Of a stretch of DNA of 44,029 bases, positions 1-44,029 are shown piece after piece. The position numbers were made by a program, and so were the translations under genes. This DNA is from Rivularia sp. T60_A2020_040. Lineage in GTDB: Bacteria > Cyanobacteriota > Cyanobacteriia > Cyanobacteriales > Nostocaceae. The notes under the pieces were generated by a model. It was not told the DNA's origin. It saw only the letters and a program-made list of their open reading frames with translations, and searched no databases. The stretch is from NCBI GenBank assembly GCA_015272215.1, contig JACYMD010000103.1:1-44029 (forward strand). Reading direction: 5' to 3'. The number at the start of each line of letters is the position of its first letter. Within the stretch, counting starts at the first letter, position 1.

Positions 1-93
1 TCCTTTGGTCTGAAATGTATGGTATATCACATTTTTGTGTTTATTCAGCAAGCCCTAAATAAATATAGTTCATATTCTAATAACCCGGTGTTT

Positions 94-1224
94 CTACTTC
101 CCAACCAACTCCTTTTTCCCTTTTACTAACCAGTAAATAAAAGATTGAATATAAAGAATTTTATGGTTTAAACGTTCTCTAACTTGAATATGATAAAGAG
201 TTCTTCCCATAAATTTATCGGAAGTTCTAACAGTAGCAAAAAGCTGTTGATATACTTGGGGAGCAATACCTTTTACTATCGGTTCAACCTTTTTCATTTG
301 CTGCCAAATTTCTACTGGTAAGTCAATTCCAAATAACTCATGAGACATGAACAGTCCCAAGAATAGCATCCGCTGACAACCCCAAAGATTAGCCTTTTGG
401 ACTACTTTTTGCCAATTTATATCTGGGTTTTTATGAATCAGCGTTGCAATATCGCACAGCCATGATAGCCGTTCCCATACGTGTCTAGAACCATGCACAC
501 AAAGGATTGGTAGCCAACATTCTAAAGGTAGATTATTTATAGTTGTACCAGCGAGTGAAAAAGGTTCTAAATCTTCCCACAAATGGTTTGCAGTGATAGG
601 AGTGATATACTTCGGTGCAATTCGCCAGTGAATTTCTAAAAAAACATTTTTATCGTTATGAATAAAATCATAAGTATGTTCGGTTTTAGAATTTAGATAT
701 TTAACTAATTCCGCGTCAGTCATTTCTATTTTTGGTCGATATCCTTGAGCTATTAATAGTTCCCGTACTGCAAAGATATCTTTTTGCTGCACGATAATAT
801 CTAAATCTCCAAACCGTCGCAGAGCCACATTTTTGTAAATTAAAGTAGCTAAAACTGGACCTTTATAAGGTAGGGCTACGATGTTTTGTTGTTTTAATAA
901 CTTCAGAAGATTAACTAACTCTCCTGTTAAAAATAAGTTGCGTTGGGCAACAGCTTGAAAATTTTTGCGCCATTGATTTAAAACTGGTTCGGGTATCGCT
1001 TCTGGACAAATATTATTGAAGCGAGAATACATTAGGGATAATACCCCATGTCTATCTGCTGTTTGGGTTAAGTATTGCCAATCTATATTTTGTTTAACTA
1101 AGGTTTTGATGCGTTCTGTTATGGCATCATTGATATCGGGGTTGAGGCAAGATAGAAGTAATTCTATTTCGGGGTGAGTATTGATTATCTGGTTTTTAGT
1201 ATTTAGTTTGGATAAGGTTTTCAT
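94..1224 (-). CDS. Lasso locus nucleotidyltransferase-family protein (N)
   Basis: This 376-residue protein fits the NTP_transf_5 type of nucleotidyltransferase. The fold signature is visible as a YKG followed by RRFGDLDIIV, giving Lys121-Gly122 and the Asp140-x-Asp142 metal pair. It is the last gene of the lasso peptide run. Homologues in paeninodin- and pseudomycoidin-type loci (PadeN/PsmN) act after the kinase; PsmN has been linked to adding hexoses to the phosphorylated C-terminal Ser. The inferred role here is further modification of the phosphorylated lasso peptide. A 321-bp gap separates it from the methyltransferase gene, so it may have its own promoter. The family call is firm; the exact donor and product are unknown. 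Confidence 0.8.
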   Translation of the reverse strand: MKTLSKLNTKNQIINTHPEIELLLSCLNPDINDAITERIKTLVKQNIDWQYLTQTADRHGVLSLMYSRFNNICPEAIPEPVLNQWRKNFQAVAQRNLFLTGELVNLLKLLKQQNIVALPYKGPVLATLIYKNVALRRFGDLDIIVQQKDIFAVRELLIAQGYRPKIEMTDAELVKYLNSKTEHTYDFIHNDKNVFLEIHWRIAPKYITPITANHLWEDLEPFSLAGTTINNLPLECWLPILCVHGSRHVWERLSWLCDIATLIHKNPDINWQKVVQKANLWGCQRMLFLGLFMSHELFGIDLPVEIWQQMKKVEPIVKGIAPQVYQQLFATVRTSDKFMGRTLYHIQVRERLNHKILYIQSFIYWLVKGKKELVGK

Positions 1225-1545
1225 AAGTTTAATTGTTCGTTTGAGGAGTTTTTAGTATTTTATTTAGAGTTTAATTTTATTGATTGGACTTTTAGAAGCA
1301 CCCTGTAATTATACTTGTATTATTTTGACGTGAATCAAATAGATTAATTTCCTTTAAATCAATAGTCTAGAGATACAAAGACGGCGCGGGTTTATTTTCT
1401 AGGGAGTCAATAAACTATTTTCACTTTGTTTCTGCTGAACCCTACAGAATTAGCGCAGGAATTATTGCTGTATCAAGTTTTAAGTATTGATTTTTGCCTA
1501 CATCATTATTAACAAATTTTAATTCAATTAGTTTGATGTAAATGT
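1225..1545. other. Intergenic gap inside the lasso locus
   Basis: This 321-bp AT-rich gap lies between the nucleotidyltransferase and methyltransferase genes. I looked on the minus strand for a second lasso precursor and found only very short frames that stop within a few codons. No hairpin terminator or convincing promoter was seen. The length suggests that the nucleotidyltransferase gene may be transcribed separately. Confidence 0.5.
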
Positions 1546-2370
1546 CTAGCTATTTGGCTTATATCCGCAAACAAGGAACAAATTAAAAGCATAGCGGTAA
1601 CTTCCCATTAAATCTGCTTGTTTCAAATCCTCTATCCACTGTTTTCCTTCAGATGCTGATATTACGCCTACTGCAATGGCAGGCTCAATGTATTTGTCTA
1701 GTAAAAATTGCTCGTGTTCTTCATCAATATTAGTGCGAACTACTTGTGTTAATTCGACAACAATGTTTTTAAGTCCTACATGTTTGTATAATAAAGGAAG
1801 TAAGATCCCAATCCGACCATTACGGAAATGACTGCATCGTCGAGCGATTAGCTTACGAGTTATGACAGAATGACCACCATCAATGGAAATGGTTCCGTAA
1901 TCCGGCTCAACTATAACAATACGAGCTCCTGACTTGGCTACTCTTACCATTTGTGCAAGTGCTTGTTGTGGATTATCTAAATGCTGTAGCACTCGCTCAA
2001 CCCGGCAGGAATTGAAGCTATTATCTGGAAATTCTAAGTTTTGTGCATCTCCAAGGTAAAACTCAACCGGGAACGATAATTTCTCAGATCGCCGCTTCGC
2101 TTCTTGTATCATGGTAATACTCGAATCTATTCCGATAACACTACCGCTGATTCCGACAAATTGGGCAAGCGATCGCACATCGTCTCCCGTACCACATCCA
2201 ACATCAAGAACGCGATCGCCTTCACGTACATCAAGTAAAGAAAGCATTTGAGACTTAATTTTCTGCCAAAGAGGATTCGCACCTTGTCGATCCAATCGCC
2301 GCACATATTTCATCGGATCGCTAGTGCAATCAAGGTTACTGTAGCCTGATTCTTTTGAAGGGGTTTGCAT
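1546..2370 (-). CDS. Class I SAM-dependent methyltransferase in lasso locus
   Basis: This 274-residue protein is a UbiE/Methyltransf_11-like class I methyltransferase. Motif I is VLDVGCGTGDD at residues 54-64, an acidic residue (GID) follows in motif II, and GDAQNLEFPDNSF is the usual motif III/IV region. There is no signal peptide or membrane segment. It lies 78 bp downstream of the kinase gene on the same strand, so co-expression with the lasso genes is likely. Known lasso methyltransferases (StspM type) esterify the C-terminal carboxylate; this one is not obviously that type. Its substrate could be the lasso peptide or its phosphate or sugar group. Tailoring is inferred from position only; an unrelated metabolic substrate remains possible. 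Confidence 0.75.
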   Translation of the reverse strand: MQTPSKESGYSNLDCTSDPMKYVRRLDRQGANPLWQKIKSQMLSLLDVREGDRVLDVGCGTGDDVRSLAQFVGISGSVIGIDSSITMIQEAKRRSEKLSFPVEFYLGDAQNLEFPDNSFNSCRVERVLQHLDNPQQALAQMVRVAKSGARIVIVEPDYGTISIDGGHSVITRKLIARRCSHFRNGRIGILLPLLYKHVGLKNIVVELTQVVRTNIDEEHEQFLLDKYIEPAIAVGVISASEGKQWIEDLKQADLMGSYRYAFNLFLVCGYKPNS

Positions 2371-2448
2371 GGTTACACAGTTCCTTTACTGAATATTGAA
2401 GACTTATCAAATAAGAAGACAGTAGCTTTAGGACTTCCAAAAAATAAT

Positions 2449-3420
2449 TTATTTAATAACGGTAGTGCGAGCATCTTGCTCGCTTGAAATATATCGAGCA
2501 AGATGCTTTTCTACAAGCTGTACAGTTTGAGGAAGTAATGAAATATCTCTTGGTCTTAGCAGCCGATAGATAGAAATCTGTTTGGCTAACAACATTAGTT
2601 TAATAAAATAAGATGCCCTATCAAGCTGAAGTAACTCGTCGCCAAACCGGGTAATATATGAGTTACTAATTAAATAGGTTAAAATCTCTTGAGGTTTGAG
2701 AGGTTTGATTTCTAAAGTGTCACCTGTACCAAGTACGTAAATGTGCTTTAGAGGTACGGGCTTTTGGATAAAACCATCGCTAACTAAACAATTCCTTTTC
2801 TCAAAATCAGTAATTAACTGTGGTAGGTTTTCCGGATTCTTTCCTAAAGAAGATACAGCATCAGGCCAAAGTTTGAGTTGTGGAAATGCAGGCAGAATAG
2901 ACGGTTGACTGGAATTACAAAAATCTATGGCTGCAATGTCATCAGTAAGTAAGTTGTGTCCGCAAGCGTGGAAAGTGGCTGCTAGCGTTGATTTACCCCA
3001 TCCCTTGTTTCCTAAAAATGCAACAGCATTTCCATTAACGGCAACTGCGCTTGCGTGAAGGGTTAGGCATCCTCGTTGATGAAGTAGCACCCCCATAGCT
3101 GCTCCCAAGATAAACAGACGTATTTTATCCATATCTGCTTCTGGTTGAGCATCGATGATGATTTCTTTGCCATCTCGAATCAAAAACATCCCTACTCCCT
3201 GCCAGAACAGATACATACCCTCTGGCGTGAGTTGAAAGTTGTATTGAGCCGAATTTGCTGTTAATGGGCTGTAGTCTAACTTATTAAACCGAATCACTGC
3301 ATCTGCATCTATTTTCTTGCTAACAATCAACTCTGGTAACGGTAGTTTGGAATCAATCGTTAGCCCGAAAGCTTGATAATAATAGCTGTTTGTGGCGATT
3401 TGAGATGTTGAATATGTCAT
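2449..3420 (-). CDS. HPr-kinase-like lasso peptide kinase (K)
   Basis: This 323-residue protein resembles the HPr kinase/phosphorylase C-terminal domain used in lasso loci (PadeK/PsmK). It has HASAV at 122-126, a P-loop GNKGWGKST at 137-145, and TDD at 159-161. PadeK phosphorylates the hydroxyl of the precursor's C-terminal Ser, and the precursor encoded just upstream does end in Ser. It is a stand-alone enzyme with no HPr partner in view. The last 20 residues (from EKHLARY to the stop) are encoded by an inverted repeat of a dispersed family, so the native C-terminus may have been replaced. The start at 3420 has only a weak AAGA ribosome site. Confidence 0.85.
   Translation of the reverse strand: MTYSTSQIATNSYYYQAFGLTIDSKLPLPELIVSKKIDADAVIRFNKLDYSPLTANSAQYNFQLTPEGMYLFWQGVGMFLIRDGKEIIIDAQPEADMDKIRLFILGAAMGVLLHQRGCLTLHASAVAVNGNAVAFLGNKGWGKSTLAATFHACGHNLLTDDIAAIDFCNSSQPSILPAFPQLKLWPDAVSSLGKNPENLPQLITDFEKRNCLVSDGFIQKPVPLKHIYVLGTGDTLEIKPLKPQEILTYLISNSYITRFGDELLQLDRASYFIKLMLLAKQISIYRLLRPRDISLLPQTVQLVEKHLARYISSEQDARTTVIK
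2470..2507. repeat. Dispersed inverted repeat forming the kinase 3' end
   Basis: The arms AGCATCTTGCTCG (2470-2482) and CGAGCAAGATGCT (2495-2507) are perfect 13-bp inverted copies around a 12-nt loop, preceded by GGTAGTGCG. The element is translated in frame as the end of the kinase. A related, decayed copy lies inside the replication gene at about 40006-40063. Confidence 0.85.
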
Positions 3421-3605
3421 TATCTTACAATTGAAAAATTAAAAATATTTGGTATTTCTTAAATGTTTTTAAGAGCGGTTAAATATATGTATTAGCACTT
3501 GATGACAAGACAGTTAAAATGAAAAAATTATCTCCTTATGTATAGTAAAGAGTAATTTTTTCCTTTCTTTATACTCTTCACACTTACTTCCTGCTGTTTT
3601 TAAGG

Positions 3606-3644
3606 TAAGTAGAGACTCTCTACCTAGGATAGAGTCTCTACTTA
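3606..3644. repeat. 14-bp hairpin downstream of lasso precursor
   Basis: TAAGTAGAGACTCT (3606-3619) and AGAGTCTCTACTTA (3631-3644) form a perfect stem with an 11-nt loop. It sits 50 nt past the precursor stop codon and before the kinase gene. No T-tract follows on the minus strand, so it looks more like an mRNA stabiliser or processing site than a classical terminator. GTAGAGAC-type palindromes recur at 13411 and 37277. Confidence 0.7.
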
Positions 3645-3656
3645 GCTGTTAGAAGA

Positions 3657-3670
3657 AATCCAATTGGATT
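3657..3670. repeat. Perfect 14-bp palindrome in precursor 3' region
   Basis: AATCCAATTGGATT is a perfect palindrome 25 bp after the precursor stop codon. It could be a protein-binding site or part of the 3' untranslated structure; nothing more can be said. Confidence 0.4.
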
Positions 3671-3694
3671 ACATTAATGATGGACTATCCTTCC

Positions 3695-3844
3695 TTATGA
3701 GACAATATTATTTATATCACCATTTATAGGTGTACCTTGAGGTACATCTACACGTACTGGTGGACCACCTTGTTGGGTAATCGTAACAACAGTTCCGTGA
3801 ACAATAAGGGAAGGTGCTGCGTATGCTTTCTTTTGTGCGTTCAT
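3695..3844 (-). CDS. Lasso peptide precursor (A)
   Basis: This 49-residue gene lies between the cyclase and kinase genes. The leader holds the lasso recognition motif Y-x2-P-x-L-x3-G-x5-T at Tyr8, Pro11, Leu13, Gly17 and Thr23 (YAAPSLIVHGTVVTIT). The core then reads QGGPPVRVD and ends in GDINNIVS. Thr23 at the usual -2 position gives a core starting at Gln25 and a 9-residue ring to Asp33; a start at Gly26 gives an 8-residue ring to the same Asp. The only other core acid, Asp43, is too far for a lasso ring. The C-terminal Ser49 matches the kinase. An AGAGGA ribosome site lies 7 nt before the ATG. Confidence 0.92.
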   Translation of the reverse strand: MNAQKKAYAAPSLIVHGTVVTITQQGGPPVRVDVPQGTPINGDINNIVS

Positions 3845-3851
3845 TATTTTG

Positions 3852-3857
3852 TCCTCT
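3852..3857 (-). promoter_or_regulatory. Ribosome binding site of the lasso precursor
   Basis: AGAGGA on the minus strand lies 7 nt before the precursor ATG. It is better than the sites of most neighbouring lasso genes, as expected for a peptide made in excess over its enzymes, and it fixes the start at 3844. Confidence 0.7.
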
Positions 3858-3934
3858 GTTAATTTAATTTACTGAGAAATACAGCTTTCGAGAAGTTACA
3901 CCCTACGGTTGAGCGAACCTCTAGCCTAGCTGTG

Positions 3935-3967
3935 CTGTTGGATGTTTTTATCACAACTATCCAACAG
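3935..3967. repeat. Hairpin between cyclase and precursor genes
   Basis: CTGTTGGAT (3935-3943) and ATCCAACAG (3959-3967) are a perfect 9-bp inverted repeat around a 15-nt loop, in the 161-bp gap between cyclase stop and precursor start. No T-tract follows on either strand. It could be an RNA processing or stability element that uncouples precursor levels from the enzyme genes, or an operator. Confidence 0.6.
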
Positions 3968-4005
3968 GACAACCATCTAAATGCTTTTGTTGAAAAATGC
4001 GCTTC

Positions 4006-5943
4006 TTAGGATTGCAAATCAGTATGCTTTAACCAAAGTGCAAGATTCACAGCCCACCAAATCGTTATCACCTCATTATCCGAAGCTTTACCACAGATGA
4101 ATTTTTGGTAAGCCTTATCAAGAACCGATATATTTACATATTCTTCAATCGACTTTGGTTCTTTAATAAGTAATTCTGCCAAACGTTCTTGCTCAAATTT
4201 TAACAATCCCCTGTCAAAGCTAGGAGCTAGATTCCCTTTATCTCCTCGCCATTGAACTTCTTTTGGTAAGATATTTTCCATACCGCGACGCATAACTACA
4301 CGAGTCCACCCTTGATTCATTTTTTGATTTGCTGGTAGAGACAAGCAAAATTCTACAAGTCGTTTATCCCAGAAGGGGTAGCGCACTTCAATGGCAAATG
4401 CGGCAGCAGCTTGGTCAAGAATTTCTAAGGTATATGGTAAAACACCAGAAGTTAGAGCTTGATGATGTTGGTGTCTTTGGTTAGGTAAAGGACGATTACG
4501 TTGTTTTTCAAAGTCTTGTAAGCGCTGCTCTAAACTAATTCTCTGAATAAAGCTAGGGTTGAGTTTTGCTTCCCAAGGGGATTGTTTAATCAGAGGATGC
4601 CATATTCGTCTAGTTACGGATTGGGAAATTCTATGTAGTTGTCTAAGAGGCTTGTACTTGCGAAACGCTCGCTTAAAAACATAAGTCTGCATATATTGCC
4701 ACAGTAACTGCCAAAATGAGAGGTGAAAATTCTTGGCAAATCCATGCATTTCTCGGCACAAGCGAAACCATTTTCCGGCAAGTGCTAGCTCTGCCATATA
4801 CCCAACACCATGAGAAACAGTGTTGTCACCATCAAATCCATCAAGTATAACGCGGACGTTCTGATTTTGAGCAATTCCGTATATACCAGAGTTTAGATAT
4901 AAATTGCAAGCGAAAAGTGGTTCTCCTTGATGCCACAGTACACGTTCTATGTCATTTAGAGGACTAATCTTATCTCCGTGTAAGTAATTTTTGACAGTTC
5001 CGCCTTGTGTCAGTACAGTGTTAATATAATTACGTTCATCCGATTCTGGCACTTCATCAAAGACTGCTGAGAAAGTAGACAAGGCTTCCCCACCGTTTTC
5101 ACTCAAAATTTTCCTTGCCGTACAAGTAATGGAAGATGAATCTAATCCACCACTAAGCATAGAACCGACTGTATGAGCGCTTCGCATTCGACAGCGTACT
5201 GCTTCGGTAAAGATTTCGCGAAATTTAGCGGCATACTCCTCGTCAGAACCCAGATGTAACTCCCGTGTCGGATCTAGACTCCAGTAAGATTGTAATTGTA
5301 TTGCTTTATGACTTACCGTCAAGCTATGAGCAGGAGGAAGTCGAAGAATTTCTTGATAGAAAGTAATCGTTTTGTCTTCAAAATTGGAAGTTAAATAATC
5401 CCCAATCCTAACTTCATTAACCTGACGCGGCACCTCTGACAAGCAAAATAAAGCCTTAATCTGGCTACCAAAAACGAAAGTATTGTTAGAAGAGTAATAA
5501 TAGAAAGGCTTCACCCCAAAATGATCACGAGCGCAAAATAACGTCTGCCTACGCTCATCCCAAATCGCAAATGCAAAGTCACCTAGTAAATGCTTTGGAC
5601 AATCTTCGCCCCATTTCTCGTAAGCTGCCAATATCAGTTCGCTATCTGCAATCTTATCAGCAGGACGATTATTTATCTGTAAAGCAGCTATCAATTCCTC
5701 ACGATTATCTATCCGAGCATCGGCTGTAATTACTAAATCACCCCTTTGATTACAATAAGGCAGCTTTTCAAACAGAGATTCAGGAGTAGTCCATAACATC
5801 CGATGTCCCAAACCAACGCATCCATCAACCCAGATATCTGCACCATCTGGTCCGCGATGCGCCAATATATCAACCATTTTTGTCAAATTTTCGCGGTCTA
5901 CAGGACGACCGTCAAGGTAATAAATACCTACGATGCCGCTCAT
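4006..5943 (-). CDS. Lasso peptide cyclase, asparagine-synthetase-like (C)
   Basis: This 645-residue protein is an AsnB/McjC-type enzyme. It has an N-terminal glutaminase-like domain (about 1-200, with RGPDG near 30) and a synthetase domain whose ATP-binding PP-loop SGGLDSSS is at 264-271. Lasso cyclases adenylate the ring Asp or Glu of the core and join it to the core N-terminus. The protein starts Met-Ser-Gly rather than Met-Cys-Gly, so the catalytic Cys of glutamine hydrolysis is absent, as expected for a cyclase that uses an amine rather than ammonia. Its ATG overlaps the leader peptidase stop by 4 bp (ATGA), indicating translational coupling. Confidence 0.93.
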   Translation of the reverse strand: MSGIVGIYYLDGRPVDRENLTKMVDILAHRGPDGADIWVDGCVGLGHRMLWTTPESLFEKLPYCNQRGDLVITADARIDNREELIAALQINNRPADKIADSELILAAYEKWGEDCPKHLLGDFAFAIWDERRQTLFCARDHFGVKPFYYYSSNNTFVFGSQIKALFCLSEVPRQVNEVRIGDYLTSNFEDKTITFYQEILRLPPAHSLTVSHKAIQLQSYWSLDPTRELHLGSDEEYAAKFREIFTEAVRCRMRSAHTVGSMLSGGLDSSSITCTARKILSENGGEALSTFSAVFDEVPESDERNYINTVLTQGGTVKNYLHGDKISPLNDIERVLWHQGEPLFACNLYLNSGIYGIAQNQNVRVILDGFDGDNTVSHGVGYMAELALAGKWFRLCREMHGFAKNFHLSFWQLLWQYMQTYVFKRAFRKYKPLRQLHRISQSVTRRIWHPLIKQSPWEAKLNPSFIQRISLEQRLQDFEKQRNRPLPNQRHQHHQALTSGVLPYTLEILDQAAAAFAIEVRYPFWDKRLVEFCLSLPANQKMNQGWTRVVMRRGMENILPKEVQWRGDKGNLAPSFDRGLLKFEQERLAELLIKEPKSIEEYVNISVLDKAYQKFICGKASDNEVITIWWAVNLALWLKHTDLQS

Positions 5944-6374
5944 AATTTAATTCCTTCAAGGGATGGTAGTTGAATGTAGCGTGGTAGATCCGGTAGATAA
6001 CCGATGACGACGTATCCCTGATATTTAATCCAAGCGTGGGCTTCTAATCCTGACTCGGCTTTCGCAACCCCGATGCACAATTCGGGAGAAAAACCACTAT
6101 GACTCATTAATATTTGTGTAGTTAAAGCCCGCGCTAGACACTTTGCACCACCTGGCATATAGCGGGTTGCAACATTGACACCCCAAATAATCTTACCCAG
6201 AGTTACATTTGGAAGTGGCAATTTTTTTGTACTGAGTTTATTTATTAGTTTTAATAAGATGCGAAACTCTAGTAACCACAACCCTAACCTAATTGCTGTT
6301 AGTAAACAGAACGTAATAAATAGAAAGTAAAAATCAACTTTTCTCAGATTCCCAAGTTTACGCAGCAGTTTCAT
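5940..6374 (-). CDS. Lasso leader peptidase, transglutaminase-like (B2)
   Basis: This 144-residue protein is a stand-alone lasso B2 protease (Transglut_core3). The Cys-His-Asp triad is visible as Cys79 in GGAKCLARAL, His113 in AHAWIKYQG and probably Asp129 in GYLPDLPRY. A hydrophobic stretch at about 14-34 may hold it at the membrane near the exporter. It cuts the leader from the precursor after B1 binds the leader. Its start overlaps the B1 gene by 17 bp and its stop overlaps the cyclase start by 4 bp, so B1, B2 and C form a tight operon. Length and motifs agree with split-B lasso systems. Confidence 0.93.
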   Translation of the reverse strand: MKLLRKLGNLRKVDFYFLFITFCLLTAIRLGLWLLEFRILLKLINKLSTKKLPLPNVTLGKIIWGVNVATRYMPGGAKCLARALTTQILMSHSGFSPELCIGVAKAESGLEAHAWIKYQGYVVIGYLPDLPRYIQLPSLEGIKL

Positions 6375-6675
6375 TTATTACTTGAATTAACCCTGCGGTT
6401 TTTAAATTATTCAGTAGTGAGAACAGGTCGTTTGTACAAGCTTCTGCTTCAACCTCGTACTCTTCCAAAAGTGTCTGTTTGATTTCTTTTACAGCTTTTG
6501 GCTGCTCGATCAAATCCCAAACTCGCGCCCCTACTTCATTCAAACCGTGGTAAACTCCGGTCTTCATATTCAAAATGACTGCTTCGCCGCCCAAGTCCGA
6601 AGAGATTTGGTCTGGAGCCGCTACTACTAATGATGATTCTGCAATTTCCTGTTGGTCGGGTTGTGGATAACTCAT
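6358..6675 (-). CDS. Lasso leader-binding protein, PqqD-like RRE (B1)
   Basis: This 105-residue protein is a PqqD-family RiPP recognition element. The sequence EAVILNMKTGVYHGLNEVGARVWDLIEQPKAVKEI, described here by its parts (beta strands, then LNEVGARVWDL, then a helical acidic region), is the classic fold. It binds the leader motif and delivers the precursor to B2. An AGAG just before the ATG is a modest ribosome site. It starts the tightly overlapping B1-B2-C block, so a promoter probably lies in the gap upstream (6676-7108). Confidence 0.92.
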   Translation of the reverse strand: MSYPQPDQQEIAESSLVVAAPDQISSDLGGEAVILNMKTGVYHGLNEVGARVWDLIEQPKAVKEIKQTLLEEYEVEAEACTNDLFSLLNNLKTAGLIQVINETAA

Positions 6676-7108
6676 TTTCTCTAACTGTTAGTGCTAGTTG
6701 GTTGGTGTTGTTTCTGCTGTATCAAATATAGTCTGTAGTTCGGCGATATCACGATGTTGCTTTTTACACTTCACTGATTCTTTAAATTGTCGTTGTATCG
6801 TATTTATACTTGATAAGATAAAAGTCTAATTTGGGCGTTTCTGGTTTGATATGATGTATCAAAGAGGTATAATTTATTTTATTTTCATAACTCGGAAGTT
6901 ACCCCCCTTAATCCCCCCTTATAAAGGGGGGAAAATAAAAAAGTCCGGTTCCCTCCCCTTTACAAGGGGAGGGTTAGGGTGGGGTAATTCTCTGCCTGAT
7001 CAAGTTGCAATTTGCTGTATGTTACCTCTTTCCTCTGCGCTTCCCACTTCTCTAGTAATATGAAGTCACAATTTCATATTTTGATTTAACAATGCCGGAA
7101 TTCTTTAT
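6676..7108. other. Gap between exporter and B1 genes
   Basis: This 433-bp gap divides the exporter gene from the B1-B2-C-A-K-M run. It holds the C/G-rich hairpins at 6901-6979, a short CTAACTGTTAG palindrome at 6681-6691 next to the B1 start, and an AT-rich stretch at about 6780-6850 where a promoter could lie. I could not identify clear -35/-10 boxes. A 70-codon plus-strand frame here is just repeat sequence. Confidence 0.5.
6901..6979. repeat. C/G-rich repeat hairpins, terminator-like
   Basis: Two perfect hairpins sit side by side: CCCCCCTT/AAGGGGGG (6913-6920 and 6924-6931) and CCCTCCCCTT/AAGGGGAGGG (6951-6960 and 6964-6973). On the minus strand, the second hairpin is followed by a T-rich run, so it could stop transcription after the exporter gene. 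A similar element lies at 43936-43994, pointing to a dispersed repeat. Confidence 0.65.
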
Positions 7109-8926
7109 CTACATATACTGACTCGCTTGAATCTCAAATAAATGAGCATAAGTACCCTTTAATTCCATCAGTTCATTATGAGTACCACCCTCGACTATGG
7201 TTCCATTATCCATTACGTATATCCGGTCAGCCATTCTTACGGTAGATAAACGGTGACTAATCAAAATCGCGGACTGATTTTTAATTAATTGACGGAACTT
7301 TTCAAATACCTCATACTCGGCTTTGGGGTCCATTGCGCTGGTGGGTTCATCCAAAACAATTAACTGGGAGTCTCGTAAAAATGCCCGCGCTAAGGCGACT
7401 TTCTGCCACTGACCGATACTTAGTTCTTCTCCTTTGTCAAATAATTTACCCAAAATAGTATCGTAGCCTTTAGGTAATTTAGTTATGACATCATCCGCAC
7501 CAGAACGACGGGCTGCTTCTATGATGCTGTCGCTGTGCGGTGGTAAGTCGATGTTTCCTAACCAGATATTCTCTTGGGCGGTAAAATGATATTTGGCATA
7601 ATCTTGAAAAATCACGCTGATTTGACGGCGTAATTCTGCTGTTTTAAATTGACTTAGATCAATTCCATCAATGGTGATTCTGCCAGATGTCGGGTCGTAC
7701 AGTCTACATAAAAGTTTAATTAAAGTAGTTTTACCAGAACCATTTTCCCCGACTAAGGCTACTACTTCCCCCGGTTTAATTGTCAGGTTAATATTTCTCA
7801 GCGCTTTGCGGGTAGTGGTAGAGTATTGAAAACCCACATTTTCAAATTCAATCCCAGTTTTGAACGGATGAGGAATCGGTTTGGGGTTTGGTGGGTCAAT
7901 TAACTTGGGTTCAATGTCAAGGAATTCGTAAAGATTTGCTAGAAACAAGTTATCTTCATAAAGTGCAGATAAGCTGTTCAATAAACCTTTAATATTACCC
8001 TGTCCCCGCTGCAAGGCTTGATAGTACAGCACTAAATCCCCTAAACGCAGCACACCATTAATCGTTTGGTAGATGATATAGGAATAAATTATAAATATCA
8101 GAATACCAGCGATCGCCTCTACCGCAAAGTTAGCTAAAGAACGTCCGGTTAAGATAGATAAACTTTCTTTATATATCTGTCGGCGGATGCGAAGATACCA
8201 CTGACTGAAGTAATTACCTAAGTTAAACAGCCGAATTTCTTTGGCAAATTGGTCTACTGTCAGCATATAGCCGATGTAACCAGCCTGACGCTCCATCGGT
8301 GTAACTTTGCGCTGCCATTTATACAAAATCCGAGAATATTTCACCCGCACTAACATCGCCGGAAGGGAAACAATAAACAGAACACCGGGTATTCCCCAGT
8401 GCAGCGACAGCAACAAAGTAATCATCCCTACCAAAGAAATTGCATTTTGTCCAGCATCTGCTAAACGATTGAGAATTTGGGGAGGTCGGTAAGGTGCTTC
8501 TTGTTGCGCTCTTTGCAATACATCATAATACAGTGGATTCTCGTAGTACTCTAAATCGGCTGCGATTGATTTAGCTTGGATAATTCCCTGCATATAGTCG
8601 GTTACTCGTTGGGAATGAGCGCTAGTAACTAATTGTGCTAGGGAGTTGGCAAGGTTAGTTAATAAGGTGACTGCTGCTGCGAGGACAACGAAAAATATCA
8701 CATTATTAAAAGCTGCGGCTTTATCGGCAGTGGTGAGACTGGCAGCTACTGTATCTATAATTAGTTTGGCGAGATAAATTGAGATTACTGGCAATACACC
8801 TTGAACAACAAGGATGATTACACGGGCAATTGTCCAACGAGGGCTACTTTGCCACACTAATCGCAAAGCAGGCAATAGACGCTGCGTACTTTGTAATTTT
8901 TCTTTGATTTTTTTGCCTGCTTGCAT
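7109..8926 (-). CDS. Lasso peptide ABC exporter (D)
   Basis: This 605-residue protein is a half-size ABC exporter: a six-helix transmembrane domain (about 30-310) fused to an ATPase domain. Walker A is GENGSGKTT at 393-401, the signature is LSIGQ at 502-506 (variant of LSGGQ), Walker B is LIVLDEP at 522-528, and the switch His is near 558. There is no N-terminal C39 peptidase, which fits a system whose leader is removed by B2 in the cytoplasm. It most likely exports the mature lasso peptide and may give self-protection. It is the first gene of the locus in transcription order, but repeat hairpins separate it from B1. Confidence 0.88.
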   Translation of the reverse strand: MQAGKKIKEKLQSTQRLLPALRLVWQSSPRWTIARVIILVVQGVLPVISIYLAKLIIDTVAASLTTADKAAAFNNVIFFVVLAAAVTLLTNLANSLAQLVTSAHSQRVTDYMQGIIQAKSIAADLEYYENPLYYDVLQRAQQEAPYRPPQILNRLADAGQNAISLVGMITLLLSLHWGIPGVLFIVSLPAMLVRVKYSRILYKWQRKVTPMERQAGYIGYMLTVDQFAKEIRLFNLGNYFSQWYLRIRRQIYKESLSILTGRSLANFAVEAIAGILIFIIYSYIIYQTINGVLRLGDLVLYYQALQRGQGNIKGLLNSLSALYEDNLFLANLYEFLDIEPKLIDPPNPKPIPHPFKTGIEFENVGFQYSTTTRKALRNINLTIKPGEVVALVGENGSGKTTLIKLLCRLYDPTSGRITIDGIDLSQFKTAELRRQISVIFQDYAKYHFTAQENIWLGNIDLPPHSDSIIEAARRSGADDVITKLPKGYDTILGKLFDKGEELSIGQWQKVALARAFLRDSQLIVLDEPTSAMDPKAEYEVFEKFRQLIKNQSAILISHRLSTVRMADRIYVMDNGTIVEGGTHNELMELKGTYAHLFEIQASQYM

Positions 8927-9540
8927 AATTTAAATAGTTTTTATTGATACATAAATATGATAGTGACCACAGAAGTCAGGTTTTGATCAAAATTTGTCCG
9001 CGTGTTACAAATACTTATGCAAAAACCCGACTTCTCAACCGGAATGTTCTGCTTCCCAGTATCGGTTCCCCTGGGAACTATTATTTCGAGGCTCTGTCTC
9101 CGATTACTCTCTCAATCGAATATCTTTTAGTACGCAAATACTATAAAAAAATGAAATAATTTATTGCTTACAAATACCTAAGTTAGCTTACAACGAAGAG
9201 TTTTTTAGGTATATGATATTACACGATTGCTTTTGGCAACGTCATTTTCTATAAGTTTTACTAATTGTTTGACTGCGTTTTTACCCGTCTGGGACTGCAA
9301 ATCCCAGTCTGATAGCAGAAGTCTATTAAAATGGACTAAAAATATTACAGCTTTACGTTATTTATATTTTTATTGATATTTTTGATTATTTAGCTAATTA
9401 TACGGCTCTGTGCAATATATAAGTTATCTTATACAAGTATACAAGCAATCTAACTACTTTTTAATAAGTAGTTTAAGTGTCAATTCACTTGATATACAAA
9501 GAATATTTGGATGATTTGAACGATTTCGATATCAAATCAA
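8927..9540. other. Non-coding region upstream of lasso exporter
   Basis: This 614-bp gap holds the imperfect inverted repeat at 8971-9035 and a small hairpin, CTGGGA/TCCCAG, at 9289-9307. The 71-codon plus-strand frame starting at 8944 runs across the repeat and is not convincing. The promoter of the lasso exporter should lie in the first 200 bp, but no clear boxes were found. Confidence 0.5.
8971..9035. repeat. AGAAGTCGGGTTTT-type inverted repeat, copy 1
   Basis: AGAAGTCAGGTTTT (8971-8984) and AAAACCCGACTTCT (9022-9035) are 14-bp inverted arms with one mismatch. The same arm sequence recurs perfectly at 32740-32803, and its core forms the tight palindrome at 10369. This suggests a small mobile or palindromic repeat family. 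Confidence 0.75.
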
Positions 9541-9861
9541 TCAATCATCTCTGACTTTTTTAAGTAAACCCATCCACATATCCGACGGGTTTGCATAGTA
9601 ATCAATTTGCTCCACTTGATATCGACAAGATGCAGAACCAATTTGTAATATAATATAATCGCCACATTTAACATCTTTACTTTGTGCTGTCATATAAGCT
9701 TTCATTGGGTTTTCTGCAATCTCAAACACGTAGTCACTTCCACGGACGCATTCCGTAAAATCATGGGTTTTGTTTTTTTGCTGCCGTAATTTTTTGAAAA
9801 TTGAATCCGTTAAAGACAAAAAAAATACGCTGGGGTTGATGCCTGACTTACTAGAAGACAT
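9541..9861 (-). CDS. Conserved hypothetical protein, 106 residues
   Basis: I do not recognise a named family. The protein begins MSSSKSGINPSVFFLSLTD and has an acidic, compact body (FTECVRGSDYVFEIAENP, CGDYIILQIGSASCRYQVEQIDYY) with no signal peptide or membrane segment. The C-terminal half looks like a small beta-barrel. A longer frame begins with TTG at 9951, but the extra 30 residues are basic and look like read-back into non-coding DNA, so the ATG at 9861 is preferred; neither start has a good ribosome site. It stands alone between the lasso locus and the tRNA gene. Confidence 0.6.
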   Translation of the reverse strand: MSSSKSGINPSVFFLSLTDSIFKKLRQQKNKTHDFTECVRGSDYVFEIAENPMKAYMTAQSKDVKCGDYIILQIGSASCRYQVEQIDYYANPSDMWMGLLKKVRDD

Positions 9862-10091
9862 AAAATAATTAAAACCACTAATTGGCAGTCTCTTAAAGAA
9901 ACTATGTTTGTAGATTTCTTTTAACCTGGAAATAGGTAAAAGCAATCCCAATATAATAGCAAGATTAATTAGTCTTTAAGAAATAAAGTTCGCGGTAGCA
10001 ACGAGCTTGCACTACGCGATCCCATTTTTCAGTTACCCATAACAAAACCGGATTACTATGGTTTTTTGGGTAAATTCAAGACAGAAACTAC

Positions 10092-10120
10092 TTGACACTA
10101 CCCGAACCTATTGTTATACT
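10092..10120 (+). promoter_or_regulatory. Promoter of tRNA-Gln
   Basis: TTGACA (10092-10097) and TATACT (10115-10120) are spaced by exactly 17 bp, a near-consensus housekeeping sigma promoter. The expected start of transcription is about 10 bp before the mature tRNA. Confidence 0.85.
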
Positions 10121-10137
10121 CACTAAAGTAAAGCTGA

Positions 10138-10209
10138 TGGGGCGTCGCCAAGCGGTAAGGCAGCGGGTTTTGGTCTCGCCATTCCTAGGTTCGAATCCTA
10201 GCGCCCCAG
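10138..10209 (+). tRNA. tRNA-Gln (anticodon TTG)
   Basis: This 72-nt sequence folds as a cloverleaf. The acceptor stem is TGGGGCG with CGCCCCA, and the discriminator base is G. The anticodon stem-loop is GCGGG-TTTTGGT-CTCGC, with TTG in the anticodon position. The T-arm reads CCTAGGTTCGAATCCTAG. No CCA is encoded. The U1-A72 start pair is typical of bacterial tRNA-Gln. A consensus promoter precedes it and an intrinsic terminator follows, so it is a single-gene unit. Confidence 0.96.
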
Positions 10210-10241
10210 TTTACTAAGTTGAAAACATTTTGCAGGTAATG

Positions 10242-10271
10242 ACCTTTCTAAGATTAGAAAGGTTTTTGTTT
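10242..10271 (+). terminator. Intrinsic terminator of tRNA-Gln
   Basis: ACCTTTCTAA (10242-10251) pairs with TTAGAAAGGT (10254-10263) and is followed directly by TTTTGTTT. This is a standard factor-independent terminator 33 nt past the tRNA. Confidence 0.85.
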
Positions 10272-11190
10272 ATCAATTTTGATTCGTTAATATTATGACC
10301 GCTTGACTGCTTGTGGATACCCCAAGCTGATACTAAATATCGAAATTAGGATAATGTACGGTGTTCATATCCCCGACTTCTTGAAGAAGTCGGGGATCTA
10401 AATTCTCATATATGATTTAGGATTGCTATATATTTTCTACATATATTCTTTAAACAATCTTTGTAATGTATGTAAAGCATCACGTTGTTACATAAAAGAT
10501 TTAGAGCAATAATAAATACTAATTATGAAGGCGATCGCGCTGTCCTGTCATTTAGCTCTATAGTAAGCATTAATCAATTACTCGGTTCTTAGTTCAATGA
10601 GCAATTGGGAGGTAAATATTATAGTTTAAACATCTGTTAGAGGAACGATTGGGGTAAAAGTGATGTATGTAAATTTATTGACCCCAGGTTTTGTCCGGAA
10701 AAATTTCTATGATATGAGTAATAATACAGTGAGCTAAATTTCGGTTAAATTGCCGCATTTATCAGTAAGAAAAGGTCTGAAGTTGTGAATTTACATAAAT
10801 AAATTAATAAATTAATTAATCTTACTGTAGTCAAAACTGAATCTGAAAATTTTCAACAACTAATCAAAATTTAACTATAAATTTAACTATAATTTATTAT
10901 AGATGTAAATGAATCAACAAACGTCGGCTACGTAATGTTACTGTATATATAGGGCATCGCCAGTTGTCGGCTGGTATCTTCAATACTTCAAGCAGGGTAG
11001 TGTATCTGTAAGATAGGTTTTTAACAACCTTTGAGGAAAGCTTGGAGATAGTCTGGAGTGTAGGTTTTCTTAACTTCCTTAGAAGTATAGGGTGCATCGG
11101 TGTTGTAAAGGCTAAACGGAAAACTAAATAGTGCCTTTCGGGAATGAAAGCCAAAAATTACGTAAGTAATACAAGCAATTAAAATTTACT
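10272..11190. other. Non-coding region upstream of the first Wzc gene
   Basis: About 920 bp without a convincing gene. It contains the perfect palindrome at 10369-10397, one HIP1 site near 10532, and tandem TTTAACTATAAA-like repeats at about 10870-10900. The 85-codon minus-strand frame at 10897-11154 has a biased, arginine- and leucine-rich translation with no family resemblance and was left out. The promoter of the Wzc-like gene at 11191 should lie here, but no clear boxes were recognised. Confidence 0.5.
10369..10397. repeat. Perfect palindrome ATCCCCGACTTCTT
   Basis: ATCCCCGACTTCTT (10369-10382) and AAGAAGTCGGGGAT (10384-10397) flank a single central G, giving 14-bp arms. The GACTTCT/AGAAGTC core is shared with the inverted repeats at 8971 and 32740. 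Confidence 0.8.
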
Positions 11191-13401
11191 ATGACTATGC
11201 TGAAGTCAGAAAAAAATCCTTACCTCTTTTCTCAAGCAGGTACCCATTTAAATGATGTTGAAGAAGGTGGATTGAATTTAGGACAAGTAGGAGCAGCTTT
11301 ACGACGTAGAGCATTATTAATTGTTGGTGTTACGGGGGTAGTAACAACTGCTGCGGTATTGAAAGCAGAATCAGAACCTCCGATATATCAAGGTCAATTT
11401 GATATTTTAACTCAACCAGTCACCGGGGAAGGTAAAGCGATAGCCAACCTTCCTCAAACTTTGGGTTCTAGAGATGCCATAGCACCTCCGGAGACAGAAA
11501 AAGATGTTGCCACAACGATTCAAGTTTTAAAAAGCCCGTTAATATTAAATCCAGTTGTAGAAAATCTTCAGAGCAAATATCCAAATCTGGAATACGAATC
11601 ATTTATTAAGGGTTTAGTTATTGGATCGAAACAGAAAGATATTTTAACAGTAGGATATGTATCTGGAGATCAGCAGCTAGTTAGCGATGTTTTAAAGGAA
11701 ATTGCTGATGCTTATCTAAACTATAGCTTGAAGGAACGTCAGCAAGATATCGATCAGGCGATAAACTTTGTTCAAGGGCGAATCACCAACGGTGGGTTAA
11801 GACAGCGAGTTGAAGAGCTACAAAATAAACTGCGAACTCTCAGAAGTGTAAATAATTTAATTGAACCCGCACAACAATCTCAACAAGTATCCGCTCAAAT
11901 TGCCAGTTTTACCCAACAGCAATTAGAGAATCGGGTGCAGTACGAGCAAATGCTAGCTCAGTATCAAGAATTACAAAAGGAGTTGGCGCAACAGCCAGGA
12001 GAGCGAGTTGGGAATTCCATACTCAGCGAAAATCCTCGTTATCAGAAAATTCTCGACGAAATTCAGAAAATTCAGATTGAAACTAAAAGTCAGTCTGCTG
12101 TATTTACAGATAATAATCCGACGATACAGGCTTTACAGCAAAAGACAACTAACTTGATTCCAATGCTGAATGCAGAGGAAAACAGAGTCCAAAACGAATT
12201 TCAAAATCGCATCCAAACATTACAAGCTCGCGATTTATCTTTATCTGATAAAATCAATCGACTAAATGCAGAGTTGAGAAATTTGGCAACAGTGACTCGT
12301 GATTACGAAAATATTCAGCGGGAGTTACTGATTGCTACAGAAGGATTAAACCAGTTTTTAACCAAGCAGCAAGCTTTGGAAATTGAGAAGTCTCAGAAAC
12401 AGCAACCTTGGAGATTATTAGATCCTCAACTGACTAAAGTTGAACAACCGGAAGCTGTTTCCCAAAGTGCTAGAAGAAACTTGGCTTTGGGTGGAGCTTT
12501 AGGTTTGCTTTTGGGTGTTGGTGCTGCTTTGGTTATAGACAAGTTGAGCAATGTTTACTATACTTCTAAAGATTTGAAAGAAACTACCAGATTACCGTTA
12601 TTAGGAGTAGTTCCTTTCAGTAAAGAACTTGCTAATAGTGCCAAGCAAGATGCCCAAGTTGGTCGGGTTCATCAAGCAACTCGTGCGGCATTTTTTGAAG
12701 TTTTTCGTTCTCTCTACACCAATATTCTACTTTTGGGTTCCGATACACCGATTCGTTCACTCGTGGTGAGTTCGGCTACACCAGAAGACGGTAAAACTAC
12801 GGTGGCTATTCAGTTGGCTTTGGCAGCAGCAGCAATGGGACAACGGGTATTATTAGTAGATGCAAATCTTCGCTGTCCGACTATACATCAGCGTGTCGGA
12901 TTAATGAATATTCAGGGGTTAACAGATGTGATTTCCTCTGAGTTGGAATGGAGCAATATTATAGAGCGATCGCCACTTGAAGATAATTTGTATGTCATGG
13001 CAGCAGGTCCGATTCCACCGGATTCTACCAGATTACTCGCTTCTGTGAAAATGCAGGATTTAATGAACGAACTGCATAATAGTTTTGATTTAGTAATTTA
13101 CGATACAACACCCATAGTTGGTTTTGCGGATGCTAATTTGTTAGCTGCAAATACTAATGGTGTAATGTTAGTGGCTGGTTTGGGTAAATTGAAGCGTACT
13201 GCATTCGCTCAAGCCCTAGAAGAAATTCAAGTATCCGGTACTGCGATTTTAGGCTTGGTAGCAAATAAGTCTAAGGAATCAACAGCTATTTCTCAAAGTA
13301 ATTATCAACAATATTACAAGATGAGTGTCGAAAGAGTAGGGGAAGATGATTTAGTTGAGTCGAGAAATTCCTCTTCAATAAGTAAAATTAAATTACATTA
13401 A
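11191..13401 (+). CDS. Wzc-like polysaccharide co-polymerase / tyrosine autokinase
   Basis: This 736-residue protein has a Wzz chain-length domain between two membrane helices (about 40-57 and 430-450) with a long coiled-coil periplasmic region, then a cytoplasmic BY-kinase domain. The kinase motifs are SATPEDGKTT (about 529-538), the Walker A' VLLVDANLRCP (about 553) and Walker B LVIYDTTP (about 633). A short Tyr cluster (NYQQYYK) near the C-terminus could be the autophosphorylation tail. Such proteins control the length and export of capsule or exopolysaccharide chains together with Wzy, which is encoded nearby at 16463. It reads towards the leftward glycosyltransferase operon and ends at a bidirectional palindrome. 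Confidence 0.9.
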   Translation: MTMLKSEKNPYLFSQAGTHLNDVEEGGLNLGQVGAALRRRALLIVGVTGVVTTAAVLKAESEPPIYQGQFDILTQPVTGEGKAIANLPQTLGSRDAIAPPETEKDVATTIQVLKSPLILNPVVENLQSKYPNLEYESFIKGLVIGSKQKDILTVGYVSGDQQLVSDVLKEIADAYLNYSLKERQQDIDQAINFVQGRITNGGLRQRVEELQNKLRTLRSVNNLIEPAQQSQQVSAQIASFTQQQLENRVQYEQMLAQYQELQKELAQQPGERVGNSILSENPRYQKILDEIQKIQIETKSQSAVFTDNNPTIQALQQKTTNLIPMLNAEENRVQNEFQNRIQTLQARDLSLSDKINRLNAELRNLATVTRDYENIQRELLIATEGLNQFLTKQQALEIEKSQKQQPWRLLDPQLTKVEQPEAVSQSARRNLALGGALGLLLGVGAALVIDKLSNVYYTSKDLKETTRLPLLGVVPFSKELANSAKQDAQVGRVHQATRAAFFEVFRSLYTNILLLGSDTPIRSLVVSSATPEDGKTTVAIQLALAAAAMGQRVLLVDANLRCPTIHQRVGLMNIQGLTDVISSELEWSNIIERSPLEDNLYVMAAGPIPPDSTRLLASVKMQDLMNELHNSFDLVIYDTTPIVGFADANLLAANTNGVMLVAGLGKLKRTAFAQALEEIQVSGTAILGLVANKSKESTAISQSNYQQYYKMSVERVGEDDLVESRNSSSISKIKLH

Positions 13402-13410
13402 AAATTGTAA

Positions 13411-13431
13411 AGACGTAGCACTGCTACGTCT
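13411..13431. repeat. AGACGTAGCA palindrome between convergent genes
   Basis: AGACGTAGCA and TGCTACGTCT flank one central C. The element lies in the 53-bp gap between two convergent genes and may act as a bidirectional terminator. It belongs to the same palindrome class as 37277-37309. Confidence 0.75.
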
Positions 13432-13454
13432 CTTATCGATTAAATTACACCAAG

Positions 13455-13934
13455 CTAATTATCTGGAGATTTCAAAGCTTGATCTAGTACTTGACGAGCT
13501 TCTTCTGCTTTTTCTCGAGCTTCTTTATAGCGTAGATTAGCTTGAGCAAAATTTTTCAGAGATTTAAAACCTTCTTTGAGGTGAGAAATTTCTTCCTCAC
13601 TGACGGATTGATCTGAAAACAAGATATCAACTAATTTACGAACTTCCAAAGCTTCGCTACGTGTTTCTTGAACTTTCAACTTCAGAGTTGCGAGATTGCT
13701 CAGAAGTTGAACTGCTTCTATAATTGTATCTTCTCCGCTAGCAGTATCCATTGATGCTTCTTTTACTTCAATTAATTGCTGAGGGCCAAATCCTTCTTCG
13801 AGTTGGGTGGGTAAATCACCAGCTTCCATAATTTCCATCAGCTTATCCATTGCTTTTTCACGAGCTTTGTTGGAATCTTTGCCAGGAACGGTTAAGATGA
13901 TTTCTGGACTTTGAACAATAGTATAACGAACCAT
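13455..13934 (-). CDS. Conserved hypothetical cyanobacterial protein, 159 residues
   Basis: No named family is recognised. The N-terminal third (MVRYTIVQSPEIILTVPGKD, then KAREKAMDKLMEIMEAGDLP) looks like a small alpha/beta unit; the rest is strongly helical and charged, with Lys/Glu/Ala-rich heptads near the end (RYKEAREKAEEARQ) suggesting a coiled coil. There is no signal peptide or membrane segment. A TTG-started frame adds ten residues upstream, but the ATG at 13934 gives a cleaner N-terminus. It is convergent with the Wzc-like gene and separated from the glycosyltransferase operon by 287 bp, so a link to polysaccharide synthesis is uncertain. Confidence 0.65.
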   Translation of the reverse strand: MVRYTIVQSPEIILTVPGKDSNKAREKAMDKLMEIMEAGDLPTQLEEGFGPQQLIEVKEASMDTASGEDTIIEAVQLLSNLATLKLKVQETRSEALEVRKLVDILFSDQSVSEEEISHLKEGFKSLKNFAQANLRYKEAREKAEEARQVLDQALKSPDN

Positions 13935-14221
13935 ATTTAGGCAGAAGTATTGCCGATAAATCAAACCAAGTTATTAATTTTAACTTAAAATGTGCCTAGA
14001 TTATCATTTATTGTTTTTTTGTAATTAAATAAAAAATGCCAAAAATCGGGTATTGTTTTTCTATTTCCTCAAAAATGTAAATAAATATAATTCATCTCAA
14101 ATTTGTTAGCACGGGAATTATATGTTTGAACGCAGAGGAGCGCAAAGGTTCACGCAGAGGGGCGCAAAGTTAGGGATGGATAGTAAAGTGAGTAATTTGT
14201 CAATGGTTTAGAAAATAAATA

Positions 14222-15331
14222 TCACGGATTATTTTTTGTTAAGTCTATAATCAGATTAAGCCATTGTTCGAGATGATCATTGACAAACATATTTTCTGAT
14301 AATTCTACTCCTTCAGCACCGATATTAGTAGAAATCACGGGCAATCCTGCTGCCAGCATTTCTAAGGTTTTAAGTTTGATGCCCGCACCTTGAAGTAAGG
14401 GTACAATTCCGATTTGTGCTTTTTCAAAATAGGGAGTAGGATCTTCGACAAATCCGGTTACTATAATATTATTATTATTACAATTATTATTTTGCAGGTT
14501 GATAATTTTTGCAGAAGGATTGGAACCGACAACATACAGTTTGTATTCTGAGTCGATTTTGAGCAGCTTAGTAAAGCATTTTTGCGTAAAATGGATTACT
14601 GCTTGTTCATTTTCAGGTCGATTCATTGCAGCCCAAAATAACAAACTTTTTTTCTCAATTTTATCAGGATTACGTTTAATTTTAGAGATAAAAGAACTAA
14701 GTTGAGGAGGTTTAATGATAATTTTATTTTCTGGTATACTAAATAAAGAAGTGAGAATATCGCAGTCTTTTTTGGATAAAACCCATAATTGATTTACATT
14801 AGAATAAAGTTTTTTTTCAAATTTAAATAATCTGGCTACTTCAACACCTAAAATAAAATTAGTTTCGGACTTTCTTAAAAAAGATTGAGTGACAATATCG
14901 TGTATGTTGATTATTGTGTGAGTATAGTTAGAGTTAATCAGCGGTTTAATCAAATCAAGATAAACCGCAGCGTGAGAATATTCAAAATGAATTAAATCAT
15001 AAGTGTTTTTTTCTAGCAACTCTTGAATTTTATCAGCTACGGTTGTTTGATAACGAGTAGAAAATTTGAACGGAATCGATAAATTAGTTAAACAGCTAAT
15101 AATTTTAGCTGATTTTGTCAAGGGATAGAGAAAAAGGTGATTTCTGTATTTATCTAATAAATCTGTAGCAGCATTGATTTCGGCTTGATTTGCGATAACA
15201 ACAACATCAACATCAACAGTTGTATTATTATGATAACGATATTGTTCTAAATTATTTAAAGCTATCTTTTGTCCAGCTTGAGGGTATAAATTAGTCGGAG
15301 CATGGGCAGAAATAAACAATATTTTAGACAT
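14222..15331 (-). CDS. Family 4 glycosyltransferase
   Basis: This 369-residue protein has a GT-B fold. The N-terminal half begins KILFISAHAPTNLYPQAGQK, and the C-terminal donor-binding domain carries VPLLQGAGIKLKTLEMLAAGLPVISTNIGAEGVE in outline (the glycine-rich loop and the GT4 Glu region). It should transfer a sugar from a nucleotide donor to a growing lipid-linked oligosaccharide in the cytoplasm; donor and acceptor cannot be told. It is the last gene of a leftward operon starting with the sugar transferase at 20705, and a heptamer repeat array precedes it. An unusual run of Asn (NNNCNNNN) appears near residue 280. Confidence 0.85.
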   Translation of the reverse strand: MSKILFISAHAPTNLYPQAGQKIALNNLEQYRYHNNTTVDVDVVVIANQAEINAATDLLDKYRNHLFLYPLTKSAKIISCLTNLSIPFKFSTRYQTTVADKIQELLEKNTYDLIHFEYSHAAVYLDLIKPLINSNYTHTIINIHDIVTQSFLRKSETNFILGVEVARLFKFEKKLYSNVNQLWVLSKKDCDILTSLFSIPENKIIIKPPQLSSFISKIKRNPDKIEKKSLLFWAAMNRPENEQAVIHFTQKCFTKLLKIDSEYKLYVVGSNPSAKIINLQNNNCNNNNIIVTGFVEDPTPYFEKAQIGIVPLLQGAGIKLKTLEMLAAGLPVISTNIGAEGVELSENMFVNDHLEQWLNLIIDLTKNNP

Positions 15332-15350
15332 TTAAGCAATTTTAATAACT

Positions 15351-15402
15351 ATCAACTGTCCACTGTCCACTGTCAACTGTCAACTGTCAACTGTCAACTG
15401 TC
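15351..15402. repeat. Heptamer repeat array (CAACTGT)
   Basis: About seven tandem copies of a 7-bp unit (CAACTGT with CCACTGT variants) fill most of the gap between two glycosyltransferase genes. The same unit recurs at 18991, 24972, 28769, 30087, 31576 and 36233. Confidence 0.9.
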
Positions 15403-15408
15403 CAAAGA

Positions 15409-16272
15409 TTACCATTTACCATATTCAGATACAGATGTTTTTGTAAATTGTTTAGTAAATTGTTGAATAAAACATTTTAATTTACGTGCTGTCGGTGGTT
15501 TTAAAAAATACCTTGCTGGTAATGCAAATATTTCGTTGATAATCCATAATATATAAGCTTTAATGCGTTGCTTTTGAGAAACTTCTGGAAAATTATCAGA
15601 TGCTTTATTACTGATTTTCCAACATTGTTTGATTAATTTGGCTCTATCCCAAGGTAGAGGTGATGAACTCATTCCATTCAGGGAGTAAGCTGCTAAGGGA
15701 GTTTCGATACAATGAAATTTATATCTGTTAATAAATAAACGCAAAATCATATCGTAATCGGCGGCAATTTTGTATTGTAAGTCATATAATCCAGTTGCGA
15801 TGTAAGCCGATTTTTTAATAAAGCAAGATGGATGATTTAAGGTAAAGCGAATTGGTAGTTTATTTAAGGTACCAGGAATAAAGGTAGCAATATATTCATT
15901 TTGGTAATAATTTTTGATGGGTGAATATAATATATCAGTATTTGGATATTGCTCAAATTGTTGTTCTACTGTTTTGATAGCATTTTCAAGGTACCAATCA
16001 TCAGAATTTATAATTCCGATAATTTCTCCTGTAGCGAGTTTAATTCCTTTATTCATAGCATCGTAAGCACCAGAATCTCTTTCGGATATAAATATATCTA
16101 TATTGTTAGCGTATTTGTTGATGATTTCGCAAGTTTTATCGGTAGAACCTCCATCAATTACAATATATTCTAAAATAGATTTTCTAGTCTGATTAATCAC
16201 GCTAAGAATAGTTTTTTCAATCGTTTTTTCGGAATTAAAACTTGGTGTTATTATCGATATTTTGGACTGCAT
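15409..16272 (-). CDS. Family 2 glycosyltransferase
   Basis: This 287-residue protein has a GT-A fold of the WcaA type. The N-terminus reads KISIITPSFNSEKTIEKTI, followed by VIDGGSTDKTCEII and the acidic metal site in GIINSDDWY (about residue 92). ADYDMILRL further on matches the ED-like acceptor region. The last 70 residues are basic and may contact the membrane. It probably adds one sugar of the repeat unit. It lies in the leftward operon between the Wzy-like polymerase and a GT4 enzyme. Confidence 0.87.
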   Translation of the reverse strand: MQSKISIITPSFNSEKTIEKTILSVINQTRKSILEYIVIDGGSTDKTCEIINKYANNIDIFISERDSGAYDAMNKGIKLATGEIIGIINSDDWYLENAIKTVEQQFEQYPNTDILYSPIKNYYQNEYIATFIPGTLNKLPIRFTLNHPSCFIKKSAYIATGLYDLQYKIAADYDMILRLFINRYKFHCIETPLAAYSLNGMSSSPLPWDRAKLIKQCWKISNKASDNFPEVSQKQRIKAYILWIINEIFALPARYFLKPPTARKLKCFIQQFTKQFTKTSVSEYGKW

Positions 16273-16462
16273 TTTTTTTGATTATACTTTTATTTTTATT
16301 TTTGGATTTTTAGTTATTACTATTACTTCATGAGTGATTAATGACTAAGTTGTCGCGCATTTAATTTGTATTTTTCTAGCGGGCTTTCTGCCCCGCACTA
16401 CAAGAATTTAATAAAGTTTGAATATACTTTCTTGAAGGCTTTTTAGCTTACTAGTATTTTTT

Positions 16463-17599
16463 TTAATTGATTCCTACTGTTAACTGTTTTCTATTAGTTT
16501 TTATAACCTTTACTTTATTATCTTCAACTGACATTGCTAAAATACTGACGAAAAGTAAAGGAGCAAGCCCTTGAAGCCCGCTATGTAAAAATAAACAGAA
16601 AAATAAATAGGGAAAAATAAATTTATAATTATTAGGAGTATAATATCCACCAACAACTTTTACAATGGCACAAAAGTAAAGAAATCCCAAGGGTACACCG
16701 ATATAAGCAATTACCTCTAAAAATGAATTATGAATTAAAGAACCAACCTCTTTAAATGCTTCATTATATCTGTCTGCATAACCTTTTAAAGCTAGAGTTA
16801 AATCGTTCTGATAAGATGTTACTAAAAATCGGTTAGCTTCAAATCTGGCTAAATTAGATGTATCGTTAAAAGAAAATAAACGGCTTGCACTTGTATCGTA
16901 TACATATCCTATTTGTACGAAGTTTAAAAAAAATTCTCCAATTAAATATCCTACCAAGTTGGAAAAAATAAAGAATATAGTAAAGTTGATCTTTTTGGCT
17001 ATTTTAATAAATTTCTGTTCCCATATAATGATTATTAAATAAATTAATAAACTGAGAAAATAATTTCTGCTCAAGAATAATGCGGTAGAGACTAAGGATA
17101 AAAGAATTCCTGGTTTAAATTTAGCTTTCCAACAAACGAAAAAAAACAACAGCATAAATAAACCGGATACGTTCGGGTCTCCATTACTTAATGATATTCT
17201 AGAACTACCATCAAACTCTACTCTTCTAAAAAATATCATTTGGTAGATGAGAGCAACGGTTGTTAACCAACATAATCCAATTAAATAGTTTCGTTTGATA
17301 GGTATTTTTGGACAACCGCTAAAACCAATCAGCATTAAACAAATTGGTAAACTATATCGAAATAAATGATATGTGGAAAAGTTAATAAAGGTAATAATTA
17401 AAATTGAGCATACAAGTAAAATATCTATAATTAGTATTTGAGTTTTATTATACAAAAGTTGCACTATTAGAATCATTGCCAGTAAAGGCAAAAATATTCG
17501 AGCGTGAGGAAGTTCTACATTATAAGGTAAAAGATATAGAATTAATATGTTGTAAAAAATCAGCGCATAAAAAAAGTAATTTGTTTCTGATTTTTGCAT
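16463..17599 (-). CDS. Wzy/O-antigen-ligase-like membrane polymerase
   Basis: This 378-residue protein is almost entirely hydrophobic, with about ten predicted membrane helices. A larger periplasmic loop around residues 235-285 contains RLFSFNDTSNLARFEANRF and ends in a helix starting SLIHNSFLEVIAYIG. The H-N-S-F-L-E pattern is typical of Wzy/WaaL-type proteins. It would polymerise lipid-linked repeat units on the outer face of the inner membrane, with length set by one of the two Wzc-like proteins. Sequence conservation in this class is low, so the call rests on topology, the HNSFLE motif and gene context. Confidence 0.78.
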   Translation of the reverse strand: MQKSETNYFFYALIFYNILILYLLPYNVELPHARIFLPLLAMILIVQLLYNKTQILIIDILLVCSILIITFINFSTYHLFRYSLPICLMLIGFSGCPKIPIKRNYLIGLCWLTTVALIYQMIFFRRVEFDGSSRISLSNGDPNVSGLFMLLFFFVCWKAKFKPGILLSLVSTALFLSRNYFLSLLIYLIIIIWEQKFIKIAKKINFTIFFIFSNLVGYLIGEFFLNFVQIGYVYDTSASRLFSFNDTSNLARFEANRFLVTSYQNDLTLALKGYADRYNEAFKEVGSLIHNSFLEVIAYIGVPLGFLYFCAIVKVVGGYYTPNNYKFIFPYLFFCLFLHSGLQGLAPLLFVSILAMSVEDNKVKVIKTNRKQLTVGIN

Positions 17600-17607
17600 A
17601 TTATATA

Positions 17608-17649
17608 GGGAATGGGTAATAGGTAATAGGTAATGGGTAATAGGGAATA
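17608..17649. repeat. Heptamer repeat array (GGTAATA/GGGAATG)
   Basis: Period-7 repeats of the type GGGTAAT-AGGTAAT lie just upstream of the polymerase start. The same sequence class is read in frame inside the replication gene near 40110-40132. Confidence 0.85.
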
Positions 17650-17752
17650 AATTATCTTATTCACATATTTAGTATCAACTTTTTTCGGAGAAATTTAGGA
17701 TAGAAGGAAGTAAATAAATCAATAAATCAATCAATAAATCAATAACTGTATT

Positions 17753-18988
17753 TTAAGTATGAACTACTTCATCAAAAAGCTGAGAATAACGTCTTGCTTG
17801 TAATTCAATTTTGAATTCTTGTTCTACTTTTTCACGAGCGCGAGCGCAAATTTTTTCTGATGAATTATTTGATAATATCCAAGCAATACCTTCTGCTAAA
17901 CTCTCAACATCTTTATCTTCAGCTAAATAACCGTTAACTTGATGCTCAATCATATCTGGCATTCCTCCAATATTAAAAGCAACACATGGAGTACCGCAAG
18001 CTAAAGCTTCCATTACGGTATTAGGTAAATTATCTTGGATTGAAGCGGCAACAAATACGTCTGCTGCGGCATAAACTAACGCTAAAGATATATCATCATG
18101 AAGATTCCCCATGTAATGACACTTAAAATCGCCGTTCTTTTTTTCGTCAGGTTGTAAGGAACCGAAAAAAACTAATTCTACCTGATTTGTGTTACCACAA
18201 GAGCTTAAATTTTGTAACGCTTTCTCAAGTAAATGCATTCCTTTTCTATAACTATTTGTTGCAGCACCAGATAAAATTAACTTTTTATCTAAGGGAAGAT
18301 TCAACCATTTTCTTGCCAGATTTTTGTCAATCGGTTTATATTTTTGGATATCAATACCGTTAGGAATTACTTTAATTGGATAATCTTTTAATAAATAGCT
18401 TTTCCGTGCAACTTTAGCTAACCAATGACTGGGAGTAACGATTGTTAAATCAAGATTTTGCCATGATGCAGCTTTACGTTTCCACACCCAACGAGATAAA
18501 TCTTGTTCTTTGTTAGAATCAAGTTGAATACAGTCACCACAAGATTTTGTATAACCATCGCAATCTAAACTATATTGACAACCTCCAGTAAATGCCCACA
18601 TATCATGTAAAGTCCAAACTAATGGTTGTTTAAATTTGGCAATACTTTCAATTTTAAGATAACCACAAGTCCAATGGATATTAATTACGTCTGGAGACAG
18701 ATGTTTAATTTTAGAATCAATGAAATCTGGAAACCATTGCGTCGAAAAAGTTCCGTAATCGTGTTTGGGATAAAATTTTAATGGTAAATTATCTAAAGTG
18801 GGTCGCATTTGATTAAGCCACTTTTCTAATTTATTTGCAGAGCCAATAACGGTATTATCGTTACTCGTTTTGTATTGAACTAACATTTGGGAATTAATAT
18901 CTATATCCTTTAGTCCATTATGCAAGCGAAATGCTGCACGAGCTGCTCCACCACTAATATCAAAAGTACTCACGATTAAAGGATTCAT
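17753..18988 (-). CDS. Family 4 glycosyltransferase, WcaC-like
   Basis: This 411-residue GT-B enzyme starts with NPLIVSTFDISGGAARAAFRLH, the GGAARAA pattern of colanic-acid WcaC-type enzymes. A Cys-rich loop (CQYSLDCDGYTKSCGDC, about 136-152) may bind a metal or form a small knuckle. The donor-binding domain carries NGID, then SIQDNLPNTVMEALACGTP and GGMPDMI. It would add a sugar to the lipid-linked repeat unit. It is in the leftward polysaccharide operon between a methyltransferase and the polymerase gene, with repeat arrays on both sides. Confidence 0.88.
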   Translation of the reverse strand: MNPLIVSTFDISGGAARAAFRLHNGLKDIDINSQMLVQYKTSNDNTVIGSANKLEKWLNQMRPTLDNLPLKFYPKHDYGTFSTQWFPDFIDSKIKHLSPDVINIHWTCGYLKIESIAKFKQPLVWTLHDMWAFTGGCQYSLDCDGYTKSCGDCIQLDSNKEQDLSRWVWKRKAASWQNLDLTIVTPSHWLAKVARKSYLLKDYPIKVIPNGIDIQKYKPIDKNLARKWLNLPLDKKLILSGAATNSYRKGMHLLEKALQNLSSCGNTNQVELVFFGSLQPDEKKNGDFKCHYMGNLHDDISLALVYAAADVFVAASIQDNLPNTVMEALACGTPCVAFNIGGMPDMIEHQVNGYLAEDKDVESLAEGIAWILSNNSSEKICARAREKVEQEFKIELQARRYSQLFDEVVHT

Positions 18989-18990
18989 TA

Positions 18991-19025
18991 TCAGTTGACA
19001 GTTGACAGTTGACAGTTGACAGTTA
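18991..19025. repeat. Heptamer repeat array (GTTGACA)
   Basis: About five copies of a GTTGACA-type unit begin only two bases upstream of the glycosyltransferase ATG, so they replace whatever ribosome site was there. Confidence 0.9.
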
Positions 19026-19107
19026 AGCTCTAAGCTAGATTAATAAATATCAGCAATTATGTGACATACTCCCCATCTTCCTTGTACCCTATTTCCTACT
19101 ATCTTTT

Positions 19108-19881
19108 TTAAACTTTTTGAGAACAAAAAGCATAACTATCAAATATTCCGTAACGTTTATCTACATAATTAGAAAAATCAACTGTGGTTTGAAAACCAAT
19201 TTTTTCTAAAAGTTCAAAAATATCAATTCCAAATGTTCTGTATGCTAAAATTTTACCGCGAATTTTGTCGCCGTGATACTCTGGGGGTAATAGATGAATA
19301 TCTTCCTTTCCTGAAGTGTCAACTCTAATTAAAGTCGGTTTATCGAAAAAGCAGGGAACGGTAAAAATATGATATCCACCTTTTTTTAAAACACGATATA
19401 CCTCTTGAAAAGCTTTTTTATAATTTCTGATATGTTCAAATACATCTTCTGTAATCACTATATCGAAATTTTCATCAGCGAAAGTTAAATTTTCTATATC
19501 TTGACAAAAAACTTTTTCTTGAATTTCTGTACCTGGTTGAACATCTGGGATATAACTAGAACAGCAATAAGATTTTAAATTCTGCAATATTTTATCAAAA
19601 GCATCATTCACATCAGCGTTGTAAATGCTTAAATTATTTAACTGCTGATTTGATGAAACCTCAGCTAAACTAGAAATTTTTGGATTTAATTTATCAATTA
19701 ATAATTTAGCAACGTGTCTTTTTCGAGATGAACTTTTACAAATAGGACAGTACATATTATTCCGCACTGTATTAACATCAATACATATGAAAATAGTAGA
19801 ACTACCACAAATATTGCATTTCCCCAGTTGATGATATCCTAAGTTTTGAACTGCAAGTACTGCTGCTTTACTTACTTTCAT
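19108..19881 (-). CDS. Zinc-ribbon SAM methyltransferase in polysaccharide operon
   Basis: This 257-residue protein begins with a two-knuckle zinc ribbon, CNIC (about 22-25) and CPIC (about 44-47, followed by KSSSRKRH), and continues as a Methyltransf_11-like domain: IENLTFADENFDIVITEDVF, then EVYRVLKKGGYHIFTVP. The usual glycine-rich motif I is weak or absent. HLLPPEYHGD near residue 197 is typical of this type of carbohydrate-linked methyltransferase. Its place between glycosyltransferase genes suggests O-methylation of a sugar in the polysaccharide. The substrate is unproven. Confidence 0.8.
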   Translation of the reverse strand: MKVSKAAVLAVQNLGYHQLGKCNICGSSTIFICIDVNTVRNNMYCPICKSSSRKRHVAKLLIDKLNPKISSLAEVSSNQQLNNLSIYNADVNDAFDKILQNLKSYCCSSYIPDVQPGTEIQEKVFCQDIENLTFADENFDIVITEDVFEHIRNYKKAFQEVYRVLKKGGYHIFTVPCFFDKPTLIRVDTSGKEDIHLLPPEYHGDKIRGKILAYRTFGIDIFELLEKIGFQTTVDFSNYVDKRYGIFDSYAFCSQKV

Positions 19882-19890
19882 GATTCACCT

Positions 19891-19934
19891 TGATAACTGT
19901 TAACTGATAACTGATAACTGTTAACTGTTCACTG
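19891..19934. repeat. Heptamer repeat array (TAACTGT/TAACTGA)
   Basis: About six copies of a 7-bp unit related to the GTTGACA arrays fill the gap directly downstream of the HepC-like gene, whose product looks shortened at that end. Confidence 0.85.
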
Positions 19935-19943
19935 ATTTAAGCA

Positions 19944-20705
19944 TTAGGAATTACTTTTTATTTGCCATGCTCCTATAATACCCGGAACAATATTCAGATT
20001 CCGATAATCTTGTTCCGATGAACTGATTTTTATGGCTTCGGTTAAACTCCAAGGAAATCTACCAATAAGGCTCATATCACCTTGAATAACATTAAACAAT
20101 TGCGGTATTTTATTTAAAATATCCAAGTTAATTTTTCTCAAGTTACCACCGAATTTATAAATACAAAATAATTTACCCTGCTTACCCACACACCATTGTT
20201 TTTGTAATATCGGTTTGTTAAAATAAACACGTGTTAATATGGCGATCGCCATCAAAATGGGAATCAATATAATTAGTAATATCAACGCTCCCAAAAAATC
20301 ACCCCATCGCTTTATCAACTGATTGAGGTGATTAAATTTATGAGAATTTTGGTCTAATTTTTCTTGCTGAAATAAACGCAAAAATACTGTTTTTCCACAT
20401 TTTCTAGATTGATTAGCCCACATTTTAATTTGCTCTAATTCAAGCTGCGAATCTATTTCTACTATTGTCGCTGGAGAAAATTGCAACCAGTCTGCTAAAA
20501 ATGTTTCGCTTCTATGAGAAAGCAAATGCATCTGTGAAGGTTTACAAATTCGTTTAACTATCAGTTTTTCATTTTTCAGCTTGATTTTATAACCAAAGTT
20601 ATAGTTACAATCATTAGCTTCGTTATCATTCCAAACATTAGCAGAGGTTTCTAAATTAGGATATGATACTAAATTTACTGATGTTGACCTTTGATTCTGA
20701 ATCAT
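19944..20705 (-). CDS. hepC: HepC-like sugar transferase, apparently degenerate
   Basis: This 253-residue protein matches the layout of HepC, an undecaprenyl-phosphate sugar transferase for heterocyst envelope polysaccharide. The N-terminal part (LADWLQFSPATIVEIDS, then IKMWANQSRKCGKTVFLRL) is HepC-like, one membrane helix lies at about 137-158, and QLFNVIQGDMSLIG at 202-215 is the family signature. Three things are odd: the segment after IYKF is very short, the usual SLDELPQ is ILNKIPQ (196-202), losing the acidic pair, and the protein stops soon after GAWQIK, about 40 residues earlier than expected. It may be inactive or a divergent paralogue. It opens the leftward operon. Confidence 0.68.
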   Translation of the reverse strand: MIQNQRSTSVNLVSYPNLETSANVWNDNEANDCNYNFGYKIKLKNEKLIVKRICKPSQMHLLSHRSETFLADWLQFSPATIVEIDSQLELEQIKMWANQSRKCGKTVFLRLFQQEKLDQNSHKFNHLNQLIKRWGDFLGALILLIILIPILMAIAILTRVYFNKPILQKQWCVGKQGKLFCIYKFGGNLRKINLDILNKIPQLFNVIQGDMSLIGRFPWSLTEAIKISSSEQDYRNLNIVPGIIGAWQIKSNS

Positions 20706-21962
20706 AGCTAAGAATCAGTAACCATTGTTAATAAATGATTGAGTAATAGGTAAAATTGAATCTGTTACGCGAGTGTTAAATTCTTTATTATTTTTAAATT
20801 TTTTGAGATTTTATTTTAATATCCTTGGCAGCATCTAATTTTTCAACAACACATTGTAGTGCAACCCTAATAATTGTTTTTCTATACAGGGAAATGTGCG
20901 AGCGACACTACAAATTTAAACCCAGTTTCCAAAATTGCTTTTTAATTTTTAAGTTCTATATTCCTTTTCAAATCAGTATTTTCCAAGTCACGACCGAGTG
21001 TCGTGATATTCTAAAGCAATAGAAATGAAAATTAATCGAAAATTTTAAGTATTTATGACTACTATTTTTTTTAGCTTCATAAAAACTTAAACCAATCATA
21101 AGTTTATTTACTTAATTAAGTCAACTCGCGAACAGTCAAATTTTGATTATCTTTACAAAAATTTCAATCTTTTTTTTGAAAAACAATGTTGAACTTACGT
21201 GTTTTTATGCAGACAATAACGTAATATAAACGACATTTTACTGAAAATATGGTTGCAGTAAGATATTTTGATATTAATTGAGCAACTTTAACAAATACAG
21301 GCTTTGTGGATGATTAATTTCGATAAATTGACGAGTTGAATCAAATCATCTATTTCTGCTTGATTTGCTTTGAAAGACAAGTATTAAGCTGAAAATTCCG
21401 ATATTAATCGCTGTTTATTAACAGTACTAGAAGTGAAGGTATAAATTTTAATTTTTTACGATTTGGTCGTTAATTTTCGGTTATTCAAGAAAAATTTAGC
21501 TCAAAATAACCCTACCAATTGCGATCGCGTAGTGTAAGCTCATTGCTATCGCTATATCTGACAATAGCGTTTTATATGTATTGAATGTATCGAATATTGT
21601 CTGTGGACAAAAAAATAACTAGCACAACGTCAAGATTTAGATGAGTAATCTATGGCTGATTATATTATCATTCCCATTGTAATCACAATTATTGCAACAG
21701 CTTGCTTAGATAATCTACAACTTTTGGGGGATGCTAGATATACAAAAATTGGATTGTAATTTAATACTAAACTGTTTTACTTCGTGAAAAGACAAAAGCT
21801 GAAAAATACGCAAAATAGGTTAGAATTTTGACTCAAGCTGTAATTTCAAATTAAATAATTTTGCATAGGAGTGATGAAATTGATTTAGTGAAAAAAAGTA
21901 AAAAGTACTGGATACGTTGTAACTAGCTGCATCGTCTTGATGCAGGTGCAGGTGTGTTTACC
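20706..21962. promoter_or_regulatory. Long divergent non-coding region between two polysaccharide operons
   Basis: About 1.25 kb without a convincing gene separates the leftward and rightward operons, so both promoters should lie here. Visible structure includes a TCACGAC/GTCGTGA hairpin (20988-21006), a GTAGTG...CACTACAAATTT repeat remnant (about 20855-20920), one HIP1 site near 21521 and a CGCTAT/ATAGCG pair at about 21550-21570. A 35-codon frame at 21652-21759 encodes a hydrophobic peptide but lacks a ribosome site. The length resembles the extended control regions known upstream of hep genes; this is a comparison, not a proof of regulation. Confidence 0.5.
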
Positions 21963-22874
21963 ATGACAACAAGAAGTGATATAGCTTTTGTAATTGTTTC
22001 TTATAATTCCGCAGATACTTTAAGGGGTGCAATTGAATCTTGTATACAAGCGGTCGAGGATATTTATCCAGAAAGAGGTACAGTTATCGTGTATGATAAT
22101 GCCTCGAAAGATAAATGTCCGCAAATCCTGGATGATTTTACTCGACGATATCCAGAAATATTTGTGGGAAAAAAAGGAGAGCGAAACTTAGGTTTTGGTG
22201 CTGCCAATAATCGAGCTGTTGCGGCTTTACCAAGTAAGGTTTACGTTTTAGTTAATCCGGATGTAACATTCAAACCCAAAATAATTTCTCAATTAAAAGC
22301 AACTTTAAATTCCGCTCCCGATATTGCAATTGTTTGTCCTAAGTTACTTTATCTTGACAAATCGGTTCAACCTTCAATTCGGAGATTTCCGACATTTAAT
22401 TTTTTGCTATTGAAGTATTTATTAGGTGGAAAAATCCAAAATTTACTATATCCCTTTGATTATTATTATGCCTGTATGCCTGCTCCCAAAAAAATTGTCG
22501 AAATTAATTGGGCTATTGGGGCTTTCATGATGGTATCAGGAAAATATGTAGAACGATATGGGTTGTTTGACGAACGCTTTTTCTTGTATTTTGAAGATGT
22601 AAGTTTGTGTGTAGATGCTTGGCAAAATGGGTACAAAGTTTTATTCCAACCTTCTGTATCTGCGCTGCATTTATATCAACGTTCTAGTACCAGTTCTAAG
22701 TTCAATTATCTGACTTTAATACATATGATTTCTGCTTTGAAATTTTTTGCTAAATATAGACGTTATCAAAAATCTTGGCAGTTAATTGCTTTAATTTTGG
22801 AATTGAATTTAAAAATCCAAAATATTTGGCGTTTTGTAATTTTATCCAGAATAAAAAGATTACAACAACCGTAA
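21963..22874 (+). CDS. Family 2 glycosyltransferase, rhamnosyltransferase-like
   Basis: This 303-residue GT-A enzyme begins TTRSDIAFVIVSYNSADTLRGA and shows VYDNASKDKC, NLGFGAANNRA and the metal site LVNPDVTF (about 100). WAIGAFMMVSGKYVERYGLFDERFFLYFEDVSLC, in outline, matches the acceptor-side motif of rhamnosyltransferase-like enzymes (FDExFFxYxEDxD). A frame opening with GTG at 21954 adds three residues; the ATG at 21963 is preferred. It starts the rightward operon containing the HepA-like exporter. The donor sugar is not certain. Confidence 0.87.
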   Translation: MTTRSDIAFVIVSYNSADTLRGAIESCIQAVEDIYPERGTVIVYDNASKDKCPQILDDFTRRYPEIFVGKKGERNLGFGAANNRAVAALPSKVYVLVNPDVTFKPKIISQLKATLNSAPDIAIVCPKLLYLDKSVQPSIRRFPTFNFLLLKYLLGGKIQNLLYPFDYYYACMPAPKKIVEINWAIGAFMMVSGKYVERYGLFDERFFLYFEDVSLCVDAWQNGYKVLFQPSVSALHLYQRSSTSSKFNYLTLIHMISALKFFAKYRRYQKSWQLIALILELNLKIQNIWRFVILSRIKRLQQP

Positions 22875-23142
22875 AAATAAAATCAAGTAAAATAAGTAAA
22901 ATCAGCGGATATGTACAAATTCATGTTAAATAAACAGTTTATAAAAGGGAGTAGGGAATAGTGATAAAAAGTAATATTAATCAGAATTATCAACTTTTTA
23001 GTTTTAGCAATATATTATTTAGCATAGTAGTGTTTAAACAAGTGAATTATCAGGGTATTTGACCAACTATCATCTGATATCATGTCCGGATGACTAGTTA
23101 TTATTCTCTTCTTCCTATTTAATTTAATATTTTAATATATCT

Positions 23143-24993
23143 ATGTACATAAAACTGCCTTTTTTTATTAAGAGAATTTTCAAAACTAACAGTTTGTGGC
23201 AAGAAAATTATTTGATTATCAAAGCATTTAAACCATTTTATCGAACCGCGATTATAGCCGTATTTTTTACAATTTTAGCTGCGGTTTTGGAAGCAGTAGG
23301 TATTGGTTTGATAGCATCTTTATTACAAGGATTAACTAATCCCGAACGCTCTCCCTTACAAACTGGTATTGAATGGTTTGATATTGGTATCTTAGGAACT
23401 CAAGCTGTTGCTCAAGAACGGATTTGGCGCATATCTGGTTTAATATTATTTACTGTATGGTTAAGAGCCGTTTTTAGCTATTTAGGACGTTATTGCGCTA
23501 AATTATGTGAAATTGGATTAGTAGACAGTCTCCGCAAAAGAATATTTGAGCAGTTTGAAAACTTTAGTCTTTCCTACTATATTCAAAAACGTTCTGGAGA
23601 ATTAATTAATACTTTTTCTGCTGAAGTTAGTCATCTGAGTTTTGCTTTTAACGAACTGATTAATTTTGTCACCAAAAGCTGCATTATCATCGCTTACACT
23701 TGTGTCATGTTCGTGATTTCTTGGCAATTAACTTTAGTTACAGTACTTCTGTTTAGTTTACTCGCAGTAGCAGCATCAAATTGGATTCGTAGAGTGCGTC
23801 AAGCCAGTTTTGCAATGACATCTGCTGGAGGAGAATTAGCCGCAAAAACCACAGAATTTGTCAGTGGTATTCGTACTGTACAAGCATTTTGGAGTCAAGA
23901 ATTTGAACGTAAACGTTTTGATCGAGTAGCAAAGAATTTTGCTAATGCTTGGTTAAAGGCTAGTACTATTAGCGGACTTTTACAACCGTTAATTGAAGCG
24001 GTAGCTACGACAATTTTGGTGACAATGATTTTGGTAGCTGTTTCAACTTTGATATCAAATGGAAGTCTTAATGTAGTCTCTCTACTCGCTTTTTTGTTTG
24101 CTTTATTCCGCTTGCTACCAATTATTGCTCATATGAATAGTTCTTGGGGTTTAATTGCCATGCATTCTGGAGCTTTAAGAGCAGTAGAAGAACTTTTAAG
24201 AACTGATAATAAGACTTATTTAATTGATGGTCATCGTCATTTTCCCGGTTTAAACCAAGCTATAGAAATTGTCAACCTTAATTTTGGTTATGGTAATGAA
24301 AAATTAGTACTCCACAATATTAATTTAACCATCGAACGCGGTCAAATGGTAGCATTAGTTGGTGCTAGTGGTTCTGGTAAAACAACTTTAGTCGATTTAT
24401 TGGTACGTTTTTACGACCCTACTTCCGGTAAAATATTAATCGATGGAGTTGACTTACGCCAATACAGTCTCGGTTCCCTACGTCGTAATATGGCAGTAGT
24501 AAGTCAGGATACCTTTATATTTAACACCTCAGTGCGAGAAAATATCGCCTATGGGTTAGAGAATATTGACGACGAAACAATTATAGAAGCAGCCAGAGGT
24601 GCCAATGCTGATGAATTTATTTTAGAATTACCCCAAGGATTCGATACCAAACTTGGCGATCGCGGTTTACGATTATCTGGAGGGCAAAGACAGAGAATTG
24701 CCATTGCACGAGCATTATTACGCAATCCACAGATTTTAATTTTAGATGAAGCAACTAGCGCTCTCGACTCGGTGAGCGAAGGTTTAGTACAGCAGTCTTT
24801 AGAAAAATTAGCTCACGGAAGAACTGCGATCACGATTGCTCATCGACTTTCTACTATTTATAAAGCTGATAAAGTTATCGTACTTGAATCCGGACGCATT
24901 GTCGAACAAGGAACTTATCAAGAATTATTAAACCTCAAAGGTAAACTTTGGAAATATCATCAAACACAACATCAGTTGACAGTTGACAGTTGA
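23143..24993 (+). CDS. hepA: HepA-like polysaccharide ABC exporter
   Basis: This 616-residue half-transporter has a transmembrane domain (about 1-330) and an ATPase domain with Walker A GASGSGKTT (about 406-414), signature LSGGQRQRIAIARALL (about 510), Walker B ILILDEATSALD (about 531-542) and AHRLST. The N-terminal sequence (FWQENYL-like start, LEAVGIGLIASLLQGLTNP, TGIEWFDIGILG) resembles HepA, which is needed to lay down the heterocyst envelope polysaccharide in Anabaena. The last residues (QHQLTVDS) and the stop codon are encoded by a heptamer repeat array. It likely moves a lipid-linked sugar or polysaccharide part across the inner membrane. Confidence 0.8.
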   Translation: MYIKLPFFIKRIFKTNSLWQENYLIIKAFKPFYRTAIIAVFFTILAAVLEAVGIGLIASLLQGLTNPERSPLQTGIEWFDIGILGTQAVAQERIWRISGLILFTVWLRAVFSYLGRYCAKLCEIGLVDSLRKRIFEQFENFSLSYYIQKRSGELINTFSAEVSHLSFAFNELINFVTKSCIIIAYTCVMFVISWQLTLVTVLLFSLLAVAASNWIRRVRQASFAMTSAGGELAAKTTEFVSGIRTVQAFWSQEFERKRFDRVAKNFANAWLKASTISGLLQPLIEAVATTILVTMILVAVSTLISNGSLNVVSLLAFLFALFRLLPIIAHMNSSWGLIAMHSGALRAVEELLRTDNKTYLIDGHRHFPGLNQAIEIVNLNFGYGNEKLVLHNINLTIERGQMVALVGASGSGKTTLVDLLVRFYDPTSGKILIDGVDLRQYSLGSLRRNMAVVSQDTFIFNTSVRENIAYGLENIDDETIIEAARGANADEFILELPQGFDTKLGDRGLRLSGGQRQRIAIARALLRNPQILILDEATSALDSVSEGLVQQSLEKLAHGRTAITIAHRLSTIYKADKVIVLESGRIVEQGTYQELLNLKGKLWKYHQTQHQLTVDS

Positions 24994-25074
24994 CAGTTGA
25001 CAGTTATCAGTTACCTATTCCCAATTACCCATTACCAATTCCCTCTTCCCTATTCCCTCTTCCCAATTACCAAA
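24972..25074. repeat. Heptamer repeat arrays across the exporter stop codon
   Basis: About five GTTGACA-type units (24972-25013) are followed by period-7 ATTACCC/TATTCCC units up to about 25074. The array supplies the last codons and TGA stop of the HepA-like gene and reaches the start of the pyruvyl transferase gene. Confidence 0.9.
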
Positions 25075-25076
25075 AA

Positions 25077-26129
25077 ATGAAAATTGCAATTTGGGGTTCA
25101 TACAATTATGGTAACTATGGTGACGATATTATGGCAATTCAATTTGCTAAATATCTCAAAAGTTTAGATGTTAAACCTATAATTTATCGCTTGGATAAAA
25201 GCTTAGCACAACGCTATCAACTTCAAACCACCGATTCATTAGACGAACTTCTTAATGATGCTAAATTTTGCATTATAGGTGGAGGCGGATTTCTTGTAGA
25301 AAACTTTTCTGCACCCTTTGAAACAGATTTTCGTCGCTTACACCAAGTCAGCACCGAAAAAAATTGTCCCGTATATCCAATTTCCATCGGTGGAGAAGGA
25401 TTCGGAGCAAATGCAACACTTTCATATTGGAGACAAGAATTTTTTCAAGGTGATATGCACCAATCCTCTACTGTCAGATTAGAATCAGATCAAGCTCTCA
25501 TTAATCAGTTTGGCAAACAAGTTTTTTATTATCCTGATGTACTACTTTTAATCTCAGACTTTTGGCAAATTCCCACTCAAAATAAGCAAGGTAATCCAAT
25601 CAATGTAGGGATAAATATTCCGAAAACTTTACAGTGTCAATGGCTAACCTTTCAATTGAAAATTATCGCATCTATCAGAAGAGATATTATTTTCCATTTT
25701 ATCAAAACTTATTTACCATCATCGCCAATAAATAGCGAGTTAGTACCCAAACAACAATCAAATAATATCAGATATCATATGTATACAGACCCCCAGTCAA
25801 CCCTGGAATTTCTGGCTTCCCTTGATTTAGTTGTCTCCTACAAACTGCATCTGGGATTAACTGCACTTGCATTAGGAACACCCTTTTACAGCTTAGGTGG
25901 TTCTGGTAAAGCAAAAGCCTTTCTCAACAGCATTGGAGCCGATTTCGCAGTTTGGACTCCCGTCGATAAACGATTTAAAATAGCTGCTTTTTTGTCCAAT
26001 CCCCAAAATATTCTTCAAGCGAAAAATAAATTTAATTTTACTATAATAGATAAACTAAGAAAAAATAGTCGGGGACACTTAGATTTTTTAACCGAACTTG
26101 TAAAAAATGTTAATTCCTCTTTTACTTAA
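25077..26129 (+). CDS. Polysaccharide pyruvyl transferase family protein
   Basis: This 350-residue protein belongs to the PS_pyruv_trans family. It opens with KIAIWGSYNYGNYGDDIM, has the glycine-rich CIIGGGGFLVENF, and DLVVSYKLHLGLTALALGTPF near the C-terminus, with the conserved His-Leu-Gly. Enzymes of this family add pyruvate ketals to sugars of exported polysaccharides; some members have other transfer roles. A longer frame starts at 24990, but those 29 residues are the translation of the repeat array, so the ATG at 25077 is chosen. It follows the exporter directly and is probably co-transcribed. Confidence 0.85.
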   Translation: MKIAIWGSYNYGNYGDDIMAIQFAKYLKSLDVKPIIYRLDKSLAQRYQLQTTDSLDELLNDAKFCIIGGGGFLVENFSAPFETDFRRLHQVSTEKNCPVYPISIGGEGFGANATLSYWRQEFFQGDMHQSSTVRLESDQALINQFGKQVFYYPDVLLLISDFWQIPTQNKQGNPINVGINIPKTLQCQWLTFQLKIIASIRRDIIFHFIKTYLPSSPINSELVPKQQSNNIRYHMYTDPQSTLEFLASLDLVVSYKLHLGLTALALGTPFYSLGGSGKAKAFLNSIGADFAVWTPVDKRFKIAAFLSNPQNILQAKNKFNFTIIDKLRKNSRGHLDFLTELVKNVNSSFT

Positions 26130-26494
26130 TTCAATCGATTCAAGATGAAAATTATTCACTTATACAGTATGTTTGAGTAATATAAAATTATTTCATTGAA
26201 TTTATTTAATTAAATTTGAATTTATTTAATTTTATTTAATTACATTTAGATATAAATCAAAGGAAACATTGAATAAACGAGTTGAATTTTCAATTAATTT
26301 TCAATGAATTTTAAACATTTAGTAGCAAGTAATTAGTTTCAGATTTATTGAGGTAATCATGAGTTTTAAACACTTAAATATGGTAAAATACTCCTTTGAT
26401 TTGTAAAAGATTTTTAACATCATAGGACTGAATAAAGAAGTCATTTTTTTGCAGAAATTAACATAAATTAGTGTTTCGATTTGAGAGGTTTATT
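26130..26494. other. AT-rich gap before the second Wzc gene
   Basis: This 365-bp gap is very AT-rich and has direct repeats of GAATTTATTTAATT at about 26198-26245. A GAGAGG ribosome site lies at 26483-26488. No hairpin terminator was seen. A promoter for the second Wzc gene could lie here. Confidence 0.45.
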
Positions 26495-28744
26495 GTGGTG
26501 GTTGATACTGGTCTCGACAACGGTCAAATAGTAATTGACAGACCACAAGAAGCTGTTAATATTAGACAGCTATCTACCATATTATATCGCCGACGCTGGC
26601 TAATTTTAGGTGTCGCAGGTATGGTAATTTCCGTTGCTACTTTGATATCCGTAGTCGTAAAACCAACACGTGAAAGCTCGATGCAAATATTAGTTAGTTC
26701 TAATATTTATCAAGGGGTAAATAATCCCTATAATCAAAATAGTTTAAACAATGATTTTACTGATTCTAATATTAAAGTTGTAGATTATACGGCTCAATTA
26801 CAATTAATGCGGAGCAAAAAATTAATTGAAAGAGCAGTGAAATTGTTGCGTCCGACATATCCAAATATTACAATACAAGATATTAAAGGTCAAAAAGGTA
26901 AAAAAGGACCTTTAACAGTGACTCAGATCCAAGCAGGAACAGGAGCTAATAAAGTTCCCTCAGAAGTATTTGAAGTATCTTTTAAAGACAAAAATCCAGT
27001 TAAAGCCCAGAAAGTACTCGAAGCATTACAAATAGTTTATCAAGACTTTAATCGAGAACAACAACAAGAACGTTTATCTAAAGGATTAGCTTTCGTCAAT
27101 GAAAGACTTCCTAAAATAAAACAACAAGTCATTGAATCGGAAACAAACTTAGAAAACTTTCGCCAGAAATACAACATACTTGACCCCCAAATACAAAGTA
27201 CAATTCTTTTAGAATCTCTGGCTGGAATCAAAAAAGACCTTGATAGTACCACAGCCCAGTTGCAAGATGTAGAAGCTCGTTATCGTAATTTAGAAGAAAA
27301 ATTAGCCGCTTCTCCCCAAAATGCTTTAATATCTTCTCGTCTGAGTCAGTCAACTCGTTATCAATCACTCTTAGATGAGATTCAAAAGACTGAACTAGCT
27401 TTAGCCCAAGAAAGACAAAGGTTTACGGATAATTCTCCCACCGTACAAAAACTTTTAGAACAGCGTCAGAGTCAAATGGCTTTGTTACGACAAGAAACGG
27501 GAAGAAGTTTGGGAGATAAAGCAAACTTGACTAACAATACAGCACAACCGCTATTGACAAAAGGACAACTTGCAGGAGTCGATTTAAAATTAGTCGAAGA
27601 TTTAGTTAGATTGCAAACAGAAGTTTTAGGTTTGCGAGCAAATCAACAAAGTTTGATGCAGTCTGAAAGTCAGATACGTTTAGAATTAAATAAATATCCC
27701 AATTTAATTGCTGAATATAGCCGTTTATTACCCGAAGTAGAAACCAACCGTAAAACCCTCGAAGAACTGATGAACGCACGTCAGTCTTTAGCCCTGAAAA
27801 TTGCTCAAGGTGGATTTGATTGGCAAATACTCGAACAGCCAGAATTAGGAATTAAAACTGGTCGTTCCAGAATGTTAATTTTATTTACAGGTGCAATAAT
27901 CGGTCCCATTTTAGGCATTGCCCTAGCTTTAATTTTAGAACTATTGAGCGACACTATTTACAATCCCCAAGAATTAACCAGGTTTACCAACCTGCGTTTA
28001 CTTGGTAAAATCCCCAAACTCTTGCCACCTCGAAAAACGAAAAACCTTTTTAGTTTACCAATTGGAAAATTGCGATCGCAACATTCGCTGCAAAAACAAA
28101 AGTTATATCCTTCATTTTCAGAAGCCATAGCCTATTTACCTTCCCACGAAACCTTAGATATGGCTTACCAAAATATTCAAATCTTAAAATATCCCCAACA
28201 CTGTCAATCATTAATGATTACTTCAGCAAAAAGCGGTGAAGGGAAATCAATCTCAACCTTGGGATTAGCAGTCAGTGCAGCGAGAATGCATCAACGAGTT
28301 TTAGTAATCGATGCCAACCTGCGAAACCCCAGCCTACACACGATGATGGAACTTTCCAACGATTGGGGACTTTCCTTATTATTATTAGACGAAACAAACA
28401 CTCCCATCTCAGATTACATCCAACCCGTTCATCCTGCAATCGATGTTTTAACCGCCGGACCAATCCCAGATGATACAGTAAAATTACTTAGTTCTAGACG
28501 GATGAAAGAACTTTTAGATACCTTTACCCAAAATTACGATTTAGTATTAATAGATGCTTCTTCAATATTAGAGACCGTAGATGCAAGAATATTAGCTTCC
28601 CTATGCAACGGCATAATCATAGTAGCACGCATGGGTAAAATCAAGCAAAGTGAGCTAATTCAAGCTACACAGATTCTTCACAACTTAAATTTAGTCGGAA
28701 TTATCGCCAATGTTGCCACCAAATCACCAAAATTGTATGTGTAA
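26495..28744 (+). CDS. Second Wzc-like polysaccharide co-polymerase
   Basis: This 749-residue protein has a Wzz domain with a first helix near residue 38 (RRRWLILGVAGMVISVATLISVV in outline), a long coiled-coil region, a second helix at about 465-485 (LFTGAIIGPILGIALALIL) and an ATPase domain with SAKSGEGKS (about 577), VLVIDANLRNP (about 603) and LVLIDASS (about 683). Unlike the first copy it has almost no C-terminal Tyr (only SPKLYV), so it may not autophosphorylate. The GTG at 26495 is chosen because GAGAGG sits 6 bp upstream; a longer frame starts with GTG at 26471. It probably sets chain length or export for the HepA-linked polysaccharide. Confidence 0.85.
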   Translation: MVVDTGLDNGQIVIDRPQEAVNIRQLSTILYRRRWLILGVAGMVISVATLISVVVKPTRESSMQILVSSNIYQGVNNPYNQNSLNNDFTDSNIKVVDYTAQLQLMRSKKLIERAVKLLRPTYPNITIQDIKGQKGKKGPLTVTQIQAGTGANKVPSEVFEVSFKDKNPVKAQKVLEALQIVYQDFNREQQQERLSKGLAFVNERLPKIKQQVIESETNLENFRQKYNILDPQIQSTILLESLAGIKKDLDSTTAQLQDVEARYRNLEEKLAASPQNALISSRLSQSTRYQSLLDEIQKTELALAQERQRFTDNSPTVQKLLEQRQSQMALLRQETGRSLGDKANLTNNTAQPLLTKGQLAGVDLKLVEDLVRLQTEVLGLRANQQSLMQSESQIRLELNKYPNLIAEYSRLLPEVETNRKTLEELMNARQSLALKIAQGGFDWQILEQPELGIKTGRSRMLILFTGAIIGPILGIALALILELLSDTIYNPQELTRFTNLRLLGKIPKLLPPRKTKNLFSLPIGKLRSQHSLQKQKLYPSFSEAIAYLPSHETLDMAYQNIQILKYPQHCQSLMITSAKSGEGKSISTLGLAVSAARMHQRVLVIDANLRNPSLHTMMELSNDWGLSLLLLDETNTPISDYIQPVHPAIDVLTAGPIPDDTVKLLSSRRMKELLDTFTQNYDLVLIDASSILETVDARILASLCNGIIIVARMGKIKQSELIQATQILHNLNLVGIIANVATKSPKLYV

Positions 28745-28768
28745 AAGGTTAAAGGTTAAAGGCAAGAA

Positions 28769-28820
28769 GCAACTGTCAACTGTCCACTGTCAACTGTCCA
28801 CTGTCCCAAGTCAACTGTTA
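28769..28820. repeat. Heptamer repeat array (CAACTGT/CCACTGT)
   Basis: About seven units of the CAACTGT family lie just downstream of the second Wzc gene, preceded by AAGGTTA repeats at 28745-28761. Confidence 0.88.
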
Positions 28821-28928
28821 TATAATTATTGCTAGCTATAGGAATCCGAATTTTCGGGGAAACTACCGCTTGAATGTCCGTCAAACATATATAAATCTTA
28901 GAAATCTCAGAAGATAATTATAAATAGC

Positions 28929-30086
28929 ATGAAATTCCGATTGATCTATTCTTCAATATTATCCCAGATGAAAGTACGCCATTGGTGGCTCGGAGTACTG
29001 TTGTGGATGATTTTGATTATCCCAGCACAAGCATCGGTAATTATGCGTGTAGCAATTGAGCGTGATGTAGATAAAGTTAAAGTTGGTAGTTCCACCGCTG
29101 CAATTGTCAAAGATGGTAGCGGACGTTCATTAGGGAAATTACCAGGAAGAGAAGCTTACTACGCTCAACCAGTTCCCGGTGGAGTCGCTTTAGATAAATG
29201 GAAGTCTGCTCTATTCTGGATTGAACCCGAAGGTAAGGGATTTGTTTATATTGGCGATCGCTGGTATCGTGGTAGAACTTTAGTTATTCCCACACAAAAA
29301 GGATTAACAGCAGTCAACTGGGTTGATTTAGAAGAATATCTTTACAGCGTTTTAGGTGGAGAAATGGATGCTCGATGGCATCCCGAAGCTTTGAAAGCTC
29401 AAGCCATAGCCGCTCGTAGTTACGCCCTTTACAGACGAGAGAGACAGCAAACCAATCCTCTTTTTGATGTGGGAAGAACCCCCGACAAATGGCAAATTTA
29501 TAAAGGTGTAATTGCAGAAGATCCCAAAATTTACGCCGCAGTAGACGCAACAGCAGGACAAGTATTAACTCATAATAATCAAATTATTGAATCAGTATTT
29601 CATGCTTGTTCTGGAGGGCATACCGAAAACGTTGAAGATGTCTGGGGAAACAGTTTACCTTACTTACGTGCAGTTCCCGACTTCGACTTGAATACCACCA
29701 GTACAAGTAATAGATGTAAATGGCAACAAAGTTTCTCATCTACAGAAATTAGTCAAAAGTTTCCTGAAATCGGCTCGGTTCAAGAAATGAAACTTGTAGA
29801 ACTATCACCTTTTAACAGCGTGAAAAAATTGCAAATTATTGGTGAAAAAGGTATTAAAGAGCTAAAAGGAGAACAAGTTCGTACCACACTTAAGCTCAAT
29901 AGTACCCGCTTCACCGTCAACAAACAACAAGATGGTACTTTTGTATTAAATGGACTTGGTTGGGGACATGGTTTAGGAATGAGTCAATACGGTGCTAGTT
30001 ATTTAGCCAATCAAGGCTACAACCATTTACAAATTTTGAATCATTACTACAAAAATGTAGCCTTAGCACCGATTCAGGTAAAATAG
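28929..30086 (+). CDS. SpoIID/LytB domain protein
   Basis: This 385-residue secreted protein carries an N-terminal signal or anchor (about 15-37, WWLGVLLWMILIIPAQAS). The SpoIID domain is clear: VNWVDLEEYLYSVLGGEM, EALKAQAIAARSYAL, HACSGGHTENVEDVWG and, near the end, GLGWGHGLGMSQYGA. SpoIID is a peptidoglycan lytic transglycosylase in sporulating bacteria, and LytB relatives stimulate amidases; cyanobacterial copies are poorly studied. It may remodel the wall for export of the surface polysaccharide. An alternative start at 28971 would place the signal peptide at the very N-terminus. Confidence 0.85.
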   Translation: MKFRLIYSSILSQMKVRHWWLGVLLWMILIIPAQASVIMRVAIERDVDKVKVGSSTAAIVKDGSGRSLGKLPGREAYYAQPVPGGVALDKWKSALFWIEPEGKGFVYIGDRWYRGRTLVIPTQKGLTAVNWVDLEEYLYSVLGGEMDARWHPEALKAQAIAARSYALYRRERQQTNPLFDVGRTPDKWQIYKGVIAEDPKIYAAVDATAGQVLTHNNQIIESVFHACSGGHTENVEDVWGNSLPYLRAVPDFDLNTTSTSNRCKWQQSFSSTEISQKFPEIGSVQEMKLVELSPFNSVKKLQIIGEKGIKELKGEQVRTTLKLNSTRFTVNKQQDGTFVLNGLGWGHGLGMSQYGASYLANQGYNHLQILNHYYKNVALAPIQVK

Positions 30087-30190
30087 GACAGTTGACAGTG
30101 GACAGTTGACAGTTGACAGTGGACAGTTAATTTCTCTCCTTGTCTCCTTGTCTCCTTGTCCCCCCATCCCCTTGTCCCCCCATCTCCCTA
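30087..30190. repeat. Heptamer and octamer repeat arrays
   Basis: GTTGACA/GTGGACA units (30087-30129) are followed by an 8-bp series of the type TCTCCTTG/TCCCCTTG up to the stop codon of the next gene. The whole gap between two convergent genes is made of these repeats. Confidence 0.88.
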
Positions 30191-31483
30191 TCATTCCCCT
30201 TCTTCAAGCCGTTTGCGCCATTCAGCGTCAATTTGGTCGGAGCGTTCTAATTCTTGTTCGATTAAGTCGGTTTCGGTAGAGTAAGCTAAATTGTCTTTGT
30301 CGATAACAGTATTTGTAGCAAACTGATGAGCGTAGTTGATTTTTTGCTGTAACTTTTCGTCCGCAGCAGCTATCAGCTTCGCTCTTGCTTGACGCTGACG
30401 ATTGCGATCGCTAATTTTATCGTTACGCCATTTTACCCAAAAATATCGCACTAAAGGTATTACAAGAAAGCCAGCACCGTAAGCTAATAGCAACCAGTAA
30501 ATTCCTTGAACCAAAGCAACCAGCCCTCCGATTTGTCGGGCTACAGTACCATTTGCTAAGAATCCTCCCAATATCAAAGCACCGACAAAGTTTACTACAC
30601 CTAATCCAGCACTGAGCATTACTTGTGAGGAAGTTGCTTTACTAAAATTCCAGGAAAATTCCTTTAGATAAGCTGGTATTGATTTGGGATTATTTTGGGT
30701 AGCAGTTACCTGTAATTCTGGAAAAGAATAGACAATTTCTCCATCAGGACTTACCGCAGGTTTGCCATTAAATTTTGTCAAAACTGGCAGCATATAATCT
30801 TCATATTCTTGTTGATATGTTTCGCCAATATCATCTAAATAAGGTGTAATTTGTTCAGCAACTACCGCACCATCATTATTACGAATTACAGTCGCAATTT
30901 CTTGATAGCGGCGCTCTTCCAGATTTAAATTAGGATTTCCATCACCGAATAAAAACGAAAATATAGCTTCTAAGAAATTTAATTCGCTACTTTCACGCTG
31001 TCGTCTTCCCTGGCTGCGATATCCAGTATTATAATTTGGGCTAAAAAACCAAAATAAATCTGGAAAGTAGAAAAATCTTAAACCACCGCCAAAATTACCA
31101 CCTCTATCATTATCGCGGTCAGAGGAAACATAAGAAATAATCAAAATAATCGCGATATAAATTAAGACGATAGAAAGAATTAAGACAACTCCAAAGGAAA
31201 TTCTAATTAGATAGAATAGAACCTTCCAGATTTTTTTCCACCATTCTTGTAACTGTAATCTCAGATATTTATTGCGTAAAACATCGCGGAAATTACGGGG
31301 AAAAAGATAAACAATATCACCTGTATCCGCCACTTGCAAATGTCCCCCAGCATCACTTGCAAGTGCTAACAAACCTTGATTTGCCATTTCGATATTTAAT
31401 CCAGCCTGTGTAGCCACATCACCAACCGTGACTCTATAGTTTAGCTTTTCCACAGCTTGCATAATGGCGGGATTGGGAGTCAT
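30191..31483 (-). CDS. Conserved cyanobacterial membrane protein, 430 residues
   Basis: I recognise no named function. The N-terminal 70 residues look like a winged-helix-type domain (KLNYRVTVGDVATQAGLNIEMANQGLLAL). A membrane helix follows (about 90-115, LFYLIRISFGVVLILSIVLI), then a Gly- and aromatic-rich stretch with FYFPDLFWFFSPNYN, a soluble middle part, and two helices near 285-345. The C-terminal region is Arg/Lys-rich and charged. A strong AGGAGG ribosome site precedes the ATG. The combination of a helix-turn-helix-like head with membrane segments suggests a membrane-bound sensor or assembly factor, but this is a guess. Confidence 0.75.
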   Translation of the reverse strand: MTPNPAIMQAVEKLNYRVTVGDVATQAGLNIEMANQGLLALASDAGGHLQVADTGDIVYLFPRNFRDVLRNKYLRLQLQEWWKKIWKVLFYLIRISFGVVLILSIVLIYIAIILIISYVSSDRDNDRGGNFGGGLRFFYFPDLFWFFSPNYNTGYRSQGRRQRESSELNFLEAIFSFLFGDGNPNLNLEERRYQEIATVIRNNDGAVVAEQITPYLDDIGETYQQEYEDYMLPVLTKFNGKPAVSPDGEIVYSFPELQVTATQNNPKSIPAYLKEFSWNFSKATSSQVMLSAGLGVVNFVGALILGGFLANGTVARQIGGLVALVQGIYWLLLAYGAGFLVIPLVRYFWVKWRNDKISDRNRQRQARAKLIAAADEKLQQKINYAHQFATNTVIDKDNLAYSTETDLIEQELERSDQIDAEWRKRLEEGE

Positions 31484-31539
31484 TTCTCGACCCTCCTTTT
31501 TAAATAACTCTTCTATTCAAGTATAAAGTTTTCAGAAGA

Positions 31540-31631
31540 GATAGGGGGACAAGGAGACAAGGGGACAAGGGGAGAAATTAACTGTCAACTGTCAACTGTC
31601 AACTGTCAACTGTCCACTGTCCACTGTCAAC
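31540..31631. repeat. Octamer and heptamer arrays reaching the rnz stop
   Basis: GGGACAAG/GGAGACAA-type units (31543-31572) are followed by about eight CAACTGT/CCACTGT heptamers (31577-31631). The last unit supplies the TGA stop codon of the ribonuclease Z gene. Confidence 0.9.
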
Positions 31632-32559
31632 GTCTTCTCGGTACATCGTAAGTCATGAAGTCGTAAGCCATTTGGGTGTTGGGAAAAATTGCTCGACCTT
31701 CGTTGAGTAAATCTTTTAATTCAATGGCGTTTCCTGGGGCGTAACGGGGGCTAAAATGACTCATAATTAAATGATGTGCGCCTGCTGCTAATGCTGTTTG
31801 CGCTGCCATTGTAGATGTAGAATGTAATCGATCAAAAGCCATTTGAGAATCTTGATGAGCAAAAGTGGCTTCGTGAATCAATACATCGGCATCTTTTGCT
31901 AAATCAACTGCATTTTCACAGAAAACTGTATCGGTACAATAAACAAATTTACGTCCAATTTCTGTAGGTCCACACAAGTCTGAACCGTTAATGACTCTTC
32001 CATCTTTTAAAGTTACCGTTTCACCACGTTTGAGTTGACCGTAAACTCTACCGGGTGGAATTTCTAATGCTTTGGCTTTTTCGACATCGAATTTTCCCGC
32101 TCGGTTTTTTTCCTCTACACGATAACCATAAGCTGTGACTCGATGATGTAAAATATTGCAACTAACTATAAATTCGGCATCTTCATAAACTATTCCCGGA
32201 CGAACAGCGTGAACTTTTACCGGGTAAGAAAAATGTGTATGAGAATAGCGTCTACAAGCTTGCAAATATTCGTTTAATCCTTCTGGTCCGTAAATATCAA
32301 CATGACTGACATTCCCAGCCAAACCACAACTAGCAAGCAGACCCATTAAACCAAAAATATGGTCGCCGTGCATATGGGTAATAAAAATTCGGGAGAGTTG
32401 ACTCATTTTCAGGTCACTCCGCAATATTTGGTGTTGAGTACCTTCACCACAGTCAAATAGCCATAATTCTGCTCTTTGCGGTAATCGAAGGGCAACACTT
32501 GAAACATTGCGCGACCTTGTGGGTACCCCAGAACTCGTCCCTAAAAATGTTATCTGCAC
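31627..32559 (-). CDS. rnz: Ribonuclease Z
   Basis: This 310-residue metallo-beta-lactamase-fold enzyme cuts the 3' trailer from tRNA precursors that lack encoded CCA, such as the tRNA-Gln in this window. The metal motif THMHGDH is at 61-67, with further ligands in [28 protein letters not shown] and MSHFSPRY. It is the expected length for the short bacterial form. The start codon is GTG, followed by the canonical [11 protein letters not shown]-type N-terminus. Its stop codon lies in a heptamer repeat array. Confidence 0.95.
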
Positions 32560-32739
32560 AGCCTTATGTAATCTTTATAATAATAACTTAATTTATATAA
32601 TGACATTCCCCGTTCCACTCCGTTTACTTAACTTAACTATTTAGGTCAAGTAAGTAAAGTGATGACTATTACGGAGAAAGTCTTACAATAACGATAATAA
32701 TCTAATTATTCCGGCTGACGCGAAATAGACGGTTGTGCG

Positions 32740-32803
32740 AGAAGTCGGGTTTTTAGGATAAATATCTGTAATCTCAGACAACCTTTATAAAAACCCGACT
32801 TCT
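32740..32803. repeat. AGAAGTCGGGTTTTTA inverted repeat, copy 2
   Basis: AGAAGTCGGGTTTTTA (32740-32755) and TAAAAACCCGACTTCT (32788-32803) are perfect 16-bp inverted arms with a 32-nt centre. The arms match those at 8971-9035 except for one base. Confidence 0.88.
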
Positions 32804-32823
32804 GTGATTGTCATTAATCAGAC

Positions 32824-32855
32824 TATAAAAAAATCAAACCCACCTCGGAGGTGAG
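32824..32855 (-). terminator. Intrinsic terminator
   Basis: On the minus strand CACCTC-C-GAGGTG is followed by GGTTTGATTTTTTTA. It lies about 30 bp past the stop of the gene at 32884 and is in the right orientation to end its transcript. Confidence 0.75.
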
Positions 32856-32883
32856 CTTAAAATTGTTTCTCAAGTAATTTGTA

Positions 32884-33324
32884 TTAATCTTCAACTGTTA
32901 TCTCAGATGATTGATTATACAAAAGGCGATCGCGAATTTGAATTAATTGCTTTTGAGATTGAACAGGTTCTCGTGGTTGTGGGAGTTCGGTATTAGGCCA
33001 AGTTAATATATCATTACAAGGACATAATGAAGGCGGCATACCCAAGTTTTTCAAAGGTACCGGCATATCACAACGGGAACAAGCAACCATATCCCACTCA
33101 GGTGAAAGTAATTGTGCAATAGTTTGTTGTGTACCTTCGAGATAACACTCACCCGATTTAGAAGAGAGAACTTTCTCCCAGCATTGCTCAAAATCGTCAC
33201 TATAACTTTCACCATCAACAACTATACGGGGCTGCAAGCTTGCCGCACCATTGTTGATAAACACTTTTTTACCCAACTGAAACCAGTAAGCCAGGTATTT
33301 TTTAACTTCTGTTTTAGATGCCAT
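32884..33324 (-). CDS. Conserved hypothetical with zinc-ribbon-like Cys cluster
   Basis: This 146-residue protein is not assigned to a named family. A Cys cluster at about 81-103 (CSRCDMP, then LCPC) suggests a single zinc-binding site. The first half is mixed alpha/beta with basic residues. There is no signal peptide or membrane segment. It is followed by an intrinsic terminator and preceded by a heptamer-repeat gap; CobU is encoded upstream on the same strand, 95 bp away. A link with cobalamin metabolism is possible only by position. Confidence 0.7.
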   Translation of the reverse strand: MASKTEVKKYLAYWFQLGKKVFINNGAASLQPRIVVDGESYSDDFEQCWEKVLSSKSGECYLEGTQQTIAQLLSPEWDMVACSRCDMPVPLKNLGMPPSLCPCNDILTWPNTELPQPREPVQSQKQLIQIRDRLLYNQSSEITVED

Positions 33325-33330
33325 AATTTA

Positions 33331-33410
33331 ATTTTAGATTTTAGATTTTGGATTTTGGATTCGGAATGGGGAATGGGTAATTGGGAATGGTAAATAGTTG
33401 ACAGTTAATT
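33331..33410. repeat. Mixed heptamer repeat array
   Basis: Period-7 units TTTTAGA/TTTTGGA run into TGGGGAA/TGGGTAA units and one GTTGACA unit, filling the gap between the 146-residue hypothetical and cobU. Confidence 0.8.
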
Positions 33411-33418
33411 TCTCCTCA

Positions 33419-33958
33419 TCAAGACGGTAAACGGGTACCAAGCACACTGAGATTGAGAACGTGTCCTCCGGTGACTAAATATGTTGTTTGGCTGATAACT
33501 CCTAGTTTACGAGTTAACCAACCGAGTCGATCGCGAAAGGTTTGACCGACGGGATAAGCTGGTACTACTCCCCATCCGGTTTCTTCGGCGACAAAAATCA
33601 TCGGCGCTGCAACAAGTTGTACAGTTTCTAAAAATTCTTCCGCGATATTAAGCCAAGAGCTATCATCTTGTTCGATAAAATTTGCTACCCAAGTTCCTAG
33701 TGAATCTACTAAAATAATATCGTTGGGTTTTGCGTCGGCTAGAGTCGCAGATAATTCAAAAGGTACCTCTAAAGTTATCCAACTTTGGGGACGGCGATTT
33801 CGATGTTGAATAATTCGTTGCTGCCATTGTTTATCATCAGGTGATAAGAGTGCTGTGGCTATATAAACTACTTTTTTGCTAGACTGGTTTGCGAGAGTTT
33901 CTGCCCACTCACTTTTTCCAGAACGAGCAGGACCAGTGACAAGGATAACTTTACTCAA
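33419..33958 (-). CDS. cobU: Adenosylcobinamide kinase / guanylyltransferase
   Basis: This 179-residue enzyme phosphorylates adenosylcobinamide and transfers GMP to it, in late cobalamin assembly. The P-loop TGPARSGKS is at about 8-16, VDSLGTWV near 84-91, and AEETGWGVVPAYPVGQTFRDRLG in outline is the characteristic CobU block. The length is normal. The start codon is TTG at 33958, directly before SKVILVTGPARSGKS; no ATG is available close by. No cobalamin riboswitch was recognised in the 212 bp upstream. Confidence 0.92.
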   Translation of the reverse strand: MSKVILVTGPARSGKSEWAETLANQSSKKVVYIATALLSPDDKQWQQRIIQHRNRRPQSWITLEVPFELSATLADAKPNDIILVDSLGTWVANFIEQDDSSWLNIAEEFLETVQLVAAPMIFVAEETGWGVVPAYPVGQTFRDRLGWLTRKLGVISQTTYLVTGGHVLNLSVLGTRLPS

Positions 33959-34170
33959 AACCGTTTCCTCAGTATCTTTAATCAGTAGGGTGGCAATTTT
34001 TTCGATCTTTTTTGATTCAAGGGTGCAATTTTTGGTTCCAAATAACTTTTAATAGATCAAAATACAGCATTTTTTGGTTAAGGCGATCGCTGGCAAGACA
34101 ATCATCAATTCAACCTTAGCCAAAAAAGCGTTGTACAACTGCACAAAGACACGAATCCCCGAATATTTCT

Positions 34171-34962
34171 ATGAAAGCAGGCTTAAAGCGTATTGAGGCA
34201 ACTTTGCAGGATTTAGACATTCGCGTTACGAACCCTATCGACGAAGCGAGCGATAGCAATGGTTCTCTTCAAGAGTCTTTATCGTTTCGTATCACCGCCT
34301 CAGAATCCACTGAAGAAGCGACAGAATCCCACGAAGAGGTTAAATTGCAAACTCCCCCACCGTCCGTTGCTGCCGATTCTTACCAACAAGATAACTCAGT
34401 GCAGACCTTTTTGGCACAAGATGAGGAAATTAAACCACCAAGTCTTCCTAAATTTAAATCCCCAAGCTTTAGCAGCCATCGTAACGCTCCCAATCCCGCT
34501 TTAGCATCTAATGTCTTGCTGGAAATTCAAGAGATTGTTGCTGGTTGGCAAACTGAATTACACACTATTGTGCGACAAATTCAGGATTTATACTTACAAG
34601 GACCGATTGTTAATGGTTGGCTCGAATCTCATGAAAAAGAACCACAACCCCAAGCTACTGCAACTTTACGTCATGCAGAAGTTGACCACTTGATGAACTA
34701 TGTCGAAGAAATTTGCGCCGCACAAACACAAGCCAAATCTGAATCGAAACGTACTAGCTACCGTTTATGTGGTTTAGATCCCAATGGTGAAGTTTGGTGT
34801 CGCCCCTGTCCTCCCGAACAACTCCCTAGCGTTAGTATGGCGATCGCCCGTTATCAACAATTACGTCAACTCCTAGCACGCAAGCAGAAACTCGAAACCC
34901 ACTTAAATCAACTTGCTGAAACTTTAGTAGTTCTACACGGTCATATTAAACAGCAAAAATAA
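34171..34962 (+). CDS. Conserved hypothetical cyanobacterial protein, 263 residues
   Basis: I do not recognise a named family. Residues 20-105 are low-complexity, rich in Ser, Glu and Pro (probably disordered). The C-terminal 150 residues are helical and end in QQLRQLLARKQKLETHLNQLAETL, a likely coiled coil. A short motif LCGLDPNGEVWCRPCPPEQLP near residue 205 has two Cys. There is no membrane segment. It stands alone between divergent cobU and a glycosyltransferase gene. Function unknown. Confidence 0.7.
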   Translation: MKAGLKRIEATLQDLDIRVTNPIDEASDSNGSLQESLSFRITASESTEEATESHEEVKLQTPPPSVAADSYQQDNSVQTFLAQDEEIKPPSLPKFKSPSFSSHRNAPNPALASNVLLEIQEIVAGWQTELHTIVRQIQDLYLQGPIVNGWLESHEKEPQPQATATLRHAEVDHLMNYVEEICAAQTQAKSESKRTSYRLCGLDPNGEVWCRPCPPEQLPSVSMAIARYQQLRQLLARKQKLETHLNQLAETLVVLHGHIKQQK

Positions 34963-35174
34963 AGTTTTAACTAGTTTTAAAACTTATATCCGAAAAAACT
35001 CGGTTGGTGGGTATAACATTTTTGGCTAAAATTCTTTGTAGGCAGTTGTTAATTTTTAGTAATAGCTAATATGTAATAGATAGTAATAAATCTAGAAACA
35101 ATTAGCCTTGATATATATATCGCGCTGATCAAATCTAAAATCCAAATAAAGGCAAATCTCAAATTGCAATCAAA

Positions 35175-36104
35175 ATGCCAGACACGCAAATTTCTGCCAT
35201 TATCTGTACTCACAATCGAGATAATTATTTAGGTGCTGCCATCGATAGTCTTTTGTCGCAGAATTTCGTCAATGACTTTGAAGTGGTAGTGGTAGATAAT
35301 GGGTCAAAAGATAATACCAAACAAGTCGTAGAACAAAGGCTCGATCATCCGCGTCTTAAGTATATTTACGAGCCTATTCTCGGTCTTTCTGTAGCTCGTA
35401 ACACTGGTGCTAAAGCTGCTAGCGGTGAAATCTTAGCATATCTTGATGACGATGCTGTAGCAAGCCCTTGTTGGTTACAAGTTCTTTATGGAGCCTATCA
35501 AAGCAACCCTAAGTTGGCGATCGCGGGTGGTAAAGTTACATTATTATGGCCAGAACAAACCCTACCCCCCCGTTGGTTATCACCAGGATTAGCCAGCAAT
35601 TTGGGAGCATATGATTTAGGCGATGGCGTTGTATTGATTGAAAATCCAGGTTTAACTCCTAGAGGCTTGAATTATTCAATACGCGGCAGTTTTTTAGATG
35701 AAATTGGAGGTTTCGACACCAATCTCGGAAGAGTAGGCAAAAATTTGCTTTCTAATGAAGAACTGCAAATGACCGAATTAGCCTTGGAAAAAGGTTGGGA
35801 AGTCGTTTATCTTCCCGATGCTTTAGTCGCTCACAATGTGTCACCAGAGCGTCTCAAACGTTCCTGGTTTTTCAGTCGAGGTTGGTGGCAAGGTATCAGT
35901 GAATGTTATCGAGAACAATTAGCCGGTAAAGCCGGTGCAAGTCAATTACAACGCGGTAGCGAACGCTTTATTCGTGGTTTATATAAAGCATTGCAACATT
36001 ATTCTGACCCCGCAGAACGTTTTGATAAACTTGTATATGCTTACGGTCAAATAGGTTATTTAAACGCAGCTATTCAGGGACTTTTATCTAAAAAAAGTAG
36101 TTAG
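35175..36104 (+). CDS. Family 2 glycosyltransferase
   Basis: This 309-residue GT-A enzyme has AIICTHNRDNYLGAAI at the N-terminus, VVDNGSKDNTKQV, SVARNTGAKAA and the metal site AYLDDDA (about 92-98). NYSIRGSFLDEIGGFD and LSNEELQMTELALEKGW fit the acceptor-side motif. There are no membrane helices. It probably adds a sugar to a surface polysaccharide such as hormogonium polysaccharide. The last two Ser codons and the stop come from a heptamer repeat array. It heads a three-gene group with another glycosyltransferase and an acetyltransferase. Confidence 0.87.
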   Translation: MPDTQISAIICTHNRDNYLGAAIDSLLSQNFVNDFEVVVVDNGSKDNTKQVVEQRLDHPRLKYIYEPILGLSVARNTGAKAASGEILAYLDDDAVASPCWLQVLYGAYQSNPKLAIAGGKVTLLWPEQTLPPRWLSPGLASNLGAYDLGDGVVLIENPGLTPRGLNYSIRGSFLDEIGGFDTNLGRVGKNLLSNEELQMTELALEKGWEVVYLPDALVAHNVSPERLKRSWFFSRGWWQGISECYREQLAGKAGASQLQRGSERFIRGLYKALQHYSDPAERFDKLVYAYGQIGYLNAAIQGLLSKKSS

Positions 36105-36267
36105 TGGTTAGTAGTTAGTGGTTAGTGGTTAGTAGTTAGTGGTTAGTGGTTAGTAGTTAAGATTCAAGAAGTAACTATCAACCATCAACTGCCAACTATC
36201 AACTATCAACTATCAACTATTAACCATCAACCATCAACTGTCAACTGTCAACTGTCAACTGTCAACT
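36097..36267. repeat. Long compound heptamer array
   Basis: The first half is GTTAGTG/GTTAGTA repeats (36097-36160) and the second half, after a short link, is CAACTAT/CAACCAT/CAACTGT repeats (36176-36267), essentially inverted in sense. It fills the gap between two glycosyltransferase genes and forms the stop codon of the first. Confidence 0.9.
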
Positions 36268-36275
36268 AATATAAT

Positions 36276-37214
36276 ATGACTTCTAAAATACCAGTTTCAG
36301 TTTTAATTCCAGCAAAAAACGAAGAAGCAAATTTACCTGCTTGTTTGAAAAGCGTTGAAAGAGCAGACGAAGTTTTTGTTGTCGATTCTCAAAGTAGCGA
36401 TAGAAGTATTGAAATTGCTGAAAATTTTGGTGCAAAAGTCGTACAGTTCGATTTTAATGGACGTTGGCCAAAAAAGAAAAATTGGTCATTAGAAAACTTA
36501 CCTTTTCGCAACGAATGGGTATTAATTGTTGATTGTGATGAGCGGATTACTCCCGAATTATGGGATGAAATTGCCTCTTCGATTAAAAATTCAGAGTACA
36601 GCGGTTATTATCTCAATCGTCGCGTATTTTTCTTGGGTAAATGGATTCGTCACGGAGGTAAATATCCCGATTGGAACTTACGTTTATTCAAGCATAAAGA
36701 AGGTCGCTACGAAAACCTGAATACCGAAGATATTCCCAATACAGGTGACAACGAAGTTCACGAACACGTTGTTTTAAGTAATAAGGTGGGATATCTAAAA
36801 AATGATATGCTTCATGAAGACTTCCGCGACCTTTATCACTGGTTAGCCCGTCATAATCGTTATTCAAATTGGGAAGCTCGTGTTTACTATAATTTACTTA
36901 CAGGTAAAGTTGATGACGGCACCATCGGCGCAAGTTTATTCGGTGATGCAGTACAACGCAAACGCTTCTTAAAGAAAATTTGGGTACGATTACCCTTTAA
37001 ACCATTATTACGCTTTATCTTATTTTATATCATTCAGCGCGGTTTCCTTGACGGCAAAGCTGGCTATATTTACGGACGACTTTTGAGCCAATATGAATAT
37101 CAAATCGGCGTAAAACTTTATGAACTGCGTAGCTGTGGTGGTAGTTTAAATACTGCATCTCCCGAAAAATCTCAACCAGTAATTTCTGCAAAAGTTACTC
37201 AATCTTTAACTTGA
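36276..37214 (+). CDS. Family 2 glycosyltransferase, WaaE/KdtX-like
   Basis: This 312-residue enzyme begins KIPVSVLIPAKNEEANLP and shows VFVVDSQSSDRSIEIA, GRWPKKKNWSLENLPF and WVLIVDCDERI (the metal site, about 85-90), the pattern of LPS-core WaaE/KdtX glycosyltransferases. A hydrophobic patch near 245-260 (FKPLLRFILFYIIQRGFLDG) probably touches the membrane. It most likely adds a sugar to a surface glycan. The start is right after a heptamer array with no visible ribosome site. Confidence 0.87.
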   Translation: MTSKIPVSVLIPAKNEEANLPACLKSVERADEVFVVDSQSSDRSIEIAENFGAKVVQFDFNGRWPKKKNWSLENLPFRNEWVLIVDCDERITPELWDEIASSIKNSEYSGYYLNRRVFFLGKWIRHGGKYPDWNLRLFKHKEGRYENLNTEDIPNTGDNEVHEHVVLSNKVGYLKNDMLHEDFRDLYHWLARHNRYSNWEARVYYNLLTGKVDDGTIGASLFGDAVQRKRFLKKIWVRLPFKPLLRFILFYIIQRGFLDGKAGYIYGRLLSQYEYQIGVKLYELRSCGGSLNTASPEKSQPVISAKVTQSLT

Positions 37215-37546
37215 TGGGAAACAAAAGGACTTTCGGGACAAGGAAATAATTTATTATTAGACATCTCCGAAAAAGATGTAGAGACGGGGCGTATTGCTAC
37301 GTCTCTACAAGGGTTCTGGGTAACGCATAATTAATTTTCACCAGATGTCTATTAGTTATTATTAATTCCTAACTCCGCTATGCCCTCAGATTGTAAGTCT
37401 CCCTTCCCGGCAGAAGATTATTGAAAAAAAACCGCAGAGACGCAGAGAGCGCAAAGGAAAGAGATAAAGAGAAATAGGTAATTTTCAAGCAGAATAGTAG
37501 TATTTATTCAGGATTCACAATCTAAAATCTAAAATCCAAAATTCCG
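37215..37546. other. Intergenic gap with palindrome and repeats
   Basis: This 332-bp gap holds a TGTAGAGACG/CGTCTCTACA hairpin (37277-37286 and 37300-37309), a CGCAGAGACGCAGAGAGCGC purine-rich repeat near 37435, also seen near 14140, and period-7 ATCTAAA units just before the acetyltransferase ATG. No gene or clear promoter was seen. Confidence 0.6.
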
Positions 37547-38116
37547 ATGCTCAAATTATTAGATACCGAACCCTTTGTAGATTTGCGTAAATATGACCAA
37601 TCCAATTTTGACCGAGGACGTGCGGGTTGGTATATATTTTTTTGGTGGTTCATCCAAGCAATTACTTTTCCCTTGACCCTTCATAATATGAGTGGTATAC
37701 GCTGCACTTTGTTACGTCTTTTTGGCGCACGTATTGGTAAAGGTGTATTGATTCGACCTACCGCCCGTTTTACTTATCCCTGGAAAGTAACTATCGGTGA
37801 TTATAGTTGGGTTGGTGATGATGTGGTTTTATACAGTCTTGATGAAATTAATATCGGTTCTCACTGCGTAATTTCACAGAAAAGTTATATCTGTACTGGT
37901 AGCCATGATATCAAAGACCCAGCCTTTAGTTTACAAACGGGGAAGGTTGTGATTGGTAACGGTGTTTGGGTTGCTACAGATTGCTTTGTCGGACCAGGAG
38001 TTACAATTGGAGCAAATGCTGTCATCGGTGCCAGAAGTACGGTTTTTACTGATATACCTGATGGACAGGTTTCTTGGGGTACCCCCTGTCGTCCCCGGTA
38101 TGCAAGGAATCGGTGA
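37547..38116 (+). CDS. WcaF/HpsU-type acetyltransferase
   Basis: This 189-residue protein is a left-handed beta-helix (hexapeptide repeat) acetyltransferase. Hexapeptides are visible from ARIGKGVLIRPTARF through VTIGDYSWVGDDVVLYS and VIGNGVWVATDCFVGPGVTIGANAVIGARS in outline, and the active-site His is probably in GSHDIKDP. It would O-acetylate a sugar of an exported polysaccharide; cyanobacterial relatives are named HpsU for hormogonium polysaccharide. A membrane-associated helix precedes the repeats (about 28-48). Its last 71 bp overlap the antisense 3' end of the replication gene. Confidence 0.85.
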   Translation: MLKLLDTEPFVDLRKYDQSNFDRGRAGWYIFFWWFIQAITFPLTLHNMSGIRCTLLRLFGARIGKGVLIRPTARFTYPWKVTIGDYSWVGDDVVLYSLDEINIGSHCVISQKSYICTGSHDIKDPAFSLQTGKVVIGNGVWVATDCFVGPGVTIGANAVIGARSTVFTDIPDGQVSWGTPCRPRYARNR

Positions 38117-41100
38117 TATTTTTGATATGAGTCAACATTAATTCATCTCGCTGACACCATATAGAAAATATTTTATTCCTTCCATCATCAAGTGTTTTTG
38201 TATCGATACGATATACATGATTGTTTACTCGTTTGATTTTCAAACCTAATAAACTCAATAGTCGTCGAATAATTTTTATTGGTGAAATCTGTTCTTTTTC
38301 TATTGTTAAATTAACTAAGTTAATATTCAAGGCTCTTTGAATATGTTTACTGCATTGCAATACGGTATTTTTCAGTAATATTAAATCGGCATCATTTTCA
38401 GTAAATTCTCTACCGGGTTCGAGTAACTGTAATACACCCAATGCTCGTAAAGCTTCTATTCTCAAAGTATAATTTTTTAAATCGGGTAGAAAAACTTTTC
38501 CTTCACCACAGGACAATTGTTGATTCCATTCTTGTTTATCTCTGAGATGAAAATATTCACTGGAATGAGTTAGATAATAATGGGTTCGCAATTGGTAATA
38601 ATAGCCTTTATCATCTTGTAATTTTAATTGAGGGGTAATTTCTACACCGTATCTTTTTCTGAGAAAATATTTATTGATTTTATAACGCTCTTCATTTGTA
38701 AGCGAATGTTTTTTTAATAACTGTTCGTATTCTAGATAATCTATATCTGGAGCATTACTTACAGCAGTTGCTACGGCTAATTGATTTTGCTGTTTAATTT
38801 TTTTGATTTGATGATTAATTTCTTGGGATTTATTACGAGTTTGTTCCCAATCTTTTTTGACTTTGATGATTTCTAAAATTAATCTTCTGCGAGTTGCTGA
38901 ATCTTCTTTATCGGTAGCTAGAAATGCATAACGTAAATCACGAATAATATTCTTTTGGATATCATTAGTACGTACCCATAAATTATGCCCTTCAGCCGTC
39001 AAACCTTCCTTCATTGATTGACGGTAAAAGTTAATTGAAGCATTTACCCTTGCCGAGAATTTTGCCCAAGTTCGTAGATGAATTGGATCATAAACTAAGG
39101 GTAAATCAACATCTATTTTATGCATTGGACTTAATAAAGCCAAATTTTCTTTTTGATTCTCTTGATACCAGGAAGATAGTGAACGATAATTTGTGCTACC
39201 ACTACCAATTAAACCGACTCCTCGCTTCGCACACCACACAACACGCGGTACATCTTCACGTACCCTTGCTAAGGCTTGTCTGGCTTCAGAATCGGGAATT
39301 ACTCCTTGAAAAATTCCGTAAACTCGGTCAAAATGTTGAACATCAATACTAATTCCTGTACCCAGAGTGGGAGTGACAAAAACAGCATCGTATGCGATAA
39401 TTTTTTGATTAATAGATGCTACAAAATCAACCGCTTCATGACCTGGTGTATTAGTAGTATGACTACTGACTATTAAAGTTTTAGGATATAAATGTCGTAA
39501 TTTATCCAAACGTTCTTTTAAATAACGTTCAATGGTTTCACTACTATAACGTCCGCAACGACTATCGGTTGTAACATAACATTTTCTTCCCGCAAGTAAA
39601 TCTAATTCTAACTGTTGAATTAATGGTGTGGGATTAGGAGAATCATAAAAAGTTACATCCCAAGCTTTTTCTGGTTTCCACTCATTTACAACTAGCCAAG
39701 GTGTTAATTCTATTCCTGCTAATTTTTGTAGGTATTCTAAAGAAATATCTGATAAATCGGCATCTTGAGCAATCACTAATCCTCCTGTGGTTAAAACAGT
39801 CGAAATTAACTGCTGAAATAACTTTAATATCTTGACTCGTTTATCTTTACAAGTATTACTATGTAATAGATGCCATAAAGATTGTTCAACTTCATCTAAA
39901 ATAACTATCGCACCTTGCCAATCTATTGGATTGAGTTTCCAAATTGAATCAATACATAATCCTCTAGAAAGTTTTATGGCGCTAACATTCCCATTCTGTA
40001 AATTTGTAGTCCCGGCATTTTGCTCGCTTGCTGTAATATTAGGAAGCAAGATGCGGACACTACTAGTGTTTTTGCAATTTTCAGAGATACCGTTTAAAAA
40101 TGCATTTTCTATTTCCCATTCCCTATTACCTAAACCCCATTTAATCCCTACTTTTTCACATAAAAATTTTCCTAATTGGATTCTATGAGTCATTAATAAA
40201 ACAGGTTGATTTCTATTTAAAGCTTGTTGAACAACTGTTTGTAATGCTGTGGTTTTTCCTGTTCCTTTCGCTGATTTAACTCCAACTAATCCCGAAGTCG
40301 GAAAAGCTATATTACCTAAATAACGACGATTGATATTAAGTGCAGCCGGAATAGTTAAATTACTATGGGTTTTACTATGAGCAAGGTAAACTTCTAAATC
40401 CAGACTTTGACGATAAACTTTATCAAATGCAACCGCACCTTTGGCAACAATAAATTCATCAACACCTTTTTCTATTCCCGGAAGTTCAATTACTTGAACC
40501 GGACAATTCTTTTCTTGAAATAATAAACCAAGTTGAGATATCGCGTTGTTGACAGCAGTTATTTTCTTAACTTCAGTTTCAAAATCAAAACAAATATAAA
40601 TAGTCCGTTTAGTAATACTAAAAGCTGCCAAATCCGCAATCAGTTGACGACGGATAACTCTGCCAAATTTATCTTTAGTAACCCGATAACCACTGGTAAT
40701 TCCTGGAATCGCGATCGCAATATATCCTTGTGTTAAAAGTGCAGCGGCTTTCTTGACTCCTTCACAAATAATTACGGGTATATTACATTCCATTACCCAC
40801 TTCCAGAAACCTATCGCAGCACCATCTTCAGCAATCGTAATATTTTCGGGTAATTTGACATTATAACGCTCAGCGACTTGCTGCCACAGTTGTAACGGTA
40901 CTCGCAAACAAAATATCCGCGTCGGGGTACAAGGTGGATGTTCGTATTTTATAGACTTACCTTTTTGATTAACACGAGGCTGATTTGGTTTAAAACATCC
41001 CCACTCCATCATCTGCCAATTATTCAACACATCAACCCCCGAACACCACCAACCACCAGCACTAATGTGAGCATAACGTTCCAACCACGAACTTCTGACT

Positions 41101-41261
41101 ATTCCAGTATTTGTACGAGGAATTAATTGAGAAATCAATAGATAATCGTAAGCATTTCTATCTTCAAGTGAGCGAAAATTCAGCTTTAGCAGGTGTAAAT
41201 CAATGCCACTACTATTGACTAATTCCTCAAGATGTTTTGGATGTAGGTAGTGCAAATGCAT
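38046..41261 (-). CDS. CyRepA-type plasmid replication protein (primase-helicase)
   Basis: This 1071-residue protein has a DUF3854/Toprim-like primase part (VIICEGVKKAAALL at 163-176, CFDFE at 224-228, GVDEF at 266-270) followed by a superfamily 2-like helicase with Walker A SAKGTGKTT (330-338), ILDEVEQ (454-460), VSSHT and the arginine-finger block SEARQALARVRE (about 663). This is the layout of the CyRepA plasmid replication family. Residues about 378-424 are repeat-derived, splitting the helicase in frame. The last 24 residues read antisense through the acetyltransferase gene. It could start plasmid replication or be a chromosomal remnant. Confidence 0.85.
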   Translation of the reverse strand: MHLHYLHPKHLEELVNSSGIDLHLLKLNFRSLEDRNAYDYLLISQLIPRTNTGIVRSSWLERYAHISAGGWWCSGVDVLNNWQMMEWGCFKPNQPRVNQKGKSIKYEHPPCTPTRIFCLRVPLQLWQQVAERYNVKLPENITIAEDGAAIGFWKWVMECNIPVIICEGVKKAAALLTQGYIAIAIPGITSGYRVTKDKFGRVIRRQLIADLAAFSITKRTIYICFDFETEVKKITAVNNAISQLGLLFQEKNCPVQVIELPGIEKGVDEFIVAKGAVAFDKVYRQSLDLEVYLAHSKTHSNLTIPAALNINRRYLGNIAFPTSGLVGVKSAKGTGKTTALQTVVQQALNRNQPVLLMTHRIQLGKFLCEKVGIKWGLGNREWEIENAFLNGISENCKNTSSVRILLPNITASEQNAGTTNLQNGNVSAIKLSRGLCIDSIWKLNPIDWQGAIVILDEVEQSLWHLLHSNTCKDKRVKILKLFQQLISTVLTTGGLVIAQDADLSDISLEYLQKLAGIELTPWLVVNEWKPEKAWDVTFYDSPNPTPLIQQLELDLLAGRKCYVTTDSRCGRYSSETIERYLKERLDKLRHLYPKTLIVSSHTTNTPGHEAVDFVASINQKIIAYDAVFVTPTLGTGISIDVQHFDRVYGIFQGVIPDSEARQALARVREDVPRVVWCAKRGVGLIGSGSTNYRSLSSWYQENQKENLALLSPMHKIDVDLPLVYDPIHLRTWAKFSARVNASINFYRQSMKEGLTAEGHNLWVRTNDIQKNIIRDLRYAFLATDKEDSATRRRLILEIIKVKKDWEQTRNKSQEINHQIKKIKQQNQLAVATAVSNAPDIDYLEYEQLLKKHSLTNEERYKINKYFLRKRYGVEITPQLKLQDDKGYYYQLRTHYYLTHSSEYFHLRDKQEWNQQLSCGEGKVFLPDLKNYTLRIEALRALGVLQLLEPGREFTENDADLILLKNTVLQCSKHIQRALNINLVNLTIEKEQISPIKIIRRLLSLLGLKIKRVNNHVYRIDTKTLDDGRNKIFSIWCQRDELMLTHIKNITDSLHTGDDRGYPKKPVHQVYQ
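39990..40132. repeat. Repeat block inside the replication gene
   Basis: An imperfect inverted repeat (GTAGTCCCGGCATTTTGCTC at 40006 and GCAAGATGCGGACACTAC ending at 40063) and a GGTAATAGGGAATGGGAAAT heptamer block (about 40113-40132) lie in the coding sequence and are open in the reading frame. The minus-strand translation ASEQNAGTT parallels SSEQDARTT at the end of the lasso kinase. Confidence 0.8.
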
Positions 41262-41629
41262 TATGTAGACCGGAAAGTGCAGACAATGGACTTGAAAAAT
41301 TTACCATGCACTCGCTGGTTTTTATATAAGGGATTTTAAGGTTTTTTATGTGCTTTTTATTATTTTGTATTTCAAAATACATCGGTTTAAATAAAATAGA
41401 TTGATTTATTCTGTTCTGTTGTCCAAGTAATAGATTTGTATTGTAATATTTAAAATATTTTTTTTGACATTTATCAGTACAAGTATCAAATAAATAATTT
41501 TTATATTTTTTGATAAAATAGTATTTTTATATGGTAAAGGTAGTTAAAGCTATCTAATACAGTTATTTAAGTCGATTAGTAAAGACAGTTTTTATAATAG
41601 AAGCTATTAGTTAGTTAAATATAAAGATC
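41262..41629. promoter_or_regulatory. AT-rich region between replication and TA genes
   Basis: This 368-bp, strongly AT-rich gap lies upstream of both divergent units. It has TGTATTT/AAATACA arms (41366-41372 and 41375-41381) and TATCAAA/TTTGATA arms (41484-41490 and 41509-41515). These could be operators or part of a plasmid origin. No iteron series was seen, so an origin is only a possibility. Confidence 0.4.
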
Positions 41630-41977
41630 ATGTCAAACCAAGTTTTAACAGATTATTTCAACTTTTTTTCTCCTACAGATATTCGCCTTAAAGGTACTAG
41701 GATTGGGATTGAAACTATTTTGTATGAATATCTTGATTGCAGTCGTACACCAGAGGAAATTGCCCAAACTTACACATCTTTAAGATTAGAACAAGTCTAT
41801 GCGACTATTCTTTATTACTTACAAAATCAAGAAAATATCAGCCAATATATGAGAAAATGGTACGACCATGGTCATACAATGAGAGAACAACAAAGACTCA
41901 ATCCACCACCAGTTTCGGATAAACTTCGTCAATTAAGAGCAAAGAGAAAAGCTGAACAATCAATTAATGAATCTTAA
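41630..41977 (+). CDS. DUF433 antitoxin-like protein
   Basis: This 115-residue protein has the DUF433 pattern: FSPTDIRLKGTRIGIETILYEYLD followed by RTPEEIAQTYTSLRLEQVYATILYYLQN, a helix-turn-helix-like DNA-binding fold. The basic C-terminus (LRQLRAKRKAEQS) could contact DNA or the toxin. It overlaps the next gene by 11 bp, and DUF433-DUF5615 pairs are regarded as type II toxin-antitoxin modules. It should repress its own operon and neutralise the partner. The start has only a weak ribosome site. Confidence 0.85.
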   Translation: MSNQVLTDYFNFFSPTDIRLKGTRIGIETILYEYLDCSRTPEEIAQTYTSLRLEQVYATILYYLQNQENISQYMRKWYDHGHTMREQQRLNPPPVSDKLRQLRAKRKAEQSINES

Positions 41978-42329
41978 ATACTTGATTGATGAAAATGTAA
42001 ATCCTCTTTATCCCAAACAAATTAGACAAAGAGAACCGAGTATTATAGTCAAAGTGGTGGGAGAATTAAACATCCCACCTAAAGGTACTTTAGACCCAGA
42101 AATTCTTGACTGGTGTGAAGAAAATAACTTTGTATTGGTAACAAATAACCGGACATCTATGCCCGTTCACTTAGCTGATCATATAGCAAAAAATCGTCAT
42201 ATACCAGGAATTTTAATTATCAATCCAAATTTAAGTGTAGGAGAAAATTTGGAAGAACTAATATTATTAGCTCTTGCTTCTGAAGAAAACGAATACCAAG
42301 ACAGGATTGTTTATTTACCTTTGCCCTAA
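41967..42329 (+). CDS. DUF5615 PIN-like toxin
   Basis: This 120-residue protein belongs to the DUF5615 PIN-like family. The acidic site is seen in LKYLIDENVNP (Asp8, Glu9) and in EILDWCEENNFVLVTNNRTSMPVHLAD; together they resemble the metal-binding residues of a PIN nuclease. RNA cleavage is the likely toxic activity. It is translationally coupled to the antitoxin gene by an 11-bp overlap. Two acidic positions of the classical PIN site are hard to assign, so activity is uncertain. Confidence 0.83.
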   Translation: MNLKYLIDENVNPLYPKQIRQREPSIIVKVVGELNIPPKGTLDPEILDWCEENNFVLVTNNRTSMPVHLADHIAKNRHIPGILIINPNLSVGENLEELILLALASEENEYQDRIVYLPLP

Positions 42330-42369
42330 TATTTAAACGTATGAGGATTATGTTTTTACTTTTCTATTT

Positions 42370-43095
42370 TTACTCTTGAATAACAGTTTCTTGATTTTGT
42401 TTTCGCAACAGAGACTGTAAAATTTCTAAACTAAAAATGCAGCTAATTAACCATACTAATCCAGCCGCATATCCAGCAATTATATCTGTTGGCCAATGAA
42501 CTCCTAAATAAAGACGACTGAAACCAATTGCTAAAATTAATAAGGTTGTACAAAATATAATTAATTTGTTCCAAGCCGGAAAATTAGCTATTAATAAATA
42601 ACCAACAAAACCATAAACAATTAATGAAACCATTGCATGACCACTAGGAAAACTAAATGAGTTAGCATCTACAATACGTTCCCATAATGCAGGGCGTATT
42701 CTGCCAAATATTGTTTTCAGCCACACATTTAAATTCAAACCACCAAATGTGACGACAACTAAAGCAAACGCACTCGCAAATTTTCTACTAACTAGTAAAC
42801 ATATTCCCACAATACAACTGAAATAAATTAATGTTGAACCATTACCCAAGAATGTAATCCCAGTCATAATTTGATTTAGCAAAGGGGTATGTATCGTGTA
42901 AATACTTTGCAAAATTGCCGTATCAATTTCTGTGGTTTTTTCTGCAAAGACTCTCGCAGTAATTTGGAAAAATAGCCACAACGAAAAAATTGCGATCGCA
43001 AACCCTCCTATCCACACAAATGATAGTAAAGGAGATAATCGAGAGCTTACTTGTTCCTTCCAATTTTGAATTAGTTTATTTGTGTAGTTGAACAT
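42370..43095 (-). CDS. PAP2 family membrane phosphatase
   Basis: This 241-residue membrane protein has the full PAP2 signature: KTIFGRIRP (127-135), FPSGHA (149-154) and SRLYLGVHWPTD (193-204, with His200 and Asp204). Five or six membrane helices place the site on the periplasmic face. It probably removes phosphate from phosphatidic acid or undecaprenyl diphosphate, the latter recycling the lipid carrier used by polysaccharide synthesis; which one cannot be read from sequence. It is a single gene convergent with the TA pair. Confidence 0.9.
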   Translation of the reverse strand: MFNYTNKLIQNWKEQVSSRLSPLLSFVWIGGFAIAIFSLWLFFQITARVFAEKTTEIDTAILQSIYTIHTPLLNQIMTGITFLGNGSTLIYFSCIVGICLLVSRKFASAFALVVVTFGGLNLNVWLKTIFGRIRPALWERIVDANSFSFPSGHAMVSLIVYGFVGYLLIANFPAWNKLIIFCTTLLILAIGFSRLYLGVHWPTDIIAGYAAGLVWLISCIFSLEILQSLLRKQNQETVIQE

Positions 43096-43377
43096 GAATT
43101 TAAGTTATATAGATGTATGTAGGCAAAGGTATTTTACGCTACGGTAATACTTAGCTCGATCAACAATAACAAATTTAGCTTAAGGCAATGTAAAGTCTAT
43201 ACCACTTTGTCGAATGCTCTATTTAATATCGGTGATGATGTTGTATTCAACTTTGTAGAGTTAAATGATTTACGCAAGATATTAATATCCGATCAATTAT
43301 TAGCAATAACTTGTTCCATTTTGTGCCTTTATAATGAGAATATAGAAAACGGTAGGGTAAAAACAAGTGTAATTATT

Positions 43378-43653
43378 ATGCAATCTCTTTTTTGGACTGT
43401 AGAGGAAGTTGCCCAAAGAGCCAAACAGTTTTACGAAAATGGTATTCGCTCCTGTGTTGAACATGGCGATAATATTGGCAAGATGATTGTGATTGATGCT
43501 GAAACAGGCGAATATGGAATTGATCAAAGCGGTGTAGAATCAGCATTAATGTTAAAACAAAAGAATCCCAAAGCTAGATTATTTACTATGCGGATTGGTT
43601 ATGATGTTGCTGTCAGCTTTGGTCATGCTCCTATGATACGTACAGTTGAATGA
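43378..43653 (+). CDS. Small conserved cyanobacterial protein paired with protease
   Basis: This 91-residue protein begins MQSLFWTVEEVAQRAKQFYE and contains IGKMIVIDAETGEYGID and ARLFTMRIGYDVAVSF, a pattern common in small cyanobacterial proteins encoded just before a retropepsin-like protease. Function is unknown; an antitoxin-like role has been suspected from the pairing. A longer frame from TTG at 43207 adds 57 unconvincing residues, so the ATG at 43378 is chosen. Its stop overlaps the next gene's start (ATGA). Confidence 0.7.
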   Translation: MQSLFWTVEEVAQRAKQFYENGIRSCVEHGDNIGKMIVIDAETGEYGIDQSGVESALMLKQKNPKARLFTMRIGYDVAVSFGHAPMIRTVE

Positions 43654-43895
43654 TTTATGGAAGATTAGTTGATCGCAAAGCAATAGTTCCAGTTATTTTT
43701 CGTTTACCACAACAACCAAATTTTTCTGTGGATTTTGTCATTGATACTGGATTTAATGACTATCTTACCCTACCACCACAGGCAGTCAGTGCAATGAATC
43801 TTCCTTTATATACCACTATTCCTGCACGATTAGCTGACGGTAGCGAAGCTTTATTATCGGTACATTTAGTAACTATTGTTTGGGATAATTTATAA
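43650..43895 (+). pseudogene. Truncated clan AA aspartic protease
   Basis: The 81-residue frame starts IYGRLVDRKAIVPVIFRLP and has the active-site block FVIDTGFNDYLTLPPQAVSA with the catalytic Asp-Thr-Gly at about 32-34. Relatives are about 120 residues; here a stop follows VWDNL, and the second half, including the usual LLG-type flap and C-terminal beta strands, is missing. The next bases give no continuation in other frames before a dispersed repeat begins at 43936. It is probably an inactive remnant, though it keeps the ATGA coupling with the upstream gene. Confidence 0.7.
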
Positions 43896-43935
43896 AAAAT
43901 ATAGCAAATTTAGGTTGAGTTCAATACACTAAAAC

Positions 43936-43994
43936 CTCACCCCCATCCCCTCTCCTAATATACGGAGAGGGGTGCCCGGAGGGCGGGGTGAGGT
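43936..43994. repeat. C/G-rich nested hairpin repeat
   Basis: CCTCACCCC (43936-43944) pairs with GGGGTGAGG (43986-43994), and inside it CCCCTCTCC (43948-43956) pairs with GGAGAGGGG (43965-43973). It resembles the element at 6901-6979 and lies just past the truncated protease. Confidence 0.85.
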
Positions 43995-44029
43995 AATATT
44001 TGTATTGCACCCAAGTGAAAACCGCTATA

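Follow-up and report, generated by a model that had tools for sequence, protein, structure and literature searches.

The lasso peptide locus of Rivularia sp. T60_A2020_040 (hereafter T60) comprises eight intact open reading frames, all on the minus strand between positions 94 and 8926, in the order D-B1-B2-C-A-K-M-N (Table 1). It lies in contig JACYMD010000103.1, whose entire 44,029 bp form the window analysed here; N ends 93 bp short of the contig end, so the operon could run past it. The first-pass annotation had described a complete lasso pathway, and all eight gene roles are borne out by the reading frames and their NCBIfam and Pfam profile matches. The leader-binding protein B1 and the peptidase B2 both score above their model cut-offs, and Cys79 and His113 of B2, which we take to be the catalytic pair, are conserved in 100% of the aligned members of the cyanobacterial family. 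The cyclase C is of the asparagine-synthetase type, with an ATP site in which SGGLDSS is present and a fold that matches TsnB9 and asparagine synthetase B; its position 2 is Ser, not Cys, in 100% of the family members. Promoter and terminator scans gave counts close to those in shuffled sequence (28 versus 26.1 and 9 versus 6.9), and the only match in an Rfam search was a tRNA.

Table 1. Genes and sequence features of the T60 lasso peptide locus (positions in JACYMD010000103.1)
Feature	Position	Strand	Evidence
ABC exporter (D), 605 aa	7109..8926	-	ABC_tran 123.5 bits
Leader-binding PqqD/RRE protein (B1), 105 aa	6358..6675	-	NF033536 82.4 bits, cut-off 80
Transglutaminase-like leader peptidase (B2), 144 aa	5940..6374	-	NF033537 96.1 bits, cut-off 33
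Lasso cyclase (C), 645 aa, apparently chimeric	4006..5943	-	NF033535 965 bits, cut-off 525
Codons of RDHFGVKPFYYY, C residues 139-150	5494..5529	-	strongly conserved motif; most putative crossovers adjoin it
Putative left crossover	5440..5480	-	nucleotide identity to L069 drops from 90-95% to 45%
Candidate imported cassette: C residues ~160-645, A, K, M	1286..5465	-	identity profile and conflicting trees
Precursor (A), 49 aa, leader MNAQKKAYAAPSLIVHGTVVTITQ	3695..3844	-	NF033528 lasso_cyano 32.1 bits, just below cut-off 33
Predicted core peptide QGGPPVRVDVPQGTPINGDINNIVS	3698..3772	-	Thr-2 rule; predicted Gln1-Asp9 ring, C-terminal Ser
HPr-kinase-like kinase (K), 323 aa	2449..3420	-	Hpr_kinase_C 21.0 bits, below cut-off 33.3
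Class I SAM-dependent methyltransferase (M), 274 aa	1546..2370	-	Methyltransf_31 83.7 bits
Putative right crossover, M-N intergenic	1260..1300	-	identity to L069 back to 85-100%
Nucleotidyltransferase (N), 376 aa	94..1224	-	PF14907 212.5 bits, cut-off 31.2

The precursor A carries the leader motif YAAPSL, the sequence ITQ with Thr at -2 and the acidic acceptor Asp9, and the calculated mass of the core with a Gln1-Asp9 ring is 2524.30 Da. It is 77-79% identical to both precursors of locus L042 and 65-67% to both of L105. Precursors were called by motif, yielding 166 ORFs (a few of them spurious) that were filtered to 138 from the cyanobacterial family; 7 of the 108 cyclase units yielded no call, and the precursor counts given here and below are of non-independent observations. 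A core beginning instead at Gly26 of A, with a leader ending in Gln-Gln, a Gly1-Asp8 ring and a mass of 2396.24 Da, is improbable: Gly1 is frequent in known lasso peptides, but this start would shift the conserved Thr to -3, whereas Thr at -2 puts the acceptor at position 9, where Asp or Glu stands in 107 of the 138 family precursors, and gives Gln as the first core residue in 20 of the 166 ORFs.

In the kinase K, His122, Lys143 and Asp160/161 fall in columns that are 98-100% conserved in the family and correspond to the His-Lys-Asp-Asp motif named for lasso HPr-kinase homologues in the available part of PMC9266682; the whole-protein score is below the Pfam and NCBIfam cut-offs (35.1 bits against HprK_rel_A, cut-off 200). 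As in paeninodin-type loci, the T60 core has a C-terminal Ser, as do 5 of 5 precursors in the kinase clade of K in a FastTree phylogeny that carries long-branch warnings. Asp140, Asp142 and Lys121 of N are 100% conserved in the family, the two Asp residues being presumably the catalytic acids, and we assume that PsmN of the pseudomycoidin pathway is likewise a PF14907 member. Both PF14907 matches in the T60 genome sit at lasso loci. These likely catalytic positions and the PF14907 match uphold the earlier assignment of K and N to the paeninodin and pseudomycoidin kinds.

The cyclase was found in 84 of the 217 genomes of the cyanobacterial family, T60 included, and 108 cyclase units were fetched and counted; three atypical L192 units belong to the 108 and were excluded from the correlation, changepoint, conservation, 88-unit tree and triplet sets (at most 105 units). 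A kinase is present in 103 of the 108 units and a nucleotidyltransferase lies downstream in 56, contig ends concealing K or N in some; in L164, L174 and L183 N is on the opposite side. The novelty that had been seen in a kinase and nucleotidyltransferase pair in a cyanobacterium was thus overstated, and of the novelty proposed only the methyltransferase part holds, as M is rare (3 of 108 units) while the kinase is the norm and the nucleotidyltransferase common in this family. Lasso kinases of such type are also known from Proteobacteria, according to the accessible portion of PMC8498205. A C-terminal Ser occurs in 28 of the 113 family units that have both precursor and kinase, and 93 of the 109 precursors without it contain a G-S/T-x-(x)-D/N tail motif (against an average of 23.9 and a maximum of 37 in 500 shuffles). 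As a guess, most kinases of the family might phosphorylate the internal Ser/Thr of this motif, not a C-terminal Ser. The first-pass annotation mentioned neither the predominance of precursors without C-terminal Ser nor the crossover within the cyclase gene.

The methyltransferase had been singled out earlier as an unusual addition, and rightly so: its three loci, T60, L042 and L105, share one core type, QGGPxxRVDVPxGTP...S. The best Pfam matches of M are Methyltransf_31, 25 and 11, its AlphaFold2 model has a pLDDT of 93.2, and sequence and fold searches lead to general class I SAM enzymes, with LahSB (6uak) and phosphoethanolamine methyltransferases among the best. An aspartimide (PIMT) type is not indicated, since the PCMT score (38.9 bits, cut-off 20.3) is well below that of Methyltransf_31 and core position 6 in the three loci is Val, Ile or Phe, whereas the PIMT type has a conserved Asp6. 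Arg7 is present in 3 of 3 core types with M and missing in L173 and L031, a sample too small for a conclusion. Among 386 genomes of a phylum sample, the sole match to M at E 1e-70 was that of T60 itself.

Comparison with other loci of the same genus points to a composite origin. T60 is 98% identical to L069 in D, 99% in B1, 93% in B2, 91% in N and 97% in residues 1-150 of C; from residue 200 of C the identity is 44%, and in K 39%. D and N are equally close (98% and 91%) to L070. The C-terminal part of C (residue 200 onwards) is closer to the second unit of L042 and to L105 (56-62%) than to L069, L070, L071 and L062 from its own genus (38-44%), and K is 60% identical to L042. D, B1, B2, C residues 1 to ~150-160 and N form the resident frame. 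Sliding identity and nucleotide profiles place the left break at codon ~155-165 of C; they refuted an estimate at codon ~269 taken from a blastn alignment end (position 5135), which was wrong because the conserved N-terminal part had stretched the alignment. A triplet walk along C gave 39:3 before residue 160 and 38:128 after it (0 of 20000 permutations). The GC content of the cassette (38.9%) gave no sign of a foreign base composition beside N (35.3%), B1/B2/C front (41.7%), D (41.3%) and the rest (35.1%). The best sampled relative of the cassette reaches 62% in C and 60% in K, a close donor being absent from the sample, and the cyclase matched three records in a plasmid collection at 32-38% identity, none of them cyanobacterial.

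Trees were built for 37 hand-picked units, one of them (L031) from outside the cyanobacterial family, using B1, B2 and C residues 1-150 (front tree) or C from residue 200 and K (back tree). In the front tree the six units of the genus are monophyletic (SH-aLRT 99) and T60 stands beside L069 (86). In the back tree the genus is scattered, requiring 5 changes where shuffles averaged 5.6 and 157 of 500 needed no more, and T60 groups with the second unit of L042 and L105 (SH-aLRT 99). AU tests on the back data rejected the genus clade (p 1.7e-38) and the pairing of T60 with L069 (p 0.0014), and on the front data the grouping of T60 with L042 and L105 (p 3.6e-5); all groups except the genus were chosen after the trees were seen. 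Among the 88 family units having B1, B2, C and K, 8 of 12 genera form a single clade in the front tree and 1 of 12 in the back tree, the latter retaining some genus signal (30 changes, where 200 shuffles averaged 49.9 and none came down to 30). With N as a marker in 53 units there were 28 genus changes, versus 24 for the front and 32 for the back on the same rows.

Breaks of this kind were found in 17 pairs of units, eight of which are disjoint. Identity across the cyclase is bimodal: in 67 pairs with at least 88% identity in residues 1-150, the part from residue 200 is above 80% identical in 46, at most 60% in 17 and between in 4. One of the 17 changepoints is at residue 316 and the rest lie within 132-185; 13 fall at residues 147-165, on RDHFGVKPFYYY or directly behind it. 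The exporter differs too (39-70%) in four of the eight disjoint pairs and stays (90-98%) in four, so the right edge varies. A mosaic is seen in the L129 cyclase, which sides with L146 as far as codon ~120 (of six 20-codon blocks, five have 90-98% nucleotide identity and one has 83%) and with L125 beyond ~140 (83-100% from codon 141). Its B1 and B2 are equally near both near-parents (88/86% and 93/91%), so that L129 shows the break in the cyclase and not a separate frame. Family-wide, in pair correlations of non-independent observations, C from residue 200 follows the kinase (rho 0.89) and hardly C residues 1-150 (0.18); leader and core correlate at 0.49-0.56 with the C-terminal part and K, versus 0.14-0.25 with B1 or C residues 1-150. 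B2 correlates with C residues 1-150 (0.45), the C-terminal part (0.43), K (0.48) and the leader (0.44), and N with D at 0.05. The exporter and the nucleotidyltransferase fit neither block cleanly.

Taken together, we estimate a probability of about 0.86 that the product of the T60 locus is a modified lasso peptide and that the locus arose by natural recombination. On sequence grounds, the resident frame was inherited with the genus and the nearest relatives of the cassette are in other genera; the core-specific block, i.e. most of C with A, K and M, seems to have been exchanged as a single piece. Fast divergence in place of the C-terminal part of C, A and K under selection, with the rest conserved, is strongly disfavoured. 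It would agree with the lower family-wide conservation of the C-terminal part and with the co-evolution expected of core, cyclase and kinase, reflected in their high correlation, but it cannot bring this part of T60 nearer to L042 and L105 than to its own genus, and the bimodal identities and the L129 mosaic also speak against it. Differential loss of, or gene conversion between, tandem paralogous units in one lineage, with no foreign import, is rather less likely than not. Tandem cyclase units do occur in the genus and family (L070, L071, L042, L140, L151, L152, L158, L161), but loss alone does not place a break within this gene, whereas conversion by a paralogous copy would produce one and is compatible with a cassette exchange.

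That M is a bystander gene outside the pathway seems quite unlikely. Its fold is that of general class I SAM enzymes, and nine loci hold homologues at 41-52% identity whose retrieved surroundings contain no lasso gene (M is close to the contig end in L107 and L112, so one flank is unseen). Against this, the cores of the three loci with M share QGGP..RVDVP..GTP, M immediately follows K in all three while the next gene differs (N in T60, D in L042 and L105), and these loci are monophyletic in the back tree but not in the front tree; its place next to K, the varied following genes and the clade confined to the back tree suggest that M moved with the cassette.

In such a recombinant origin, the exchange would have proceeded by homologous recombination at two places, the conserved DNA encoding RDHFGVKPFYYY and an intergenic stretch that follows the final gene of the cassette, with either a different organism or a tandem copy as the source. 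The swap could work because the generic motif of the leaders (Y-x-x-P-x-L ... Thr-2) would be usable by the resident B1 and B2 and because the core-holding part of the cyclase would travel together with its core and kinase. We regard it as an even bet that the family cyclases are naturally modular and the hybrids functional. In this reading the crossover would fall in a beta-turn of the amidotransferase-like domain, on RDxxGxKPxYY or directly behind it, and would exchange the core-handling part together with the precursor, the kinase and any optional tailoring genes; the leader binder and the peptidase would stay, as would the exporter in half of the pairs. Should this be true, nature would have marked a site at which lasso cyclases tolerate being split and joined anew. 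Cyclases are a bottleneck in the engineering of lasso peptides, and to our knowledge it is not settled which part of the cyclase decides the accepted core; a recurrent natural crossover that carries precursor and kinase along would offer a separable unit and a set of natural hybrids. The data further suggest that cassette exchange accounts for a good share of the lasso peptide diversity in this family and that the kinase is part of the core-specific unit. They also make the family a rich source of lasso peptides that come with a predicted kinase, the majority lacking the C-terminal Ser seen in known cases. Specificity domains of NRPS assembly lines also recombine, a crossover within the gene moving the portion specific for the substrate and leaving the frame in place; the T60 case differs in that the enzyme is a RiPP cyclase whose precursor and kinase accompany the exchanged part. 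Literature searches found no published account of such a recombinant lasso locus.

Among known systems, the paeninodin type (PadeK, ThcoK, SyanK) shares with T60 an HPr-kinase homologue with His-Lys-Asp-Asp and a core ending in Ser, the phosphosite reported in the available parts of PMC9266682 and PMC8498205. Unlike that type, with PadeK compared by description, T60 is cyanobacterial, scores low with HPr-kinase models, has its kinase in a mobile cassette and includes M and N. Pseudomycoidin (PsmK, PsmN) likewise combines a kinase with a nucleotidyltransferase, PsmN being compared by description as an enzyme that adds one or two hexoses to the phosphorylated Ser (PMC9266682, as far as available); T60 adds a methyltransferase, has the order D-B1-B2-C-A-K-M-N, and in its genus N remains with the frame when the cassette swaps. 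The cyanobacterial loci of Cyanocohniella LLY and Roseofilum have the same cyclase family and leader type (NF033535, NF033528); the accessible sections of PMC9332814 and PMC9967302 describe their B1, B2 and C genes and mention no kinase, nucleotidyltransferase, methyltransferase or recombination. The C-terminal carboxyl methyltransferases lassomycin/StspM and LahSB are, like M, SAM enzymes in RiPP loci, and M is 21% identical to LahSB over the general fold (TM 0.5). The T60 genome also encodes a B2-nucleotidyltransferase fusion, of a kind described in Firmicutes in the available portion of PMC8498205.

The eight-gene, same-strand lasso peptide locus proposed in the first-pass annotation was confirmed as such, since eight intact ORFs encode an exporter (D), leader binder (B1), peptidase (B2), cyclase (C), precursor (A), kinase (K), methyltransferase (M) and nucleotidyltransferase (N), and profile searches concur. 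The cyclase scored 965 bits against NF033535, a model named for cyanobacterial enzymes; the peptidase, leader binder and nucleotidyltransferase matched NF033537, NF033536 and PF14907, and profiles also identified the exporter as of the ABC type and the methyltransferase as a class I SAM enzyme. HPr-kinase models gave the kinase scores of just 21 and 35 bits, below their cut-offs, and the precursor reached 32.1 bits against a cut-off of 33, thus both assignments rely on position, conserved residues and relatives; kinase His122, Lys143 and Asp160/161 are conserved at 98-100% in the family alignment. The source genome (6.0 Mb in 139 contigs, one of which is the entire window) has two PF14907 matches, both at lasso loci.

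The cyclase was detected over the cut-off in 16 of 386 cyanobacterial genomes sampled across the phylum, at E 1e-100 in 84 of 217 genomes of the family Nostocaceae, and at E 1e-80 in seven of eight genomes of the genus, the window's own genome being counted each time. The annotated set comprised 98 family loci holding 108 cyclase units (a cyclase with its neighbour genes), most frequently ordered B1-B2-C-A (one to several)-K-D-N. Downstream of the cyclase, K occurs in 103/108 units, N in 56/108 and M in 3/108, so the kinase-nucleotidyltransferase pair, presented earlier as new for a cyanobacterium, is ordinary in the family and not distinctive of this strain. The five units lacking K are L189, which is cut by a contig end, three atypical units of L192, and the first of two tandem units of L151. 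Among the titles and abstract openings listed from an open-licence library, none deals with cyanobacterial lasso loci bearing a kinase, taken as a class, or with recombination inside lasso cyclases; the paeninodin, RODEO and pseudomycoidin papers, outside that library, may mention either.

We obtained strong evidence that a cassette carrying part of the cyclase, the precursor and the kinase has been exchanged, giving rise to the window locus and at least several of its relatives. Compared with the congener locus L069, the window has a shared frame (protein identity of 99% for B1, 93% for B2, 98% for D, 91% for N and 97% for cyclase residues 1-150; DNA identity of 95% for D and 93% for N) and a divergent cassette (44% for the cyclase from residue 200 on, 39% for the kinase), with the DNA-level boundaries given in the table. 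Two other genus loci, L070 and L071, have the same frame with different cassettes. The nearest relatives of the window's cassette are the second unit of L042, L173, L105 and L031; B1 and B2 of these relatives reach just 42-61% identity to the window's.

Coordinates of features in the window and in compared sequences
Sequence	Positions	Feature	Observation
Window	94-8926 (minus strand)	Lasso locus	Eight intact ORFs
Window	1264-5134		Sole match in L069: 197 bases at 68%
Window	5135-6808	B1, B2, cyclase front	88% DNA identity to L069
Window	5480-5440; 1280-1260	Cassette edges	Nucleotide identity to L069 falls; recovers
Window	6850-7050	Between D and B1, within resident frame	G-run and C-run repeats; 29-37% identity to L069 in two 100-bp blocks, i.e. 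not conserved there
Window	9102-15813	Flank	95% DNA identity to L069
Window	9541-9951	136-aa ORF upstream of exporter	TTG start, no Pfam match; DNA 94-97% identical in L070/L035
Window	11191-38116	Apparent polysaccharide region	By eye: two Wzc-like proteins, several glycosyltransferase-like ORFs, ABC protein, acetyltransferase-like ORF
Window	19111-19881	Methyltransferase	Only ORF of 11191-38116 scanned
L092 (G000:C60), window's own genome	3749-8123	Second lasso-like locus, looks decayed	PqqD protein; cyclase shortened to 348 aa; 595-aa B2-nucleotidyltransferase fusion (Transglut_core3 + PF14907)
L069	11142-11318	Precursor with kinase	No C-terminal Ser; internal G-S-x-D-type tail motif
L105	11250-12509	JmjC-type oxygenase gene	Flanked by precursors and kinase
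L105	6783-7412	Second methyltransferase	Between D and N
NC_015658.1, Halopiger xanaduensis (archaeon) plasmid	23612-25462	38% cyclase relative	Match overlaps annotated lasso B2 protein

The break inside the cyclase is recurrent. Among 67 unit pairs at least 88% identical over residues 1-150, identity from residue 200 on is >80% in 46, <=60% in 17 and intermediate in four; the 17 swap pairs have members in common and reduce to eight disjoint pairs. Their changepoints lie at residues 132, 147, 150, 151 (five pairs), 152 (two), 155, 161, 162, 165, 174, 185 and 316, that is, within 147-165 in 13 of 17. Residues 139-150 form the motif RDHFGVKPFYYY, and in the predicted structure (pLDDT 89.7) residue 151 lies at the turn joining strands 148-151 and 155-159 of an amidotransferase-like domain. 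In 11 of 105 units the closest relative by the front differed strongly from the closest by the back; their triplet walks peak at residues 112-183, each peak being reached by 0/2000 permutations; for the window's own walk the figure was 0/20000. Over the six 20-codon blocks ending at codon 120, nucleotide identity of the L129 cyclase to that of L146 is 90-98% in five blocks and 83% in one; beyond, starting at codon 141, the cyclase is 83-100% identical to that of L125. B1 and B2 of L129 are equally near both.

Trees of the front (B1, B2 and cyclase residues 1-150) and the back (cyclase from residue 200 on, and K) are in conflict. With 37 hand-picked units, all six genus units fall into one clade of the front tree (SH-aLRT 99), the window lying beside L069 (86), whereas the back tree scatters the genus (5 changes vs a shuffled mean of 5.6; 157/500 shuffles as low) and groups the window with both other M-containing units (SH-aLRT 99). 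AU tests rejected a genus clade (p 1.7e-38) and window+L069 (p 0.0014) on the back data, and window+L042+L105 (p 3.6e-5) on the front data. In a larger set of 88 family units, with 12 genera represented by at least three units each, the front tree requires 14 label changes (minimum possible 11) and 8/12 genera form one clade, compared with 30 changes and 1/12 genera in the back tree, which retains residual genus signal (shuffled mean 49.9; 0/200 as low).

Family-wide pairwise identities, which are non-independent observations, correlate between cyclase residues 200 on and K at rho 0.89, and between the two cyclase parts at 0.18; residues 1-150 correlate with B1 at 0.46 and B2 at 0.45, and leader and core correlate with the cyclase back and K at 0.49-0.56 and with B1 or the cyclase front at 0.14-0.25. 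The modules are not strict: the leader also correlates with B2 (0.44), B2 tracks the cyclase back (0.43) and K (0.48) as strongly as the front, and D and N are assignable cleanly to neither block. Among the eight disjoint pairs, D is kept with the frame (90-98%) in window/L069, L042/L158, L070/L071 and L164/L174, and is divergent (39-70%) in L129/L146, L075/L144, L161/L163 and L178/L185, the last with divergent B2 as well (57%). The cassette may have been imported from another organism or gained by conversion from a tandem unit; these comparisons fit both. Two tandem cyclase units occur at single loci in L042, L070, L071, L140, L151, L152, L158 and L161, and such units may supply cassettes locally.

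The kinases known so far reportedly act on a C-terminal Ser (PMC8498205, PMC9266682). On a FastTree kinase tree of 113 units, which carried long-branch warnings, a C-terminal Ser is found in 28 units, with 13 changes vs a shuffled mean of 25.4 (0/500 as low): 5/5 in the window's clade, 14/17 in a wider clade and 5/70 in the big clade. Most family kinases would then act away from the C-terminal Ser, or not at all. The tail motif G-S/T-x-(x)-D/N is present in 93/109 precursors without C-terminal Ser (500 shuffles: mean 23.9, highest 37), a figure inflated by kinship among precursors.

The methyltransferase is indeed the unusual addition it had been taken for. At E 1e-60, M has matches in 12/217 family genomes, the window's included, and three of these matches are at lasso loci, namely the window, L042 (Calothrix sp. 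NIES-4105) and L105; no lasso gene was seen in the other nine stretches, with M close to a contig end in L107 and L112. The cores of the three loci are QGGPPVRVDVPQGTPINGDINNIVS, QGGPPIRVDVPFGTPLGDNGITDVTS and QGGPAFRVDVPFGTPLGPNGITDITS, with Thr at -2 placing the predicted ring acceptor at Asp9; core position 9 is acidic in 107/138 family precursors. Arg7 accompanies M in this tiny core set, as judged against the M-less L173 core QGGASSTDVPQGSTVGPNGIGDVAS, and LahSB, titled in PDB as a C-terminal methyltransferase of RiPP biosynthesis, ranks among the nearest structures to M; neither settles the target. The oxygenase and second methyltransferase of L105 perhaps provide extra tailoring of the same core type.
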